Positions 1 to 64,000 of a stretch of DNA of 64,000 bases are shown here, in pieces. The DNA lies in contig NC_080559.1 in NCBI RefSeq assembly GCF_030253575.1, forward strand, positions 31,150,501 through 31,214,500. Direction: 5' to 3'. Origin of the DNA: Rhododendron vialii (lineage: Eukaryota; Streptophyta; Magnoliopsida; Ericales; Ericaceae). Under the pieces are notes generated by a model that worked only from the letters and a program-made list of their open reading frames with translations, searched no databases and was not told the origin of the DNA. The translations under genes were made by a program, and so were the position numbers. The stretch's first letter is position 1. Each line of letters opens with the position of its first letter.

Positions 1-1802
1 CTACAGCAGATCTGTACCCGCTATATGTTGGGTCATCAGAAGCCTGGTAAGTAAGAATTTTTGAAGGGATCCTCTCATATTTAACATTTTCCAAGTACTC
101 ATTTACACAGCCTGTGGAAAAGCTTGTACGTATTATGATGGGTATCATAATTCATAGCTAGTGCACAGATATCAACATAACTTGAATTCAAAGGAAGCAA
201 GTAAAACTTCTAACCTTCCAAGGATGTAGCAACACCCTTAAAATTTTTCACAACCAATTTGTGCAAATCCTCGCCTGCCCAAATCGGGTAGATACAGATA
301 TTTACACCTAGACAAATACCAGCTCCAACTGCAATTAGCAGCAATCGAGATATAGCAGTTTTGAAAAAACTTGAAGACCCCGATACCAGCACAATACAGT
401 AAGTCAATAAAAACACCCGGAATCCGTATTCGTATTGCTTCATTGCCGGGTACAGTTTCACATAGCTTGCAAGAAATCCTACAACCCCAATATGGTGCAT
501 CAGTTTGTATACTATTCACAACAGTCAAGGTTAATATCCATAAATGGGTATTGATAGATTTAACAGCTTGCACTTTACCTGCACCAAAGATGCTTAACAC
601 AATAAAAACTTCTTGGTATTCTCCAGCCAACTCAGTTAGTTCAGCAATGCCCAGAGCAAGTGCTCCAGCCGATAATGTCCCCAGAGCACGGTTAAATCCT
701 TTGTTAAGTGTTGCTCCTAAATAATCAAAATCTCCACCAATAAGCTCAGCAGAATCACAGAAACAACCGATCATCAACCTTAACAGAATCAAAAACTGAT
801 TGAACAATAAAAAGCTGCTCAGGCTGCATTCACTAAAAAAGCCAACTTTTTGGAATCTTTTCGTCTCTAGTGATTTTCTTTCATAATTTTTCTACTTCTC
901 CGATCCTTCTTGTATCATATGGGCCGGATAAACACAGAAGGTTTTACCAGAAGCTTTAAAAAAACACTAAATAAAAGGAAACAATAGTATTTAGCTTGTC
1001 CCATCTTTGGGGGCCCTTTTCCAATGTTTAACGCAGAAAATCCTGAAAAGTAACAAAATCTCCACGATAACCAACAAAACAAAACAAAACTTCACCAAAC
1101 ACAGATTTCCAAAAAAAACAATACTGATTCTTTTTTCTTTTCTAATGGTTAACGTAGACAAACGGGAACAGTTAGAAAATCTTCACCATAAGCTAAAAAC
1201 AAACGGACGGAGGATAATATGTTAATAATTCTAAACAAGTTAAGATATCATATATATCTCACGGGTACTAATAACCTTCACAGATATCAATACACTTTTT
1301 TCAGAAATCTATGCACTCATATATCAAAAAAAAAAAAAAATCTTTGAGAAAAGCACTTTGACTCGACCTCAATCCCAAATTCGCAATCAATCAGTTTGAC
1401 TCGACCTCAATTTCACAAAACAAACGCACGACACTCAAATTTGAGCATTAATCTAATCATACCGATGCTAAACTCGAATACCACAACGACTGTCAGTATC
1501 GCCCAGATTGAATACTGACTAATCTCCTTCAAGGGTTCTTTGAAGAAAATCAGAATCGATACAAGGGCCAAAGCCAGGCCCATTTTGGCTGCGAATACAA
1601 CCTTTCTCGGATCAGAACGGCCCATTTCGTACGCCTTGATCGACCATTCTCGCACATTGGTGCATAAAGCGGTGAACTTTTCGCGAACTGAACGGGACCG
1701 GGGCGCGTCATCGCCGCCGTCCGATCGGCCGATCCCCAGCTCCGAGTAGTCTTTTCTGGAGAGTAGTTTTTCTGCAAAGCTGTGCCTTAGTGTTCCTGCC
1801 AT
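1..1802 (-). CDS. Aluminium-activated malate transporter (ALMT) family anion channel, 5' part (gene cut by left window edge)
   Basis: Membrane anion channel of the ALMT family, which carries malate or other anions across the plasma membrane or tonoplast. Four exons can be read on the minus strand: 1802-1463 (start codon 1802-1800), 716-579, 478-215 and 111 to beyond position 1. All junctions are GT-AG and the frame is continuous with phase 1 throughout. The first exon has a hydrophilic N-terminus and then the first membrane segments ([18 protein letters not shown], then [18 protein letters not shown]). Exon 2 has the family's [14 protein letters not shown] motif, exon 3 has [21 protein letters not shown], and exon 4 has [19 protein letters not shown]. 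The charged N-terminal extension resembles the ALMT4/5/6/9 (tonoplast) branch, which is inference. The C-terminal half lies outside the window. No lesion was seen in the part present. Confidence 0.9.
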
Positions 1803-1868
1803 TTCTTTTTAAACTTTATCGAACTAGTGTCACGGAGAAGAATGTGGATAGAAGAGGATTGCATCTAC

Positions 1869-1913
<45 letters not shown>

Positions 1914-2440
1914 GGGTAACCGAACCAGCCATGTTTGATTAGTTTTGAATAGACTGGTCGCTGGCAGCTTCTGATTTCTGTGTATTTGGATACATACATG
2001 TATACCGTATACGTATGTATACGACTCCAGGAGATGAATCCTCTATGCCAATGTTTTGAATTGGGAGAGACAGCCATGAACGGTATCTTCCATTTGTTGC
2101 AATCAATGTGTTGGGATGTATTTTTAAATTCTTATCGGCAAGGATTGCTAAGTAAATTTGAACCATTGATTATACTAATGGACAATCCCGATATGGACTT
2201 CATCTGGTCTAAATCATTGAATTGGAGTGGATCCGGACCCACAACTTCACAATGTGAGTGGGGGCTATTATTAATTGCTCTCAGAGCACTGCCACGTAAT
2301 GCTCCAAAGGCTTACATATTTTATGCGGGGTCCGCTATCAAGTGTGTGACTTCCCACGCTAATGAGTGATAAAAAAAGGATCCGTGGAGCGTCACGCGAA
2401 GCTGTTTCGAGAACACAGAATTATCACTCGTGAGTGAGGG
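1803..2440. other. ALMT 5' leader/promoter region with GA microsatellite
   Basis: Upstream of the ALMT start codon on the minus strand. A (GA)n run of about 40 bases lies at 1869-1909 and would be a CT tract in the ALMT leader or promoter. I see no coding evidence in the remainder; the long plus-strand open frame here (about 1980-2369) has no recognisable motif. Confidence 0.5.
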
Positions 2441-3400
2441 GAGATAGAGAATGACTTCTGCACGGAACTGTGGAGAAGCCATTGTCCACCACGCCAATCA
2501 AAACAAGCCAACTTAGCACCAAACTCAGGAAATCAGCCTATCCTTTCCACTGCTCAACAGTTTGGTGCAAAACGCCACCGTTTTCCTTCCTTTTTTTGGT
2601 ATTGCAAAAATGGGCATGATTTTGCAGGATCCATTTCGAATAGCACAAAGATGACTCAAAATACAAATTATTCTTATAATATTTTTTTTATGAGTTTTTA
2701 AAAAAATTAACTCAATCCGATATCGATAAGGGATGTTTCAGAATTCGTAAGGCGCCGTACGAATTTTGAAACAATCCTTACCTATATCGGATTGAGCTAA
2801 TTTTTTTCAGGAACTCATAAAAAAATATTTTAAGAATAATAACTTAATGTTTGAATTATCTTTATACGACCCGTAATGAGCCCCACAAAAATCAAAAAAT
2901 CATTACCATTTAATGGGTACCAAACAAGGAATATACTGCTTCAATTTTTTTTTTTGCAGGGCTCGTTACAAGTTGTACAGAGATAATTCAAACCGCAAGT
3001 TATTCTTAAAATATTTTGTAATGAGTTCCTGAAAAAATTTAGCTCAATCCGATATCGGTAAGGGTTGTTTTAGAATTCATAGGGCACTCTACGAAGTCTG
3101 AAACACTCTACGAATTTCTGAAATAGTTCTTACCGATATCGGATTAAGTTAATTTTTTTTAGAAACTCATAAAAAATATTATAAGAATAACTTGTATTTT
3201 AAATTATATTTGTGATATTCGAAATAGATCCCACAAAATCATGCCTATTTATTCAACGCCAAAAAAGGGAAGGAAAACGGTTGAGGAGTGGAAAGGGTGG
3301 ACGGACGACTTCCTGGGTTTGGCGCTGAGTTGGCTTGTTTTGATTGGCTTGGTTGACAATGGCTTTTACACGGAAGTTATTTTCGGGGAGATATTATTAT
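2440..3400. mobile_element. Composite foldback element (nested inverted repeats)
   Basis: The sequence from about 2455 to 2715 is the imperfect reverse complement of about 3125 to 3390; both arms share GCCAATCAAAACAAGCCAAC and CCGTTTTCCTTCC blocks. Each arm also contains its own smaller hairpin: the motif CAATCCGATATCG(A/G)TAAGG and its reverse complement alternate four times (about 2712, 2785, 3046 and 3133). A weaker match (TCCGTGGAG) may extend the ends to about 2380 and 3495. No coding capacity. It looks like a non-autonomous TIR or foldback transposon. I could not find a convincing target-site duplication, so the superfamily is unassigned. Confidence 0.75.
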
Positions 3401-4670
3401 GCGGTGGGCCATATGTTTCCAAGTCAAAAGCTGTTCATAGGTCCGTGGAATATATGCAAGGGAAGAAAAGCGGACTCCACGGAAAGAGAGTTTATAAATG
3501 TAAGTGCGAATTTACTGCGTGTAACTTATTTTTTAGAAAATCATATTTGGACAAAAATGCTCTAAAAAAATTGGTCAAATATATTCATATTTTTATTATA
3601 TACAACCACAAATATATAACCATATCTAAAACATAACCCATAGCCCACATTTCCCTCCATATTCTCTATCAGAGAATCATTTTCATTTTCTTCCTTCCAT
3701 TTCCATGTTCACCACCACCATTGGTGCTGCAACCAAGCTCCAGGAGCTCCCACCTCCCACCATAAAAATCAGTCCACCTCTGCCTCCTAACTCTGACCTC
3801 CTACCTCTTTAACTCTCAATGGAAACCTCTATTGTTTCCTCTCCCTCCATTGGTAAAGAAGTTGTCTTGGACCCAACAAATGAGAGCAACGTGCATTTTG
3901 ATTGGGGATTGGAAGGCTGTGCAATGGAAATGAAAGTTGACAAGGAAGAGGTAGCCGTGGATGTTGTAGTTTCGGAGCCAAGACAGCAGCAAGAAGTAAC
4001 CATCATTCCTCCATTTTTAACCTAGTTCTGTCCTGACATTGTCAGATTCTAAAATTTAAAATTCTACCTAAATTTCAAACTCCAGAGTTTGAATATTGTA
4101 GATAATATATCATATTCTACAATTTGAAATTATGCTAAAATTTCAAACTCTAGAGTTCGAATATTGTAGACAATATATCATATTCTACCAAAAGTTGTAT
4201 TAAATGCCCAGAGGTTTAATACCATTCAGATTTTAATATTTGAAAACCTTCAAACAATTCAAGTTCTAGTATCCAAAATTCTGTACTAACATTTTTTAGG
4301 ATGGTGGGTCTGTCGTGGACTTAGGGATGGTGGGTTTTAGGATGGTGGGTCTGTCGTGGACTTAGGGATGGTGGGTCTACCGTCGTGGTGGTGCTGCTGT
4401 TATTCTCGGTTCCTTCCACCTGCTGTTGGGTGGCGGTGGTTGTTTGACAGTGGAGGTGGTAGTGGTTCGACAGTGGAGGAGATGATCTGCTGTGCGACGG
4501 TGCTGTGGTGTGGTGGTGGTGTTGGTGTTCAAACAGAGACAACGGGTAGAGAGGGAGGAGAAAGGGGAATGGTGGTGGGGCTTGGGGTTTCAAAATGGGG
4601 AGGAAGAGAAAAGAACGGGGGAGAAAATAATTGGGGAGAGAAGGTTTCAAAATTTCCGGCCAAAATAATT
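3401..4670. other. Intergenic stretch with short tandem duplications; no assigned gene
   Basis: Contains a 68-bp period direct duplication (4071-4130 and 4139-4188, around AATTTCAAACTC) and a 41-bp period duplication at 4300-4374 (GATGGTGGGTCTGTCGTGG). A 68-codon plus-strand ORF at 3819-4025 has coding-like, non-repetitive composition, but I do not recognise it and it has no visible neighbouring exons. The minus-strand frame over 4321-4770 is low-complexity His/Pro/Ser/Thr sequence and runs into the adjacent transposon, so I do not call it a gene. Confidence 0.5.
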
Positions 4671-5078
4671 GAGTACTGCTATGGGTACCGACGGTACCCA
4701 TAGGGAAAATGCACCGACGGCCACCCGACGGCCGTCTCCGGTCACCGGACGGCCGATCCGAGCCGTCCAAAAATTTTAAAAAATAAAACCGAGTGGCCTT
4801 ACGCGAGAATCAATGGCATCCGAGGTGTGTAGGGTACTTGATCCGAGCACCCATTTTTCGTGTATATTTGTATATACGTGTATATACACGAAAAAGGGGT
4901 ACTCGGATCAAGTACCCTACACACCTCGGATGCCATTGATTCTCGCGTAAGGCCACTCGGTTTTATTTTTTAAAATTTTTGGACGGCTCGGATCGGCCGT
5001 CCGGTGACCGGAGACGGCCGTCCGGTGGCCGTCGGTGCATTTTCCCTATGGGTACCGTCGGTACCAATAGGATTTCTG
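4671..5078. mobile_element. Near-perfect palindromic MITE, Mutator-like (9-bp TSD)
   Basis: A 408-bp element made almost entirely of two arms of about 190 bp, joined at a TATATACGTGTATATA-type centre near 4880. The arms include TGGACGGCTCGGATCGGCCG-type and CCGAGTGGCCTTACGCG-type blocks with very few mismatches. It is flanked by identical 9-bp direct repeats AAAATAATT (4662-4670 and 5079-5087). A 9-bp duplication plus long terminal inverted repeats is the signature of non-autonomous Mutator-like elements. The arms are nearly identical, so the insertion is probably young. A relative lies at the right edge of the window (from about 63800). A transcript would fold into a long hairpin and could feed small-RNA pathways; that is inference. 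Confidence 0.88.
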
Positions 5079-5087
5079 AAAATAATT

Positions 5088-6228
5088 TGCTGGGGTAGGA
5101 AATGGTAATTTTGGAAGATCATGGGTATTTTTGAAGTTGTATGTAGCAAATTCTTATAAGATTTGGGTGAATCATTTGATATCGTAATAATTTTGTTTGC
5201 GTGTTTATTGATGTCCGATCAACTATTGTCATGAGCACCGGTGATGCAAAAGTAATAGAGGATTGTGATCAAAAGGCGAGTTGAACCTTTTCACTCTTTA
5301 TACTCGCCGGCCACCGCAATTCAGTTACTTTGAATTTCTTGGGGTACTTTGAGCAATGCAAACTCTGCTAAATGAGCTCTCAAAGCCGATACATGGCCAG
5401 CAGCCACAACCTAAGTCACATAATCAACATGTGGAAACAGTAGCGTGAGGGTTAAAGCATCATGAAACATATCCTGAACTACTAAAATCCGTGAGCAAGC
5501 ATAGAGTGAGAATTAAAAGCAGGGGAGCATTATGTGACTAAGGCTGCAACCCCACATTCTGGTGTTCTCCAATGCAATGCCCAAACCTGAAAAGTGACCA
5601 AATCGGACCGAGCTCCACTCCAGTTACATCCCCTCGAGTTTGGTCCAGTTTTGAACTCCTCCATCCAAGCACCAAAATAATCCCATACGATGACAGAAAC
5701 TGCATATACTGTTTTTTTTCCCTTTGAACAGAGTCCATTTTCATCAAATCCCGTTTGGAGAAGTTCTGACCAATGTGGTGGGTCTATAATGACCCAAACT
5801 GGAAGGTGAAATTGAACTGCAGCTCAGTCCGGTCAAATCTGCCTTCAAATTGCATCACTATAGGACTCCGGCAAGAAATCCTCAACAGCAAAGTCAGTTT
5901 GATCAAACGAAATTGGACACAAAAAGCTTTTTTGGCCATTAAACACCAAGGCTAGCTCATACACAACTAATCTACGGAAGGGAAACAGACGAAGAACCAA
6001 TAAGTAATCACAAACACCATGGTTGAAGCCTTGAGCATAGCCGGAATATAATCCAATCTAGCAAGAAACCAAACGGGAAAAATCCAAGCAAAATTTTTAA
6101 CCAAGTGATTTTGGAATCCAAACAAAATTTAATAGTGTGCGCTACCAATAATAGTTCAAAACAAGTAAAGCAGAAAAATTCAGACTCAATACGCAAACGC
6201 ATCCCCACATACATGTATGAGCATAAAC
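5088..6228. other. eL13 3' UTR and downstream flank
   Basis: Lies downstream of the eL13 stop codon. Scattered identity to the flank of the second eL13 copy (for example GTGTTCTCCAATGC at about 5561 and again near 9127) shows that the duplicated block begins near 5366. No independent gene was seen. Confidence 0.6.
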
Positions 6229-7516
6229 TCACTTCTTCTCTTCCTTCTCAGCCTCAGCGGCCTTCTTCAACCTGGCACCAACATGACGCTTGTTGGTCCG
6301 CTCAATACGCAGCTTGTCGTAGGCCTTGAATGATTTCATCTCATTTGTAACCTTGACAAGCTCCACGGTCGGCTTCTCACGAACAATAGGCAAGTAGGCT
6401 CCTTGAACTTGGGTAGCAGTAGCCAGTTCCTCGGGTGCAGAATCACCAGCCTGCAATGAAGGAGTTAATCCGTGTCCAGGAATAATTGAATATCGAAAAC
6501 GTTTTGAGTGTTGTTTGGTAAACCAGTTAGTACTATACCTTGAATTTGCGAGCACGTCTTGGGAAGACAACCAATTTCGCCTTATATGTCTTCAGCCTCT
6601 GGACATTAGTCTGGAGACCCTCCAGTGAACGGTTCCTGCGGCGATGATCAACAGATATGCCGATGGTTGGGGCAAGCTTTTTCGGAATACCTGCTGCCTG
6701 AAATGTAGACAAGGGAAGCAAGTAATGCATCCGTTACAGAGAATTTAGATTCAGAAGCATTCCAACAATTGTCAAGTTGGTCAAAATGCCAACTAAACTA
6801 GCTTCTCTCTTAAAGTCATCAGGGCTTTAGTTTTCAAGATGAACAGGGTCCATACTTCTATGTCAAGCCCGACAAAATGCAACAATTCATGGTCGCCCAA
6901 AAATAATTAGCTGTTAACAGACAAACACTTCCGCCTCTACCTATGCTGAGCAATGCAAACTTTATCCTACACAGCATGCGTACATATCCTATCGGTAAGT
7001 AGCTAGGTAGTGAACAAGACCCATAATGTCCTTACGTCCTTCAATACAAGAACAAGAAAAGGTCATATGTCTAACGAGAAAGGCAAACGGCACTATGATA
7101 GGTAGGGATAGAAAAAATTGACCTGAAGCTCCTCAAGAGAAAATCCCCTGCCAGCCCTTAGCTTCATATTGTACTTCAACGTCTGCCCATGGACAATGGG
7201 GCGAAGAGGTCCAGCTGTAGGCCGTGGGAAAATCTTCACGGCCTTCTTTTGTCTTGCTGAAAATGAAATACATAAAGACCATCATCGCAACAGTCAGTGG
7301 TAACAAAATTAAATTTCCGCAATTGTCAAATTTTACTTATAAATTTCACAACTAAATCATTGGCTTTTTCTTCTTCTTTGAGTTTTAAAGGCCCGAAATA
7401 TACTTACCAAGTCTTCTCCTGGTTTTGCGTGCTGGCTGGTTAAACCAGGTCTTCACATAGTTTTGCCAGTGCTTTTTGAAGTGCCCATTGGGTATGACAT
7501 TGTTATGCTTCACCAT
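6229..7516 (-). CDS. RPL13: 60S ribosomal protein eL13 (RPL13/BBC1)
   Basis: Structural protein of the large cytosolic ribosomal subunit. Coding exons are 7516-7408, 7256-7123, 6697-6539 and 6450-6229 (stop TGA). They are joined by GT-AG introns with an unbroken frame and give about 207 residues, the usual length for plant eL13. Residues 1-36 contain [17 protein letters not shown]. The next exon carries the basic stretch [16 protein letters not shown] and [14 protein letters not shown]. Exon 3 holds [17 protein letters not shown], and the last exon holds [20 protein letters not shown] with a charged Lys/Glu tail. The start is the conserved MVKHNN, three codons after a splice acceptor that ends a leader intron. 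The gene appears intact. A decayed tandem copy follows at 9.0-12.4 kb. Confidence 0.96.
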
Positions 7517-8600
7517 GATTTACCTGTTAAGTTAGAAAATGGGTGAGAAACAAAACCCACCAACAGAAAGCCAAATTCTGTCAAGAGTGATCAAACCAAG
7601 CACAATCACAGGGGAAAATCATAAACTGCATTACTGCAATATGCACAACAAATGTGTGGCAAAGATTAAGGGTAACTGCTCAAAAAAGGTTGTAAAATAG
7701 ACTCGTGTTGCAACCATTCACTAGTGCTAAAAAATAAAACACATCCCTTCATGAAATTTCACCAAACCTACCCCCAAAAAGAGGACCGCAACAGAAAATA
7801 AAATAAAATCGATGATGACACCTATCAGTCCTAAATGGAAGGTTGAAGGCATATTTCGGACACAATAGGAAGAAAGTGTGCTTTACATGCTAATCCTGAC
7901 CTCTGTTTGATGAAAGCATTGAAGTTAAAGACGAACTCCTAAACAATCAACTTATAAGTGAATTTTCTTGGCCCCAGCAAACATGTCGGGAAAAAAAAAA
8001 CAGCAAAAAAACCCTTAACCACAGTTCCTAGCAACGACATGGCAGCACTTCACTGATAAAATTTACTACCACGGAAGCCACACAGAACTGGTGAAAGGTT
8101 CAGTCAAACCCCAAGTACAAAAAACAATAGCACCGGAAAAATGACCTTTCTGGAGTCATTCAGAGGCCAGTGCAAGAGAAAACTGAGGAAAATACAAAGC
8201 ACATGATATCATCTAAAGAGAAAATGACTTGAACAAAATAAACTCGGAATATTGCAATATACAAAGGATAATGATGAAAGAACTACAAATCCCATTTCAT
8301 GAGCACAACAGAATTACTCATAAGATACGTATGAGAGAAAGAACATTGAATCAACAAAGCCACTACATAGAATGATATAGAGAGCAGAAAGCTAACCGAT
8401 CAAAAGTCCTAACCTAGCCAATTACCAGCTAACACTTCAAATCGATGGCCTACGAAGCCACTGCTTCAGGCCCACAAAAGATGTTAAAAAGAAGGAGATA
8501 GACGATGAGAGAGAGAGACGAACACAGAGATGGAGAGAGAGAGGTACCCGTTCAATTCAGATTTGGGCCGCTGCAGGTTGCACACAAAACCCTAGCTTGC
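7517..8600 (-). promoter_or_regulatory. eL13 leader exon, long 5'-UTR intron and telo-box
   Basis: An acceptor (AACAG followed by GTAAATCATGG) lies directly before the eL13 start codon. A plausible donor (GGGTACCTCTC, minus strand) lies at about 8548, which implies a 5'-UTR intron of about 1.0 kb after a CT-rich leader exon. The motif AAAACCCTAG at 8586-8595 is a telo-box, an element known to be enriched in promoters and leaders of plant ribosomal-protein genes. The transcription start and exact leader boundary are inferred. Confidence 0.65.
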
Positions 8601-9059
8601 CAGTAAGCTGGATATATAATTACATATCATGAAAATTACACATAAAACCTTATAACTTTATTTATGTTACAAATTGCTCCCTTACTTGTACTCTTTTTCA
8701 GTTCAAAGCCAGAATTATAACTCAAAACACAAATTCACCCTGCGTATATCCTACTCAACTTCTCTAATGCCCCCTGCAAGATCTAAATTTTCAGTTACCA
8801 GTTACCACATCTCATGTCGAAACAAAACCCTATTTATTGTGCACAAAATGCAAAAAGTTAACGATATGGAATAATGTTTTCATGTACTTAGGTATATCGA
8901 ATCATAACTACGTGGGGTTGGCCTAATGGTCAAGGCTTGAGATTTGCGAGGGTGACGTAACAAAAAAAGCCTTTTTTTTTTTGATAGGCATAACAAAAAA
9001 GGTTTGAGCAGTTAATTGGAGTCAGCTTGTGATAAGTAAACGCACCAAAAAAAATAAAA

Positions 9060-9060
<1 letters not shown>
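8601..9060. other. Intergenic stretch with a possible SINE fragment
   Basis: Mostly AT-rich sequence without a gene. At about 8910-9000 the text TGGCCTAATGG matches a tRNA-type A-box and is followed by a poly-T/poly-A-rich stretch. This could be a short SINE fragment, but I could not identify a B-box or target duplication. Confidence 0.3.
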
Positions 9061-12400
<3,340 letters not shown>

Positions 12401-13439
12401 ATGAAACTCAAACTAAAAAAAAAACCCCATAACTACAAGTCATCTATACTACTCGCGATGTCTATCTCGTCTAAGCTAACATCTTGTCATTTGAAAGTCG
12501 TATTTTTTTCCAGAAAACCAACACAGCATTACGAAGAAACATACATAATTCATTATTAAATTGATAGATTTAGTACAAGAAGATTGGGGTGAAAAGAAAG
12601 ATCTGAGAGTACTCACAACGTCAGTAGCAATCTGAGCAGAACCACAGAAGAAATGGCCTACGGTGTCTGTGTACGGTTTATTAGCAGGGAGGGGGAGGCC
12701 ACAGATAGAAAACCCTTGGTGGATGGTCTAGGGCAGCTTGGGTTTGCTCTTGAGATTGAGCCTTTAGAGAACCAAGGAACAAATCTCATAACAAAAGAAA
12801 TAGAAATTGAGATGTAAAGCTTTTCCATTTCACTAAACTTCATTTACATTTTCCAGTCCAATGAAACACAAAGTAGAAATATGCCGCCTTCTCAACCACA
12901 TTTCGTCGACAAAGAATCTTGTTCGGCTGTGCCTCTCCACATTTTGGTTCTACACAAGCCCTTTTATTTTCTCTTGCTCAGTACCCTACATGCCACATGG
13001 GAATTAGAATGAACTGGGTTCACACCCATTAAAATCTTAAACTCTGTCACATTGGTATTGTCCACATTAGTACTGTATCAAACTGTCTTACATGAAAAGG
13101 CTGAAAGCTAAAGGACAGTGGCTCCTAGAAATTCAATCCAACAACTTCAGAAAGATGTGTCAGTATCCTTACAAGAAAGGCAAATACCACAGAAAATCGT
13201 TGCGTTTAGGGGAGAGCAACTTGATTCAAACTACTCAGCTGCATAAATTATGCACAAACTGCTGCTCTCAGAAATATGTGCACAAAGCGCTGCTCTCAGA
13301 AAGTTCTACCACCAAAATAACAGTTTCAGTATCAGTAGATACTCTTGTCAATTTAGGTATTAAGCCTCCGGAGGTCCAATGGATAATCTTCAGCAGTAAT
13401 ACTCAGCAAGGTAGAAGTACCACCAATCAATTAGGCACC
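12401..13439. other. Intergenic stretch between the eL13 pseudogene and the 3' end of the PPR gene
   Basis: No gene recognised. The part nearest 13440 is probably 3' UTR of the minus-strand PPR gene. Small open frames at 12658-12843 and 13092-13457 show no family motif. Confidence 0.4.
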
Positions 13440-16400
13440 TCAGCCCTTTCTTTCTGAGTTCCTCCCTGCAAATTTTGAAATCATAGGCCTCCTGCCAGAT
13501 TTTCCCCTTCCAAACTTATTGATCTTCTTCTTCTGAGTGACCCCCCTTTTTCTCAGCTTTGCCAACTTCTCTTGCCTCCCATCTATATCAGCTTGAATAA
13601 CTTTTTTTCTTTTCGTATCCGATAGCAAAGCCAGCCTTGCGAATTTCTTTGGCTTCACTTGCCCTAACTTCTCATTTATGTCCTTGAAAGCAGGAACAAG
13701 GCCACGTCTCATAAAACACCCTTCAACTAGCTGCATTGAGTTTACCTCGGGGAGGTAGGGGCTGTTTTTCAACTCAAGGTCTAAGCAAAATGGCGAGTCC
13801 TTCAACCACATTCTAAGGGAATGTGCTTTTGCAACAAGGAGCCCACTCCTTGTTTTACTTGGCAGAAACGGTGAACCCATTTCCCAAAGGTATGCCTTCA
13901 ATGTGCTATTCAAGGAAACCTTGTTGTACTCCGAAGTCCCCGTTACAAGTCCAACAGATTTTGGAGATTCTGGGAAACCCTCCAGCGATGCGTCCTGCCG
14001 CAATTGAAGTCATCTATTAGGTGCAAAAAGAAGAAGAAAAAAAAACCCACAAAAACTGTAACCAAAAGAAAGATGATTGCACAAAATTCAGGAAATGGAC
14101 GTGATGATTCATCTGATGAGCCTGTCAGCAAATAATGTGAATGGTCTATGTAGCACCAGAAATGCAATTAGGGTAACAGCAGGTACAATTACAGTGCTTT
14201 AAGAAAAATAAATCATTAAAATAGGGGAAGAAGATGGCAAAGATCTATTGGCTACTAAGTTGCTACTTGAATATATTCTAGGACGACATAGTACATAAGA
14301 GGCCTTGCAATGTGATAAGAAGTCGTTATCTTTAAGAGCTCTGGAAAATTAGCAAAAAGTCCACATAAGCATCCCCATCTAATGGAATATGTAGCAAAAG
14401 GTAAGAAGAAAGAACAAGAAACTTGCTTGCATGTGATCAAGCCATAAAGTAAGACCAACAAGAGCTGCACCAGCAGACAACTTCCTAAAATCAGCTCCCC
14501 AGTCCTTGTCAGCTACCCTGCAACAAGAAGACAGGTAGTCGGCAAAACAATGAAAATGCAACTGGATCCAAACAGCAGTAACAGAGGCAAAGTGGCAAGC
14601 GCCGCCATCAAAATGGAAGGTCTGGTCTGACACACATAGAACATTTCAACTCGTTTTCTACGTACTTTCAAGTATTCCTCCCTCACCCATCTTCAGGATA
14701 GCAAAAAGCAGCTTGCCCACCATGGATGAGATGGAGTTTAATTTTTATAACTCTGCTTCCTAGCAGCGAGATAACATTTACTGATCCCAAAATGTGCTTT
14801 GTCATCATCAAAGTTACTTTATGCCCTCTAGACCATCCAACTATGGTCTATGGGTCATTTTCCATCATAAATTGATACAAAAAGATTTGCCTGCTAGCAA
14901 CATGGTAAAATATAACTTGTCGAGTAAACAGTTGGCCTCTTGAGAAGAATTATATCTTTTGCATGTAAAAACCAAATATACTATACAAATGCTACTTGAT
15001 GGTCCACTTGCACTTGTTGGTGGATAATGTGAATTCCCTGCGTACTTCTTGATGTAACCTATACTAACGTCGATAAAATCTAGGAAAAAGAATTAGCATA
15101 AAACAGAATTCAGCAGCTACCTGAACACGTCATGGCAATAAATGCTTCTCCTTATTGCCAGTTGAAAAACCCATGAAGCAGTGGCTCGGAGTTCAAATGC
15201 CCACAACAGATCTTCCAAAGCATTTACAAAGTTAAATGCTGCATTATCTTCTATATGTTCCAGTTTAGCAAGACACTGGTCTACCTCCAAGACTAGTGAC
15301 TCAGATTTTTCTGTCAGAAGCCTGTGAAAGCAATTAAAAGAAAGCACATTCCCAATCAGGAAAGATATGGAAGAAAACCAGACAACAGAGAAAGATAGTT
15401 CAACAAAAATTAAGAATACCTGAGTGGAAGATGAAAACCAGCATCTTCTAAAGCTTTTAACAAAATTACGGCTTCGTTTGTGCTCTGTGATAAACTTGAA
15501 GCCCTAATGAAGGAAGTCCATATCATGTGATCTGGCTCTAGACCTTCTCCCTTCATCTCTTGAAGCTTTTGAATTCCCATAGTATAATCTCCATTCTTGA
15601 GATAAGCATCGATGAGCGTACTATACGGTAGCAACATAAGATTTTCCCCCGTTAATTTCAAATTATTGAGCACTTTCTCAGCTTCAGTGGGATGACCAGA
15701 ACTGCCATACGAAACCATCAGCAAATGCATGGTAGCAATCGTTGGCTCCACTCCAGCTTCTTTCATCATGATTAGTAGCTTTTCAGCTTTAGAAAGGTCA
15801 CCAGAGCTTCTAAATATTTTCATCATTATGTGATATAACGAGCGATCAAGTTTATATCCTTTAAATCTCAATCCTTCAAAAAGTTCTTCAGCTTGTTCCA
15901 CCATCTGCTGCTTTCCAAATGCAGCAATCAGGTTTTTGTACGTGTCCAGCTTAGGGTCCAAACCTTGACTTCTCATTTCATGCATCAGTTGCAGACCTTC
16001 CTCTGGTCTGCGGTCCCTACAATACATCGATATTAAAGTATTGTATGTCTCCTCATCCGGTTTAAGTCCAGCTTCTTGAATTTGCTGGTATACTCTCACT
16101 GTCTTTTTAAAATCCTCAGTTTCTGTATATAACTTGAGTACAGAGTTCCATATCGAAAGGTCAGGCTTGAATCCTGCTTCCTCCATCTCAGAAACCATGG
16201 CTTCAACATCTTTTACTCTTTTCCCCTTTGACAAAAGTGCAATCATAACTCTATAAAGATGCATGGAAGGAAAATAACCTGCGGCCTTCATTCCGTGATA
16301 TATCTTTTTCACCTCAAATATGTTCCCAGCTCGGGCAAATGCATCAAGCATCAGAAGAATAGAACTCTTGCTAATCTGAAAACCCATATCTTGCAATTCT

Positions 16401-19000
16401 TGGATTACCACATAGAGTTCGTCTAATCTCCCATCCACAATCAAAGCTTGAAAGAGACCGTTTATGGTTTCCACGCTTGGGGAAGGACCATCTCTCATCA
16501 TTGTATTAAAAGCAGCTCTTGCTTTCTCATAGCAACCGCTTGCAGCATAAGCCTTTATTAGGGCATTCCAAGCCTTGCGATCCACTACACCGAATCTCTG
16601 TCTAAGAATTCCCACCAGACTCTCTGCTTTCTCAAGTACCTTTAACTTGCCATAAGCCTCTATGAGCCATACATAAAGGGAAACAGTCCTAGATTGGCTT
16701 CCCTTTTCTTCTGCTTGATCGATCAAATGATGAGCTGTTTCTGGGAAGCCCATTTTACAATACATAAGCACCATACTTTCACAAAGATTCTGGGAAGTTT
16801 CCACTCCATTAAATCTCATGTCAGAAAACACCTGCGAAGCTTCAGCAAACAGTTCAGTCTCCTCACAGGATTTAATAAGGGACTCATACATGGAAGGACT
16901 CGCATGAAATTTACTCAACCCCCTAGTTTTACTGTACTCTTCGAGGGCAGCATCCAGTTGATAAGCCTTACAATGGATAACAACTGCGGCTTCAGTTATC
17001 AATTGGTGGGAACCGGGTGCATGTTCTTTCATGAAATCCAGCAATTGTAGTGCTTCTAAATGTCTTCCTGCCAAGCTATATGAACTCGAAACAGACAGTA
17101 GGTTTTCATGGTCCAAATCATAACCCTGCAAAATAGCTTTTCTCAAAAATTCAGCCACATAGTCATAGCATTCCCCCTTGACAAGGATACTAGAAATGGT
17201 TTGCAGATCCAACTCACATTCTTCCATATCTTTGACCACTTTTTGAATATCTTCCTCTTTATTTTCTTTACCCAGTGCTAGGAGCAAAACCTCAAAAAGG
17301 GCTCGATCGGGTGTGAAACCATTAGAAACCATCTTATGATATAAGGCCATTGCCTTCGTGGTGTTGTTAGACCTAAGATGAATATCCAACATAACTGAAT
17401 AGGCTAGATGATCTGGCTCAATCCCAGACCTAAGCATGAGCTCAAATGTCTTTTCAGCCTCCAGCCGATTTCCAGATTTAGCATACCCACAAATTAATGC
17501 ACTGTAAGTCCATAAAGTGGGCTTGACACCTGCCTTAAGCATCTCTGACATCACATCAGCAGCCTCTGACATCATATTTGCTTTTCCTAGTGAATCTACA
17601 AGAACAGTATATGTCACCACATCAGGAATCCGGCTTGACCGTTGCATGTCTCTATAGAGTTGAAAAGCCATATCAGGCCGACCATTCTTCCCATGCATGT
17701 GGATCATAGTGTTATAAGTCATCTCATCCTTTGCAAACCCCTTATTCACCATTTCTTCACAGATTTTTTGTACCTTGCTCACATTACCTTCTCTTGCAAA
17801 TGCATAGAGCAGAGAATTATATGTCACTGCATCCGGAAAGAACCCTTTTGACTCCAATTCCTTAAAAAGTCTCTCAGCCTCGCTAGACAGACCACATCTT
17901 CCATAAACTGAGATCATAGCATTATAAGTCCATAAATCAGGTTGGCATTTGTGTGTTTCCATGTCATTATAAACCTTTACCGCCTCCTTCAAATTGGATT
18001 CCCTTGAACAAGCACTAATGAGTGTATTGTAAGTTACTATATCAGGTCGAATACCAGAGTTTCTCACATCATCTAAAAGATCAATCGCCAAGTTTGGCGT
18101 CATGGGCCCTGACTTGAGTCTAGCATTTATCAAAGTATTGAAGCTCACAAGGTCCGGCTCACACCCTCTCTCCCTCATCAAACCTAGAAGTTCCTGAACC
18201 TTAGTGAACCGACCGGTCCTAGCATAAACACTCATCATTGCATTGTAAACCTGGACAGTGTTACCCACCCCGGACCCCTCCCTAGAGAAAATCTCCACAG
18301 CTAAGGCCTCTTGTTTGGCCTTCCCAAGAACACCCAATATAGTTGCCAGCATCCGGGGATTACGAGCGTACCAATCCTGGACATTCAACCACTCGTAAAC
18401 CTCCATAGCACGCTGCCAGCTCGACCTCCCTACCGACTTCACTATGAAACAGAAATCTGCCAGCGTCATTTCCACTGTCCCATCATCCAACACATCACCC
18501 ACAAACTCCTCTGATTTCAAACTTAATACCCTAACTATCATAAACTGAACCCTCTGTCGCCAATCATTAGCCCTTTTTAGTGCCATGTTGGTCATTTTCT
18601 TTACCCTAGTCTTGCTAGGCCTACTACTACCCAACACTTCTAAGGTTTCACCATTTATGTTATTCCCCTTCTGGGTTTCCTCTCTACCCTCTAAATCTTT
18701 TTTATTTACAAGAGGGCCCGAATCGACGACACGGGTCGGTGGAGAAGGGGAAAAGGGGAATTGGGAAGGAGGGGAGTGGGGATGGGTGTCGGTGAGGTTA
18801 AGGTGGGGCCATCTCACGGATGGAGAGGACCTGCTGTAGCTAAATTTCTTTGGGGTTTCAGGTTCAGTTGTTGTACCAGTTGGAGTGGATGAAGAAGATG
18901 AGTAATCCAGAGAGCAGGAAGTAGGAGTGTTTACCTTGGATTTTTTTCTGCTGGGTTGGAGTGGTGGTGTGGTGGAGACCAGCACTCTCGTGCATGCCAT
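13440..19000 (-). CDS. EMB1270: P-class pentatricopeptide repeat protein, EMB1270-like (At3g18110 type)
   Basis: Organelle RNA-binding PPR protein. Arabidopsis EMB1270 is required for embryo development and acts in chloroplast RNA processing. Exons are 19000-15420, 15321-15121, 14517-14427 and 13994-13440; the joined frame gives about 1,475 residues. The open frame continues upstream to 19066, but only from a TTG; the first ATG is at 19000 and begins MACTRVLVST, a Ser/Thr-rich plastid-type transit peptide. Residues from about 220 carry more than twenty 35-residue PPR motifs (PDLVSFNTLI, PDIVTYNTLISACSR, PDLWTYNAMISVYGR, PDAVTYNSLLYAFAR). The conserved C-terminal region follows, with VADKDWGADFRKLSAGAALVGL, LRMWLKDSPFCLDLELK and a basic tail. 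Intron 3 uses a GC donor. No disabling change was seen. Identity comes from recalled family sequence and matching length. Confidence 0.92.
14425..14427 (-). promoter_or_regulatory. GC-type 5' splice site of intron 3 of the EMB1270-like gene
   Basis: The exon ends CACATGCAA and the intron begins GCAAGT. It ends with a normal CAG at 13995-13997. This is the only junction that keeps the conserved DHMQ-DASLEG protein sequence in frame. GCAAGT fits the usual consensus of the minor GC-AG class. Confidence 0.8.
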
Positions 19001-19025
19001 GCTCGCTCTCTCTCTTTCTCTCTCT

Positions 19026-19155
19026 CTACTGGACCCCTCTAATGCAAATTCCTTAGCAACAGCCAACCTCCAAAACCCTCCTCCGTTCTACTGGACAAAG
19101 CCCTCTAATGCAAATTCCTTAGCAACAACAGCCAACCTCCAAAACCCTCCTCCGT
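19026..19155. repeat. 62-bp tandem duplication in the EMB1270-like leader
   Basis: Two adjacent copies begin CTACTGGAC at 19026 and 19088 and share CTCTAATGCAAATTCCTTAG and CCAACCTCCAAAACCCTCCT. The second has small insertions. They lie just 5' of the start codon. Each carries AAAACCCT, part of a telo-box. Confidence 0.85.
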
Positions 19156-19167
19156 AAAGATACACAG

Positions 19168-19213
<46 letters not shown>

Positions 19214-19289
19214 CGGGTAGTTTATGTTATCCGGGTCGTTTATGAATCAGTGGTTCAGTATGAGAGAGACGTGAATTGAACCCCTTTTT
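19156..19289. repeat. GA microsatellite upstream of the EMB1270-like gene
   Basis: An uninterrupted (GA)n run of about 38 bases at 19171-19208, followed by ordinary AT-rich sequence. It separates the minus-strand PPR gene from the plus-strand cassette array. Confidence 0.7.
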
Positions 19290-19907
19290 TTTTTCGTTTT
19301 TTATATTTCGGGGCGCATAAAACGACATCGGTTGGGTCCTTAAGACTTCGCAGATTGAAAATGAGAAGTGAACCTGCATCAAGTAATTGGTAAATTGTAA
19401 ACTCATTTAGGGTTTATTTCTTGATCGAATCTGTTCAAGTTATAGCTATTGTCAGTGATATAAAACCTAATAAAAATCATGTGAATCTAAATCAGTTCAA
19501 GACTCAATCGAAGAGGATTTGTGAAAATTTATTTTTATGAAAATAGATTTGGCCTTACCGGATTAAATCCTTTCTATTAAAACGACGTCGCGCGCTATCT
19601 AAAGCTTCCATTACTGAAGTGCAGCAAGTAATCGGTGCTGGGTTTATTTCTTGATCTAATCTGTTCATATTGTATATCTTGTCAAGAAGATATACCATGT
19701 TAAATATGGTATTAATCGAATGACTTTAAATACATAATCGAAGCTGATGAGAGTGAATTTATTTTTATGAAAATATATTTGCCCACACTTGATTAAACCC
19801 GTTTCATTACGGAATAAATTCACTCCGGGGGAACACTCGTTATTACTTCCGTACAAGTCGGATTTCAACCGCCGGGCGATTGGGTATGTGCCTGGTTCCT
19901 CCTCGTC

Positions 19908-19961
<54 letters not shown>

Positions 19962-20020
19962 GCATATATAAGGTTACATGTGTTGATGTGGGTGTATAGT
20001 GTATCTGCTAGAGATTTGTT
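19290..20020 (+). repeat. Leader cassette, copy A
   Basis: First of three related segments (others at about 24240-25161 and 30790-31740), all on the plus strand. Shared landmarks in order: AAACGAC, AAGTAATTGGTAAATTGTAAACTC, GGGTTTATTTCTTGATC, GAAAATAGATTTGGCCTTACCGG, a second partial repeat of the same sequence (TTCTTGATCTAATCTGTTCA, TTTATTTTTATGAAAATA), and GCCGGGCGATT. Copy A also carries a long (CT)n(CA)n run at 19911-19963. The segment is the 5' leader or promoter region of the PPR pseudogene that follows. Confidence 0.75.
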
Positions 20021-20149
20021 TTGCAATATTCGAAGATAAATACTGTAATAATTTGATTGACTGACCCCAAAAAAAAAATTAATTTTAGAGTTCAGAAAAA
20101 AAGTTTGGAATTTGCTTAACCAAAGTGCTTTAAATTCAAGAAGTTTCTT

Positions 20150-21180
20150 TAATGCAGCCGCAGTTTCTGATTCCGATTGGGGATGTAAATTATGCACTCT
20201 GTTGAACCGTATTCGGTTCCATTCGTTCACGGCATCTCGCCCTTCTTCCCTGTTTGTCTGAAGTATCGCAATTCTCAAGGGTCACATAAAGTCCAAATTA
20301 TTGAATTCTTTATATCATCCCTTGTGATGGAATAGGGTCAAAGATTATTGTTTTAAGTTTTTCGAGTCATTTTGATAACCCAATGGTACACCCAAGTGGG
20401 TTGGAGAATGGAGAGGAACTGTCCCGCGAAGGGTACAATGATCTTTTATGTGAGCTTTGCAGATGGGGAGATGTTGCAGGGGTGGAGCCAGGAAAATCTG
20501 ACAGTGGGTCAATATTCCAAAAAAATTCTTAATCTTCTCCTTGTTTGTAATCGAAGATTGAATAGGTATTGCAACTGGAAAATTATTGGTGATTGATAGC
20601 TCTTAGGGAAGTGATATTGTGCTAAAAATGTCTCGATGTTCAAGAATTATGCGGAGAAGTTATTGAAAAATGTGTTTAGAACTCTAATTTCTTTAGCATT
20701 GGATGGGAATTATCCACATTTATTGACCGGTGGTTAGTGAAATTCTAGTGTTAAAAAGAGGGCAAATTTATAGTTTTAGTGGATTGCTTCATAATTGGGG
20801 CAATTTCATTAAAATATTGTAAAAATTAAACGAATTTGATAGGTAAATGTGGAGTCAGTAGGGTCAAGTGACCCCGCTTGACCCGTGGTAGCTCCTCCGC
20901 CCATGAAACGCTGACAATGCCATGTCATTGCTCGCTCGAATGGTGGTTGTGAGCTTTCGTCCAAACGCAACCGCTTACATCTGCTTGATTACAGCTTGTG
21001 GAAATGTTGGGAGGACTTCGGAGGCTAATGCGATTTTGCAAGATATGATCCGTTCAGGATTTAAGCCTAGACTGAATGCGTATAATGTTTTCTCAGATGC
21101 TTCTTGAGAAAAAGCCTCTTACGGGTTGCAAGTAAGGTTCTAGTGGAAATATATAAGGGTCGTTTACGTGGTGTTGGAAG
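20150..21180 (+). pseudogene. Truncated P-class PPR pseudogene, copy A
   Basis: Collinear with the first quarter of the PPR pseudogene at 31934-35122: 20160-20476 matches its N-terminal part (ELSREG, DLLCEL) and 20906-21180 matches FRPNATAYICLITA, NVGRT.EA.AILQDM and GFKPRLNAYNV. A hAT-like element (20477-20905) splits the two parts. The frame is broken at several points: a stop directly after the first ATG, a small deletion in the AYNVF segment, and shifts in the leader part. Everything after the third PPR motif is missing. Non-functional. Confidence 0.88.
20477..20905. mobile_element. hAT-like non-autonomous element inside PPR pseudogene A
   Basis: A 429-bp insertion relative to the parallel sequence near 32220. 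It starts CAGGGGTGGAGCCAGG and ends CTCCTCCGCCCATG, so the termini are imperfect inverted repeats of CA(G/T)GGG(T/C)GGAG. Flanks AGATGTTG and AAACGCTG are both close to the undisturbed AGATGCTG of the sister copy, consistent with a decayed 8-bp target duplication. No coding capacity. The superfamily call rests on the CAGGGG start and the 8-bp duplication. Confidence 0.7.
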
Positions 21181-21446
21181 TCATGGTGCTTAGGACATAA
21201 TCTTGAGTACTGCATGTTTCAGTAGAGTGTTTGGGTTTCATAACTATTCGGCTTAATCGCTCTAAGTAACGGTTTCATTGATTTGTCAATTTAATCAGTT
21301 CATGATTGAAAAGGTTTGTTCATCTACTACTGTTAATATCTAGGGCATACAAAGATTAAGCTTAATCGCCCTAATTAACGGATTGATTTAGTTTTCGTTT
21401 TAATCTATTGATTGGAAATTTTGTTTCTGTTTTTGTTTTTGCTTAG
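21181..21446. other. Spacer between PPR fragment A and the next gene fragment
   Basis: AT-rich sequence without a recognisable gene. Confidence 0.4.
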
Positions 21447-22640
21447 AACGCATCAGGTGCTGATGCTACTGCTGGTGATTTGAATGTATTTCAACTCATT
21501 CAATCTCACCAAGTACTTTCTTTGATTATACTCATAACTTCAGGAAAAAGGTGTAGTGGTTGGTGTTTTATGGGAACTGGCATGTTGGTTGTGATTGCAG
21601 GAGAAGGCTTTTAGGCTTGCCCCTGTTGAAGAAATTCGAACTGTTCCCGATCGCAGCTTGCGCGGCATGCTTTTCTACTTTCTCGTAGGTTTTATTATGC
21701 ACTAAGTATTTCATTAGTTTCTAACTTTATTTGGGGTAATGGGGGTTAATATTGTTTCATCAATTCCAATATCTTCGGCAATATTACTAGGTATAATATA
21801 ATCTTATACTAGTTTAGATAGGTATTGGCAATACTAATAATTGTAGGGATGCAGTTGAATTTGGTTCTTATTTGTCATGAAAGGTACTGAAATTGACTTG
21901 TAGATTGAGGTTGTCAACAATATATAGTGAAGTGGATAATATAGCCAATGATGCAGTTGCAAGCCTTAAATGCTTTCTTCTTCCATCTGTGTTTTTTCAG
22001 TGGCATCTTCCCTGATAGCTCGGATCATTTCCATGAAGCTTCTCACTATGTAGCCTCCCTCTATTCAACGTTAGTACTCTCACCAAAATGGTAAAGCCTT
22101 TTCAGATGTATGACCTTTACAAAATGTAAGTTACCAATGCTTTTTCCATTTTTTGTGCTTTTGTTTTAGTTGTGTGTTTTGATGGTGTGCGCGTGAATAA
22201 ATAAATATAATTTTTTTTTTTTACCGAAGGAAAAAGTTTTGGTTGTGCGTATTGTGTTTAGGTGGTTCTCACTTCTCTCAGGTTCTCTCCATAAGGTTAG
22301 TAATTCATACGCCAAGAACCCATAAGGTTTATCATGTTGTAGTGTTGGGTTGTCGGGTTTTCAGTTTTTTATTGCTTATGATTGTATGGCGGGTTTATGT
22401 GTCTAACATGGAATCAAGTATCTTTGAGTACCTTACATTATTTTGATTTTCATTCCTTAAGTTTCCTTTTCTCAGTCCACTGGTGTTTTGACCGGAGTAG
22501 TTGTTTGCCATCTTGTTGGTACAAGGGTATATAATCCACTGATTTTGAGGATCCAATTGATGCACATTTTAAACCCGTAACTGAAGATTTTGATGAAATG
22601 TCTATGCTCAATGAAATGTTGAGAGTGATTGTCATTTCGA
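21447..22640 (+). pseudogene. Gene fragment resembling glutamyl-tRNA reductase-binding protein (PGR7-type)
   Basis: Two exon-like blocks with intact splice borders: 21447-21512 (NASGADATAGDLNVFQLIQSHQ, ends AA|GTACTT) and 21601-21688 (after TGATTGCAG; EKAFRLAPVEEIRTVPDRS then RGML). Joined, they match the conserved segment before the split-barrel domain of plant GluTR-binding proteins as I recall it (VFQLIQ.H.EKAARL.PVEEIRTVLD.S..GML). An extra base after RGML and a stop at the exon end break the frame. A further block near 22540 (DPIDAHFKPVTEDF) could be a decayed downstream exon (family: DPIAQ..KPVTSH), which is weaker. No full gene is present. Confidence 0.55.
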
Positions 22641-23974
22641 ATACCTAGAGAAAGCCAAGAAATTATGTAGACCCCGTCTAATTTTTTTTGGTAAAATTAT
22701 TGACCAGTTGGTTTAGTTGACGTGTCCAGCTTTGATTTCCAAAAACTTAAACCTGTTTTTTTTAGCAAAAAAAATTAAACCTGTTTGGTTGATGATTTTC
22801 TATTCTTAATGTCACTGATTTTCCAGAAAATAAACTATTTGTTGAGAAAACCTCAAAAGAAACTTTTTAACAAATTGTGAAGCCGAACCCAAACAAGAAG
22901 TGATGCCAATTCCAAGGAGAAAAACTCTGAGATTCTGTCTGCTATGCATACGTTTTCCCTTTGGCCCGTAAAATATAAGCGATGTGCTATCATACAAGGA
23001 TGAATTTTGATGGCCTTCAACAATACTCCTGAAGTTGATTGGAATATGAAACTGTTCATCTACTTCTAGTTTAATGCCTTCCCCTGTGTAAGTCCTCAAT
23101 TTTGCAGTGCAGAATCATTCTATTCGATGTTCTTCAAGTTTGCAGTGAGTTTTGTAAATTACTCCCCGAATCCCACATTGGAAAAGTCTTCTGATTGTGT
23201 TATGTTTGATTCGACCTTTTCTTTTTAGCATAGCCGCAGGTTCCATAGATGTTGATTCTACTGATGCGGAGATATATGCTGCAACAACTGATTTTTCGCC
23301 AAACAGTGGTTCAAACACATTTATCCGAAAGAGCGGAAGAAGCTTATGGAAAATATCTGTGGCAGGTTGGAGGAAGAAATCCAAAAGGAGGCAGAGGGAA
23401 CAGAAGATGAGGGGACTTATGTGAGCAGTAGATGAGTGGGGCATGCTTTAGCCTTTATGTTGCTATAGGAGTTTTTCTTGGTATTTTTACTTGAGGAGTG
23501 TTTTCTTTTCTCTCTCTTTTCATGTTTTTTATTTTACCAGAAATAAAATTGATTTATATATAAAATGAAAATACAAAGGACCGGAACTTCATCGGTCCAA
23601 AAATACAGAAACACAAGAAGTTGTGGTAGCAGAAAGGATGTGATGAATGATAAACCAAGACTTGTTCCCTTTGATTGGAAAGTACTGTTCTTCAATGTAT
23701 CTATCTCTATTGCTAAAAGAGCTTGTGCATGAAACGTAATCTGGGAAGGTTAAGTTGTTTTCATTACTTTTTTATCATTCATACGAGAATGAAAATGATT
23801 TTCACACCCTCTCTTTTTATATCCACACACTTTCTTTCTTTCTTTTTTTTTGGCTAAAATACTTACTTTTTTTGGTACTTTCAAAAAAAAAATACACACT
23901 CTTTCAAGTTCCAATGTTAAAAAACAAAAAAAAATAAAGTGTGAATATCAAATACTCCTATGTCTTTAAATAAT
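22641..23974. other. Unassigned stretch with one exon-like open block
   Basis: The block from about 23229 to 23400 on the plus strand follows a possible acceptor and encodes SIAAGSIDVDSTDAEIYAAT in an open frame. I do not recognise it. The rest is AT-rich. Confidence 0.3.
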
Positions 23975-24200
23975 GGCCCTGTTCCAGTTTTCAAAATAAG
24001 TGCTTATTTTCAAGCTTAAAAATAATAAGTTTATAGAAATCAAAAAATTACAATTTGGATTTTTTTTTGATAGATTTCAATGAGATATTTCGAACAATGT
24101 AAAAAAAAATTGAAAATTTATTTTTGTAAATATATTATTTATAAGTTTAAAAAAATACAATTATTACTTATTTTTTAAGAAGATAAAGTGGGACGGAGAT
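23975..24200. mobile_element. MITE relic, GTTCCA-type family (copy 1)
   Basis: AT-rich segment bounded by GGCCCTGTTCCAG and, inverted, CCGTCCCAC. It shares internal order with the segment at 62385-62625: AAGTGCTTATTTTCAAGC, then a GATATTT/GATCT block, AAAAATTGAAAA, TTTTGAGTTTAAAA-like text and CTTATTTTTTAAGAAG. Both copies are non-coding and degenerate. The target duplication was not resolved. Confidence 0.5.
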
Positions 24201-24239
24201 TAACTAGTAAATAAGTGGGTTCAATATAAGACTGTTTTT

Positions 24240-25161
24240 TCAATTTCTTATTCTGGGCCGACTAAAACGATGGCGGCGGGGTCTTATTGATACCTCGCGT
24301 CTTCAATCCCGGAGGTCCATTGAAACGGCGTCGCTCTAATTTCATTAAAACTTCTCAGGTTGAACATGCGAAGTGTATATACAACAAGTAATTGGTAAAT
24401 TGTAAACTCAATTTGGATTTATTTCTTAATCAAATCTGTTCAAGTTGTAGCTATTGCCAATAATATATAACCTGTAAAAAATAATGTGAATCTAATGACT
24501 TTAAAATGCTCAATCGAAGAGGATTTGTGTAAATTTACTTTTATGAAAATAGATTTGACCTTACCGGATCAAACCCATTTTATTATCGAGACTACGCAGG
24601 TCGCGTGGAGGTCCTTTAACGGTAAATTGTGAACTCATTCGGGGTTTAATTCTTGATCGGAATTGTTCAAGTTGTAGAAATTGTCAAGAAGTTAAACCAT
24701 GTTAAACATGGTGTCAATCGAATGATTTTTAGTACATGATCGGAGATGATGAGAGTGAATTTATTTTTATGAAAAATAGATTTGGCCACAGTTGATTAAA
24801 CCCGTTTCACTGTGAAATTCTGTATTAGTAAATTCACTCCGAGGGAACACTCAAGTCGGATTTCCACCGCCGGGCGATTCGGTATGTGCCTGATTCCTCC
24901 TCACGTCTCTGCTTATATATGCTTATTTGTGGATGTGGGTGTATAGTGTATCAGCTGCTAGATTTTTTTTCTTTTTGGTAACGGAGGAAAAACTCTGCAA
25001 CCGACCCAATATTGGACCCGACTGCGCAATCCAAACCTCGGGGAGATTAGCACAGCAACTCACCGCCATAGCTCCCACTTAAATCATAGTTTGTTTCTAT
25101 GGGGAATCGAACCCTGCGACGTTGCAAGCGCAGGTGTTCAGCTGCTAGATTTGTTTTGCAA
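24240..25161 (+). repeat. Leader cassette, copy B (joined to unrelated sequence)
   Basis: Carries the same ordered landmarks as copies A and C (AAACGATGGCGGCGGGGTC, AAGTAATTGGTAAATTG, GGATTTATTTCTTAATC, GATTTGACCTTACCGGATC, GTCGGATTTCCACCGCCGGG). Similarity runs to GATTTGTTTTGCAATAT and stops at about 25161. After that point the sequence is unrelated to the PPR gene that follows copies A and C. A SINE is inserted near the 3' end. Confidence 0.75.
24970..25137 (-). mobile_element. 5'-truncated tRNA-derived SINE inside leader cassette B
   Basis: Read on the minus strand, the insert contains GGTTCGATTCCCC, a tRNA-type B-box, near its 5' end and finishes in an A-rich tail (AAAAAGAAAAAAAA). It is flanked by direct repeats of about 12-13 bp around CAGCTGCTAGATT (24952-24964 and 25138-25150). 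The parallel text in cassettes A and C lacks it. The A-box region is missing, so it is probably 5'-truncated. Confidence 0.7.
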
Positions 25162-25336
25162 TATGGATACAGTCCGTGTTGATGTACTCAATGATCACAT
25201 AGGTGTCGAGGAGGAAGAAGACTATCGCGATGCATTTAGTAATGATGACGATGACATGATTGATGTCCAGACTTCTGGTGATGAACTTCCAGATGAAGAT
25301 GATATGTCATTTTACGGTGATAGTGAGGATGAATAG
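25162..25336 (+). CDS. Small acidic ORF downstream of leader cassette B (unrecognised)
   Basis: Starts with ATG at 25162-25164, right at the point where similarity to the PPR leader ends, and encodes 57 residues ending at the stop at 25334-25336. The protein is strongly acidic, with runs such as EEEEDYRDAF, NDDDDMIDVQ and a GDSEDE C-terminus. I do not recognise the family; the last part resembles acidic leaders of several nuclear proteins. It may be the displaced first exon of another gene. With the cassette upstream it could be transcribed as a chimeric mRNA, but nothing in the sequence proves expression. Confidence 0.35.
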
Positions 25337-25791
25337 TAGCAGTACCATGTCCTTTTTTGCCATGCACATATTTCAAATGTAAAGGTTAAACATTATTGGA
25401 AGTTATCGTTTTGCCTCTCTGTATATGAAAGTTGCTACGATTTCTCACTCATATTCATTTAACCCTTATTTTATGCTATGCTTCATATCAGGTTGTTTTA
25501 AGTCAACTTCCAGTATACTCCAAAACAAAATGGTTGCAACATGCTTTCCAATGATGCTAGTGAGTATTCCTTACTTTTTCTATTGATATTGTTATAAACT
25601 TGCAACTGGGCAAAAAATAGTGATGATGCATAGTTTTATTTGTGCTATACTTGAAGGTTGGAACATATAATTGTGTTATACATTGCATATTAGATTGAGA
25701 TATGGTTTCGGATTGTATGGTTTTTGGGTTTCACACATAGTGAATGCTGTCAGGAAGTGGTTGTTAATGTCTGATGTTCTCCTTTTTTCAG

Positions 25792-26034
25792 ATTACAGAT
25801 GTTTGCTCAGCTTGCTTTGAGCAGCGCACAGTTTTCACACAACAGGTCTTGGCAAAGGCCTTGAACCAAATGGTACGCCAAAGTCATGCTTGCACAAATT
25901 GGAAGCTTCTGGACATTATTTCAAGTTACCCTTTTTTTTTTTTTTCTTTCTTGTTCTCAGGTTGACCAAACCCCTTTACCTCTTCTCTTCATGAGTACAG
26001 TAATTCAAGCAATTGATGTTTTTCCTTCGCTGGT
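25792..26034 (+). pseudogene. Symplekin (Pta1-like) gene fragment, two exons
   Basis: Exon-like blocks 25792-25872 (CSACFEQRTVFTQQVLAKAL then NQM) and 25961-26034 (VDQTPLPLLFMSTVIQAIDV then FPSL) have proper AG and GT borders and the same frame. They match the C-terminal conserved region of symplekin, a scaffold of the pre-mRNA 3'-end cleavage and polyadenylation machinery. The family's next block (VDFVMEIL.KLV) is not found downstream, nor are other symplekin exons upstream. It is therefore an isolated genomic fragment with its intron retained, not a retrocopy. Confidence 0.8.
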
Positions 26035-27857
26035 AATTATTACCGCCTTTTGGTGGTTAAAGTCTTTCTTAGTTAGCTTCTCTGTGTATGCATCGAGTTT
26101 ATTTTGGTTTATAGTCTGATGACTCTGATTGATGAACAACTTTCTTCGGTAGCTCATGTATATTAAGTTGAGGTCACGCAGACAGTACCTTACGATAGTA
26201 ATTCACCCCCTTTTAGTACCTAGTAGGGAGGATACTCGCTCACATACTGTTCCCACTTTTTTTGGGTAGTCCCAATTAATTATGTGTCTATGTTGTTGGC
26301 CTTGTGCTGATAATTTGATTCACTGCTGCCTTTGTAAAAAGTAGTGAGAATAGAATTGCTTCTTCTGGAGGTCTACTTGAGCAAGATTGACTCGGTATAT
26401 CAGAGCATCACCATGCATTTATTGGACTTTGATTTGCCTCTAGCCAAACCCTCTGGAAGGGGGAATATCGATTGAAAAATGATTGGATTGTACTTTTTTA
26501 GTTTGTTGAATTCATTTGAAGAAAGGAACGAAAAGTTAATGGTTCTTTTATAGCGTGATCCTGTGGCTGCTGCTAACAAACTACGACTTGATGTTTCATA
26601 AAAATCCGACTACCAAAACTTATAATTCTAGACTACAATTGTCTTTGGACTTGTAGTAGTTTAAGATGGGTACAATAAGAATGTAGGATTAACTGCATAC
26701 AAGTCTCTTACGTACAGGAGCTGGGGCAGTTTAGTGGTAGTTACAAACGTCTGTTTTGTGAAAACATTGAATTTGAACTAGCGAATACTGTGCTTAAATG
26801 GACTAACAGAATCTTACTGCTGGAATAACTAAAAGAGTTGTACAAACAGTGAGTTCCAATTAATTTCATAATCCTATACTAACCAAGACACCTACATCTC
26901 TCAGTAGCTTTCACGAAATAACACTTTTGCACCTTCTGGAGATTGACGCCTTTCCCCTTTTAACCGACAGCCAAGAAGGGGAATAATAGATTTATTGATT
27001 TCCATGGTTTGATGCTCTGAAACTGTCTAATACCGTGTTACCATTTACATCCTGAATATCGCTTCACATTGGTAGTAAAACTGCTTTTCAGTGTTGTCCT
27101 GGTTTGTCCAAAAGTTGACATTTTGGGTCAGTTGTGACTTTTGTGCTTGTAGATGTCATTTTTTGGAAATGATATACTATAAGAAGCTGCTGTTGAACTG
27201 TGTGTAAGAGACTCAAGGCTTACAAGAATCTCATTTTTTCTGTGAGGCCAAGGGTATTTTAATGGTTGCCTGTATGTGTGTGGTTATATCTAGAGTCAGT
27301 AAACAGGTATGGCTGTCGGCTTACTCTTTTCGTTCCGTATAATATGCATATCTTGTGGCTTCACAAGCAGTGATACTGATTGTCTCCACTACAGATGTTA
27401 CCATGTCTAGAGCAACTCATTATAGTTAGTGTAAACCAGTTAAGGGCTCTATTGCTGCTCGATTTCTTTGGGCTTGGTCCAGTCACAATCTACGCGCTAA
27501 CTAGTTGGGATATTCATGTTTAGTAGTGTAATCAATTATAAATCATTGACTATAATAATTTGTAAAGCTCTTTATTGTGTTACGTATATGCAGATTGCTC
27601 AACAATCGATGGTGATCATTTGGTGCATGGAGATACAATATTGGAGTAGGAGATAGGAGATGAACAATGTTTTTGGAGGACAAAACTACTATTTGCCTTT
27701 TGTTTTGGTACTTCTAGATGGAAGAAGAAGGATGCCTTTAGTTTTCGGTATATAACAGTACATATTACAAGTAGTCCCTGGAATATGGTTTTTGTTCGAG
27801 GTATTGAAGAAGACTAAGGTTAAGATACTATGTTTTGACTATTTGAAATGGTTTTAA
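26035..27857. other. Long stretch without a recognisable gene
   Basis: I see no conserved coding blocks or clear transposon ends. It may include non-exonic remains of the same segment that brought the symplekin exons. Confidence 0.4.
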
Positions 27858-28395
27858 ATTGATGTTATGCTATTGCCTCTTTTTTTTTTGATCCACTTAT
27901 GCTATTGCCTCTTAGTTTGATGAATTATGTCTTTTGAAATCATTACAGGAAGCAAAAAGGGGACATCTAGCAATGAGTTTTTAGTTTGTAGCCAAAAGAT
28001 TTTTTTTTTTTTTTCCAAAAAAAATCCTCGCTAAAAGAAATTTCTTTTTTGCGAGGGACAAGTTTCTTTGCAAAAAAGGATTCACTGGTTTTGTCAAAAA
28101 AAATTGTCTTTGGTGTGGTATTTCTTCCTTGGAAAAAGTAAGACTTATTTTTGCAAAAGAAATCGTCTTTTGAGAGGAATATGTTCCTCGATCTTCTTCT
28201 TTTTTTTCGCGAGGAAACACTTTGTCCCCAATGATATATTTTTTGCAAGGAACGGTGTTCTTTGGACGACAAATGTGTTTAATATTAGCGTTCAATTAAT
28301 TTCCTCGCAAAAATAAATAAATTCAGAGACTACCTATCTGCAAGGAACAAGCGACGAATGAAATTTCCTTGCAAAAGGATTTTGGCGAGGGCTGG
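27858..28395. mobile_element. CACTA-like relic, partial copy 1
   Basis: Contains CATTACAGGAAGCAAAAAG (27944 onward), similar to the CACTACA(A/G)GAAA ends of CACTA elements, and many copies of CCTCGCAAAA / TTTTGCGAGG in both orientations, typical of CACTA subterminal repeats. The first 270 bases and parts of the rest are repeated from 29118 onward, including flank upstream of the putative end. No transposase frame. Confidence 0.5.
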
Positions 28396-29117
28396 ACTAT
28401 TTGCAACCACAAATTCATTATACGTACCCTATATTAAAATAAATCACTTTCGGAGAAAAATGTCCTTAAAAAATGGACAAAAATACCTTAAGATTACTAA
28501 ACACAATCCCCTCATCTTCCTCCCTCCCTCCCACCAGTTCCACCACAACCACCATCGGTTCGTCCCCTCCCCCCGTTTCCACCATAACCACCACCGGTTT
28601 CAAAATTGCTGCTACGACGTCGAACCCACCACCGGTTCCCCCCATCCCTCCGTTTCCACCATACCCTTTAGCAGCAATTTTGCTTCTCGAGAGTAAGGTT
28701 CTGTTCCGAACCTACCCGCCTGAACCCATTAGTGTGTTGTTTACAAAGTTCAGATGAACCCTCAAACGAATGGATTAATCGTTTTTCGATCCAGTTTCAT
28801 GTGTACGGAACTCGCATTTCTTCACCGACGACCCAGTCCCATCGCGCATTAGCAAAATACGTGATGTTAATCGCGCATTAACAAAATACGTGATATTAAT
28901 TGCACATTAGCAAAGTACGTGATGTTAATCGCACATTAACAAAATACGTGATGTTAATTGCACAATAGCAAAGTGCTTGATGTTAATCATGCATTTGGAA
29001 TTTGCGTTTTTAACAGTTGAATCTACGTTTTTAACCAGAAAAAATATGTGACGCATCTTCAACGTGCGTTATAAAGTGTTTCGGGTTTTAGAATCTAAAT
29101 TTTGTGAACATTTTAAG
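28396..29117. other. Spacer with low-complexity ORF and a 29-bp minisatellite
   Basis: The open frames around 28460-28757 are Thr/Pro/Ser-rich low complexity without motifs. The minisatellite at 28843-28987 is listed separately. No gene assigned. Confidence 0.45.
28843..28987. repeat. Minisatellite, 29 bp x 5
   Basis: Five consecutive 29-base units, each built on CGC(A/G)CATTA(G/A)CAAAATACG followed by TGATGTTAAT. Units 3 and 5 begin TGCACA instead of CGCRCA. No length variation between units. Confidence 0.92.
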
Positions 29118-30665
29118 AGGTTAATGTTATGCTATTGCCTTTTTTTTTTTTTTTTGATCCACTTATGCTATTGCCTTTTAGTTTGATGAATTATGTCTTT
29201 TGAAATCATTACAGGAAGCAAAAAGAGGACATCTAGCAATGAGTTTTTAGGCCATCCACAGTGGTATAATCAAAAATGGATAACCAAAAGTTGACACATC
29301 AGCTTTTGATTATTCACTTAAGAGATTGCTAAGCTTAACAATGTTGAGGTTCACAATGGTCACTTCTAGTCCATAACCAAAATAAGGGGTCCACTACAAT
29401 TTCACACAATCTCTCTCTCCCCTTTTGTTTCCCGCCATTCACTTCCCTCCATTACGTTTTTTTTTTGGGCAAAAATATATCGAATATATGGTGTTCTTTC
29501 TAGTGTTATCTATCAAAACAACACCGATTTTTTTTTCTTCCTATTCCTATAGCCTATATCACAAATCCACTACTCTCTTAATCTTTCAAAAAAAAAAAAT
29601 CAGATATGTTCTTAAATTTGGAAAAGAATGCAAAGTTCTTCCTCTTTTTTTTTTTTTTTTTTTGCAAGGTTCTTTGTTTACTCAACCATAGGGGGAGGAA
29701 CAAAAAAAATGAATAACCACTTTTTAGTGGAAAAAATCAATTTTTTTTTGCTAAAAAGTGATTATTTATCAAAATACTTGGGCAAAAGTAAAAAAAAAAA
29801 AACTTTTCCCGATTCCTCTCGTTGAGACGAATTAATAACCTATAAAAGTTTGGCGCAAAACTAAAAAATGCAAAAAAAATTCAAATAAAGATAATTTTCA
29901 GATTTAAGTTAAGTTTAAGTTAAATTCATAATAATGCAGCCTAAAATAGAAACGTAAAAGAAGAGTAAAAGACCTTAATCCAGCAACGATGAGTTAAATT
30001 ATAGATGATCGAGAAATATAAGCTTCACTTTTGGAGGAAAAGAAAGAGAAACAGTTTGTAGTTGAAGTGAAGAAGATATAAAGCAAGTGAAGAAGAGAAG
30101 AATAAAATAGTAGTTGAAATACATGTGTATATAAATTTTGGAATTAGTTAACTTATGCAGTGTGAGGTTCACAAATTTTGATTATTGAAAAAATTGCTAG
30201 TTTTGGTTATCCAAAGCCCAAAATTTGATTATTTCTAAGGATGTTGCTAAGTTTGATTATACCATTGTGAGCCATTTTTTGCACAAATATTGTTAACTTT
30301 AACAACAATTATCTTTTGGTTATACCACTGTGGATGGCCTTAGTTTGTAGCCAAAAGATATTTTTTTATTTTCCAAAAGAAATCCTCGCTAAAAGAAATT
30401 TCTTTTTTGCAGAGGGACAAGTTTCCTTGCAAAAAAAGATTCACTGGTTTTGTCAAAAGGAATTATCTTTGGTGTGGTATTTCTTCCTCGCAAAAGACAC
30501 ATTTTTGCAAGCAAATAAAATCTCCTCGCAAAAAAAAAAACCCCGGAGACTACCTATCTGCGAGTAACAAGCTACAAACGAAATTTCCTTGCAAAAGGAT
30601 TTTGGTGAGGAACATTTTGGATTTTGCGAGGAATTGTCGCAAAAAGCTTGATTTCCTGTAGTTGC
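29118..30665. mobile_element. CACTA-like relic, copy 2, interrupted by a Tourist-like element
   Basis: Repeats the sequence of 27858 onward (ATGTTATGCTATTGCC through ATTACAGGAAGCAAAAAG and ATCTAGCAATGAGTTTTTAG), then resumes after the inserted element at 30340 with TAGTTTGTAGCCAAAAGATA and the CCTCGCAAAA repeats. At 30649-30665 GCTTGATTTCCTGTAGTTG is an imperfect inverted match to CACTACAGGAAATC, so it may be the right terminus. Non-coding. Confidence 0.55.
29250..30339. mobile_element. Tourist-like (PIF/Harbinger) non-autonomous element, 3-bp TTA TSD
   Basis: A 1,090-bp element with perfect terminal inverted repeats GGCCATCCACAGTGGTATAA at the left and the reverse complement at the right. 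It is flanked by TTA at 29247-29249 and 30340-30342. The empty site is visible in the sister copy near 27980 (GAGTTTTTAGTTTGTAG), which confirms both borders. A TTA duplication and GGCCA-type ends fit PIF/Harbinger Tourist elements. No transposase or Myb-like frame seen. Confidence 0.92.
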
Positions 30666-30789
30666 ATGAGAGCATTGAGAGGTTGTGTTGGATTATTGTG
30701 TGAGGATCATTTTTGTTCAGCATAAGATCCAACGGAGAGAGAAGCGAGATGCGTGAATTAAATTATCATCGGTGCCATTTGTTTTATCA

Positions 30790-31740
30790 ATTTTTATTCC
30801 GGACCGATTCAAACGACGTTGGCGGGGTCGTATTAACGATACCTCGCGTTTTCAACCCGGATGTCCATCGAAACGGCGTCGCTCTAATTTCATTAAAACT
30901 TCGCATTTTGAAGATTAGAAGTAAACCTTTAACAAGTAATTTGGAAATTGTAAACTCAATTTGGGTTTATTTCTTGATCGAATCTTTTCAAGTTGTATAT
31001 ATTGTCAATAATATAATACCTATAAAAAATCATGAGAAACTAATTATGTTTAATGCTCAATCCAAGATGATTTGCGTGAATTTATTTTTGTGAAAATAGA
31101 TTTGGTCTTACCAGATCAAACCCATTTCATTAGTGGGACTTCGCAAGGTCCCTTAAAACGACGTCGCACGTATCTAAAAGCTTTTAAGGTCCCTTAAACC
31201 CATTTGTGAAAATAAACAATTTACTGTTTATTTGTTTGTTGGTCGGAATTGTTCAAGTTGTAGAAATCGTCAAGAAGTTATACCATATCAAAGATCATGT
31301 TAATCCAACAACGATTTAGACACAATCGGGGACGATCAGAGTGAATTTAATTTTGTGAAAATAGATTTGGACACACTGGATCAAACCCATTTAGGGGATA
31401 AATTTCTTTAGCGAGGCAACACCCGTTTTTATTTCCGGCGGCCGGTTCAATTCGAGTCGAATTTCCAGCGCCGGGCGATTTAAATATTTATATACGTGTA
31501 TGCTTATTTGTGGAGGTGGGTTTATGTATATCTTTGTCACATAGTCCTTCAATTTGCTCTCAAATCATTTGCTCTGCACTCAGCGTTATCAATGCTCGCA
31601 CTAGCAAATTTTAGTTGTTTGGGAGGTTTTGGATGGATGCTTTCACGCTCGTGCAGGCGTTCCCACACCCGCCCGCGCATTATGTGACTTAGTTGTGTAT
31701 TGTATCAATTGCTAGAGATTTGTTTTCAAGATTCGAAAAT
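30790..31740 (+). repeat. Leader cassette, copy C
   Basis: Third copy of the leader segment, in front of the longest PPR pseudogene. Landmarks: AAACGACGTTGGCGGGGTCG, CGAAACGGCGTCGCTCTAAT, GGGTTTATTTCTTGATCG, GAAAATAGATTTGGTCTTACC, GCGCCGGGCGATT, GCTAGAGATTTGTTTTC. Contains the same internal doubling as copies A and B. Confidence 0.75.
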
Positions 31741-31933
31741 AAATTCTAATTTGATTGACGACGTTTGATTTTTTGGTGTTTTTGTAATTCCAAAATACTA
31801 TGCGTGTGCAAATGAACTGTGGAAAGTAGCTATTAGAGTTAAAAAAATGGTTTGGAATTTGCTTGACTGAAGTTTTAAAATTCAAGAAGTTTCTTCAGTG
31901 CTGTACAGCCACGGTTTCTGGTTCCTATTGGAG

Positions 31934-34900
31934 ATGCAAATTATGTTCTCTGTTGAACCGTTCTCGGTTTCATTCGTTCATGGCATCTCGCCCTTCTTCC
32001 TTGTTTGTCTGAAGTATCTCAAGGGTCACACAGAGTCCAAGTTCTTGAATTCTTTACATCATCCAGTGGGATGCAATAGGGTCAAAGATTGTTGTGTTAA
32101 CACCTTTAGGAGTTTTTCGAGTCCCTTCGAGAACTCAACAGTATACCCGAGTGGGTTGGAAAATAGAGAGGAACTGTCCCGCGAAGGGTGCAATGATCTT
32201 TTATGTGAACTTTGCGGATGGGGAGATGCTGACAATGCCTTCTTGTTGCTTGCTCGAATGGAGGCTGTGGGCTTTCGCCCAAATGCAACCGCTTACATCT
32301 GCTTGATTACAGCTCTTGGAAATGTTGGGAGGACTTTGGAGGCTGATGCAATTTTGCAAGACATGCTACGTTTAGGATTTAAGCCTAGGCTGAATGTGTA
32401 TAATGTCTTGCTCAGATGCTTCTTGAGAAAAGGCCTCTTGCGGGTTGCAGGTCAGGTCTAGTAGAAATAGATAATTTGGGTATTGGGAGGAATCGAGAAA
32501 CATATGAGATACTTCTAGATTACTGTGTCCACTCCGGGCGCTTGGAAGATACATGGACAATTATTGGCAAGATGAGGCGAGAGGGGTTTCAACTAAATTC
32601 TTTTGTTTATAGCAAGGTTATTCGGCTTTATAGGGACAATGGGATGTGGAAGAAGGGAATGGGCATTGTGAGAGAAATAAAGGAGATGGGGGTTTCACTA
32701 GACAAGAAGATTTACAATAGCATCATCGATACATTTGGAAAATATGGTGACTTGGGTGAAGCCTTAGAGGTGTTTGAGAAAATGCAAGAAGGCGGCATAA
32801 AACCAGACATCACGATGTGGAATTGTTGATTAAATGGCATTGTAACTCTGGGTATATGGATCGTGCTCTTGAACTGTTTACTAAGATGCAGGAACAAGGG
32901 CTATATCCTGATCCAAAGATATTCAGTGTGCTCATTAGTCGTTTGGGGGAGCAGGGTAAGTGGGATACAATAAAGTACAACTTTGAGAATATGAAATGCA
33001 GAGGGCACCAGAAAAGCGGAGCCATTTATGCAGTTTTGGTTGATATTTATGGGCATTATGGGAGATTTCAGGATGCAGAAGAGTGTGTAAATGCCTTAAA
33101 AGTAGAAGGCATTCAGCGTTCAGCCAGCATCTTTTGTGTGCTAGCAAATGCTTATGCTCAACAGGTGTGTTTCCCCTTTTGTTAGCTGTGCTGATTTTCT
33201 TTGAAAGTTATATAACCCTAGGATATAAATTGTTCCTTTTATGTTCCTGTGTATATTATATAATATCTCTTCACCATCAGCCTTGGTATATTCACGTTTA
33301 GCCTTGGAACTGGTTGGCGCTCTATACTTCATTACTTGAAATCTAGAGGCATAGAGGTAATGTTGAAAGACTTTGGCAATGGGAAGGGGATGATTAGTTT
33401 GGCATAAATTACGTTATTTCTACCAGTAAAGACAAAATATGTCATTACCCTTTAAAAGCCACGACTGAGCTATGAGCATGCTGTTTATAATTTAAAAGGT
33501 TGGTTCGCTGAAGGAATCAAATGTCGTATAGATAAGACATGGTGACACCTCCTGTCTGTATGCCTTAATATGGATTTGAAATACTATCCAGCAACAAAAG
33601 CATTTTGGTTTCATTTCAAGTTGCTTTTGGTGCGGGAATGGCCAAGGTTTCAAACTGTTAGGGGAACTGGGGAAGGCACCTTTGCCACACAGTTTGGTGC
33701 TGTAAGTTTCTTTCTGTAGTTCGAACTTACGGTTCAGTATTTAATGTGTCATACCAATTCGCAGAGTCATACTTACCGTAATACTTAATGTTTGGTATAC
33801 TTCTGTTCACTAATAACTATGTTTCGGAACAATAAGAACTACTAAGAGTGTCATCCTTAGTTTGGTGACAATAATTTGCGAGATTTGTGGATCATTTCAA
33901 CGTGATGCAAAATTCCAATTATTTGATTACTACTTTCTTTGTGTGATGAAATATTGCATGATGTTGTAGTCAAGATACTTGCCAGATGTTGGGGCTTTGC
34001 CTTCTTATTCGATGTGGTTAATTATTTGACTTTTAATGCAGGGATTGTGTGAGCAGACTGTAAAGGTCCTTCAGCTCATGGAAGCAGAAGGAATTGAACC
34101 AAACCTTATAATGCTGAATGTGTTGATCAATGCATTTGGAGGCCCTATCTGTTTATCATTGCATAAAAGAAAGTGTAGGACCTCATATTTCTTCACGTAC
34201 TTGATTCTAAAACAATAATCTTCAAGTCAGTTTTTTGCTGACAATGATCTTGCCGTTTTGAAGGGTATTAGTCCTGATGTGGTTACCTACGGGACGCTCA
34301 TGAAGGCATTTATAAGGGCAAAGAAATTTGACCAGGCGTGTTATTCCTTTAGTGTTGAGCCTACAATCATCAATTTACTCAACATGTTGAAGGAAAATGT
34401 TTATAGTACCACACTCATTGCAAGTTTTGCATATACCACCTGGTTCATTTTTGCTTTATGCTTCTTGCTTCTCGGAATTTCCTGAAGATGTATTAGACAA
34501 TTCAACGTTATTGCATGGTAGAGAGTGCAGTTCATGCAACCCTCAACTATGTAATGTGACATGAACTGTCATGTTCGAGTGTAATGGACAGAGTCTTGTG
34601 TCTAGGAGACAGTTCTTTTGATCCGAAAATGATAGGACACCATGATTTAGTTTAATTATTGGTGCCTAAATTTGATGACCACATTTTAGGGCAAAGTGAA
34701 ATAGTAAATGTATTTGTGTCCAACATGGTTACTCAGCTAATATTGAATTGTCCAGTCAGCCAAATAGATATAAGTATTGTTCTTAGTAAGTATATAAACT
34801 AGAGAATTATACGGGGACATTTGTGGTGGATGTGTCAATGCAAGCGTGGTTGCCTTGTGTCCACGATGGATTCTCCATTTCTCCTACTTCATCTTTTTTT

Positions 34901-35122
34901 GAAGTTTGCATGCAAAATGTAGAACTTGTTTTAATAAAGCGAACCAAAACTCTCAATTGAAGAATCAGAGTTTCTCAACATTTAACCAATTGACTTGGAT
35001 GGATTGCTGTCCAGGTCCCTGTTATATTCAGGGAAATGGAATCTGCTGGATGTACATCAGATAGGAAGGCCAGAGAAATGCTGCAGAACACACTAATGGT
35101 CCTTGAACAGAGAAGCGTCTAG
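31934..35122 (+). pseudogene. P-class PPR pseudogene, copy C (most complete)
   Basis: Exon-like blocks 31934-33164, 34042-34174, 34264-34335 and 35015-35122. The N-terminus from ATG 31934 resembles an organelle-targeting peptide. PPR motifs include RPNATAYICLITALGN, KPRLNVYNVLLRCFL, RETYEILLDYCVHSGR, LDKKIYNSIIDTFGKYG, KSGAIYAVLVDIYG and SPDVVTYGTLMKAF. The C-terminus ends EMESAGCTSDRKAREMLQN before TAG at 35122. A base is missing after GLLRVAGQ (near 32457) and another near 32823 (DITMWN), and several codons are lost at GLINAFG-EALSVYH (near 34140) with a frame change. The third block ends in GC rather than GT. These changes abolish a full-length product unless some are assembly errors. Family member not determined. 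Confidence 0.85.
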
Positions 35123-37247
35123 TAATAGATCGGTGGATCTTGATCCATATTCCTTTTGCCACTGTCTATCATTGACTGTAGGTGTCCACAATCCAGAGGA
35201 TGTCAAATACTTGTAATATTTTTGCCTTTTTAGATACTTTCATCATTGGGAAAATACTTCTATCATGATGCTTCAATGTCTTTTTTTCAGGCTATTAGTC
35301 TTGCAAACAGCTACCACCAAGCGTATAGATGGGCATTTGTGCCATAAGGTTCGGGATAAGACATCTGGGACACCTTTTTTGTCTTGGCTAATATCAATGA
35401 CCATTGGGTAAGGAATAATCAATGACCCACGATAGTTAGATATCTGGTTCACATCTTTTGCTTTTGTGTGTGATTTGTTTTTGGACCTTAGTCCTCACCC
35501 AATTAGTAAGCTTTCCGATGCCAAATTCCTCATAATTGTCATGTGTGCTACCGTTTGCCCCTTGTTATATGTTGCTTGCGAAACCGCCTGACACTAAATG
35601 GAGAGCCCTTTACTATGATATTTGAAACTTGGACATTTCAAGTTGACCAGACTCACCAGTAGTGCTGCATTGAGTTTCCCATTTGAGGCAATTTGCTCTT
35701 TCACATGCCTGGTGAATGCTGAACTCCCGACATTTCCAGTTGATGTGAATCAAAATGATAAATGTCATTGTAATTCAAGTTTGTTTCTTTGTTTCCTTTC
35801 TTTCTTTCTAGTCCAGGACAAACTGGAACTTCAATGAAACTTTCTAGCTCCGGATCAGATTAAAGTTCATGAATTCCAAATCTATTTCAGAGCATAGCAG
35901 GTCCTGGAAATCATGGTTGCAGTGTCAAAAGTTTGGAGAAAGATGAGAGTAACTGAACCAATTGCTTTTCTCTCCCTCTAAGCCGATCAAACAGTAAATT
36001 GACCATTCTGAGGATATCTGAGGTACCTTTTCCTCTCAAATTCCGTGCATCTGTTATGGTAATAATAGGTATATGAAGTTTGTGCCCGGTTCAATGTGCA
36101 TGCAGTAGAAAACGAACCAGCAGATGGAGACAATAGATTTACCGATTCGGCTATTGATTCATTGCAGGAGGGGCACAATCATAAAAAAAAAAAACAAGAA
36201 GAAAAATATAGTTGTTGGGGGTGCAACGTCAATGACGACAACTTGTGCAATAAAATGTGACTCCCTTGACGTGGTCCCTATGCTTATTCTCTTTCCATTG
36301 TTACTAGTATCTCAAAGAGAGTGATTCCCAGAGAAGCCGGATATCCGACATCAGAAAGAAGTGGTTGATGTTAACTGACAGATCTTCTGAGTTGACTCTA
36401 CTCGGGTATAGAATGCGACAAATTGTGTTCACTTGGTGACGGTTGTACCGATAAGATGTTAGAGTGATTGACTCAATCCTATCTTCTGCTAAAAGCAAGA
36501 GAAGGGAAAGGTTGTATAACTCACAGGGAATCCTTTACCAAAGAAAGACTTGAGTTTTCAAATGATTGAACAAGCCCAAGCAATCTATTTATGATACCTA
36601 GTTGACATTCTTCAAAAGTATCGAAAGCTGCACTTTCTCCTGATGGTCACTAATGATCCTCCTCTCTCTGTGATAGCTAGAAGTGTTCTCCGGTACTCAG
36701 AGCCGGCCTTGACATTTTGGGGGCCTAAGGCAAATTCTAAAGACGGGGGGGGGGGGGGGGGGGGGGGGGCGCCATTTTTTTTCTTTTGGCTTATATTTTG
36801 GGTACTAAAAAATTTTGAGCTTCTATATCGGGTACTAAAAATAGTTGGGGGTCCTATTTTTCTACACTTCTTCGGGGGCCTAAAGAGACCGTCTCTTTTA
36901 CTTTAGCCAGGGCTGGCTCTAATCAACGGCAACTAAAACAGGTAAATAATGAACGTCCCATAAAATGCATTGTCTTGAGCGGCGAAAGTCGTGCATAAGA
37001 CAATCAGAAGTTATGAAGAAAAACACAGGGTAATAGTAGATGTAACAGTGTCTTTTCATAGAGAAGCAAACCACAGTATCTAACACACCACACCTCCATA
37101 CACACATAACACTGAAAATATCACGCCTTCGCCAGTGCCAAACTTACTAGCTAGTCTATGAACATAAAACCAGTTCGTTGTTTCGACTCGATTAACCGCC
37201 TTTTATTCCTATTTATATTAGAGGACGGTCTATATCTTCCCTTAGTA
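35123..37247. other. Intergenic stretch downstream of PPR pseudogene C and of the LEA gene
   Basis: No gene recognised. It contains the small element at 36699-36919. The last 100 bases or so are likely LEA 3' UTR (convergent arrangement). Confidence 0.45.
36699..36919. mobile_element. Small TIR element with a 25-base poly-G run
   Basis: Ends are imperfect inverted repeats: CAGAGCCGGCCTTGACA at the left and TTAGAGCCAGCCCTGGC read inwards from the right. GGGGGCCTAAGG and GGGGGCCTAAAG occur near each end. An uninterrupted run of 25 G lies at 36745-36769. The CAGAGCCGGCC start suggests hAT-like, but no 8-bp duplication was found. Confidence 0.5.
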
Positions 37248-40200
37248 TCACAGCTCAATAGGCTTCTCCAAATCCTCGAGGGGTCGGAAGAAGGCCTTCT
37301 GCTCCAACACCGAGTCCTCGCCACCATTCGCAGCAGCAGACAAGTGGAAGCTGCGTTCCCCGCCCGCGACTTGGCTGTGCTCAGCTGCTGGGCCAAATAC
37401 CCCGGTTTGCGGGTGCGGAGACCAGTACTTGTCGGATCCAGGCTGAATCACATCGTCCGGTACTATTGAAGGCCGGACCTGATCGTCAAAGTTCTTGTCG
37501 TACACCGAAACGTGGACAGCCCTTCTGTACACATAAGTAATCATAGTTAACTAGAAATAATGATGATCATCACCATCTGAGTATCTGTAGTAGGTAACAC
37601 TTTTGATTGCATCGAATGATTTTGTTCCAATCATCTTGCATAAAAAAAACAGCTAAAAATTCATATGGGGACAATGGGGATGGCAACTTCTGTAAATCCA
37701 AGAAAACAAGGCTATATACGAAAAATCACCGTAAATATTATATTCCCCTGATACCCTCGCTCATTTTATTTTATTAGAAGATATAAAATGGTGACCCACC
37801 ATATGTTTTTGTCACTTTTTCTTCCATATGTAATTCAATAATGAAGAAACCGCATTGGTTATTTAATCGTGAATCCGCAAGTGGACCGTGAGATTAGTCC
37901 TCAAAATTAATCGGAGTGCGCGTAAGCAGGTTTGGACACATAAGTTTCAAAAATAATGGAAAAAATGCACTTTTGAAATTTGGTCAAATGGGTATGAGAA
38001 AACAATTAAGTATTTGCCCTCTGTGAGAAAGCTAATAGTAAATGTTTCCTTGTCCACGGGAGCCAACATTCCGAATCTTGGGGTTGCTAGAGGATTTGCC
38101 CGGCCATCCCCAAATTAATTGATGTGCGCAAAAGTTGGCTCAGACTTCAATTATAACAAAAAGAGAAGTTACTAGTACAAAAGAATGGAGAATACGCCAA
38201 TTAGAGTGGTGATGGGTGCCGAACATGAGGCGATTGGCTACTTGTCACACTCCAAAGTTATATATATTCAGGCACATAATTCGATCAGATAAGGACGATT
38301 AGATAAAGACTTCCCACCGAATGGACCGAGTTATTTGCCGAGTAATTAAGAAACAATGACTGATTTCCCACCTTCGGTGCAACCCCTTTTGGGGCCAAGA
38401 GCAAAATATGTAGCAAAAGCAGCCATACAAACACGATCGAGGAAAAAGAAATCACTACTAATATAGTATTAAGTAACAGTCACTGCAATAAGCCAATAAC
38501 CAATCCATTCAAATTTGGGTGCTTGAAATAAGAATCTTTTGTCAAAAGTATGAAAAGTCGCGATGGAAACAAGGGATAACAACTAAGCGGGGTGGTAGGC
38601 ACCAGGTATTTTCATTAAACTCTACAAACGAAAAGATTTCACTTCACTATATAACGTGTATCCCAAGTACAATCAGTCGGGCTAATTTATGGACAATTTC
38701 AATCACCTAACTTGTCCCCATTTATCTCACGCTATTACCTTTCAGGTGTAAGGTGGGCCACAATAGCACCTAACTCATCCGGTGTTTGAAAGTCCAACAA
38801 GTGAAGGGGCAAAACAAATGAGAAATGAAGAAAATTCAAGATGTAATTTAATATTATTTGTAATATGTACCTATGTATATTGAATCATTGATCAACACTA
38901 TATTTGTAACAATTATTTTGTTTACTTTTTTACAATTTATATAACAACAAATTCACATGAATAAGAGCATATGTATACAAAAATATAGTTCGTAAAAGAT
39001 GAGTGTGAAAATAAAAAACCAAACTAGAAAAATAAATAATTACTATTAAGTTTCACTCTCTGTTTTTTGAAATATGTACCCCACTTTTGTTTTTTAATAA
39101 AAAATTAAACATATAATTTATGGATTAATATTAATTGAATATATCTTCCTTCTAATATTTGCCAAATCTTTTTTAGTGATTCGGATCTTTTAGGGTTCAA
39201 ACTTGTTTTATTATTGGGAGTGGAAATCAATCCCCTTAACTTCAGTAACTACTAAAATAATCCTTCAAGGCAATGAACTTGTTCCTCGATACACACTTAA
39301 CTACTAAAATATTCCTCAACTAAAAATAATCCTTCAAGGCAATAAATAAACCCTGTCCTTAGTACATACTCCAAATTCCTACCCACCGAGTGGAGAAGGC
39401 AGGAACTCTTTCGGACGGAAATACCAATAAACAAGCACATATTTGACTATTTGAGCCGGCACATAGGAAAATTTGACTGCGAGAGGGGATAAATTAGAAT
39501 CAACTATAAGTTGGACAAACAAATCTTTCCCTTTTACATCCGTTTCGGTAAGAGAAATAAGTATCCATTTGTTAAAATTAAAGGTGATGTATTGTGAAAG
39601 AATGACCTGTTTCGTAAAGCAAAAAATAAGTACTTTAAAAATAAGAACCTTAAAGGCACGGAATCTACTTAGCAATAAAGAAAACTTCAAAGATCGTAAT
39701 ATCAAGTTTTACCATAACAATATTCCCGGAAAATTTTCCACAGAAAACATATCCGGACCATCAGATTAGTTTGACCTAAAATTAATTTGTATTAGTTAAA
39801 AACAGTCGGTTTTACGGAGCTTTTGTTTATTTATTTTTAAATATTTTTTAGGATCAACGATTCGTCCCGACTGGAGAAATAAAATAGTACCAAAAAAATG
39901 GTCCAAAATTGATAAGAGCTCAGATAAGAAGACACGAAAGATAATTAGAAAAATGCTAATCATAATTAATTGACACTGATTAATGTGTAAAAATTACATC
40001 GATATCGATTTCTATGAGAGGTGTATAGTATGCAAGGTGTATTGATATTTGTGATTTTTTTGACATTTTGTGAGTACTATTCACTGCCTGAGGGGTTAAC
40101 CAAACACAATATAATAATACAACTATTTCAAGCTTTCAAATTTACTGATTTTCTCCGTAATTTTTTTACCGAAATGATGATTAATTAAAAAAAAATTGCA

Positions 40201-40770
40201 GTGAATCTAACAAAATAAAAAAATAAAAAAAGGAACGAATACACCGTAACAATAATTCAGGCCAAAGTAAATCTGCGACAAAAGCGGTATTCAAAACTTC
40301 AGAAACGAAGCTTCGGCGATGCTTCACTTCACATAGATCCAACACAAAGTCAATGATGTGATAAATTCATTCTTAAGCCACAAGAAGCACGAAAATAATA
40401 CGCGCCGTGCGTGAAAAGCTCAAAACAACACCCGAATCCCGATCACATTAATCCACACGCATCATCAACACAAATAAACAGCAATCCTCAAGGAAATCAC
40501 CTCGCAACTCAGCTCTCTCCAGCGTAATCGGCGACATCGATCACAAGTTTAAAAAAAAAAAAAAAAAAAACTTACAGATACCATACGTACACATATTCCG
40601 TACACATACAAGTACACGTGTAGATATACACAGAAAGATGTGAGAATATATATATACCTGAGAGCAAGGAAGGGAGAGTGAATTGGATCGGGAGAGGTCC
40701 CGGCTCGGATCTGGTTGACGAATCGCTTACCGATGCCGACGAGTCCCCTGCACTGCGAATTGGCGGCCAT
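37248..40770 (-). CDS. LEA-like protein of the At5g17165 type
   Basis: Small stress- or embryogenesis-associated protein, named in plants as late embryogenesis abundant protein At5g17165-like; probable mitochondrial targeting is inference. Exon 1 is 40770-40658 ([20 protein letters not shown], then [17 protein letters not shown]). Exon 2 is 37524-37248 ([62 protein letters not shown], stop TGA). The splice pair GT at 40657 and AG at 37525 restores RR at the junction, giving 129 residues, close to the family size. The 3.1-kb intron holds SINE fragments and poly-A tracts. No defect seen. The in-frame ATG near 37544 is intronic and not the start. Confidence 0.9.
37860..38165 (+). mobile_element. 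SINE fragments in the LEA intron
   Basis: Two adjacent diverged pieces. The first (about 37860-37950) has the 3' module AATCGGAGTGCGCGTAAGC then TTTGGACAC. The second (about 37985-38165) has an A-box-like GGTCAAATGGG, GATGTGCGCAAAAGTTGGCT and an A-rich end. Both match the order seen in the complete SINE at 44878-45066. Heavily mutated. Confidence 0.5.
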
Positions 40771-42092
40771 ACAATACAGATTCGATATAGTGAGAGAAAG
40801 TAGAGTGAGAAACGAAATGCACCGAAGGTAGAGAGAAGAGAAGGTAGAGAGAGGAAGGTGGGATTCCTGCAAGAAAAGAGAGCAGTATATATAGGGGGAA
40901 GGCAATGAAGAGTGCGTGTTGCCTGCCTAACCGTTTCCCCCCCTTGGACCATACCTACCCCAGAACCCCGTACTAGGGAGTACCGATTCCGTCCAGTGAG
41001 TACCGTCACTTTTGACGGTCAACTTTAATCTTCTAACGGAAGGCTCTTGTCCCGATGAGATTAGGACGTTATTTTGTGGAGTAGTTATAAATACCGATTA
41101 TTATCCTGATACAAAACTTTGATATTTGTAATAAAAAAAATTGGAGAGTGATTTTGTCATTTCTTTTTTTGTTAATATCACTTCTTTTTGTATTTATATA
41201 AGATGATTTGTTATGTGAAAGAATGTGTGGCATTAACAAAAAAGTGAGTGATAAAATCAATTCCCTAAAAACTTCAGTATATATTTTCAGAATTTGTAAA
41301 TCAAATTAAAAGAGTTTGTGAGTTCTTTTTTTTGAAAGGATAGTTTGTGAGTTCTTTAATTTAGCACAGATACATGTAAAAATTGTACATGAGAAATTTT
41401 ACTTTTTAAGTTAGAAATTACACGAATTTTCATGAAGGATTAGCAATTGTTGGGGCTGATATACGAACTAAGCTACTCAAATTCAAACTCGGATTGTGAC
41501 TCATTAAAACTCATTTAATATCGACTTTCTACATAACACAATTGAGCCAGAAATATGCATGTGCTCGTTCAAAACTTTTAATTTAAAATAACGTTTGAAC
41601 AAGATACTAGTTATCTCGTGAGATAGAAGATGTTAGCTTGCAATTTCTTGATAAAAGCTCATTTAAAATTAACTCAATCTATATATTAACGACGGTCTTA
41701 CTAATATTCATTCTAGGTGGAGAATAATAAGCATAAAACGACAAACAAGTTTGGATACCAATACACATTTTACGTCTATCAAGACAATTTTTTTGAATAT
41801 CGATACACTATTTATATATTATCCTCCTGCTAATGAGCGGAAGTTAACATTTTTTTATTAACAAATCAAATATGAATATATTTTCAAAATTGATTAAATT
41901 TTCCAATCAGATTTTGACGGATCAACCTAAGAGCATCACCAATGCACTCCTTGAAAATGGATCCTAAATTGAATTCTAAAATGTACACATGCGCTTAAGT
42001 GGTATTCAATTTTCACTCCTAAAAAGCTTGTTAATTTAGAGGGTGTGTGCGCACTAAAAATGAGTAAAAATTAAAATGAGTTAAGGATAATA
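40771..42092. other. LEA promoter side and AT-rich intergenic DNA
   Basis: The first 150 bases are CT/GA-rich and probably LEA 5' UTR and promoter (a TATATATAGG motif lies at about 40889-40898). The rest is AT-rich, with one relic around 41440-41700 rich in ACTCATTTAA/CTCGTGAG-type text like that near 63550. No gene. Confidence 0.45.
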
Positions 42093-42316
42093 CTCTCTCC
42101 GTCCCGATTTGTTTGTCCACTTTTTGACTTTTTGAGAGCGTTTGACCTCTCAAAAAATTAGCTATAATTTTCAATTCGTAATGTTTTTAATATACAATAT
42201 GGATCTTGTTTGATAGATATCAATTAGTTTTATTATACAAAATCTTCAAAATCATAAAAAATATTATAAAATGTACGTATTTTGATAATTGGATAAACAA
42301 ATTAGGACGGAAGGAG
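42093..42316. mobile_element. Stowaway MITE
   Basis: A 224-bp element beginning CTCTCTCCGTCCCGATTTGT and ending ACAAATTAGGACGGAAGGAG, an inverted match, with TA on both sides (42091-42092 and 42317-42318). CTCCCTCCGTCCC ends and the TA duplication are diagnostic of Stowaway (Tc1/mariner) MITEs. Confidence 0.9.
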
Positions 42317-43584
42317 TAGTACAAATCAGCTAAACATTGCCACGTTGGCGAGGCCTTTTGACTGGGTTGGGCGGATAAAGGAGGGAATATTCTCTGGAGG
42401 GGTCGTGTAAACAAAATGGATTAAGAAAGAAAACTTACTGTAAAAGTGTATTAACGGCGTTAGTCGTTGGGATCAGCGAAAGAGCGTGAATAATGGGGAA
42501 ATGACTACTTTGTCCTCAATTGTACGGAAAGTTGTGGTAAACGACACCGTAGATTCGTACTGTAGCTTTCAATGGCGGATATATAGAGATGGAGATGGGA
42601 TCAGTGGACCCATCGTGCAAAGCCTTGAGCCACGGACCAATCCAACAGGTCATTATTATTATAGTATAAAAGAATGGCCAACTACTCCACCCAAGGATCA
42701 ATAATCGGATGCCTTTATTGTCCGCAGGAATGGGGATGCTGCCCCATTCGAAGTGGTGCAGAACGGTCGATTTGATCACTTATCTCGACAATCGAAGGTT
42801 TGGATTTTAATCGAACGATAGATGGTTTTGATTTGTATGCAATTAAATTCGATTTGAGCCGAGATGAACGGTCGGATTGACAGTTCTGCGCCCGTTCGGC
42901 AGCATCACCTAGTCCTTGTCCGTATCGAGCATTAGCTTGTGTCTTAATGAATCAATTCTTTTCCGTAATCTAAGTCATGTAAAGCGCGTGCTTGAATACG
43001 AGTGAAAGAGAAGAAATCAAGCTTATCAAATTGGTTGTCTCATTTCTCTTCCTAGTGATGACCAGAGTTTGAGTATCAAAAGAAGCATGTTTGGGGTTCA
43101 GAGCTATAGATAGTCTCTGAACTCCCTGTTGACTAATATACTAACAATCCGCTAACCCCACTGATGTATGCCGTATGACAAAAAAAAAAAAATTTCTCCG
43201 AGAAAATTGGCTCAATGGTAGCGTAATTGTGTTTAGGTGTCTTAAGGTACGGTGGTGGTTTAATTCACGAAGAGAGAAAGTAGACCCCCCTGTTAATGGG
43301 TTGGAATGAAATTTTGGTTAGTATAAATGTTTCTAACATATGACAAAAAGAATGTGAGTGAAAAGAGAAGCGAGAGTGTAAAAGTATATTTCGCAAATGT
43401 TTTTAGACTACTAGTAAAATTTACAAGAGGAGAGGATTGAGAACGAGAGTGGTAAAGAAAATGATAAAAAACAAAACCAAAGAGTTTTTATTGAGGGATT
43501 AATATGTGACCTAGCTCCTGACTTAACATCTCCAAACCTCTCGTGGACCTCACTCTTAAATCAATAATGAGGATCCGGTCGGCC
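42317..43584. other. Intergenic stretch with relic repeats
   Basis: Segment 42700-42920 has inverted-looking blocks (GGGGATGCTGCCCCATTCGA and GCCCGTTCGGCAGCATCACC), so it may be a decayed TIR element. A tRNA-like A-box (TGGCTCAATGG) at about 43207 followed by GGTGGTTTAATTCACG may be a SINE fragment. No gene. Confidence 0.4.
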
Positions 43585-43939
43585 CTGTTCGGCTAAATAA
43601 GCCAATTTATTTATTTTTTTGTCTTTATTCAATTTTTTTTTTGTATTTGTTAGTTTTTTGTCAATTTTTTAGGGATTATTGCATCGTCATGACAAGAAGA
43701 ATAAAAAAAGTAAAAAATTATGATCGAAATTCAATTTTTTTGAATAAAGACAAAAAAAATTGGCTTATTAGCTATTTAAAAAAATTAAGTTTCGATCGTA
43801 ATTATTTACTTTTTAGATTGTTCTTGTCACGACAATGCAATAATCCCCAAAAAAATTGATGAAAAACTAACAAATACGAAAAAAAATTGAATAAGGACAA
43901 AAAAATGAGTTAATTGACTTATTTAGCTGAATGGAACAC
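43585..43939. mobile_element. Foldback MITE, GTTCGGCTAAATAAG family (copy 1)
   Basis: Inverted-repeat element: left TGTTCGGCTAAATAAGCCAA, right end its imperfect reverse complement, with TCTTTATTCAATTTTTTTT, TTTGTTAGTTTTT, ATTATTGCATCGTCATGAC blocks facing their complements around 43770. Same family as 56571-56932. Confidence 0.8.
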
Positions 43940-44857
43940 CATGTAGACACTGTAGTGAAAATTTATCTGTGCAAAAAGTCATCTTCATCTGACCTCAAAC
44001 ACACAAACAAATCACATTTTATACTATCATTGATGAAGGACACGTAATCCATTTTCATGAAACAAGGTTTGATTTGTTTATGTGTTTTTAGATATTGGAT
44101 GAAGCTTATTTATTAATTCCTTATGCGGATGAACCTCCCCCACAAATTCCACGAGATAAACGATTTAAATAGAGAGATGAAGAGATAAAGTTGAGAGAGG
44201 AGTTGTTCCCGTGCCCGAAGACATCATCAATTGATTTGTTAGATCAAGACAATCTCAATCTCTTCAATTAAAATATCTTCAGGGTGATTCACATAATTTT
44301 GAATCGTAATTGAAGATGCTTTAACGAAGAATCTTAATCACAAAATGATATATCATGAAAATCAGGAGAGATTAATAGCTTTATATTGTTGCTATTATTC
44401 TAACCTTTGGTGAAGATTTCCCTTTATAAAAAGAAAATCTCGGTGCGGATTAAAATAATTAAATAGTTTTAAGTAATGTACTAAAAGGCAAAGTCTTTTG
44501 GCTAACCTATTAGGTTTCAGTTTTGAGTGTCATTACCCCTTCCCTCTTGTACGGTGGAGTATTTTCATTTGTACTTAAGAGAGTTGGGAATTTGATTAAG
44601 ACCCTCCCATAACTTACATAACAAGACAACCTTGAATTTTTTATTTTTATTTTTTGATATTTCACCCTTTCTCAATTCTTAGATATCATCTCTCTCTCTC
44701 TCTCTATTATCCAAAGGGGTGTTATTGAGAATAAAATATTAGATGTCACTATTAGTGTATCCATCAACACACTTCTAGGAAGTTTCCTACCCCTTTCCTT
44801 TACCATATTTTAGTAATTTGTTTCCTAATCCAAAGATGGATGTCTGAATTTTACAAA
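43940..44857. other. AT-rich intergenic DNA
   Basis: A short CT microsatellite lies at about 44690-44705. Nothing else recognised. Confidence 0.4.
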
Positions 44858-44877
44858 AAAGAAAGACAGAAGTAAAT

Positions 44878-45066
44878 CCCGAGGAGTTGGCTGAGTGGAT
44901 ATGAGAAAACAATAATTGTTTGTTAGGTTCGAATTTTACGGAAATTAAACATTTTAAACTTTGGGGCTATTAGTATTGGAGGGTTTATCTGGTCATTAAC
45001 TTCAGGATTTCAATTTTAGTCGAAGCGTGCGCAAGTATGTCCGGACATCCGGTTACCGACAAAGAA
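44878..45066 (+). mobile_element. tRNA-derived SINE with target-site duplication
   Basis: A-box TGGCTGAGTGG at 44888-44898 and B-box GGTTCGAATTT at 44926-44936, about 28 bases apart, form an internal pol III promoter. The 3' body has GAAGCGTGCGCAAGTATG, TCCGGACATCCGGTTACCGA and an A-rich end. Flanked by similar direct repeats AAAGAAAGACAGAAGTAAAT (44858-44877) and AAAGAAAGATAGAAGTATAA (from 45067). Fragments of the same family lie at about 37860-38165 and 47460-47590. Confidence 0.85.
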
Positions 45067-45088
45067 AAAGAAAGATAGAAGTATAAAT

Positions 45089-47459
45089 TACGCTTGCTTC
45101 AGACATTAGAATAGATAATTCCCCATCAATGGCCTTTGAGGGAAACAACAGAGAGTCAAAATATCCCTGGCCTAGGTCATCTTCTAAAACAAAACAACAA
45201 CTTATCGACTGAAATGTGTGAAAGGAATCAAATCTTCTTGAAAATAATTACTAACTAATTACTCCTATTGTTTATCTGCATGTGATGTCTTCCCTGGTCA
45301 GTTATTTTGTGTATTAATTTCTCACCATCAGGTTGATTTGTTCGATCGGTTGTGTTTATCGAGCTTGATTTGATTATTGTATACTCTCACATATTGATGG
45401 AGTATTCCGTTCGTTTAATCTGATCATACATGAATGTAATTTTCTATATTACGGCTCGGGGGTCCAAAAAATTTGTATATATTTTTTGCCTATAATTAAG
45501 TTAATTATTTTTATATTGTCTATGTATATGAGTCATTGGTGCAAATGAATAAAGTCCCGATAAGTTTTCAATCTAAATAAGTATATTTACTTTATATTAT
45601 TTTGTATGTAAAACAATCAGATACATTTTTGTCACTAAAGTCCTGTAGGCTACAGCTGCCTCTTTGGATATCTTATATAGGTTTTAAACAAAACTAGAAT
45701 ATCCATTTGACTAGTGTAGTTAAGAGCTGAGAGGTCAAGGAATAAATGTTGTCGAATACAAAATTTTTATTATTTTTCTCCTTTATAGCATATTAGATTC
45801 GTTTTTTTTTTTCCCCCACATGATAGTAGATAATAACATAGTTCGACCGAATTTGCGCTACTCATTTCTCGGGTCCGGACACTTGAGTTATAAAATAAAA
45901 TAAAAAAACGCACTTCGGGCTATACAAAATTTTTCACATTGATTTTGTTTGGTGCAAAAAGTTGTGGGCATGACCATCATTTAATGGGTTTTTAGGGGTG
46001 GATCTACATTCACAACAAGGGGTCACGTGCCCCTCTAAATTTCCAATTCTTGCACTTTTACCCCTAACAATTTGCAATATCCTTCATTTAATTTTCTCAA
46101 AAATTGTATTAGTTCCCCAAAGTTTTAGCAATTATACAATTTAAGTACTCCTTCTTAGTGTTAAATGTACGAAAGTAACGTGTTAGCGTTGAGTTCAACC
46201 TACTCATGTTCTTGAAATCCTGATTACTTCCAATTAATGTGTTAATTGCACGTGGAAATTAGTATTACTTTTTAATTTCTCTATGACATAAAACCCGTTC
46301 TAAAACCTATGAAACTTGGACCGAAAAATAATATGGTGCTTCATTGTGAAAAAGTATTTTCCAATCTTATGATTAAAAGGTCCGCTCCTACGTTGATTTT
46401 CTGGATCTGCCATGTTTCGTGCCAATTTTTTCAGAGTTGAACGGTCAAATTGTTAAAAACAAAGTAAAATCTCCATTTGTCTTTTCTTGTGGGTAAGTTA
46501 AAATCTCCATTTGTTGAATGAAGAAACGGAAAATTTGGACCTTTAATTTCACAGTCCAAGGGGGGCTGCCAAACTTAATAAAATGACAACAAAACTGAAG
46601 CTACGAGGTCCCATAGTCATAACAGTTGAAACGATCTCCTCAAGCCAGCCATCAAACAGGACCTTAATAAGTAGGGGCGGTTCAGGATTGTTGTTCAGCG
46701 GTGACAAAAATACATTAAAATATTTTATAGATGAAACACTATAAACATAAAGATATTTATTTGGGTTGAAAACTTATCGGGACTTGATTTATTTTGTTTC
46801 TTCGAGCAACAATATCTACTTACTTACAAATCTAAGTAATTTTCATTTGATTTGGCTTCGTATCAATGATACACTAATGATTCAATGCAAACAATATTAC
46901 GAAAAAAATCAAAATATATGAAAAAATATAAAACTTTAGTGTATTTCTTGAACTCAGGGAGTTCGCTTGACGACCCCCCTCAAATACTTGTGTAAATGTG
47001 TAAGCGCCCATGACCTTAAGGTAATATAACATTAATTCCAGCAATGCTTCAGACATAAACGGAGAGCTGTACATACTCAAATACATATCGAAATCGTCCG
47101 ATGTGTATGAATCCCACATATACCACGTGCATCGAACAATTTTGAGCCATCTATATTCAAATCTATGTACCTGATCCGATTGGGTCGGTAACATTGCCCA
47201 TAATCCTAGTCAACCTCAACAAGGTGCCAATCACGCCTCGGATACCCTTTTCCAAAGTTAGACCGGAGTATTATATTTGACATTATTGGAGGTGCACCCT
47301 TTTATAATAATGTAAGAAATAACAATTGCTTAAGCCAGTTGCTTGGAGGAATTTGAAAGTCTCATTCTCAACAACCTCCTCCAGTTTGGAGAGTTAAAAT
47401 TGCTTTCTGACATTGTATAGTGTAGTCAATAATTCTACCTCATGATCAAATCAAAAGGT
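45089..47459. other. Intergenic DNA with hAT-like repeat relics
   Basis: Relics beginning AGGGGTGGATCTAC (about 45995) and AGGGGCGGTTCAGGA (about 46674) resemble the end of the element at 20477-20905. Related AT-rich body text (TCGGGACTT..., ...TTTATTTTGTTTC) occurs near 45550, 46780 and 48420. No gene. Confidence 0.4.
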
Positions 47460-47588
47460 ACTTCTAAGCCAAATATTCTAAATCTTAGGGTCACTAGAGA
47501 TTATATCCGATTGTTACCTTTTAAGGTCTTGAAATTAGTCGAGATGCGCGCAAAGCTAGTCTAGACAACCGGTTATCAAGAAATTTTT

Positions 47589-47590
<2 letters not shown>
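47460..47590 (+). mobile_element. SINE 3' fragment
   Basis: GTCGAGATGCGCGCAAAGCT followed by CTAGACAACCGGTTATCAAG matches the 3' module of the SINE at 44878-45066. It ends in a poly-T run that leads directly into the poly-G minisatellite. Confidence 0.55.
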
Positions 47591-47623
<33 letters not shown>

Positions 47624-48014
47624 CAGAGAATTCCGGATCAGCTTGCGCTTATCTTGGATTAATCATTACAGACTCGTCCACAACAAATTCATGAGCTGGG
47701 GGGGGGGGGGGAATACAGAGAATTCCGGATCAGCTTGTGCTTATCTTGGATTAATCATTACAGACTCGTCCACAACAGATTCATGAGCTTATGAGTGAAC
47801 GTGAGACGGGGGGCGGGGGGGGGGGAATACAGAGAATTCCGGATCAGCTTGCGCTTATCCTGGATTAATCATTACAGACTCGTCCACAACAGATTCATGA
47901 GCTGGGGGGGAGGGGGAATACAGAGAATTCCGGATCAGCTTGTGCTTATCTTGGATTAATCATTACAGACTCGTCCACACAGATTCATGAGCTTATGAGT
48001 GAACGTGAGACGGG
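47591..48014. repeat. Poly-G minisatellite with dimeric higher-order structure
   Basis: Four copies of a unit starting after a G-run with AATACAGAGAATTCCGGATC (47620, 47712, 47826, 47917; spacings 92, 114, 91). Units 1 and 3 read CTTGCGCTT and end at ATGAGCT before the next G-run. Units 2 and 4 read CTTGTGCTT and carry an extra TATGAGTGAACGTGAGACGG. The true period is therefore a dimer of about 206 bases repeated twice. G-runs are 21, about 13, about 12 and about 11 bases long. Confidence 0.9.
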
Positions 48015-49440
48015 CCCAACAATTGTTGGCCAAATGAATCAAATCTGAAATCTTAAGAGAGAACAACTGAACAAGCTACCAAGTCCCAAGCCAACCGTCT
48101 CGGAGTTTACTGTATTCTTTAATAGCTTATCAGTTTCGGCGGTGGGGAATTAGGCTAACATCTACCAAACAAGAAAAGAAAAGAAAGCAAACTGAATTTA
48201 TTACCCCTCAAGAAACTCACAGTGTCTCCTTTGTGTAGAGCAATCTGAACATCAGCCCTTTTTATGAATTTATTCTGTCCCACAATTTTGCATCCTTAGG
48301 TTTTCTATCCAACCATTCCACAATCCTAACTTTGTCTCTCGCCCACAAGAGATAGCCAGGGGTGCCTCCAGGATTTCAATTCGTACATAAAAGTTTTTGC
48401 AATGCAAAACTCTATAAATTTATTGGACCTAATTTATTTTGTTTCAATTGCTATACTATCTTATTATTCACATATTTAAGCAAATTTTCTTTTACTTTGT
48501 TTACGAATGACCCAGTACAACCAACCAAGAAAAACTAATTTATTCATAAGAAATACGGAGAACAAAAAATTTAGTTCAATTTCTTTACTAAGATGATATG
48601 ATCGAACTTCCTCGACTATCAGTCAAACCGCCCCCAGAGATTCTGTCATCAATAGTTTTTAAAAAAAAAAAATCCACTCTCATACGGGCGGTTTGACTTT
48701 CTCCCCTCGCGCATGCACATTTGTTATTCCTCCATTCCGTATTGTGTGGTGCTTACTAATCCTTGTGTAATTATACTACTTATCCTTCCATATTAGGCCT
48801 AAAAATGGGCATGGAGCAATATTTTCTGGCCAGCCTTTTTCTCTTCTTTTAGCAAGAAAAACTAGGAATCCTATTTTTATACGTTGAATCCTATTTTGAT
48901 AATGCAACTACCCATATACATATATATGATGCCTAAGTAAATTCCCATACAGTCCTGGGGGAATGCAGATCCTATTCTTATATTTGTTGGTCTTGCAGAG
49001 AAAGTCCCTTCGAACCTGTTCATTGAATCCGCTCGACCCGATTGAAACACAAACAACGACTTTTGCACGCTATTATAGAATAACTTTTCGGTCCTGTTTG
49101 AACAATGGTTTTTTGTGTTCTTCTCTTTGTATGTATTTTTTTTACTTCCGTTCTTTGCTTGGGAGCGTAGACTTTCAAATTAAATCACGTAGAATCTTTG
49201 TGTTATTTGTGATTGCTACACTTCTATTTTCATGAAAAATGACATTTGAAAAAAATACAATGAAAAATACCTAAGCATCTAATCTAAACCACAAGATAAA
49301 ACATAGGAAACAAAAATGGAAAATCAATAATACCTTACTAGTTCGGATACAATGTCAGTCAAAGAGAGAAGAAAAGATTAAAGATTGGACAGTCACAAAG
49401 AGTGATGGGCTTCAAAAATACATTGAAGTCTACATGTCAC
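48015..49440. other. Intergenic DNA
   Basis: Contains a relic like AGGGGTGCCTCCAGGATTTC (about 48359) and a short CCTCCATTCCGTATTG Stowaway-like fragment at about 48729. No gene recognised. Confidence 0.4.
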
Positions 49441-49549
49441 TGGGCCTCACTTTGAGAATTTTTTGGGTGCCGAGCGGTACCACGTGGTGGTACCCGTCGG
49501 TGATTCCAATCGTGCAAACGTATTTTTGACGGTCCAGATTTAGAATCTG

Positions 49550-50820
49550 TTTGGCTGGCTACTTTTCTCATTTTCTGTTTCCCCTTTTCCCCTTTTGGCT
49601 GAGATTGAAAAAACTCATTCTATGAGAAGTTTTTAGATTTTAACAATAGAGAAAAGAAGTGGAAAAGATGTTGAGAGGAGCTTTTCCCATTTTCAGTTTC
49701 TCATTCTCGTTCAAAAGACATACAGAAAGACCACCATACCCTCTCTGTTTCACCATAATCCCCCCAAAACCTCAATTTAGTTTAATTTAGTTAGATTATT
49801 TATATATTAAAAAATATGGTTCAAAAATTAAGTGCTTCAATTTTTAATTTGTTTAAATCGGTACGAAGATCTTATTATTCTGATCATATTATTCTAAAGA
49901 ATCGTAATTAATTTTTGTCTCCAGGGCTCTTATTGGGAACCCTGTGAAGCAGATACTTGATTATTAAAGTCCTAAAGACAACATTAAATTATGACCCTTT
50001 AGAATAATATGATCAAAATAATAAGGCCTTCGCACAGGTTCAAACGAATGAAAAATTGGAGCAATTATTCTTTTTAGACTGTTTATATATTAAAAAATAC
50101 GGTTAAAAAAATTAAGTGCTCCAATTTTCAATCTGTTTGAACCGGTGCAAAAATTTTATTATTATGATGATTATATTATTGTAAAGGGACATAATTATTT
50201 TTTGTCTCTTGGACACTTATTGGGGACTCTATGGAGCAGATACTTGATTATTACTGTCTCAAAGACAAAGTTAAATTATAACCCTTTAGAATAATATGAT
50301 CAAAATAATAATATTCTCGCACCGGTTCAAATGGATTACAAATTCAAACACTTAAGTTTTTAAATCATATTTTTTAAAATATAATAAAGAGTCATAAATT
50401 ATCATCAAAAAATTGTAGACTTTCAAAAAAACAAATTACCATATTTTACAAAATTGGCGACTTTCATAAACAGTCTCAAAAAATTAACCATATTATCAAA
50501 AAACTGAAATTTAGTTGGAGACTTTTAATTAACCAAGAATAATAAATTTTCACAATATAACTTTTACAAAATTAGTTAAACCATTATTTATACACATGAT
50601 AGCATATAATAAACAATCAAGGGTAACATGGTAAAAAATCAACTCATAATTCATTTTCATCATATATCTCCCAGATAATACCCATGTTGCAAAATGCATT
50701 ATGCACATATTATCCAAACACTCTATCACATTCAAAATATATTCTAACTTTATACAAAAAGTTAAAAAATCAAAAAGTTGAAAATGAAAAGCCAAAAAGT
50801 AGGCACTCAAACACCTTCTT
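49550..50820. mobile_element. Composite element: outer TIRs around a doubled foldback
   Basis: Outer ends match in inverted orientation: CTGTTTGGCTGGCTACTTTT at the left and, read inwards, GGTGTTTGAGTGCCTACTTT at the right. Inside, about 49800-50400, a foldback unit of roughly 290 bases is present twice in direct order, so ATCATATTATTCTAAAG and its reverse complement alternate four times. AAAAATTAAGTGC(T/C)(T/C)CAATTTT also recurs in both orientations. Non-coding. Confidence 0.6.
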
Positions 50821-51552
50821 ATTTCCTCACCGTCCAAAGCATATTTGGACGATTGGAATTGCCACGGAATACACGTTTGTGAAACCCACCGGCACCCGGC
50901 AAAAAAAACAAACAGTAAAAGAATCTATGATTTAAAAAAACCGGTAATAAAGAATCTGGTCTTCTGGTTCTCTCTCTCTCTCTCTCTAACTAGCAGCATC
51001 CTTGGAGATGATAAGCTTTGGGCCACCATGTGCTTTCATTTATCATCTAGTGCTCTTGCCAACTGGAAACCATCTTTATCTTTATTGCTAAAAAAATTAC
51101 TACCAATATTTACACATTTTAGATCCGGACAGCGATTTTGGATTTTGACTTTGGTGCGGACCATAATCTTATCTGAGTTGTTGGATGTCGTTGAATTGTG
51201 TTTTCCGGCCTGAATATTTACATTAGGCTTTTGTCAAAGTGATTGGGTCAAGATATATCTATCTAGAGTTTTGATTTGGTCGTAAAAATGGTTGAGTGGA
51301 CCAAAATGCCCACATTTCATACCACTTTAGGAGGCTGATATTTAATGTCACGATAGATTTTGTCCATACCGACTAGATTTGGTAAACAAAGGAGGGCAGG
51401 AGACGATAGACGAGCCATCTTCTTCCACCTCGTCGCTAAAGTGAATGAGGGATTCTATCCATTGACGACACACGTTATTCTTTGCCTGTCTTTGATAAGC
51501 CATCTTCTACGGTTCCACCTCGTCGTCTCGTCGCTACTCTGTGTGTGTGCGC

Positions 51553-51594
<42 letters not shown>

Positions 51595-51595
51595 A
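50821..51595. other. Upstream region of the DUF1218 gene
   Basis: Promoter and leader side of the plus-strand DUF1218 gene. It includes a CT run at 50970-50987 and a (GA)n tract at 51557-51590 directly before the start codon. Confidence 0.5.
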
Positions 51596-54500
51596 ATGGG
51601 GAAGAAGGCAAAATTCATTTGCTCAATAGTGGGGTTTCTGGGGCTTTTATCTGCTGCTTTGGGTTTTGCTGCGGAGGCCAAGAGGGTAAAGGTAATTTAT
51701 TAACCGTTTACTTGTATCAACAGATTGTAATATTCTCCGTCCCAATTAAGGGTACTCTACGGCAAATAAAGCTAATTCAAAATTTTTGCTTTATATTTCC
51801 AAAATTAACCTTAAAATTTGTGAATCTAGTACTTATGTAATTAAATTATTTATATATTTCAATATAGTTCTAAAACAATATGCTATATAAATTTTGTTTG
51901 ACAAATGTCAATTAGTTTTATAATATAAAATTTTCAAAATCATGAAAATATTTTAAATTAAAAGATATTTTCAATCCAAAAATAACATAAATATCAAAAA
52001 CTGTTAAATCAATTAGAAAAAAAGGATACTTTTTAAGGGTAATATGAAAGTTTGACATGTTTGGATTTTTATTTTTAGAAAGTGGACACTTATTTTGGGA
52101 CATTCCAAAATGGAAATATGGACACTTAAAATATGACTGAGGGAGTACATGCTTGTGTGTGTAATATTAGTCTACGTTGAGGTGCTGGTAAGCTGAACAC
52201 CTTTATTAGTATAAAAATAAAAAGTCTACCCCTACCGTCGGCTCCTCCTTCACTCTTAATCTTACCGTCAAGTATTTTGACGGTCCAAGTTTTAAAAGAC
52301 TCTTACAGGAAGAGTTCAACTCGCATGTGATTTAATTCGCTTTACTTTAATGTTTATTTTTCCCTGGGAATTTGGTTTAGGAAACAATTTCCTGAGGAAA
52401 TATTTAAACATACCGGATGCTAAATAGATGTTCAAAATATTGAACAGAAGTCTTTAGAAAATTATTGCCGCGAATTTCTGAGTATGGGCAATGGTAACGG
52501 TAATTGGTGAGCATACTGGTCTGGATTTAGAAAATTGTGAAAAATGATTTCCATGACATGTTCAAATTTCTTCAGGCAAATAATAAGCAAATCATAAGAA
52601 TTGATGTAGAGAGGACCTCCGGTTCCTTCGGAATTGGTAAGATGTTTGGCCCCAAATGAGGAAAACCTAGGTGAGCCACCGGCTCCAGCTATGGTCCATG
52701 TACGATACATGCGTATCGGTAATGATATACCAATTCGATCCGAGCTCTTGGAATTGGAACAAGTTCGGCAGCGGATCACGAAAGGTGGGATACTCAACGC
52801 GTTAGCTGCAATACCGTATGTGAAAGGACTGTTATAGATGAGTTGGGTTGTGACCTAAGATTGCGGGTTTTTTTTTTTTGATAACTCGAGTGCCCGGGCT
52901 AGCTTTTATGCACATTGACTAAAGATTGTGGTTGGTAGTATAGGTTCCAGGTTATCCAAATGGGGGTTACCAACCTAGGACAAGAGAGAGGACTGAAATC
53001 CAACCAAACAAAGAATACAAAAGGACAAACAGGAGACACATCAACATGAACCCGAAACATGGGGCAAAATAATACAAAACACTCAAGCAGGTAAAATTGC
53101 TCAAACCGTGTCCTTGCTGCTGCCTTCGTGGTGGTGATTGATCACCTTTCACTGTGTTCGTAATGCAGATGAATTTTCTTTGTAATGGCCACCTTCCATT
53201 GGGGCGTATCGAAGGCAGTTGAATTAGTTAATGTTGTACTTCTCGTGACTTGTAAGAGAATTAGTCAAGAGAAGCACAAAGTGCCCTTCAGGCTGCGTCC
53301 ATTTGTATGTAGCAGTGGTTATTTGACTGGTTAATCGCTAGTTGAATGAGACGATGTTTGACATGAGTTCCTTCTATCGGGATTCTGTAGTGTTAAATTC
53401 ATCTGCATTATGAACACAGTGAAAGGTGATCAATCACCACCACGAAGGCAGTTGAATTAGTTAATGTTGTACTTCTCGTGACTTGTAAGAGAATTAGTCA
53501 AGAGAAGCACAAAGTGCCCTTCAGGCTGTGTCCATTTGTATGTAGCAGTGGTTATTTGACTGGTTAATCGCTAGTTGAATGAGACGATGTTTGACATGAG
53601 GTCCTACTATCTGGATTCTGTAGTGTTCTAAGTATTGATAGGGACTGACGGTTCGATGAAGTACTGCATCAGTTTTGAAAATTATACATATTCCATTCAC
53701 CTTTAATCGAGAAGGACAGGGACTTCGACAGTTCTTGACAAGCTTATTGATCATGTTGCTACAATGTTAATTGCTCCTTTATAGTATCTGCAGTAATTTG
53801 ATTTGTATTCTCACCAGGCTGCAGAGGCCTTTGGTCTCTCTGTATCATCAATCCAGTGATTAGTTGTTTCATCAGCTATTCGTCCTCTTTTTTTCCCCAC
53901 TTCTTTTGCAGGCGTCTCAAATTCCGGCTTTGTATCTTACTCCATGTGTACACACCAACGGTCCAGCTCCAGTTCTTGGATTAACTGCAGCACTGGCTCT
54001 TATGGTTGCTCAAATTATCATCAGTATCACGACTGGCTGTTTTTGTTGCAGACGAGGTTCTTATCAATCAGACTCTAATAGGAGACTGGCAATTATCTGC
54101 TTTGCCATCTCATGGTAATTCGGCTTGGACTTGAAAGTTGGAAACAAAATTCTACTTAGTAGGAAATAGGAATATTTTCTACGTGCTAACTACTTTTTAG
54201 GCAAGTTTGCAGTCACTGGATATTTTGCTGGTGTTCGACTTTTTTCGTTGCTCATTATCGAACTCTCTGTTTCTAGGGTTCCCTGTTTTTTGTTTTTGAG
54301 AATCTTGATGGGTAAGTTGGGCAAAAAGGGTTGGTTTGGAAACACTTTGGACAATCTGTATTGCCTTCTTTTCTCTACACATCCATTGTGTAATTAGTTA
54401 AAAGTAGCTAGTAGGATTCATTCTCCTTTTCTTGGTTAAGTCTTCTTGGACCGCTGATCATTCTAGTACAAGAAACACGTACGGGAACGTGTTTTAAGAG

Positions 54501-55243
54501 ATAAAGATCCAATACTTATAGGATGCTATTTCTGGAATTCTTGATTTACTACTTGCATTAATGCTCTATTTTTTGGTTGGGCACATTCTATATTTGCTCC
54601 CAAGTAAAAGGGTTGGGAAAAACATCAGGTTCGCTTTAGATCGCTAAATTCCCCGTTTTGGAACATTGGTGTAATATACTTCGGGGAATGCGTTCCAATA
54701 TGTAATTCGCTTTGATGTTGGAGAATTTTGGTAGCAGAGGTCTGACCATCGCAAAGCATTAGTCGTGCATGTAGCTATGATTTAAACTTCTTTTTTGAAT
54801 TATTTGTTTCTTTTCATTTTTTTAGATCTTCCTATTTCACCGCCACTAAAATTTTTTGGAATCGACAAGTGCTAATTCTATTACTTTATGTTGAGTGCAG
54901 GATAACATTTGTCTTTGCATTCCTTATGTTACTATCTGGTGCTTCACTAGACAAGTACCACGGGTACGAGAGCTTTCCCTTTGTATCCAAATCTTGCTAC
55001 TTTGTGAAGCCGGGATTCTTCGCTGGAGCTGCTATCTTGTCCCTTGCAACTGTGGTACTTGGAATCGTCTATTATCTCGCGCTGGATTCAGCAGAAATCA
55101 GCAATAATTCATGGGGTGGGACTGCTGCTGCTCCTAATCAAGGCGGTATTGCAATGGGACACCCACAATTCCCTCCTCCTAACGCAGGAGCTCCAGTGTT
55201 AGTGGATGAAGAAGATACATACAAGAGGCAGCAATTTACTTGA
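51596..55243 (+). CDS. DUF1218 membrane protein (MODIFYING WALL LIGNIN-like family)
   Basis: Four-helix membrane protein of the plant-specific DUF1218 family; some Arabidopsis members (MWL1/2) affect lignin in secondary walls. The role of this member is inferred only by family. Exons 51596-51691, 53912-54114 and 54901-55243 with GT-AG borders give 213 residues. Exon 1 encodes a signal-anchor helix (ICSIVGFLGLLSAALGFAAE) and AKRVK. Exon 2 carries Cys-containing LTPCVHTNG, helix ALMVAQIIISIT and the conserved GCFCCRRG. Exon 3 holds helix FVFAFLMLLSGASL, the CYFVKPGFFAGAAILSLATV segment and a hydrophilic Pro-rich tail. The first intron (2.2 kb) contains Stowaway-like and locally duplicated DNA. 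A decayed tandem copy follows. Confidence 0.93.
51727..52148. mobile_element. Stowaway-like relic in DUF1218 intron 1
   Basis: Bounded by TATTCTCCGTCCCAATTAAG and GACTGAGGGAGTA, the expected inverted ends of a Stowaway element, with AT-rich interior. It is longer than usual and diverged. Confidence 0.55.
53120..53627. repeat. Local direct plus inverted duplication in DUF1218 intron 1
   Basis: A 185-base segment starting GAAGGCAGTTGAATTAG is present at 53211-53395 and again at 53443-53627 (offset 232). Between the copies, 53393-53451 is the reverse complement of 53120-53175 (CTGCCTTCGTGGTGGTGATT ...). So one inverted and one direct copy are joined within 510 bases. The tandem paralogue's intron (58860-59180) has single copies. 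Confidence 0.85.
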
Positions 55244-56570
55244 TTACCGTTTGTCTTTGGTGAATGGTGCTACTAACTTGTTAATGTGAAGGGTGTTTGT
55301 TCAGGGTTGGGGGACGTCCTCATACGTCCTTTTGCTTTGTTTGTCAGCTCTAACAAACTACATCTCCCAGTCCGAATTGGTTTGGAAGATTGAAAAGAGT
55401 GTATGGAAGCAAACATGTTAGGCAAAATAGCAGATCATCAATGGAGGTGAGATGTTGTAATTGTACTTCGTATGCCTTGCAACTGGGATGCCCAAGTAAT
55501 AATATGCGGTAGTTGCCAAAACCAGATTGAATAATTACGTTAAGTTGGGAGTTGTGTGTAGTTGAAAACCATCCCCCCCCGCGCCTCTCTCACACTAACA
55601 CACACACACAACCACACGCGCACAATAGCCACACCGTGGCTTTGATTCTACATTTGTGTTCGATTCTATGCAAGTAGGAAGCAAGTCCAAGCAAGGCAGC
55701 TCAACTTGGGATTCGTCTGTTGCTGGCTTCTGAATTCCCGACTGGATTCCGAACTTCTTTGTTTCAAGGCATCATAACGTATCACTGAATTTTACACTTT
55801 GAAATCGAGCCAGATGAGTCGGTGTTTGGTCACCCAATTTGAGGTCATGACAAGAATGGCTTGGCTAGCCCCATGCGAATCTCGTCATTCTCAGGAGCAA
55901 AACCCATGTATACGTCCGCTTCATTGCTAGTAGTGCCCGTATTTGGTTGCAGAACCAAACAAGAAGTTACACCTTTCGTTCGGCTGTTCATCATGTTTTT
56001 ACTTGCAATTTTCAAACTATTCCCTTTAATTTGGTGTCAAAAAATTTAAAAAATTATGCACATAAAAACATGATGAACAGTCATTTAGGAACGGAGGAAG
56101 TACAAAGAAAAGAGAATTTCGCAAAGGGTGTTTAAAAGGGTTCCTATAGAGTTACATGTATGGGTCTGTTGGCATGATTTTCTCCGATACCACATTTGCC
56201 ATTGGAAAGTGATTCTGGCACTTCACATTTAGCCGGTACTCTATTTTTGTTTTTATCTTGTAAAATTATCAAATTACTCTTTATTTTATTAGTGTTCATC
56301 TTCTTGTACACTGAAGTGTGAGGGGGTGTTTCCACGAACAAAAAACACTAAAAATTTAATGCATCTTATCATATCATTTTCTCTATCAAAAAAGTTTCAG
56401 TATTTTACCATATTGTTTTCACCACTACCGGAAACAACTTGACATTTCTCAACAGCTTATTCACTACTAGAAACACCTAACAATTTCTCAATAACAAATA
56501 AAAATCTGCAAATTTTTTACTACCAAAAACACCCCTTTATTCCAAATAAAAAAAAGAAAGGTGCACTAAT
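55244..56570. other. DUF1218 3' flank and intergenic DNA
   Basis: The 3' UTR of the DUF1218 gene is followed by a short CA-rich tract (about 55590-55622) and the Stowaway-like hairpin at 55967-56100. No gene. Confidence 0.45.
55967..56100. mobile_element. Short Stowaway-like hairpin
   Basis: GTTCATCATGTTTTTA faces TAAAAACATGATGAAC, with CCTTTCGTTCGGCT and GGAACGGAGGAAG at the ends. About 135 bases. Confidence 0.6.
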
Positions 56571-56932
56571 CCCGTTCGGCTAAATAAGCTAACTAGTTTA
56601 TTTTTTTGTCTTTATTCAATTTTTTTTCGTATTTGTTAATTTTTCGTCAATTTTTTTGGGAATTATTGCATAATCATGACATGATGAATTTAAAAAATAA
56701 AAAATTACGATCGAAACCTATTTTTTTTGAATAAAGACAAAAATAAGCCAATAAGTCAATTTTTCGTCTTTATTAAAAAAAATTGGATTTCAATCATAAT
56801 TTTTTACTTTTTAGATTTCTCTCGTCATGACGATACAATAATCTTCCAAAAATTAATGAAAAACTAACAAATATGAATTCTTTTTAAATAAGAAAAAAAA
56901 TAAGTCAATTAATTTATTTAGCCGAAAAAGCC
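56571..56932. mobile_element. Foldback MITE, GTTCGGCTAAATAAG family (copy 2)
   Basis: Same family and internal order as 43585-43939: CCGTTCGGCTAAATAAGC at the left, an inverted TTTATTTAGCCGAA at the right, with ATTATTGCATAATCATGACA and its complement inside. Confidence 0.78.
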
Positions 56933-57049
56933 TAAAAAAAAAGTGTCAAAATCAGAGTAATCTTATAATCCCCTTGTCACATCATTAATTCAGGGACCCA
57001 CACCTCCCTTGGTTGTCAGAGTCATTAATCCCAACGTTTTCAAATTGAG

Positions 57050-57205
57050 TCCTTCTACTACCACACCCATTCACACACCCAATCACACACCCACACTCAC
57101 AACAAGGGTGGAGCCCGCACACACTACACATTCAGTATGTGTGGGCCCCACCATTATTGTGAGTGTGGGTGTGTGAATGGGTGTGTGAGTGGGTGTGGTG
57201 TTAGA
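57050..57205. mobile_element. Short CA/GT-rich hairpin element
   Basis: CCACACCCATTCACACACCC at the left pairs with GGGTGTGTGAATGGGTGTG at the right around a centre at about 57130 (TGGGCCCCACC and its partner GGTGGAGCCC). Total about 150 bases. Family unassigned. Confidence 0.65.
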
Positions 57206-57252
57206 ATTATTGTTTCAAATTTTCCCTAAAATAGTCCAACAATCGCACATCC

Positions 57253-57655
57253 CCTGAGGAGCGGGGGGTTGGGGCAGCAGCGTGCTGCTGTCCCGGCTTT
57301 CCGGGCCCGCTCCGGTCTCGCTTTGATGATCTGAAACGTTCATTTTGTATAGCTCGTCGAGTAGAATAACTATGCAAAAAATCACCTTAATTGGATATCA
57401 TTAAGTGCCTGATCGGAGCCCACATAACTCTCAGTCCATGGGTTACAATGGATTTGATTCAGTGTTTCGGATTCATTCTTTTTAAGATAAAAAGTTTCCG
57501 ATCAGGCATTTAATGATATCTAATTAAGCTGATTTTTTGCATAGTTATTCTACTCGACGAGCTCTACAAAGTAAACATTTCAGATCATCAGAGCGAGACC
57601 GGAGCGGGCCCGGAAAGCCGAGACAGCAGCCCCCCTGCCTCCCCCTTGGGGGCCC
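57253..57655. mobile_element. GC-ended foldback MITE upstream of the DUF1218 pseudogene
   Basis: Arms of about 150 bases: left CGGCTTTCCGGGCCCGCTCC, GGTCTCGCTTTGATGATCTG, GTCGAGTAGAATAACTATGC; the right arm is their near reverse complement. The centre is unrelated spacer near 57440-57490. No coding capacity. Target duplication not resolved. Confidence 0.8.
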
Positions 57656-57727
57656 TTCCTCCCTGTCTTTATAAGTTACCTTAACCGATTAACCGTCTTC
57701 CATCTCTTCGCCACTCTGTGAAGAGGG

Positions 57728-57759
<32 letters not shown>

Positions 57760-57781
57760 AAGAAGAAGAAGAAGAAGAATA

Positions 57782-60700
57782 ATGGAGAAGGCGGCAAAAA
57801 TGATTTGCTCCAGTAGTGGGGTTTTTTGGGCTTTTATCTGTTGCTTTGGGTCTTGCTGCGGACGCAACGAGGATAAAGGTGATTGATTAATTGCTCATTG
57901 CTCATACTGTGCATGCATGTCCAATAGAGCGTACAACTTGTACGTATCCATAGAGACACATAGAATATTGAATATTGAAATAGACTAATTAAGGGAGCCG
58001 TGGTAAACACGCGGTTAATGAAATCGCGCGATCTCAGCCATCTGTTTCGGCTTTGGCCGGTCCAGATTTAACTCTTCTTCAGAAAAATTTCATTTAAATT
58101 TAGACCGTCCAAATTTGAACGCTCGAGATTCACCCCGTAAAGAACTATTCATAGAAAGCTCCTGTGAAAAAGTTTTTTCTCTTTGAATATTACGGAGTAT
58201 GAATCAACTTTTGTTGAGGGTGAGTTTTCCTTTTCTTTTCCATTTCTTCCCTCAGGTTCCAACTAGAGCCTAAGGAAGCAATTTTTCTAAGGATAATTAG
58301 TAAAACATACTTGACGCGAAGAGATGATCATAATATCGAACAGAATTCTCTAGTAAATTGTTGCCTCGGAATTTTTGCTAGAAGCAACGGTAATGGGTGA
58401 GCATACTGGTCTGGATTTAGGAAAATTGTGAAAATGACTTCCCTGATCTGTACAAAATTCGTTGGGCAAATAAGCAAATCACAAAGATTGATGGAGAGAG
58501 GAACTCGGGTTCTTTCGGAATTGGTAAGATCTTTGGCCCAAGGTGAGGGAATCCTACTCCAACTACCGTCCATGTATGATCCATGAGAATAGGCATTGAT
58601 ATACAAATTTGATCCGAGATCTTGGAATTGGAACAAGTTTGGCTGTAGATCATGAAATTGAAAGGCGGGATACTTAACTCGTTAGCTACTACACTGGCGC
58701 CCCACCGTTGGTAGGATATCTTCTGTGTTTTCATGGGTATCCGAGAAAGCTAATCAGCAAAAGAAAAAGAAAAAAACAGACAAAAGACAAACTAAGATCA
58801 ACCCAAAACATGGGGAGAAAAGCCCGAAAAACACTCATGCGGGTAAAATTGCAAAACCTTTGTCCTTGTTGCTTCCCTCGTGGTGATTTATAACCTTCAC
58901 GTAGTGTTTGTTACTATACAGATGAGTTTTGATTCATAATGCTCACCTTCCATTGGGGCTTATTGAATGCAATTGAATGTGTTTTTTTCTTATCTTCTTG
59001 GTGCTTCGGAAATTCAAAATGGAGTTTAATTTGTTAATGTCGTACTTCTTGTGACTTGTAGGGAGTATTAGCTAGTAGAAGCACAAAGTTCAGTTGAGTC
59101 TGTCTCCGACTCTCCACGTGCAGCATCGGTTTGAGTGGTAAAACGCTGGTTGAATGAGACGATCAAGTTTAATGAAGTTGCAATTGTCTATTGTTGTAAG
59201 TTTTTATATGGACTGCCTGATACATCATTAGTTTTGAGGATTGTCCATATTTCAGTCGCTTCACATCTAGAATGACCGAGACTTCAACAGTTCTTGACAT
59301 GGTCATTGATTACTAACCTGCGAAAATGTCAATCGCTCCTTCATAGTCTGGAGTAATATGATTTGCACTGTTATTAGGCTACTTAGGCTGTTTCTTTATC
59401 GTCAAGCCAGCGATTAGTCGTTTCATCTGCTATTCACCCTTTTTGCCCCCTTCTTTTGCAGGCTTCTCAGATTCATTTTGCCTCTTCTTCTACTTGTACA
59501 TACCCTAGCAGTTCAGCTTGGGGTCTTGGATTAGCTGCAGCAGTGTCTCTTGCGGTTGCTCAAATTATCTTCAGTATCGCTGCCGGCTGCTTTTGTTACA
59601 CACTTGGTTCTTATACATCATACCCTGATAGGATATGGGCAATGATCAGCTTTTTCAGCTCATAGTAATTCTTAGATTGGACTTGAAAGTTTGAAAACAA
59701 ATTTCTAATTAGTAGGGGCATTTTTTACAGCAAGCTCACTCTAATACTTTTTAGTCAAGTTTGTAGATACCTGATATTTTCGTAGGTGTTCGACTTTGTT
59801 TTGCTGCTTACAATAGAATTGTGCTTTTCTAAAGTTCGCTGCTTTTATTTTCAATTTTCAGGAATCTTGATCTGTAAACAAAGTAAGTTGATAATAGTGT
59901 GTTCTCAAATATGTAGTGTGGGGCCAAAAAAAAAATTTTGTGGGGCAAAAAAGCTTGGTTTTGGAAACATTTTGGACAATCTGTATTGCCTTCTTTTCAT
60001 GACACTGTAATTGTGGAATTAGTTGAAAGTGGCAAGTAGGATTCACATTCTCCTCTTATTGCTAGGAGACTTGGTTAAGTTTGACCCTATGTTAGCTTTT
60101 TATAAAAATTTATTTTCACTGTGACAAATGACGGACTTAACCTTTGTACGATGGACTAACCGTTAATTTCACAATAAGTATGAGGAACGAATACTTTCCT
60201 CCTATCCGTGTGCTGCGGATCTTCCACCTGAAGAAAAAGCTAAAGTTACGGTATCCTCAAGTAATTTCTAATCTAATTTGGAGTGTGAGAAGAAATGTTG
60301 GTTTGGATTGCCATTTGCCAGATCAAATTAAACCAGAAAGCAATTAAAAGTTGTGAAATCAAGGGAGAAAGGTACTGGGGTTTCGAGTCCACCTCCCTCT
60401 CAGAACATGATAGTATTAGAGTCTAGGGCAAGTAATTCATTCAACATACAAACAAGATCATTGTTAGGGCTTGCAAACCCTAGCGACACTCGCCAAGAAG
60501 ATTCACAAGGTTTGACCATGACAGAGCATTATCTATGCATGTAGTTCCGTTTTACACTTCTTGTAAGTTAATTGATTTCATCTCTTTTCCTTATTTTTTT
60601 GGCCTTCCCGTTTCTCCTGCACTAGAAATTTTTAGGTTCTGACTAGCTAGTGCTAAATCTATTTTACGTCGAGTGCAGGTTGGCATTTGTCGCAGCATTC

Positions 60701-60949
60701 TGTAAGTTACTATCTGATGCTGCACCCCATGGACACCACGGGAACGAGAAAATGTACTTTGGCAACCACTCTTGCTACTTCGTGAAGAGCGGAGTCTTTG
60801 CTGAAGCTGCTTCCTGGTCCCTTATTGCTGTGGTATGTGGAAACACCTGTTATCTCGGTTTGGATTCCGTAAAAATCAGAAATAAGGGCGGCAGCGCAAT
60901 GGTACACCCGCAGTGCCCCCCACCGCAATCTCCTCCTCCGAATGTATGA
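57782..60949 (+). pseudogene. DUF1218 tandem pseudogene
   Basis: Collinear duplicate of the gene at 51596-55243 in the same orientation, with matching exons 57782-57878, 59462-59664 and 60679-60949 and recognisable intron sequence (for example 58330-58690 against 52450-52820). Exon 1 has one extra base after ATTTGCTC, so the first helix is read out of frame. The last base of exon 2 changed from G to A, so the codon across the exon 2-3 junction becomes TAG where the intact gene has TGG (Trp). The family's GCFCC motif is now GCFCY, and the C-terminal tail ends early after PPPQSPPPNV. Microsatellites (GA)n and (GAA)n precede the start. Confidence 0.88.
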
Positions 60950-61283
60950 GGTGGCAATTTACTTGATTACTCTCCCCTATAAAACTTGTTGATGCGAAGG
61001 GTGATTATTTAGGGTAGGGGTTGGGGGAAGTTCCTCCTCACACTTGTTTTTCGCTTTGTTCGTCTGGCCTAACGTATCCCCCGGCCCGAATAGGTTTAGA
61101 AGATAGAAAGAGTACATGTGAAGCAAATATGTTTACCAAAATATGCAGATCATCAATGGAGGTGAGATGTTTTTAGTTGTATGCTGTGCAGATCATCACT
61201 AATGTCACCACTGATTTAGCCCAATTATGTGCTGCCTTGACAACTTGCCTAGGGACCTTAGTGACAGGCAGCAACATAATGTG
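60950..61283. other. 3' flank of the DUF1218 pseudogene
   Basis: Still similar to the 3' UTR of the intact copy (compare GCAGATCATCAATGGAGGTG-type text near 55430 and 61146). No gene. Confidence 0.5.
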
Positions 61284-61288
61284 AAATC

Positions 61289-61958
61289 TGTTGGAAAAAA
61301 TTCGGCAATAACAGAAATCCAGAGAACAGTTTCATTGATAACAGTCACAATTACAAGATTAAATCAAGTTACAAAACCAATAACAGTGGACAGAAAATAA
61401 AGACGAGATACAAACTGATTGAATGAAAATCAAACCGAGTCCTGTGTGATACCACAGTCTCCTTAAGAAAGATTCGCCGCCTACCGTCGGTGTTGTAGGT
61501 TCTTGTTCGGCGTCTTCCTCCCAGGGTTGGCTCGGCTAAACCGCAAGCCGTCGGAACACCGCCGTCGACCGCCTTGGCGAACTAACTACCGCCTGTCACT
61601 CTCTCTCAAAGAACAATATTCTGGAATTATTGGAAGGGCTGGAATTTTCTGATCATTCCTCCAAACGTGAGCCTCCTTTATATAGAGTGGAGGAGGCAGA
61701 AGGGGTGAATACAGCCATCAATTGCTGAAATGAATTCAGCCATTATGCTGCCATCAATTGCTTGGAGGTTACAAGAATAAAATAGCCATCATGGCCATCA
61801 TGGGGAGGAGTAATGCTGCGGGAGTTACGGCCCACACACATCAATACGTCTATTGATTGTGGTGGTGCGTCCAGATACAACGAACCCGGGACTGGTTGCC
61901 TCGGAAGACCCTCCAAAATCCCAGTTTCATTCAACCGAAATTCCGTAAATTTCCAACA
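61289..61958. mobile_element. Solo LTR of an LTR retrotransposon (fossil)
   Basis: A 670-bp segment starting TGTTGGAAA and ending TTTCCAACA, the TG...CA inverted ends of a plant LTR, flanked by identical 5-bp repeats AAATC (61284-61288 and 61959-61963). No internal gag-pol region or second LTR lies in the window, so it is a solo LTR, the expected remnant of recombination between two LTRs. The perfect target duplication suggests a relatively recent insertion. The ends resemble Copia-type LTRs, but the family cannot be fixed from the LTR alone. Confidence 0.9.
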
Positions 61959-61963
61959 AAATC

Positions 61964-62384
61964 ATCCACTAAACTAAGAACTGCATGTCTAACAAAATAG
62001 AAAACCTATTCAGAGCAGTAACGACGACCGAGCAATCTATCGGGGACTTCAACCTGAAGGAAAAGCCCGTCTTGTTGGAGGATTGCAGAGCCTTCGCTAT
62101 CGCAACCGCTTCTGTCGTAGCTGTAGAAGAAGAACTGATACTGCTTGGACTTGAATACCCGTTAGACGCGAGAGCAAACCAAGGGGGACAAGTTTGTGAG
62201 CAGTTTAAATGATGGAGCAAACCACGTGATAATTTAAAGATGGAGCGACAAGAAGCGGCAGTTGCTGCCACAACGATTCTAAACAAATGCTATTATTCTA
62301 TTAGAAGCAATAAACTTGTCCCCAAATTATATAGGCCCACCACCACTATAATTTTTTCTTTACGTTTTTGTTATATGGTCTTTA
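61964..62384. other. Unassigned stretch with an open frame of unknown meaning
   Basis: Both strands stay open for about 100 codons around 61985-62286. The minus-strand frame is Ser/Ala-rich and could be an organelle-targeting-like N-terminus. I recognise no family and see no downstream exon. Confidence 0.3.
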
Positions 62385-62625
62385 GGGTGCGTTCCAGAAC
62401 GCAGAAAAAGCCTTTATTTTTTAAGAAGATAATTTCAAGCTCAAAAATTATAGATTTATTAAAATCTAAAAATATGCACTATGGATATTGTTTGAAAGAT
62501 CTCACCGAGATCTTTTATATGATGCAAAAAAAAATTGAAAAATTATTTTTCATTTACATTATTTTTGAGTTTAAAAATGTGAAATAAGTTGCTTATTTTT
62601 TAAGAAGGTTTGTGGAACGGGCTCT
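62385..62625. mobile_element. MITE relic, GTTCCA-type family (copy 2)
   Basis: Ends GGGTGCGTTCCAGAAC and, inverted, GAGCCCGTTCCACAAACC. The interior is similar in order to 23975-24200 (TTTATTTTTTAAGAAGATAA, GATCT..GAGATC, AAAAATTGAAAAATTATTTT). Non-coding. Confidence 0.6.
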
Positions 62626-63799
62626 TAGTCGTCTAGTTTAGTTTTTGTTTTGATATAGGAGGACAAAAAATATAGTCCAAAGCCAAATCTAATGAGCAAA
62701 GTGAAATATTACCAAACTTGAGGTCAAATTAAGAAAACAAAACTTCAAACTCAGTCTTTTAAGCAAATTTTGTTTATATTAAGGTGTAGATCAGTACAAA
62801 GGGAAGAAACCTAACAGAAAATCGAAGAAAGGAAAGCAACGTGCCAAGCTACTTCAATTGTTGCGATACGTGCCATGTGACAAACAACGTTTATTTTTAT
62901 CTAAAATATTCATCGTATAGTCCGTCTTTTCATTTTTTTAGCATATATGTTCGTCACCGCTAAAATAAAATCCTAGTTGTCCCTATGTAATACTCCAAAT
63001 AGAGCAACAAGTTGACGTTCGGGTTATACCTCAATGTCATCTTTTGATCTTTATGATTAATGAATTTTTTTTTCACCGTTCAGAAAAAGAGTTATACCTC
63101 GATGAACATCTCTCGCACTAATGTTTCAAACATATCTACGTACTCCTATATGTTATAGATATATGTGCACCTATTTTTGATAATCAAATTCGATCCGAGA
63201 TATATTAGTCCTAGTAGTTTCATATAATCTATTCGTGGTGTCCTAATACTTAAGGCTCATCTTAAAAAGTCCCACATCGTGTAAATATGAGAATGACAAG
63301 TTACTATTAAGGTAATGCCCGTTAGCTACTATTAATTTGAGTTATAATTTTTGAGTGACCTAAACTGTTGCGGGTACAATATTATCCCAAATTTTGCAAA
63401 TTATCCATAATAATAATAATAATTTGGTTGAATTATGAATGCACTAATGTTAAAAAAAACCTATGAATCAAATATTTCGAAATATAAAAGCAATTAAGAT
63501 TAGTTTCGATTTCCAAATCAATTCATTAGAAATTTAATCATCTTTCAAGCGTTTGTGAGCAAGCCTAGGTTCAGCTCGATAAAATCTCGTTTTTATACGA
63601 GTTGGTAAGTATCTCGTTTTTATACGAGTTGGTGAGTTCAATTTTGAACGAACTTGTGAACAATCTTAAGTTCAGCTCGATAAAAACTCGTTTAATACAA
63701 GTTGCTGAATTCAATTTTGAACGAGCTGAGCTCAAATAATTTAACTTGATTGGACGTAGCTAAATTTAAACATATAGTACTAGTATATTGAAGAGAAAG
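62626..63799. other. AT-rich intergenic DNA with a short local repeat
   Basis: At 63567-63720 the block GTTCAGCTCGATAAAA(T/A)CTCG and TCAATTTTGAACGA occur twice, and CTCGTTTTTATACGAGTTGG occurs twice in tandem. Nothing else recognised. Confidence 0.45.
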
Positions 63800-64000
63800 A
63801 CTACAGCCATTGCAGGCAAAATGCGGTGGCCGGCCACCGCATGCCATTTGGGCCCCACTCCGGATCCCGCACGGACCATCCGATCCATTCAATAATTTTT
63901 AAAAAAAACCGAGTGGGTCACGCGGAAAATAAGCTCGATCCGATTTGTGTAGATGCTTGGATCAAGCTTCTCATCTTTGGAAAATCGAAAAAAATGGAAA
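63800..64000. mobile_element. Left arm of a Mutator-like palindromic element, cut by the window edge
   Basis: From GACTACAG the order GCAAAATGCGG, CGGCCACCGC, CCATCCGATCC, AATTTTTAAAAAAAACCGAG, GTCACGCG, GATCCGA, GTGTAGATGCTTGGATCAAG parallels the left arm of the 4671-5078 element (AAAATGCACCGACGGCC, AAATTTTAAAAAATAAAACC, GAGTGGCCTTACGCG, GTGTAGGGTACTTGATCCGA). The other arm and the target duplication lie outside the window. Confidence 0.7.

What the first reader, a model, noticed from the sequence alone, without database searches (positions are those of the whole stretch)
19290..31740. One leader cassette present three times, each joined to a different fate
Three plus-strand copies of a roughly 0.7-0.9 kb segment share ordered landmarks ending in GCCGGGCGATT and GATTTGTTTT. 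Copy A precedes a truncated PPR pseudogene, copy C a longer PPR pseudogene, and copy B an unrelated acidic ORF plus symplekin exons. The simplest reading is tandem duplication of a PPR locus followed by replacement of the body in copy B, which would supply a ready promoter to foreign sequence. This is the least ordinary structure in the window.
Basis: partly seen in the sequence, partly recalled or inferred. Interest (0 to 1): 0.72.

Follow-up and report, generated by a model that had tools for sequence, protein, structure and literature searches.

The report
Repeated PPR leader, one CACTA-hijacked copy
In this plant chromosome a roughly 0.7 kb leader segment, one of many relatives scattered over the genome, sits three times in a row; two copies still precede broken PPR genes, while the third runs into the tail of a decayed CACTA transposon that carries a piece of the symplekin gene, which is a tidy example of known processes rather than a new system.

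Summary
Leaders A (19337-19904), B (24233-24919) and C (30721-31481) are homologous (71-77% identity; blastn 297-448 bits, shuffles at most 34). The PPR-duplication reading is partly right: A, C and a fourth copy on contig 8 have the leader ahead of broken PPR sequence. B has no PPR body, but the 'acidic ORF' is no independent gene: it is the C-terminal tail of a CACTA transposase (DUF4216/DUF4218). CACTA-derived sequence, composite and with other repeats nested in it, runs from 25161 to a right terminus at 30662, 58 bp before leader C. It carries 1.6 kb of the symplekin gene copied from contig 7, a known kind of event (transduplication). A tRNA-type SINE splits the end of leader B. The leader is not PPR-specific: a core word occurs 191 times genome-wide (control 3), and leaders lie near TOM20, SufE, NifU-domain, RRM/zinc-knuckle and WD40-like genes. 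I found no target-site duplication at its edges, no clear extra conservation over flanks, and no gene-proximity enrichment over control repeats, so 'mobile element' and 'selected promoter' both remain unproven. Whether leader B drives the CACTA/symplekin sequence is untested.

The parts
15410..19087 (-). PPR gene (1225-aa open frame, first ATG about 19000) divergent from leader A
19337..19904 (+). Leader A (the first ~100 bp shared by B and C is not matched); further shared tail 19993-20061
20085..21156 (+). PPR pseudogene A: 5' part only, pieces in three frames, homology ends at 21156
20477..20909 (+). 433-bp insertion in PPR A, hAT-MITE-like ends (CAGGGGTGGAG / imperfect inverse); 8-bp flanks alike at 5 of 8
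   Evidence: class is inference
24233..24919 (+). Leader B
24966..25137 (-). tRNA-type SINE, 172 bp, inserted in the end of leader B; 15-bp target-site duplication TCAGCTGCTAGATTT at 24951 and 25138; B-box GGTTCGATTCC on the minus strand
25138..25162 (+). Remaining tail of leader B, ending TTTGTTTTGCAATAT at the junction
25161..25753 (+). CACTA transposase C-terminal tail and following sequence (88.5% to the C1 copy over 25161-25703, 87.0% to the C13 and C9 copies over 25161-25708); ORF 25163-25336, 57 aa
25754..27382 (+). Symplekin gene piece with introns, matching C7:37553592-37555494
27408..28390 (+). CACTA right arm: 27408-27699 matches C13/C9 at 87.6%; 27408-28312 matches 13 other places at 68-72%, 10 of which carry the CACTA terminus right after it
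28397..29114 (.). Stretch that matches other dispersed places (79-84% over 28397-28592, 79% over 28957-29114), apparently another repeat
   Evidence: reading as an insertion is inference
29121..30662 (+). Second copy of the CACTA right-terminal segment (29121-29250, 30340-30510 and 30519-30610 repeat 27859-28390), with the right terminus TTTCCTGTAGTT at about 30662
29249..30343 (+). Nested high-copy element with inverted ends GGCCATCCACAGTGG and TTA target duplication (PIF/Harbinger-like)
   Evidence: class is inference
30721..31481 (+). Leader C
31517..31832 (+). Leader-to-PPR stretch shared with C8; 31555-31694 is a dispersed repeat not matched in A or B
31833..36209 (+). PPR pseudogene C; 31868-36209 collinear with the C1 PPR copy (83.9% over 4492 columns); frameshifted near 32458 and 32823

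Best explanation
A leader+PPR gene unit was duplicated on this chromosome (at least an A/B-type and a C-type) and also exists on contig 8; the three leader-bearing PPR copies seen here (A, C, C8) are broken. A CACTA (En/Spm, TNP2-type) transposon carrying a genomic copy of part of the contig-7 symplekin gene lay between leader B and leader C. A deletion then joined the end of leader B to the last coding part of the CACTA transposase, probably by end joining at a 4-bp ATAT microhomology, and removed the left part of the CACTA and the PPR body of B. A SINE hit the end of leader B, and other repeats broke up the CACTA right arm. The leader belongs to an old dispersed family whose copies tend to be duplicated together with neighbouring genes. 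Shown by sequence: homologies, borders, symplekin source match, missing PPR body, family size. Inferred: direction of the symplekin copying, order of events, one deletion as the cause, any transcription.
For: Leader homology and clade. Leader+PPR together in A, C and C8. No PPR in B. CACTA identity: DUF4216 E 5.1e-25 and DUF4218 E 4.6e-20 in the C13 relative of the B tail (L003; the C1 and C9 copies show alike upstream DNA), collinear at 25161-25708 and 27408-27699. Right arm 27408-28312 matches 13 other places, 10 of which carry the terminus segment within about 50 bp after it. Right terminus: of 16 other genome places aligned to the left part of the query, 12 stop exactly at window 30662. 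Symplekin: 91.1% over 1573 aligned columns to C7 (blastn pieces 85-93%), Symplekin_C E 5.9e-28 and a solved symplekin chain E 6.1e-17 for the C7 exons. SINE with perfect 15-bp TSD. Leader family: 191 core matches against 3 for the control.
Against: No orthologous region of another species could be compared. No left CACTA end was found: a 17-base terminus had no hit with 3 or fewer mismatches in 19-37 kb and two hits with 4, at 25993 and 33330, so a CACTA fragment brought here by another rearrangement is not excluded. The right arm is composite, with its terminal segment present twice, so more than one CACTA event may be involved. The A-B pairing is weak (82/60). A 4-bp microhomology can be chance.
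Confidence: 0.8

Rival explanations
1. Promoter capture: leader B is an active promoter that now drives a new chimeric CACTA-tail/symplekin transcript with a function.
For: Leader B reaches the junction; an ATG lies at 25163, just after it, with a 57-aa open frame. Tgm-Express1 in soybean shows that gene pieces in a CACTA can be spliced into transcripts (PMC1947982, abstract and outline seen).
Against: The ORF is only the CACTA transposase tail and has no Pfam hit. The SINE sits between most of leader B and the junction. Leaders A, C and C8 head broken PPR sequence. The symplekin piece covers only part of the C7 stretch fetched and of the Symplekin_C profile.
Confidence: 0.07
2. The leader is itself a non-autonomous transposable element (MITE-like dimer) that landed near genes many times; the three copies are separate insertions, not PPR-locus duplicates.
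For: Dispersed family: 191 core matches; 53 matches besides the query itself at 65-83% with 40 of 244 candidates scored; near unrelated genes.
Against: No direct-repeat excess at the edges: mean longest repeat 5.73 against 5.86 in permutations, 218 of 300 as high. A, B, C and C8 form one clade (100/100), and A, C and C8 share sequence beyond the leader into PPR. The spread of the family as a whole is not explained by this.
Confidence: 0.2
3. Leader and CACTA are joined only by misassembly at 25161.
For: Only one assembly is available.
Against: No N in the 64-kb window; the SINE with perfect TSD lies across the leader end; the CACTA right end lies just before leader C.
Confidence: 0.04

Closest known systems
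CACTA transposons carrying host gene pieces (transduplication; soybean Tgm-Express1, PMC1947982, abstract and outline seen; grapevine Cactavine, PMC2528002, passages seen; Pack-TYPE elements, PMC8903248, start of abstract seen in the listing only)
   Same: CACTA transposase domains in the relatives, a CACTA terminus, and a host gene piece with exons and introns; a grapevine passage also mentions cargo that would give transcripts antisense to PPR genes
   Different: Here the left part of the element is missing and its broken edge is joined to a PPR leader; among 22 matches to 25480-27000 only the window and the C7 source hold the long symplekin piece
Tandem duplication and decay of PPR genes
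   Same: Several broken PPR copies near a long open PPR gene
   Different: A fourth copy on another contig is the sister of C in the leader tree, and the copy with an open first exon (C1, L062) has no leader in the 10 kb fetched
tRNA-derived plant SINE
   Same: B-box, A-rich 3' end, 15-bp target duplication, many diverged genome copies
   Different: No difference seen
Transposon-derived or shared promoter modules
   Same: Related sequence near the 5' ends of several unrelated genes
   Different: Neither mobility nor promoter activity is shown here; the leader matched no Rfam family and no held paper turned up

Membership tests
CACTA (En/Spm) transposon | TNP2-type transposase with DUF4216/DUF4218 | tested here: met
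   Met in the relative L003, 87% identical to window 25161-25708; only the tail remains in the window, which itself has no Pfam hit. The link of these domains to CACTA is recalled
CACTA (En/Spm) transposon | Terminal CACTA...TAGTG ends | tested here: met
   Right end only, at about 30662, with one terminal change; L072 reads TTGTAGTG there; motif recalled. Left end not found
CACTA (En/Spm) transposon | 3-bp target-site duplication | not testable with these tools
   Left end is missing
Transduplicated host gene piece | Intron-containing copy with a source elsewhere, lying inside the transposon | tested here: met
   C7 source; CACTA sequence on both sides
tRNA-derived SINE | Pol III B-box, A-rich tail, target duplication, dispersed copies | tested here: met
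   A-box not tested
MITE (for the leader) | Target-site duplications at the borders | tested here: not met
   borders uncertain by some tens of bases, so weak as a rejection. Terminal inverted repeats were not tested
Conserved promoter module (for the leader) | Slower divergence than flanking sequence | tested here: inconclusive
   In 8 pairs of related copies the leader was below the upstream flank in 6 (the other two upstream flanks are 21 and 69 columns) and below the downstream flank in 5, above it in 3. Four pairs come from one gene group, and some flanks may be coding
PPR gene | PPR repeats | tested here: met
   for C and its C1 relative; A by tblastn

The most novel reading that the evidence does not exclude
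The leader is an undescribed dimeric module (two roughly 180-bp cores, an AAAACGACGTCG-like word and a 25-bp palindrome like ACTTCTCAGGTTGAACCTGAGAAGT) that spread long ago into the 5' regions of many unrelated nuclear genes, often between divergent genes, and serves as their shared, co-inherited two-way promoter. Copy B would then show such a module handed to transposon cargo.
Probability: 0.15. Interest if true: 0.65.

Novelty: new member of a known kind. Interest (0 to 1): 0.36.

Why it matters
It shows base by base how a duplicated gene head can become fused to transposon cargo, most simply by a deletion ending inside a CACTA. It also brings up an unclassified leader family near unrelated genes, whose promoter role and mode of spread can be tested directly with RNA ends and with related genomes.

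Tried and rejected
Structured RNA: Rfam at E up to 1 over 19000-36500 gave 2 matches, both far below gathering scores (26.1 of 90 and 21.5 of 100 bits); rejected. RNA hairpin: a palindrome of at least 9 pairs with at most 2 mismatches was found in 17 of 30 leaders; arms mix TCTC and GCGA forms without strict pairing, which looks more like a pair of half-sites; no covariation test was run. Retrocopy of symplekin: rejected, since introns are kept and CACTA lies on both sides. Gene-proximity enrichment: ORFs with non-transposon Pfam hits in 7 of 27 leader loci (5 ORFs each, 135 in all; loci assigned) against 5 of 17 control repeat loci (5 ORFs each, 85 in all; loci assigned): no enrichment. Three further control candidates (L047, L050, L056) were left out because they lie at C8:4.38-4.45 Mb, near the C8 leader. 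Literature, judged from titles: motif words (20 listed of 26 papers), six longer words (no paper), shared-promoter terms (12 listed of 15): nothing on such a leader family.

My first family alignment used minus-strand loci unturned and was discarded; redid it. The leader search scored 40 of 244 candidates and the SINE/B search 40 of 193, so counts are lower bounds. Of the 191 pattern places 100 are listed. One search did not settle the right arm because the nested repeat filled its list (40 of 4907 candidates scored); redid the part without it.

Full report
Setting. The window lies in a 532.6-Mb, 13-contig genome (C3:31150501-31214500). The genes are plant genes.

The observation. Self-comparison confirms three collinear plus-strand leaders, far above shuffled controls. 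In B a core of about 180 bp occurs twice (24394-24580 and 24621-24807, 73% alike), and A and C show the same pattern. Ahead of the first core an AAAACGACGTCG-like word was found in 26 of 30 leaders, and a palindrome of at least 9 pairs in 17 of 30.

PPR association. A is followed by 5' PPR sequence (20085-21156) interrupted by a 433-bp insertion. C is followed by PPR-gene sequence to 36209 with frameshifts. C8:4.383-4.389 Mb has a leader followed, after about 3 kb, by PPR-gene pieces. A copy on C1 (L062) keeps a 444-aa open first exon but no leader core lies in the 10 kb fetched; sequence related to window 5973-12283 lies up to about 85 bp before it. In a tree of 30 leaders, A, B, C and C8 form one clade (100/100), C and C8 pair (100/97), and A and B pair weakly (82/60). 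So leader and PPR travelled together, but the array is not three simple steps. C and C8 also share a stretch (31517-31950 / C8) containing a dispersed repeat at 31555-31694 that is not matched in A or B.

Copy B. The end of leader B carries a 172-bp SINE with a perfect 15-bp target duplication and a B-box; 36 of the 40 matches are this SINE part. Reading past it, leader B continues to TTTGTTTTGCAATAT and then runs into sequence found on C1, C13 and C9. In the C13 copy the sequence continues upstream into a protein with DUF4216, and further up DUF4218, domains of CACTA TNP2-type transposases (the link of these domains to CACTA is recalled); the C1 and C9 copies look alike upstream. The acidic ORF is the tail of that protein. 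Window and C1 copy share ATATGGAT at the junction, and leader A has ATAT there, so end joining at a 4-bp match is a fair inference. No PPR sequence is found between A's and C's.

Symplekin. 25754-27382 matches C7:37553592-37555494 in three pieces, introns included, at 91.1% over 1573 aligned columns. The C7 exons hit Symplekin_C and the solved symplekin chain 6v4x_J. CACTA sequence flanks the piece on both sides (25161-25708 and 27408-27699), so it is transposon cargo. Of 22 matches to 25480-27000, only the window and C7 hold the long piece; 27000-27382 was not searched.

Right arm and end. 27408-28312 matches 13 other places at 68-72%; in 10 of these 13 the terminus segment follows within about 50 bp. 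In the window a stretch that matches other dispersed places (28397-29114) comes between, and then a second copy of the terminal segment (29121-29250, 30340-30662), itself split by a very abundant 1.1-kb element with inverted ends and a TTA target duplication (29249-30343). Sixteen other places aligned with the end stop between query 161 and 171, 12 of them at 163, which is window 30662; the sequence there is the inverse of CACTACAGGAAATC with one terminal change. Leader C homology starts at 30721. No left end was found. So the stretch is CACTA-derived but composite.

The leader family. The word TAATTGGTAAATTGTGAACTCAT with up to 3 mismatches occurs 191 times in the genome (control 3), often in local clusters. 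Within 1.5 kb of leaders, or in longer fetched stretches, lie a 1225-aa PPR gene (A), TOM20 (C8), SufE (L024), a NifU-domain gene (L034), an RRM/zinc-knuckle gene (L025), glutaredoxin (L028), a phosphoesterase piece (L014) and WD40-like exons (L065). I recognise ALG2-, NEDD1- and U11/U12-31K-like proteins by eye; these names are recalled. By my arithmetic a start codon lies about 84-337 bp from the leader in five cases (SufE, RRM, ALG2-like, NEDD1-like, the PPR gene at A) and about 970 bp away at TOM20. Tests of what the leader is were negative or flat: no target duplications, no clear difference from flanks in divergence, no gene-proximity excess over control repeats. Several tree clades join neighbours on one contig (L015/L016, L019/L027, L026/L036, L034/L038), others join contigs (L028/L029; L013 with L017/L020, which share an ALG2-like first exon). 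That copies are duplicated with their genes is my inference.

Known or new. CACTA elements that carry host gene pieces are described in soybean (PMC1947982, abstract) and grapevine (PMC2528002, passages). The mosaic is therefore a new example of known processes. The leader family matched no Rfam model and no held paper in my searches, which says little, since repeat libraries and other plant genomes could not be searched.

Noticed in passing
L003 (C13:21203090-21206420) and L004 (C9:16098016-16101346): Two CACTA copies on different contigs are 100% identical over 3331 bp: a very recent transposition or an assembly duplicate.
   Followed up: partly
window 29249-30343: Very abundant 1.1-kb element (4907 first-look candidates, 40 scored) with GGCCATCCACAGTGG ends and TTA target duplication.
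   Followed up: partly
L062 5610-6941: The only PPR relative seen with an open first exon lacks the leader; sequence like window 5973-12283 lies just before it.
   Followed up: partly
window 19025-19155: Roughly 65-bp tandem duplication (90%) at the 5' end of the 1225-aa PPR gene.
   Followed up: no
C11:33365594-33620501: Leader cores recur at intervals of tens of kilobases on one strand near a NifU-domain gene, as if a gene array were amplified with its leader.
   Followed up: no
window 24005-24182 and 62430-62607: A repeat shared within the window (77%) and with L062.
   Followed up: no
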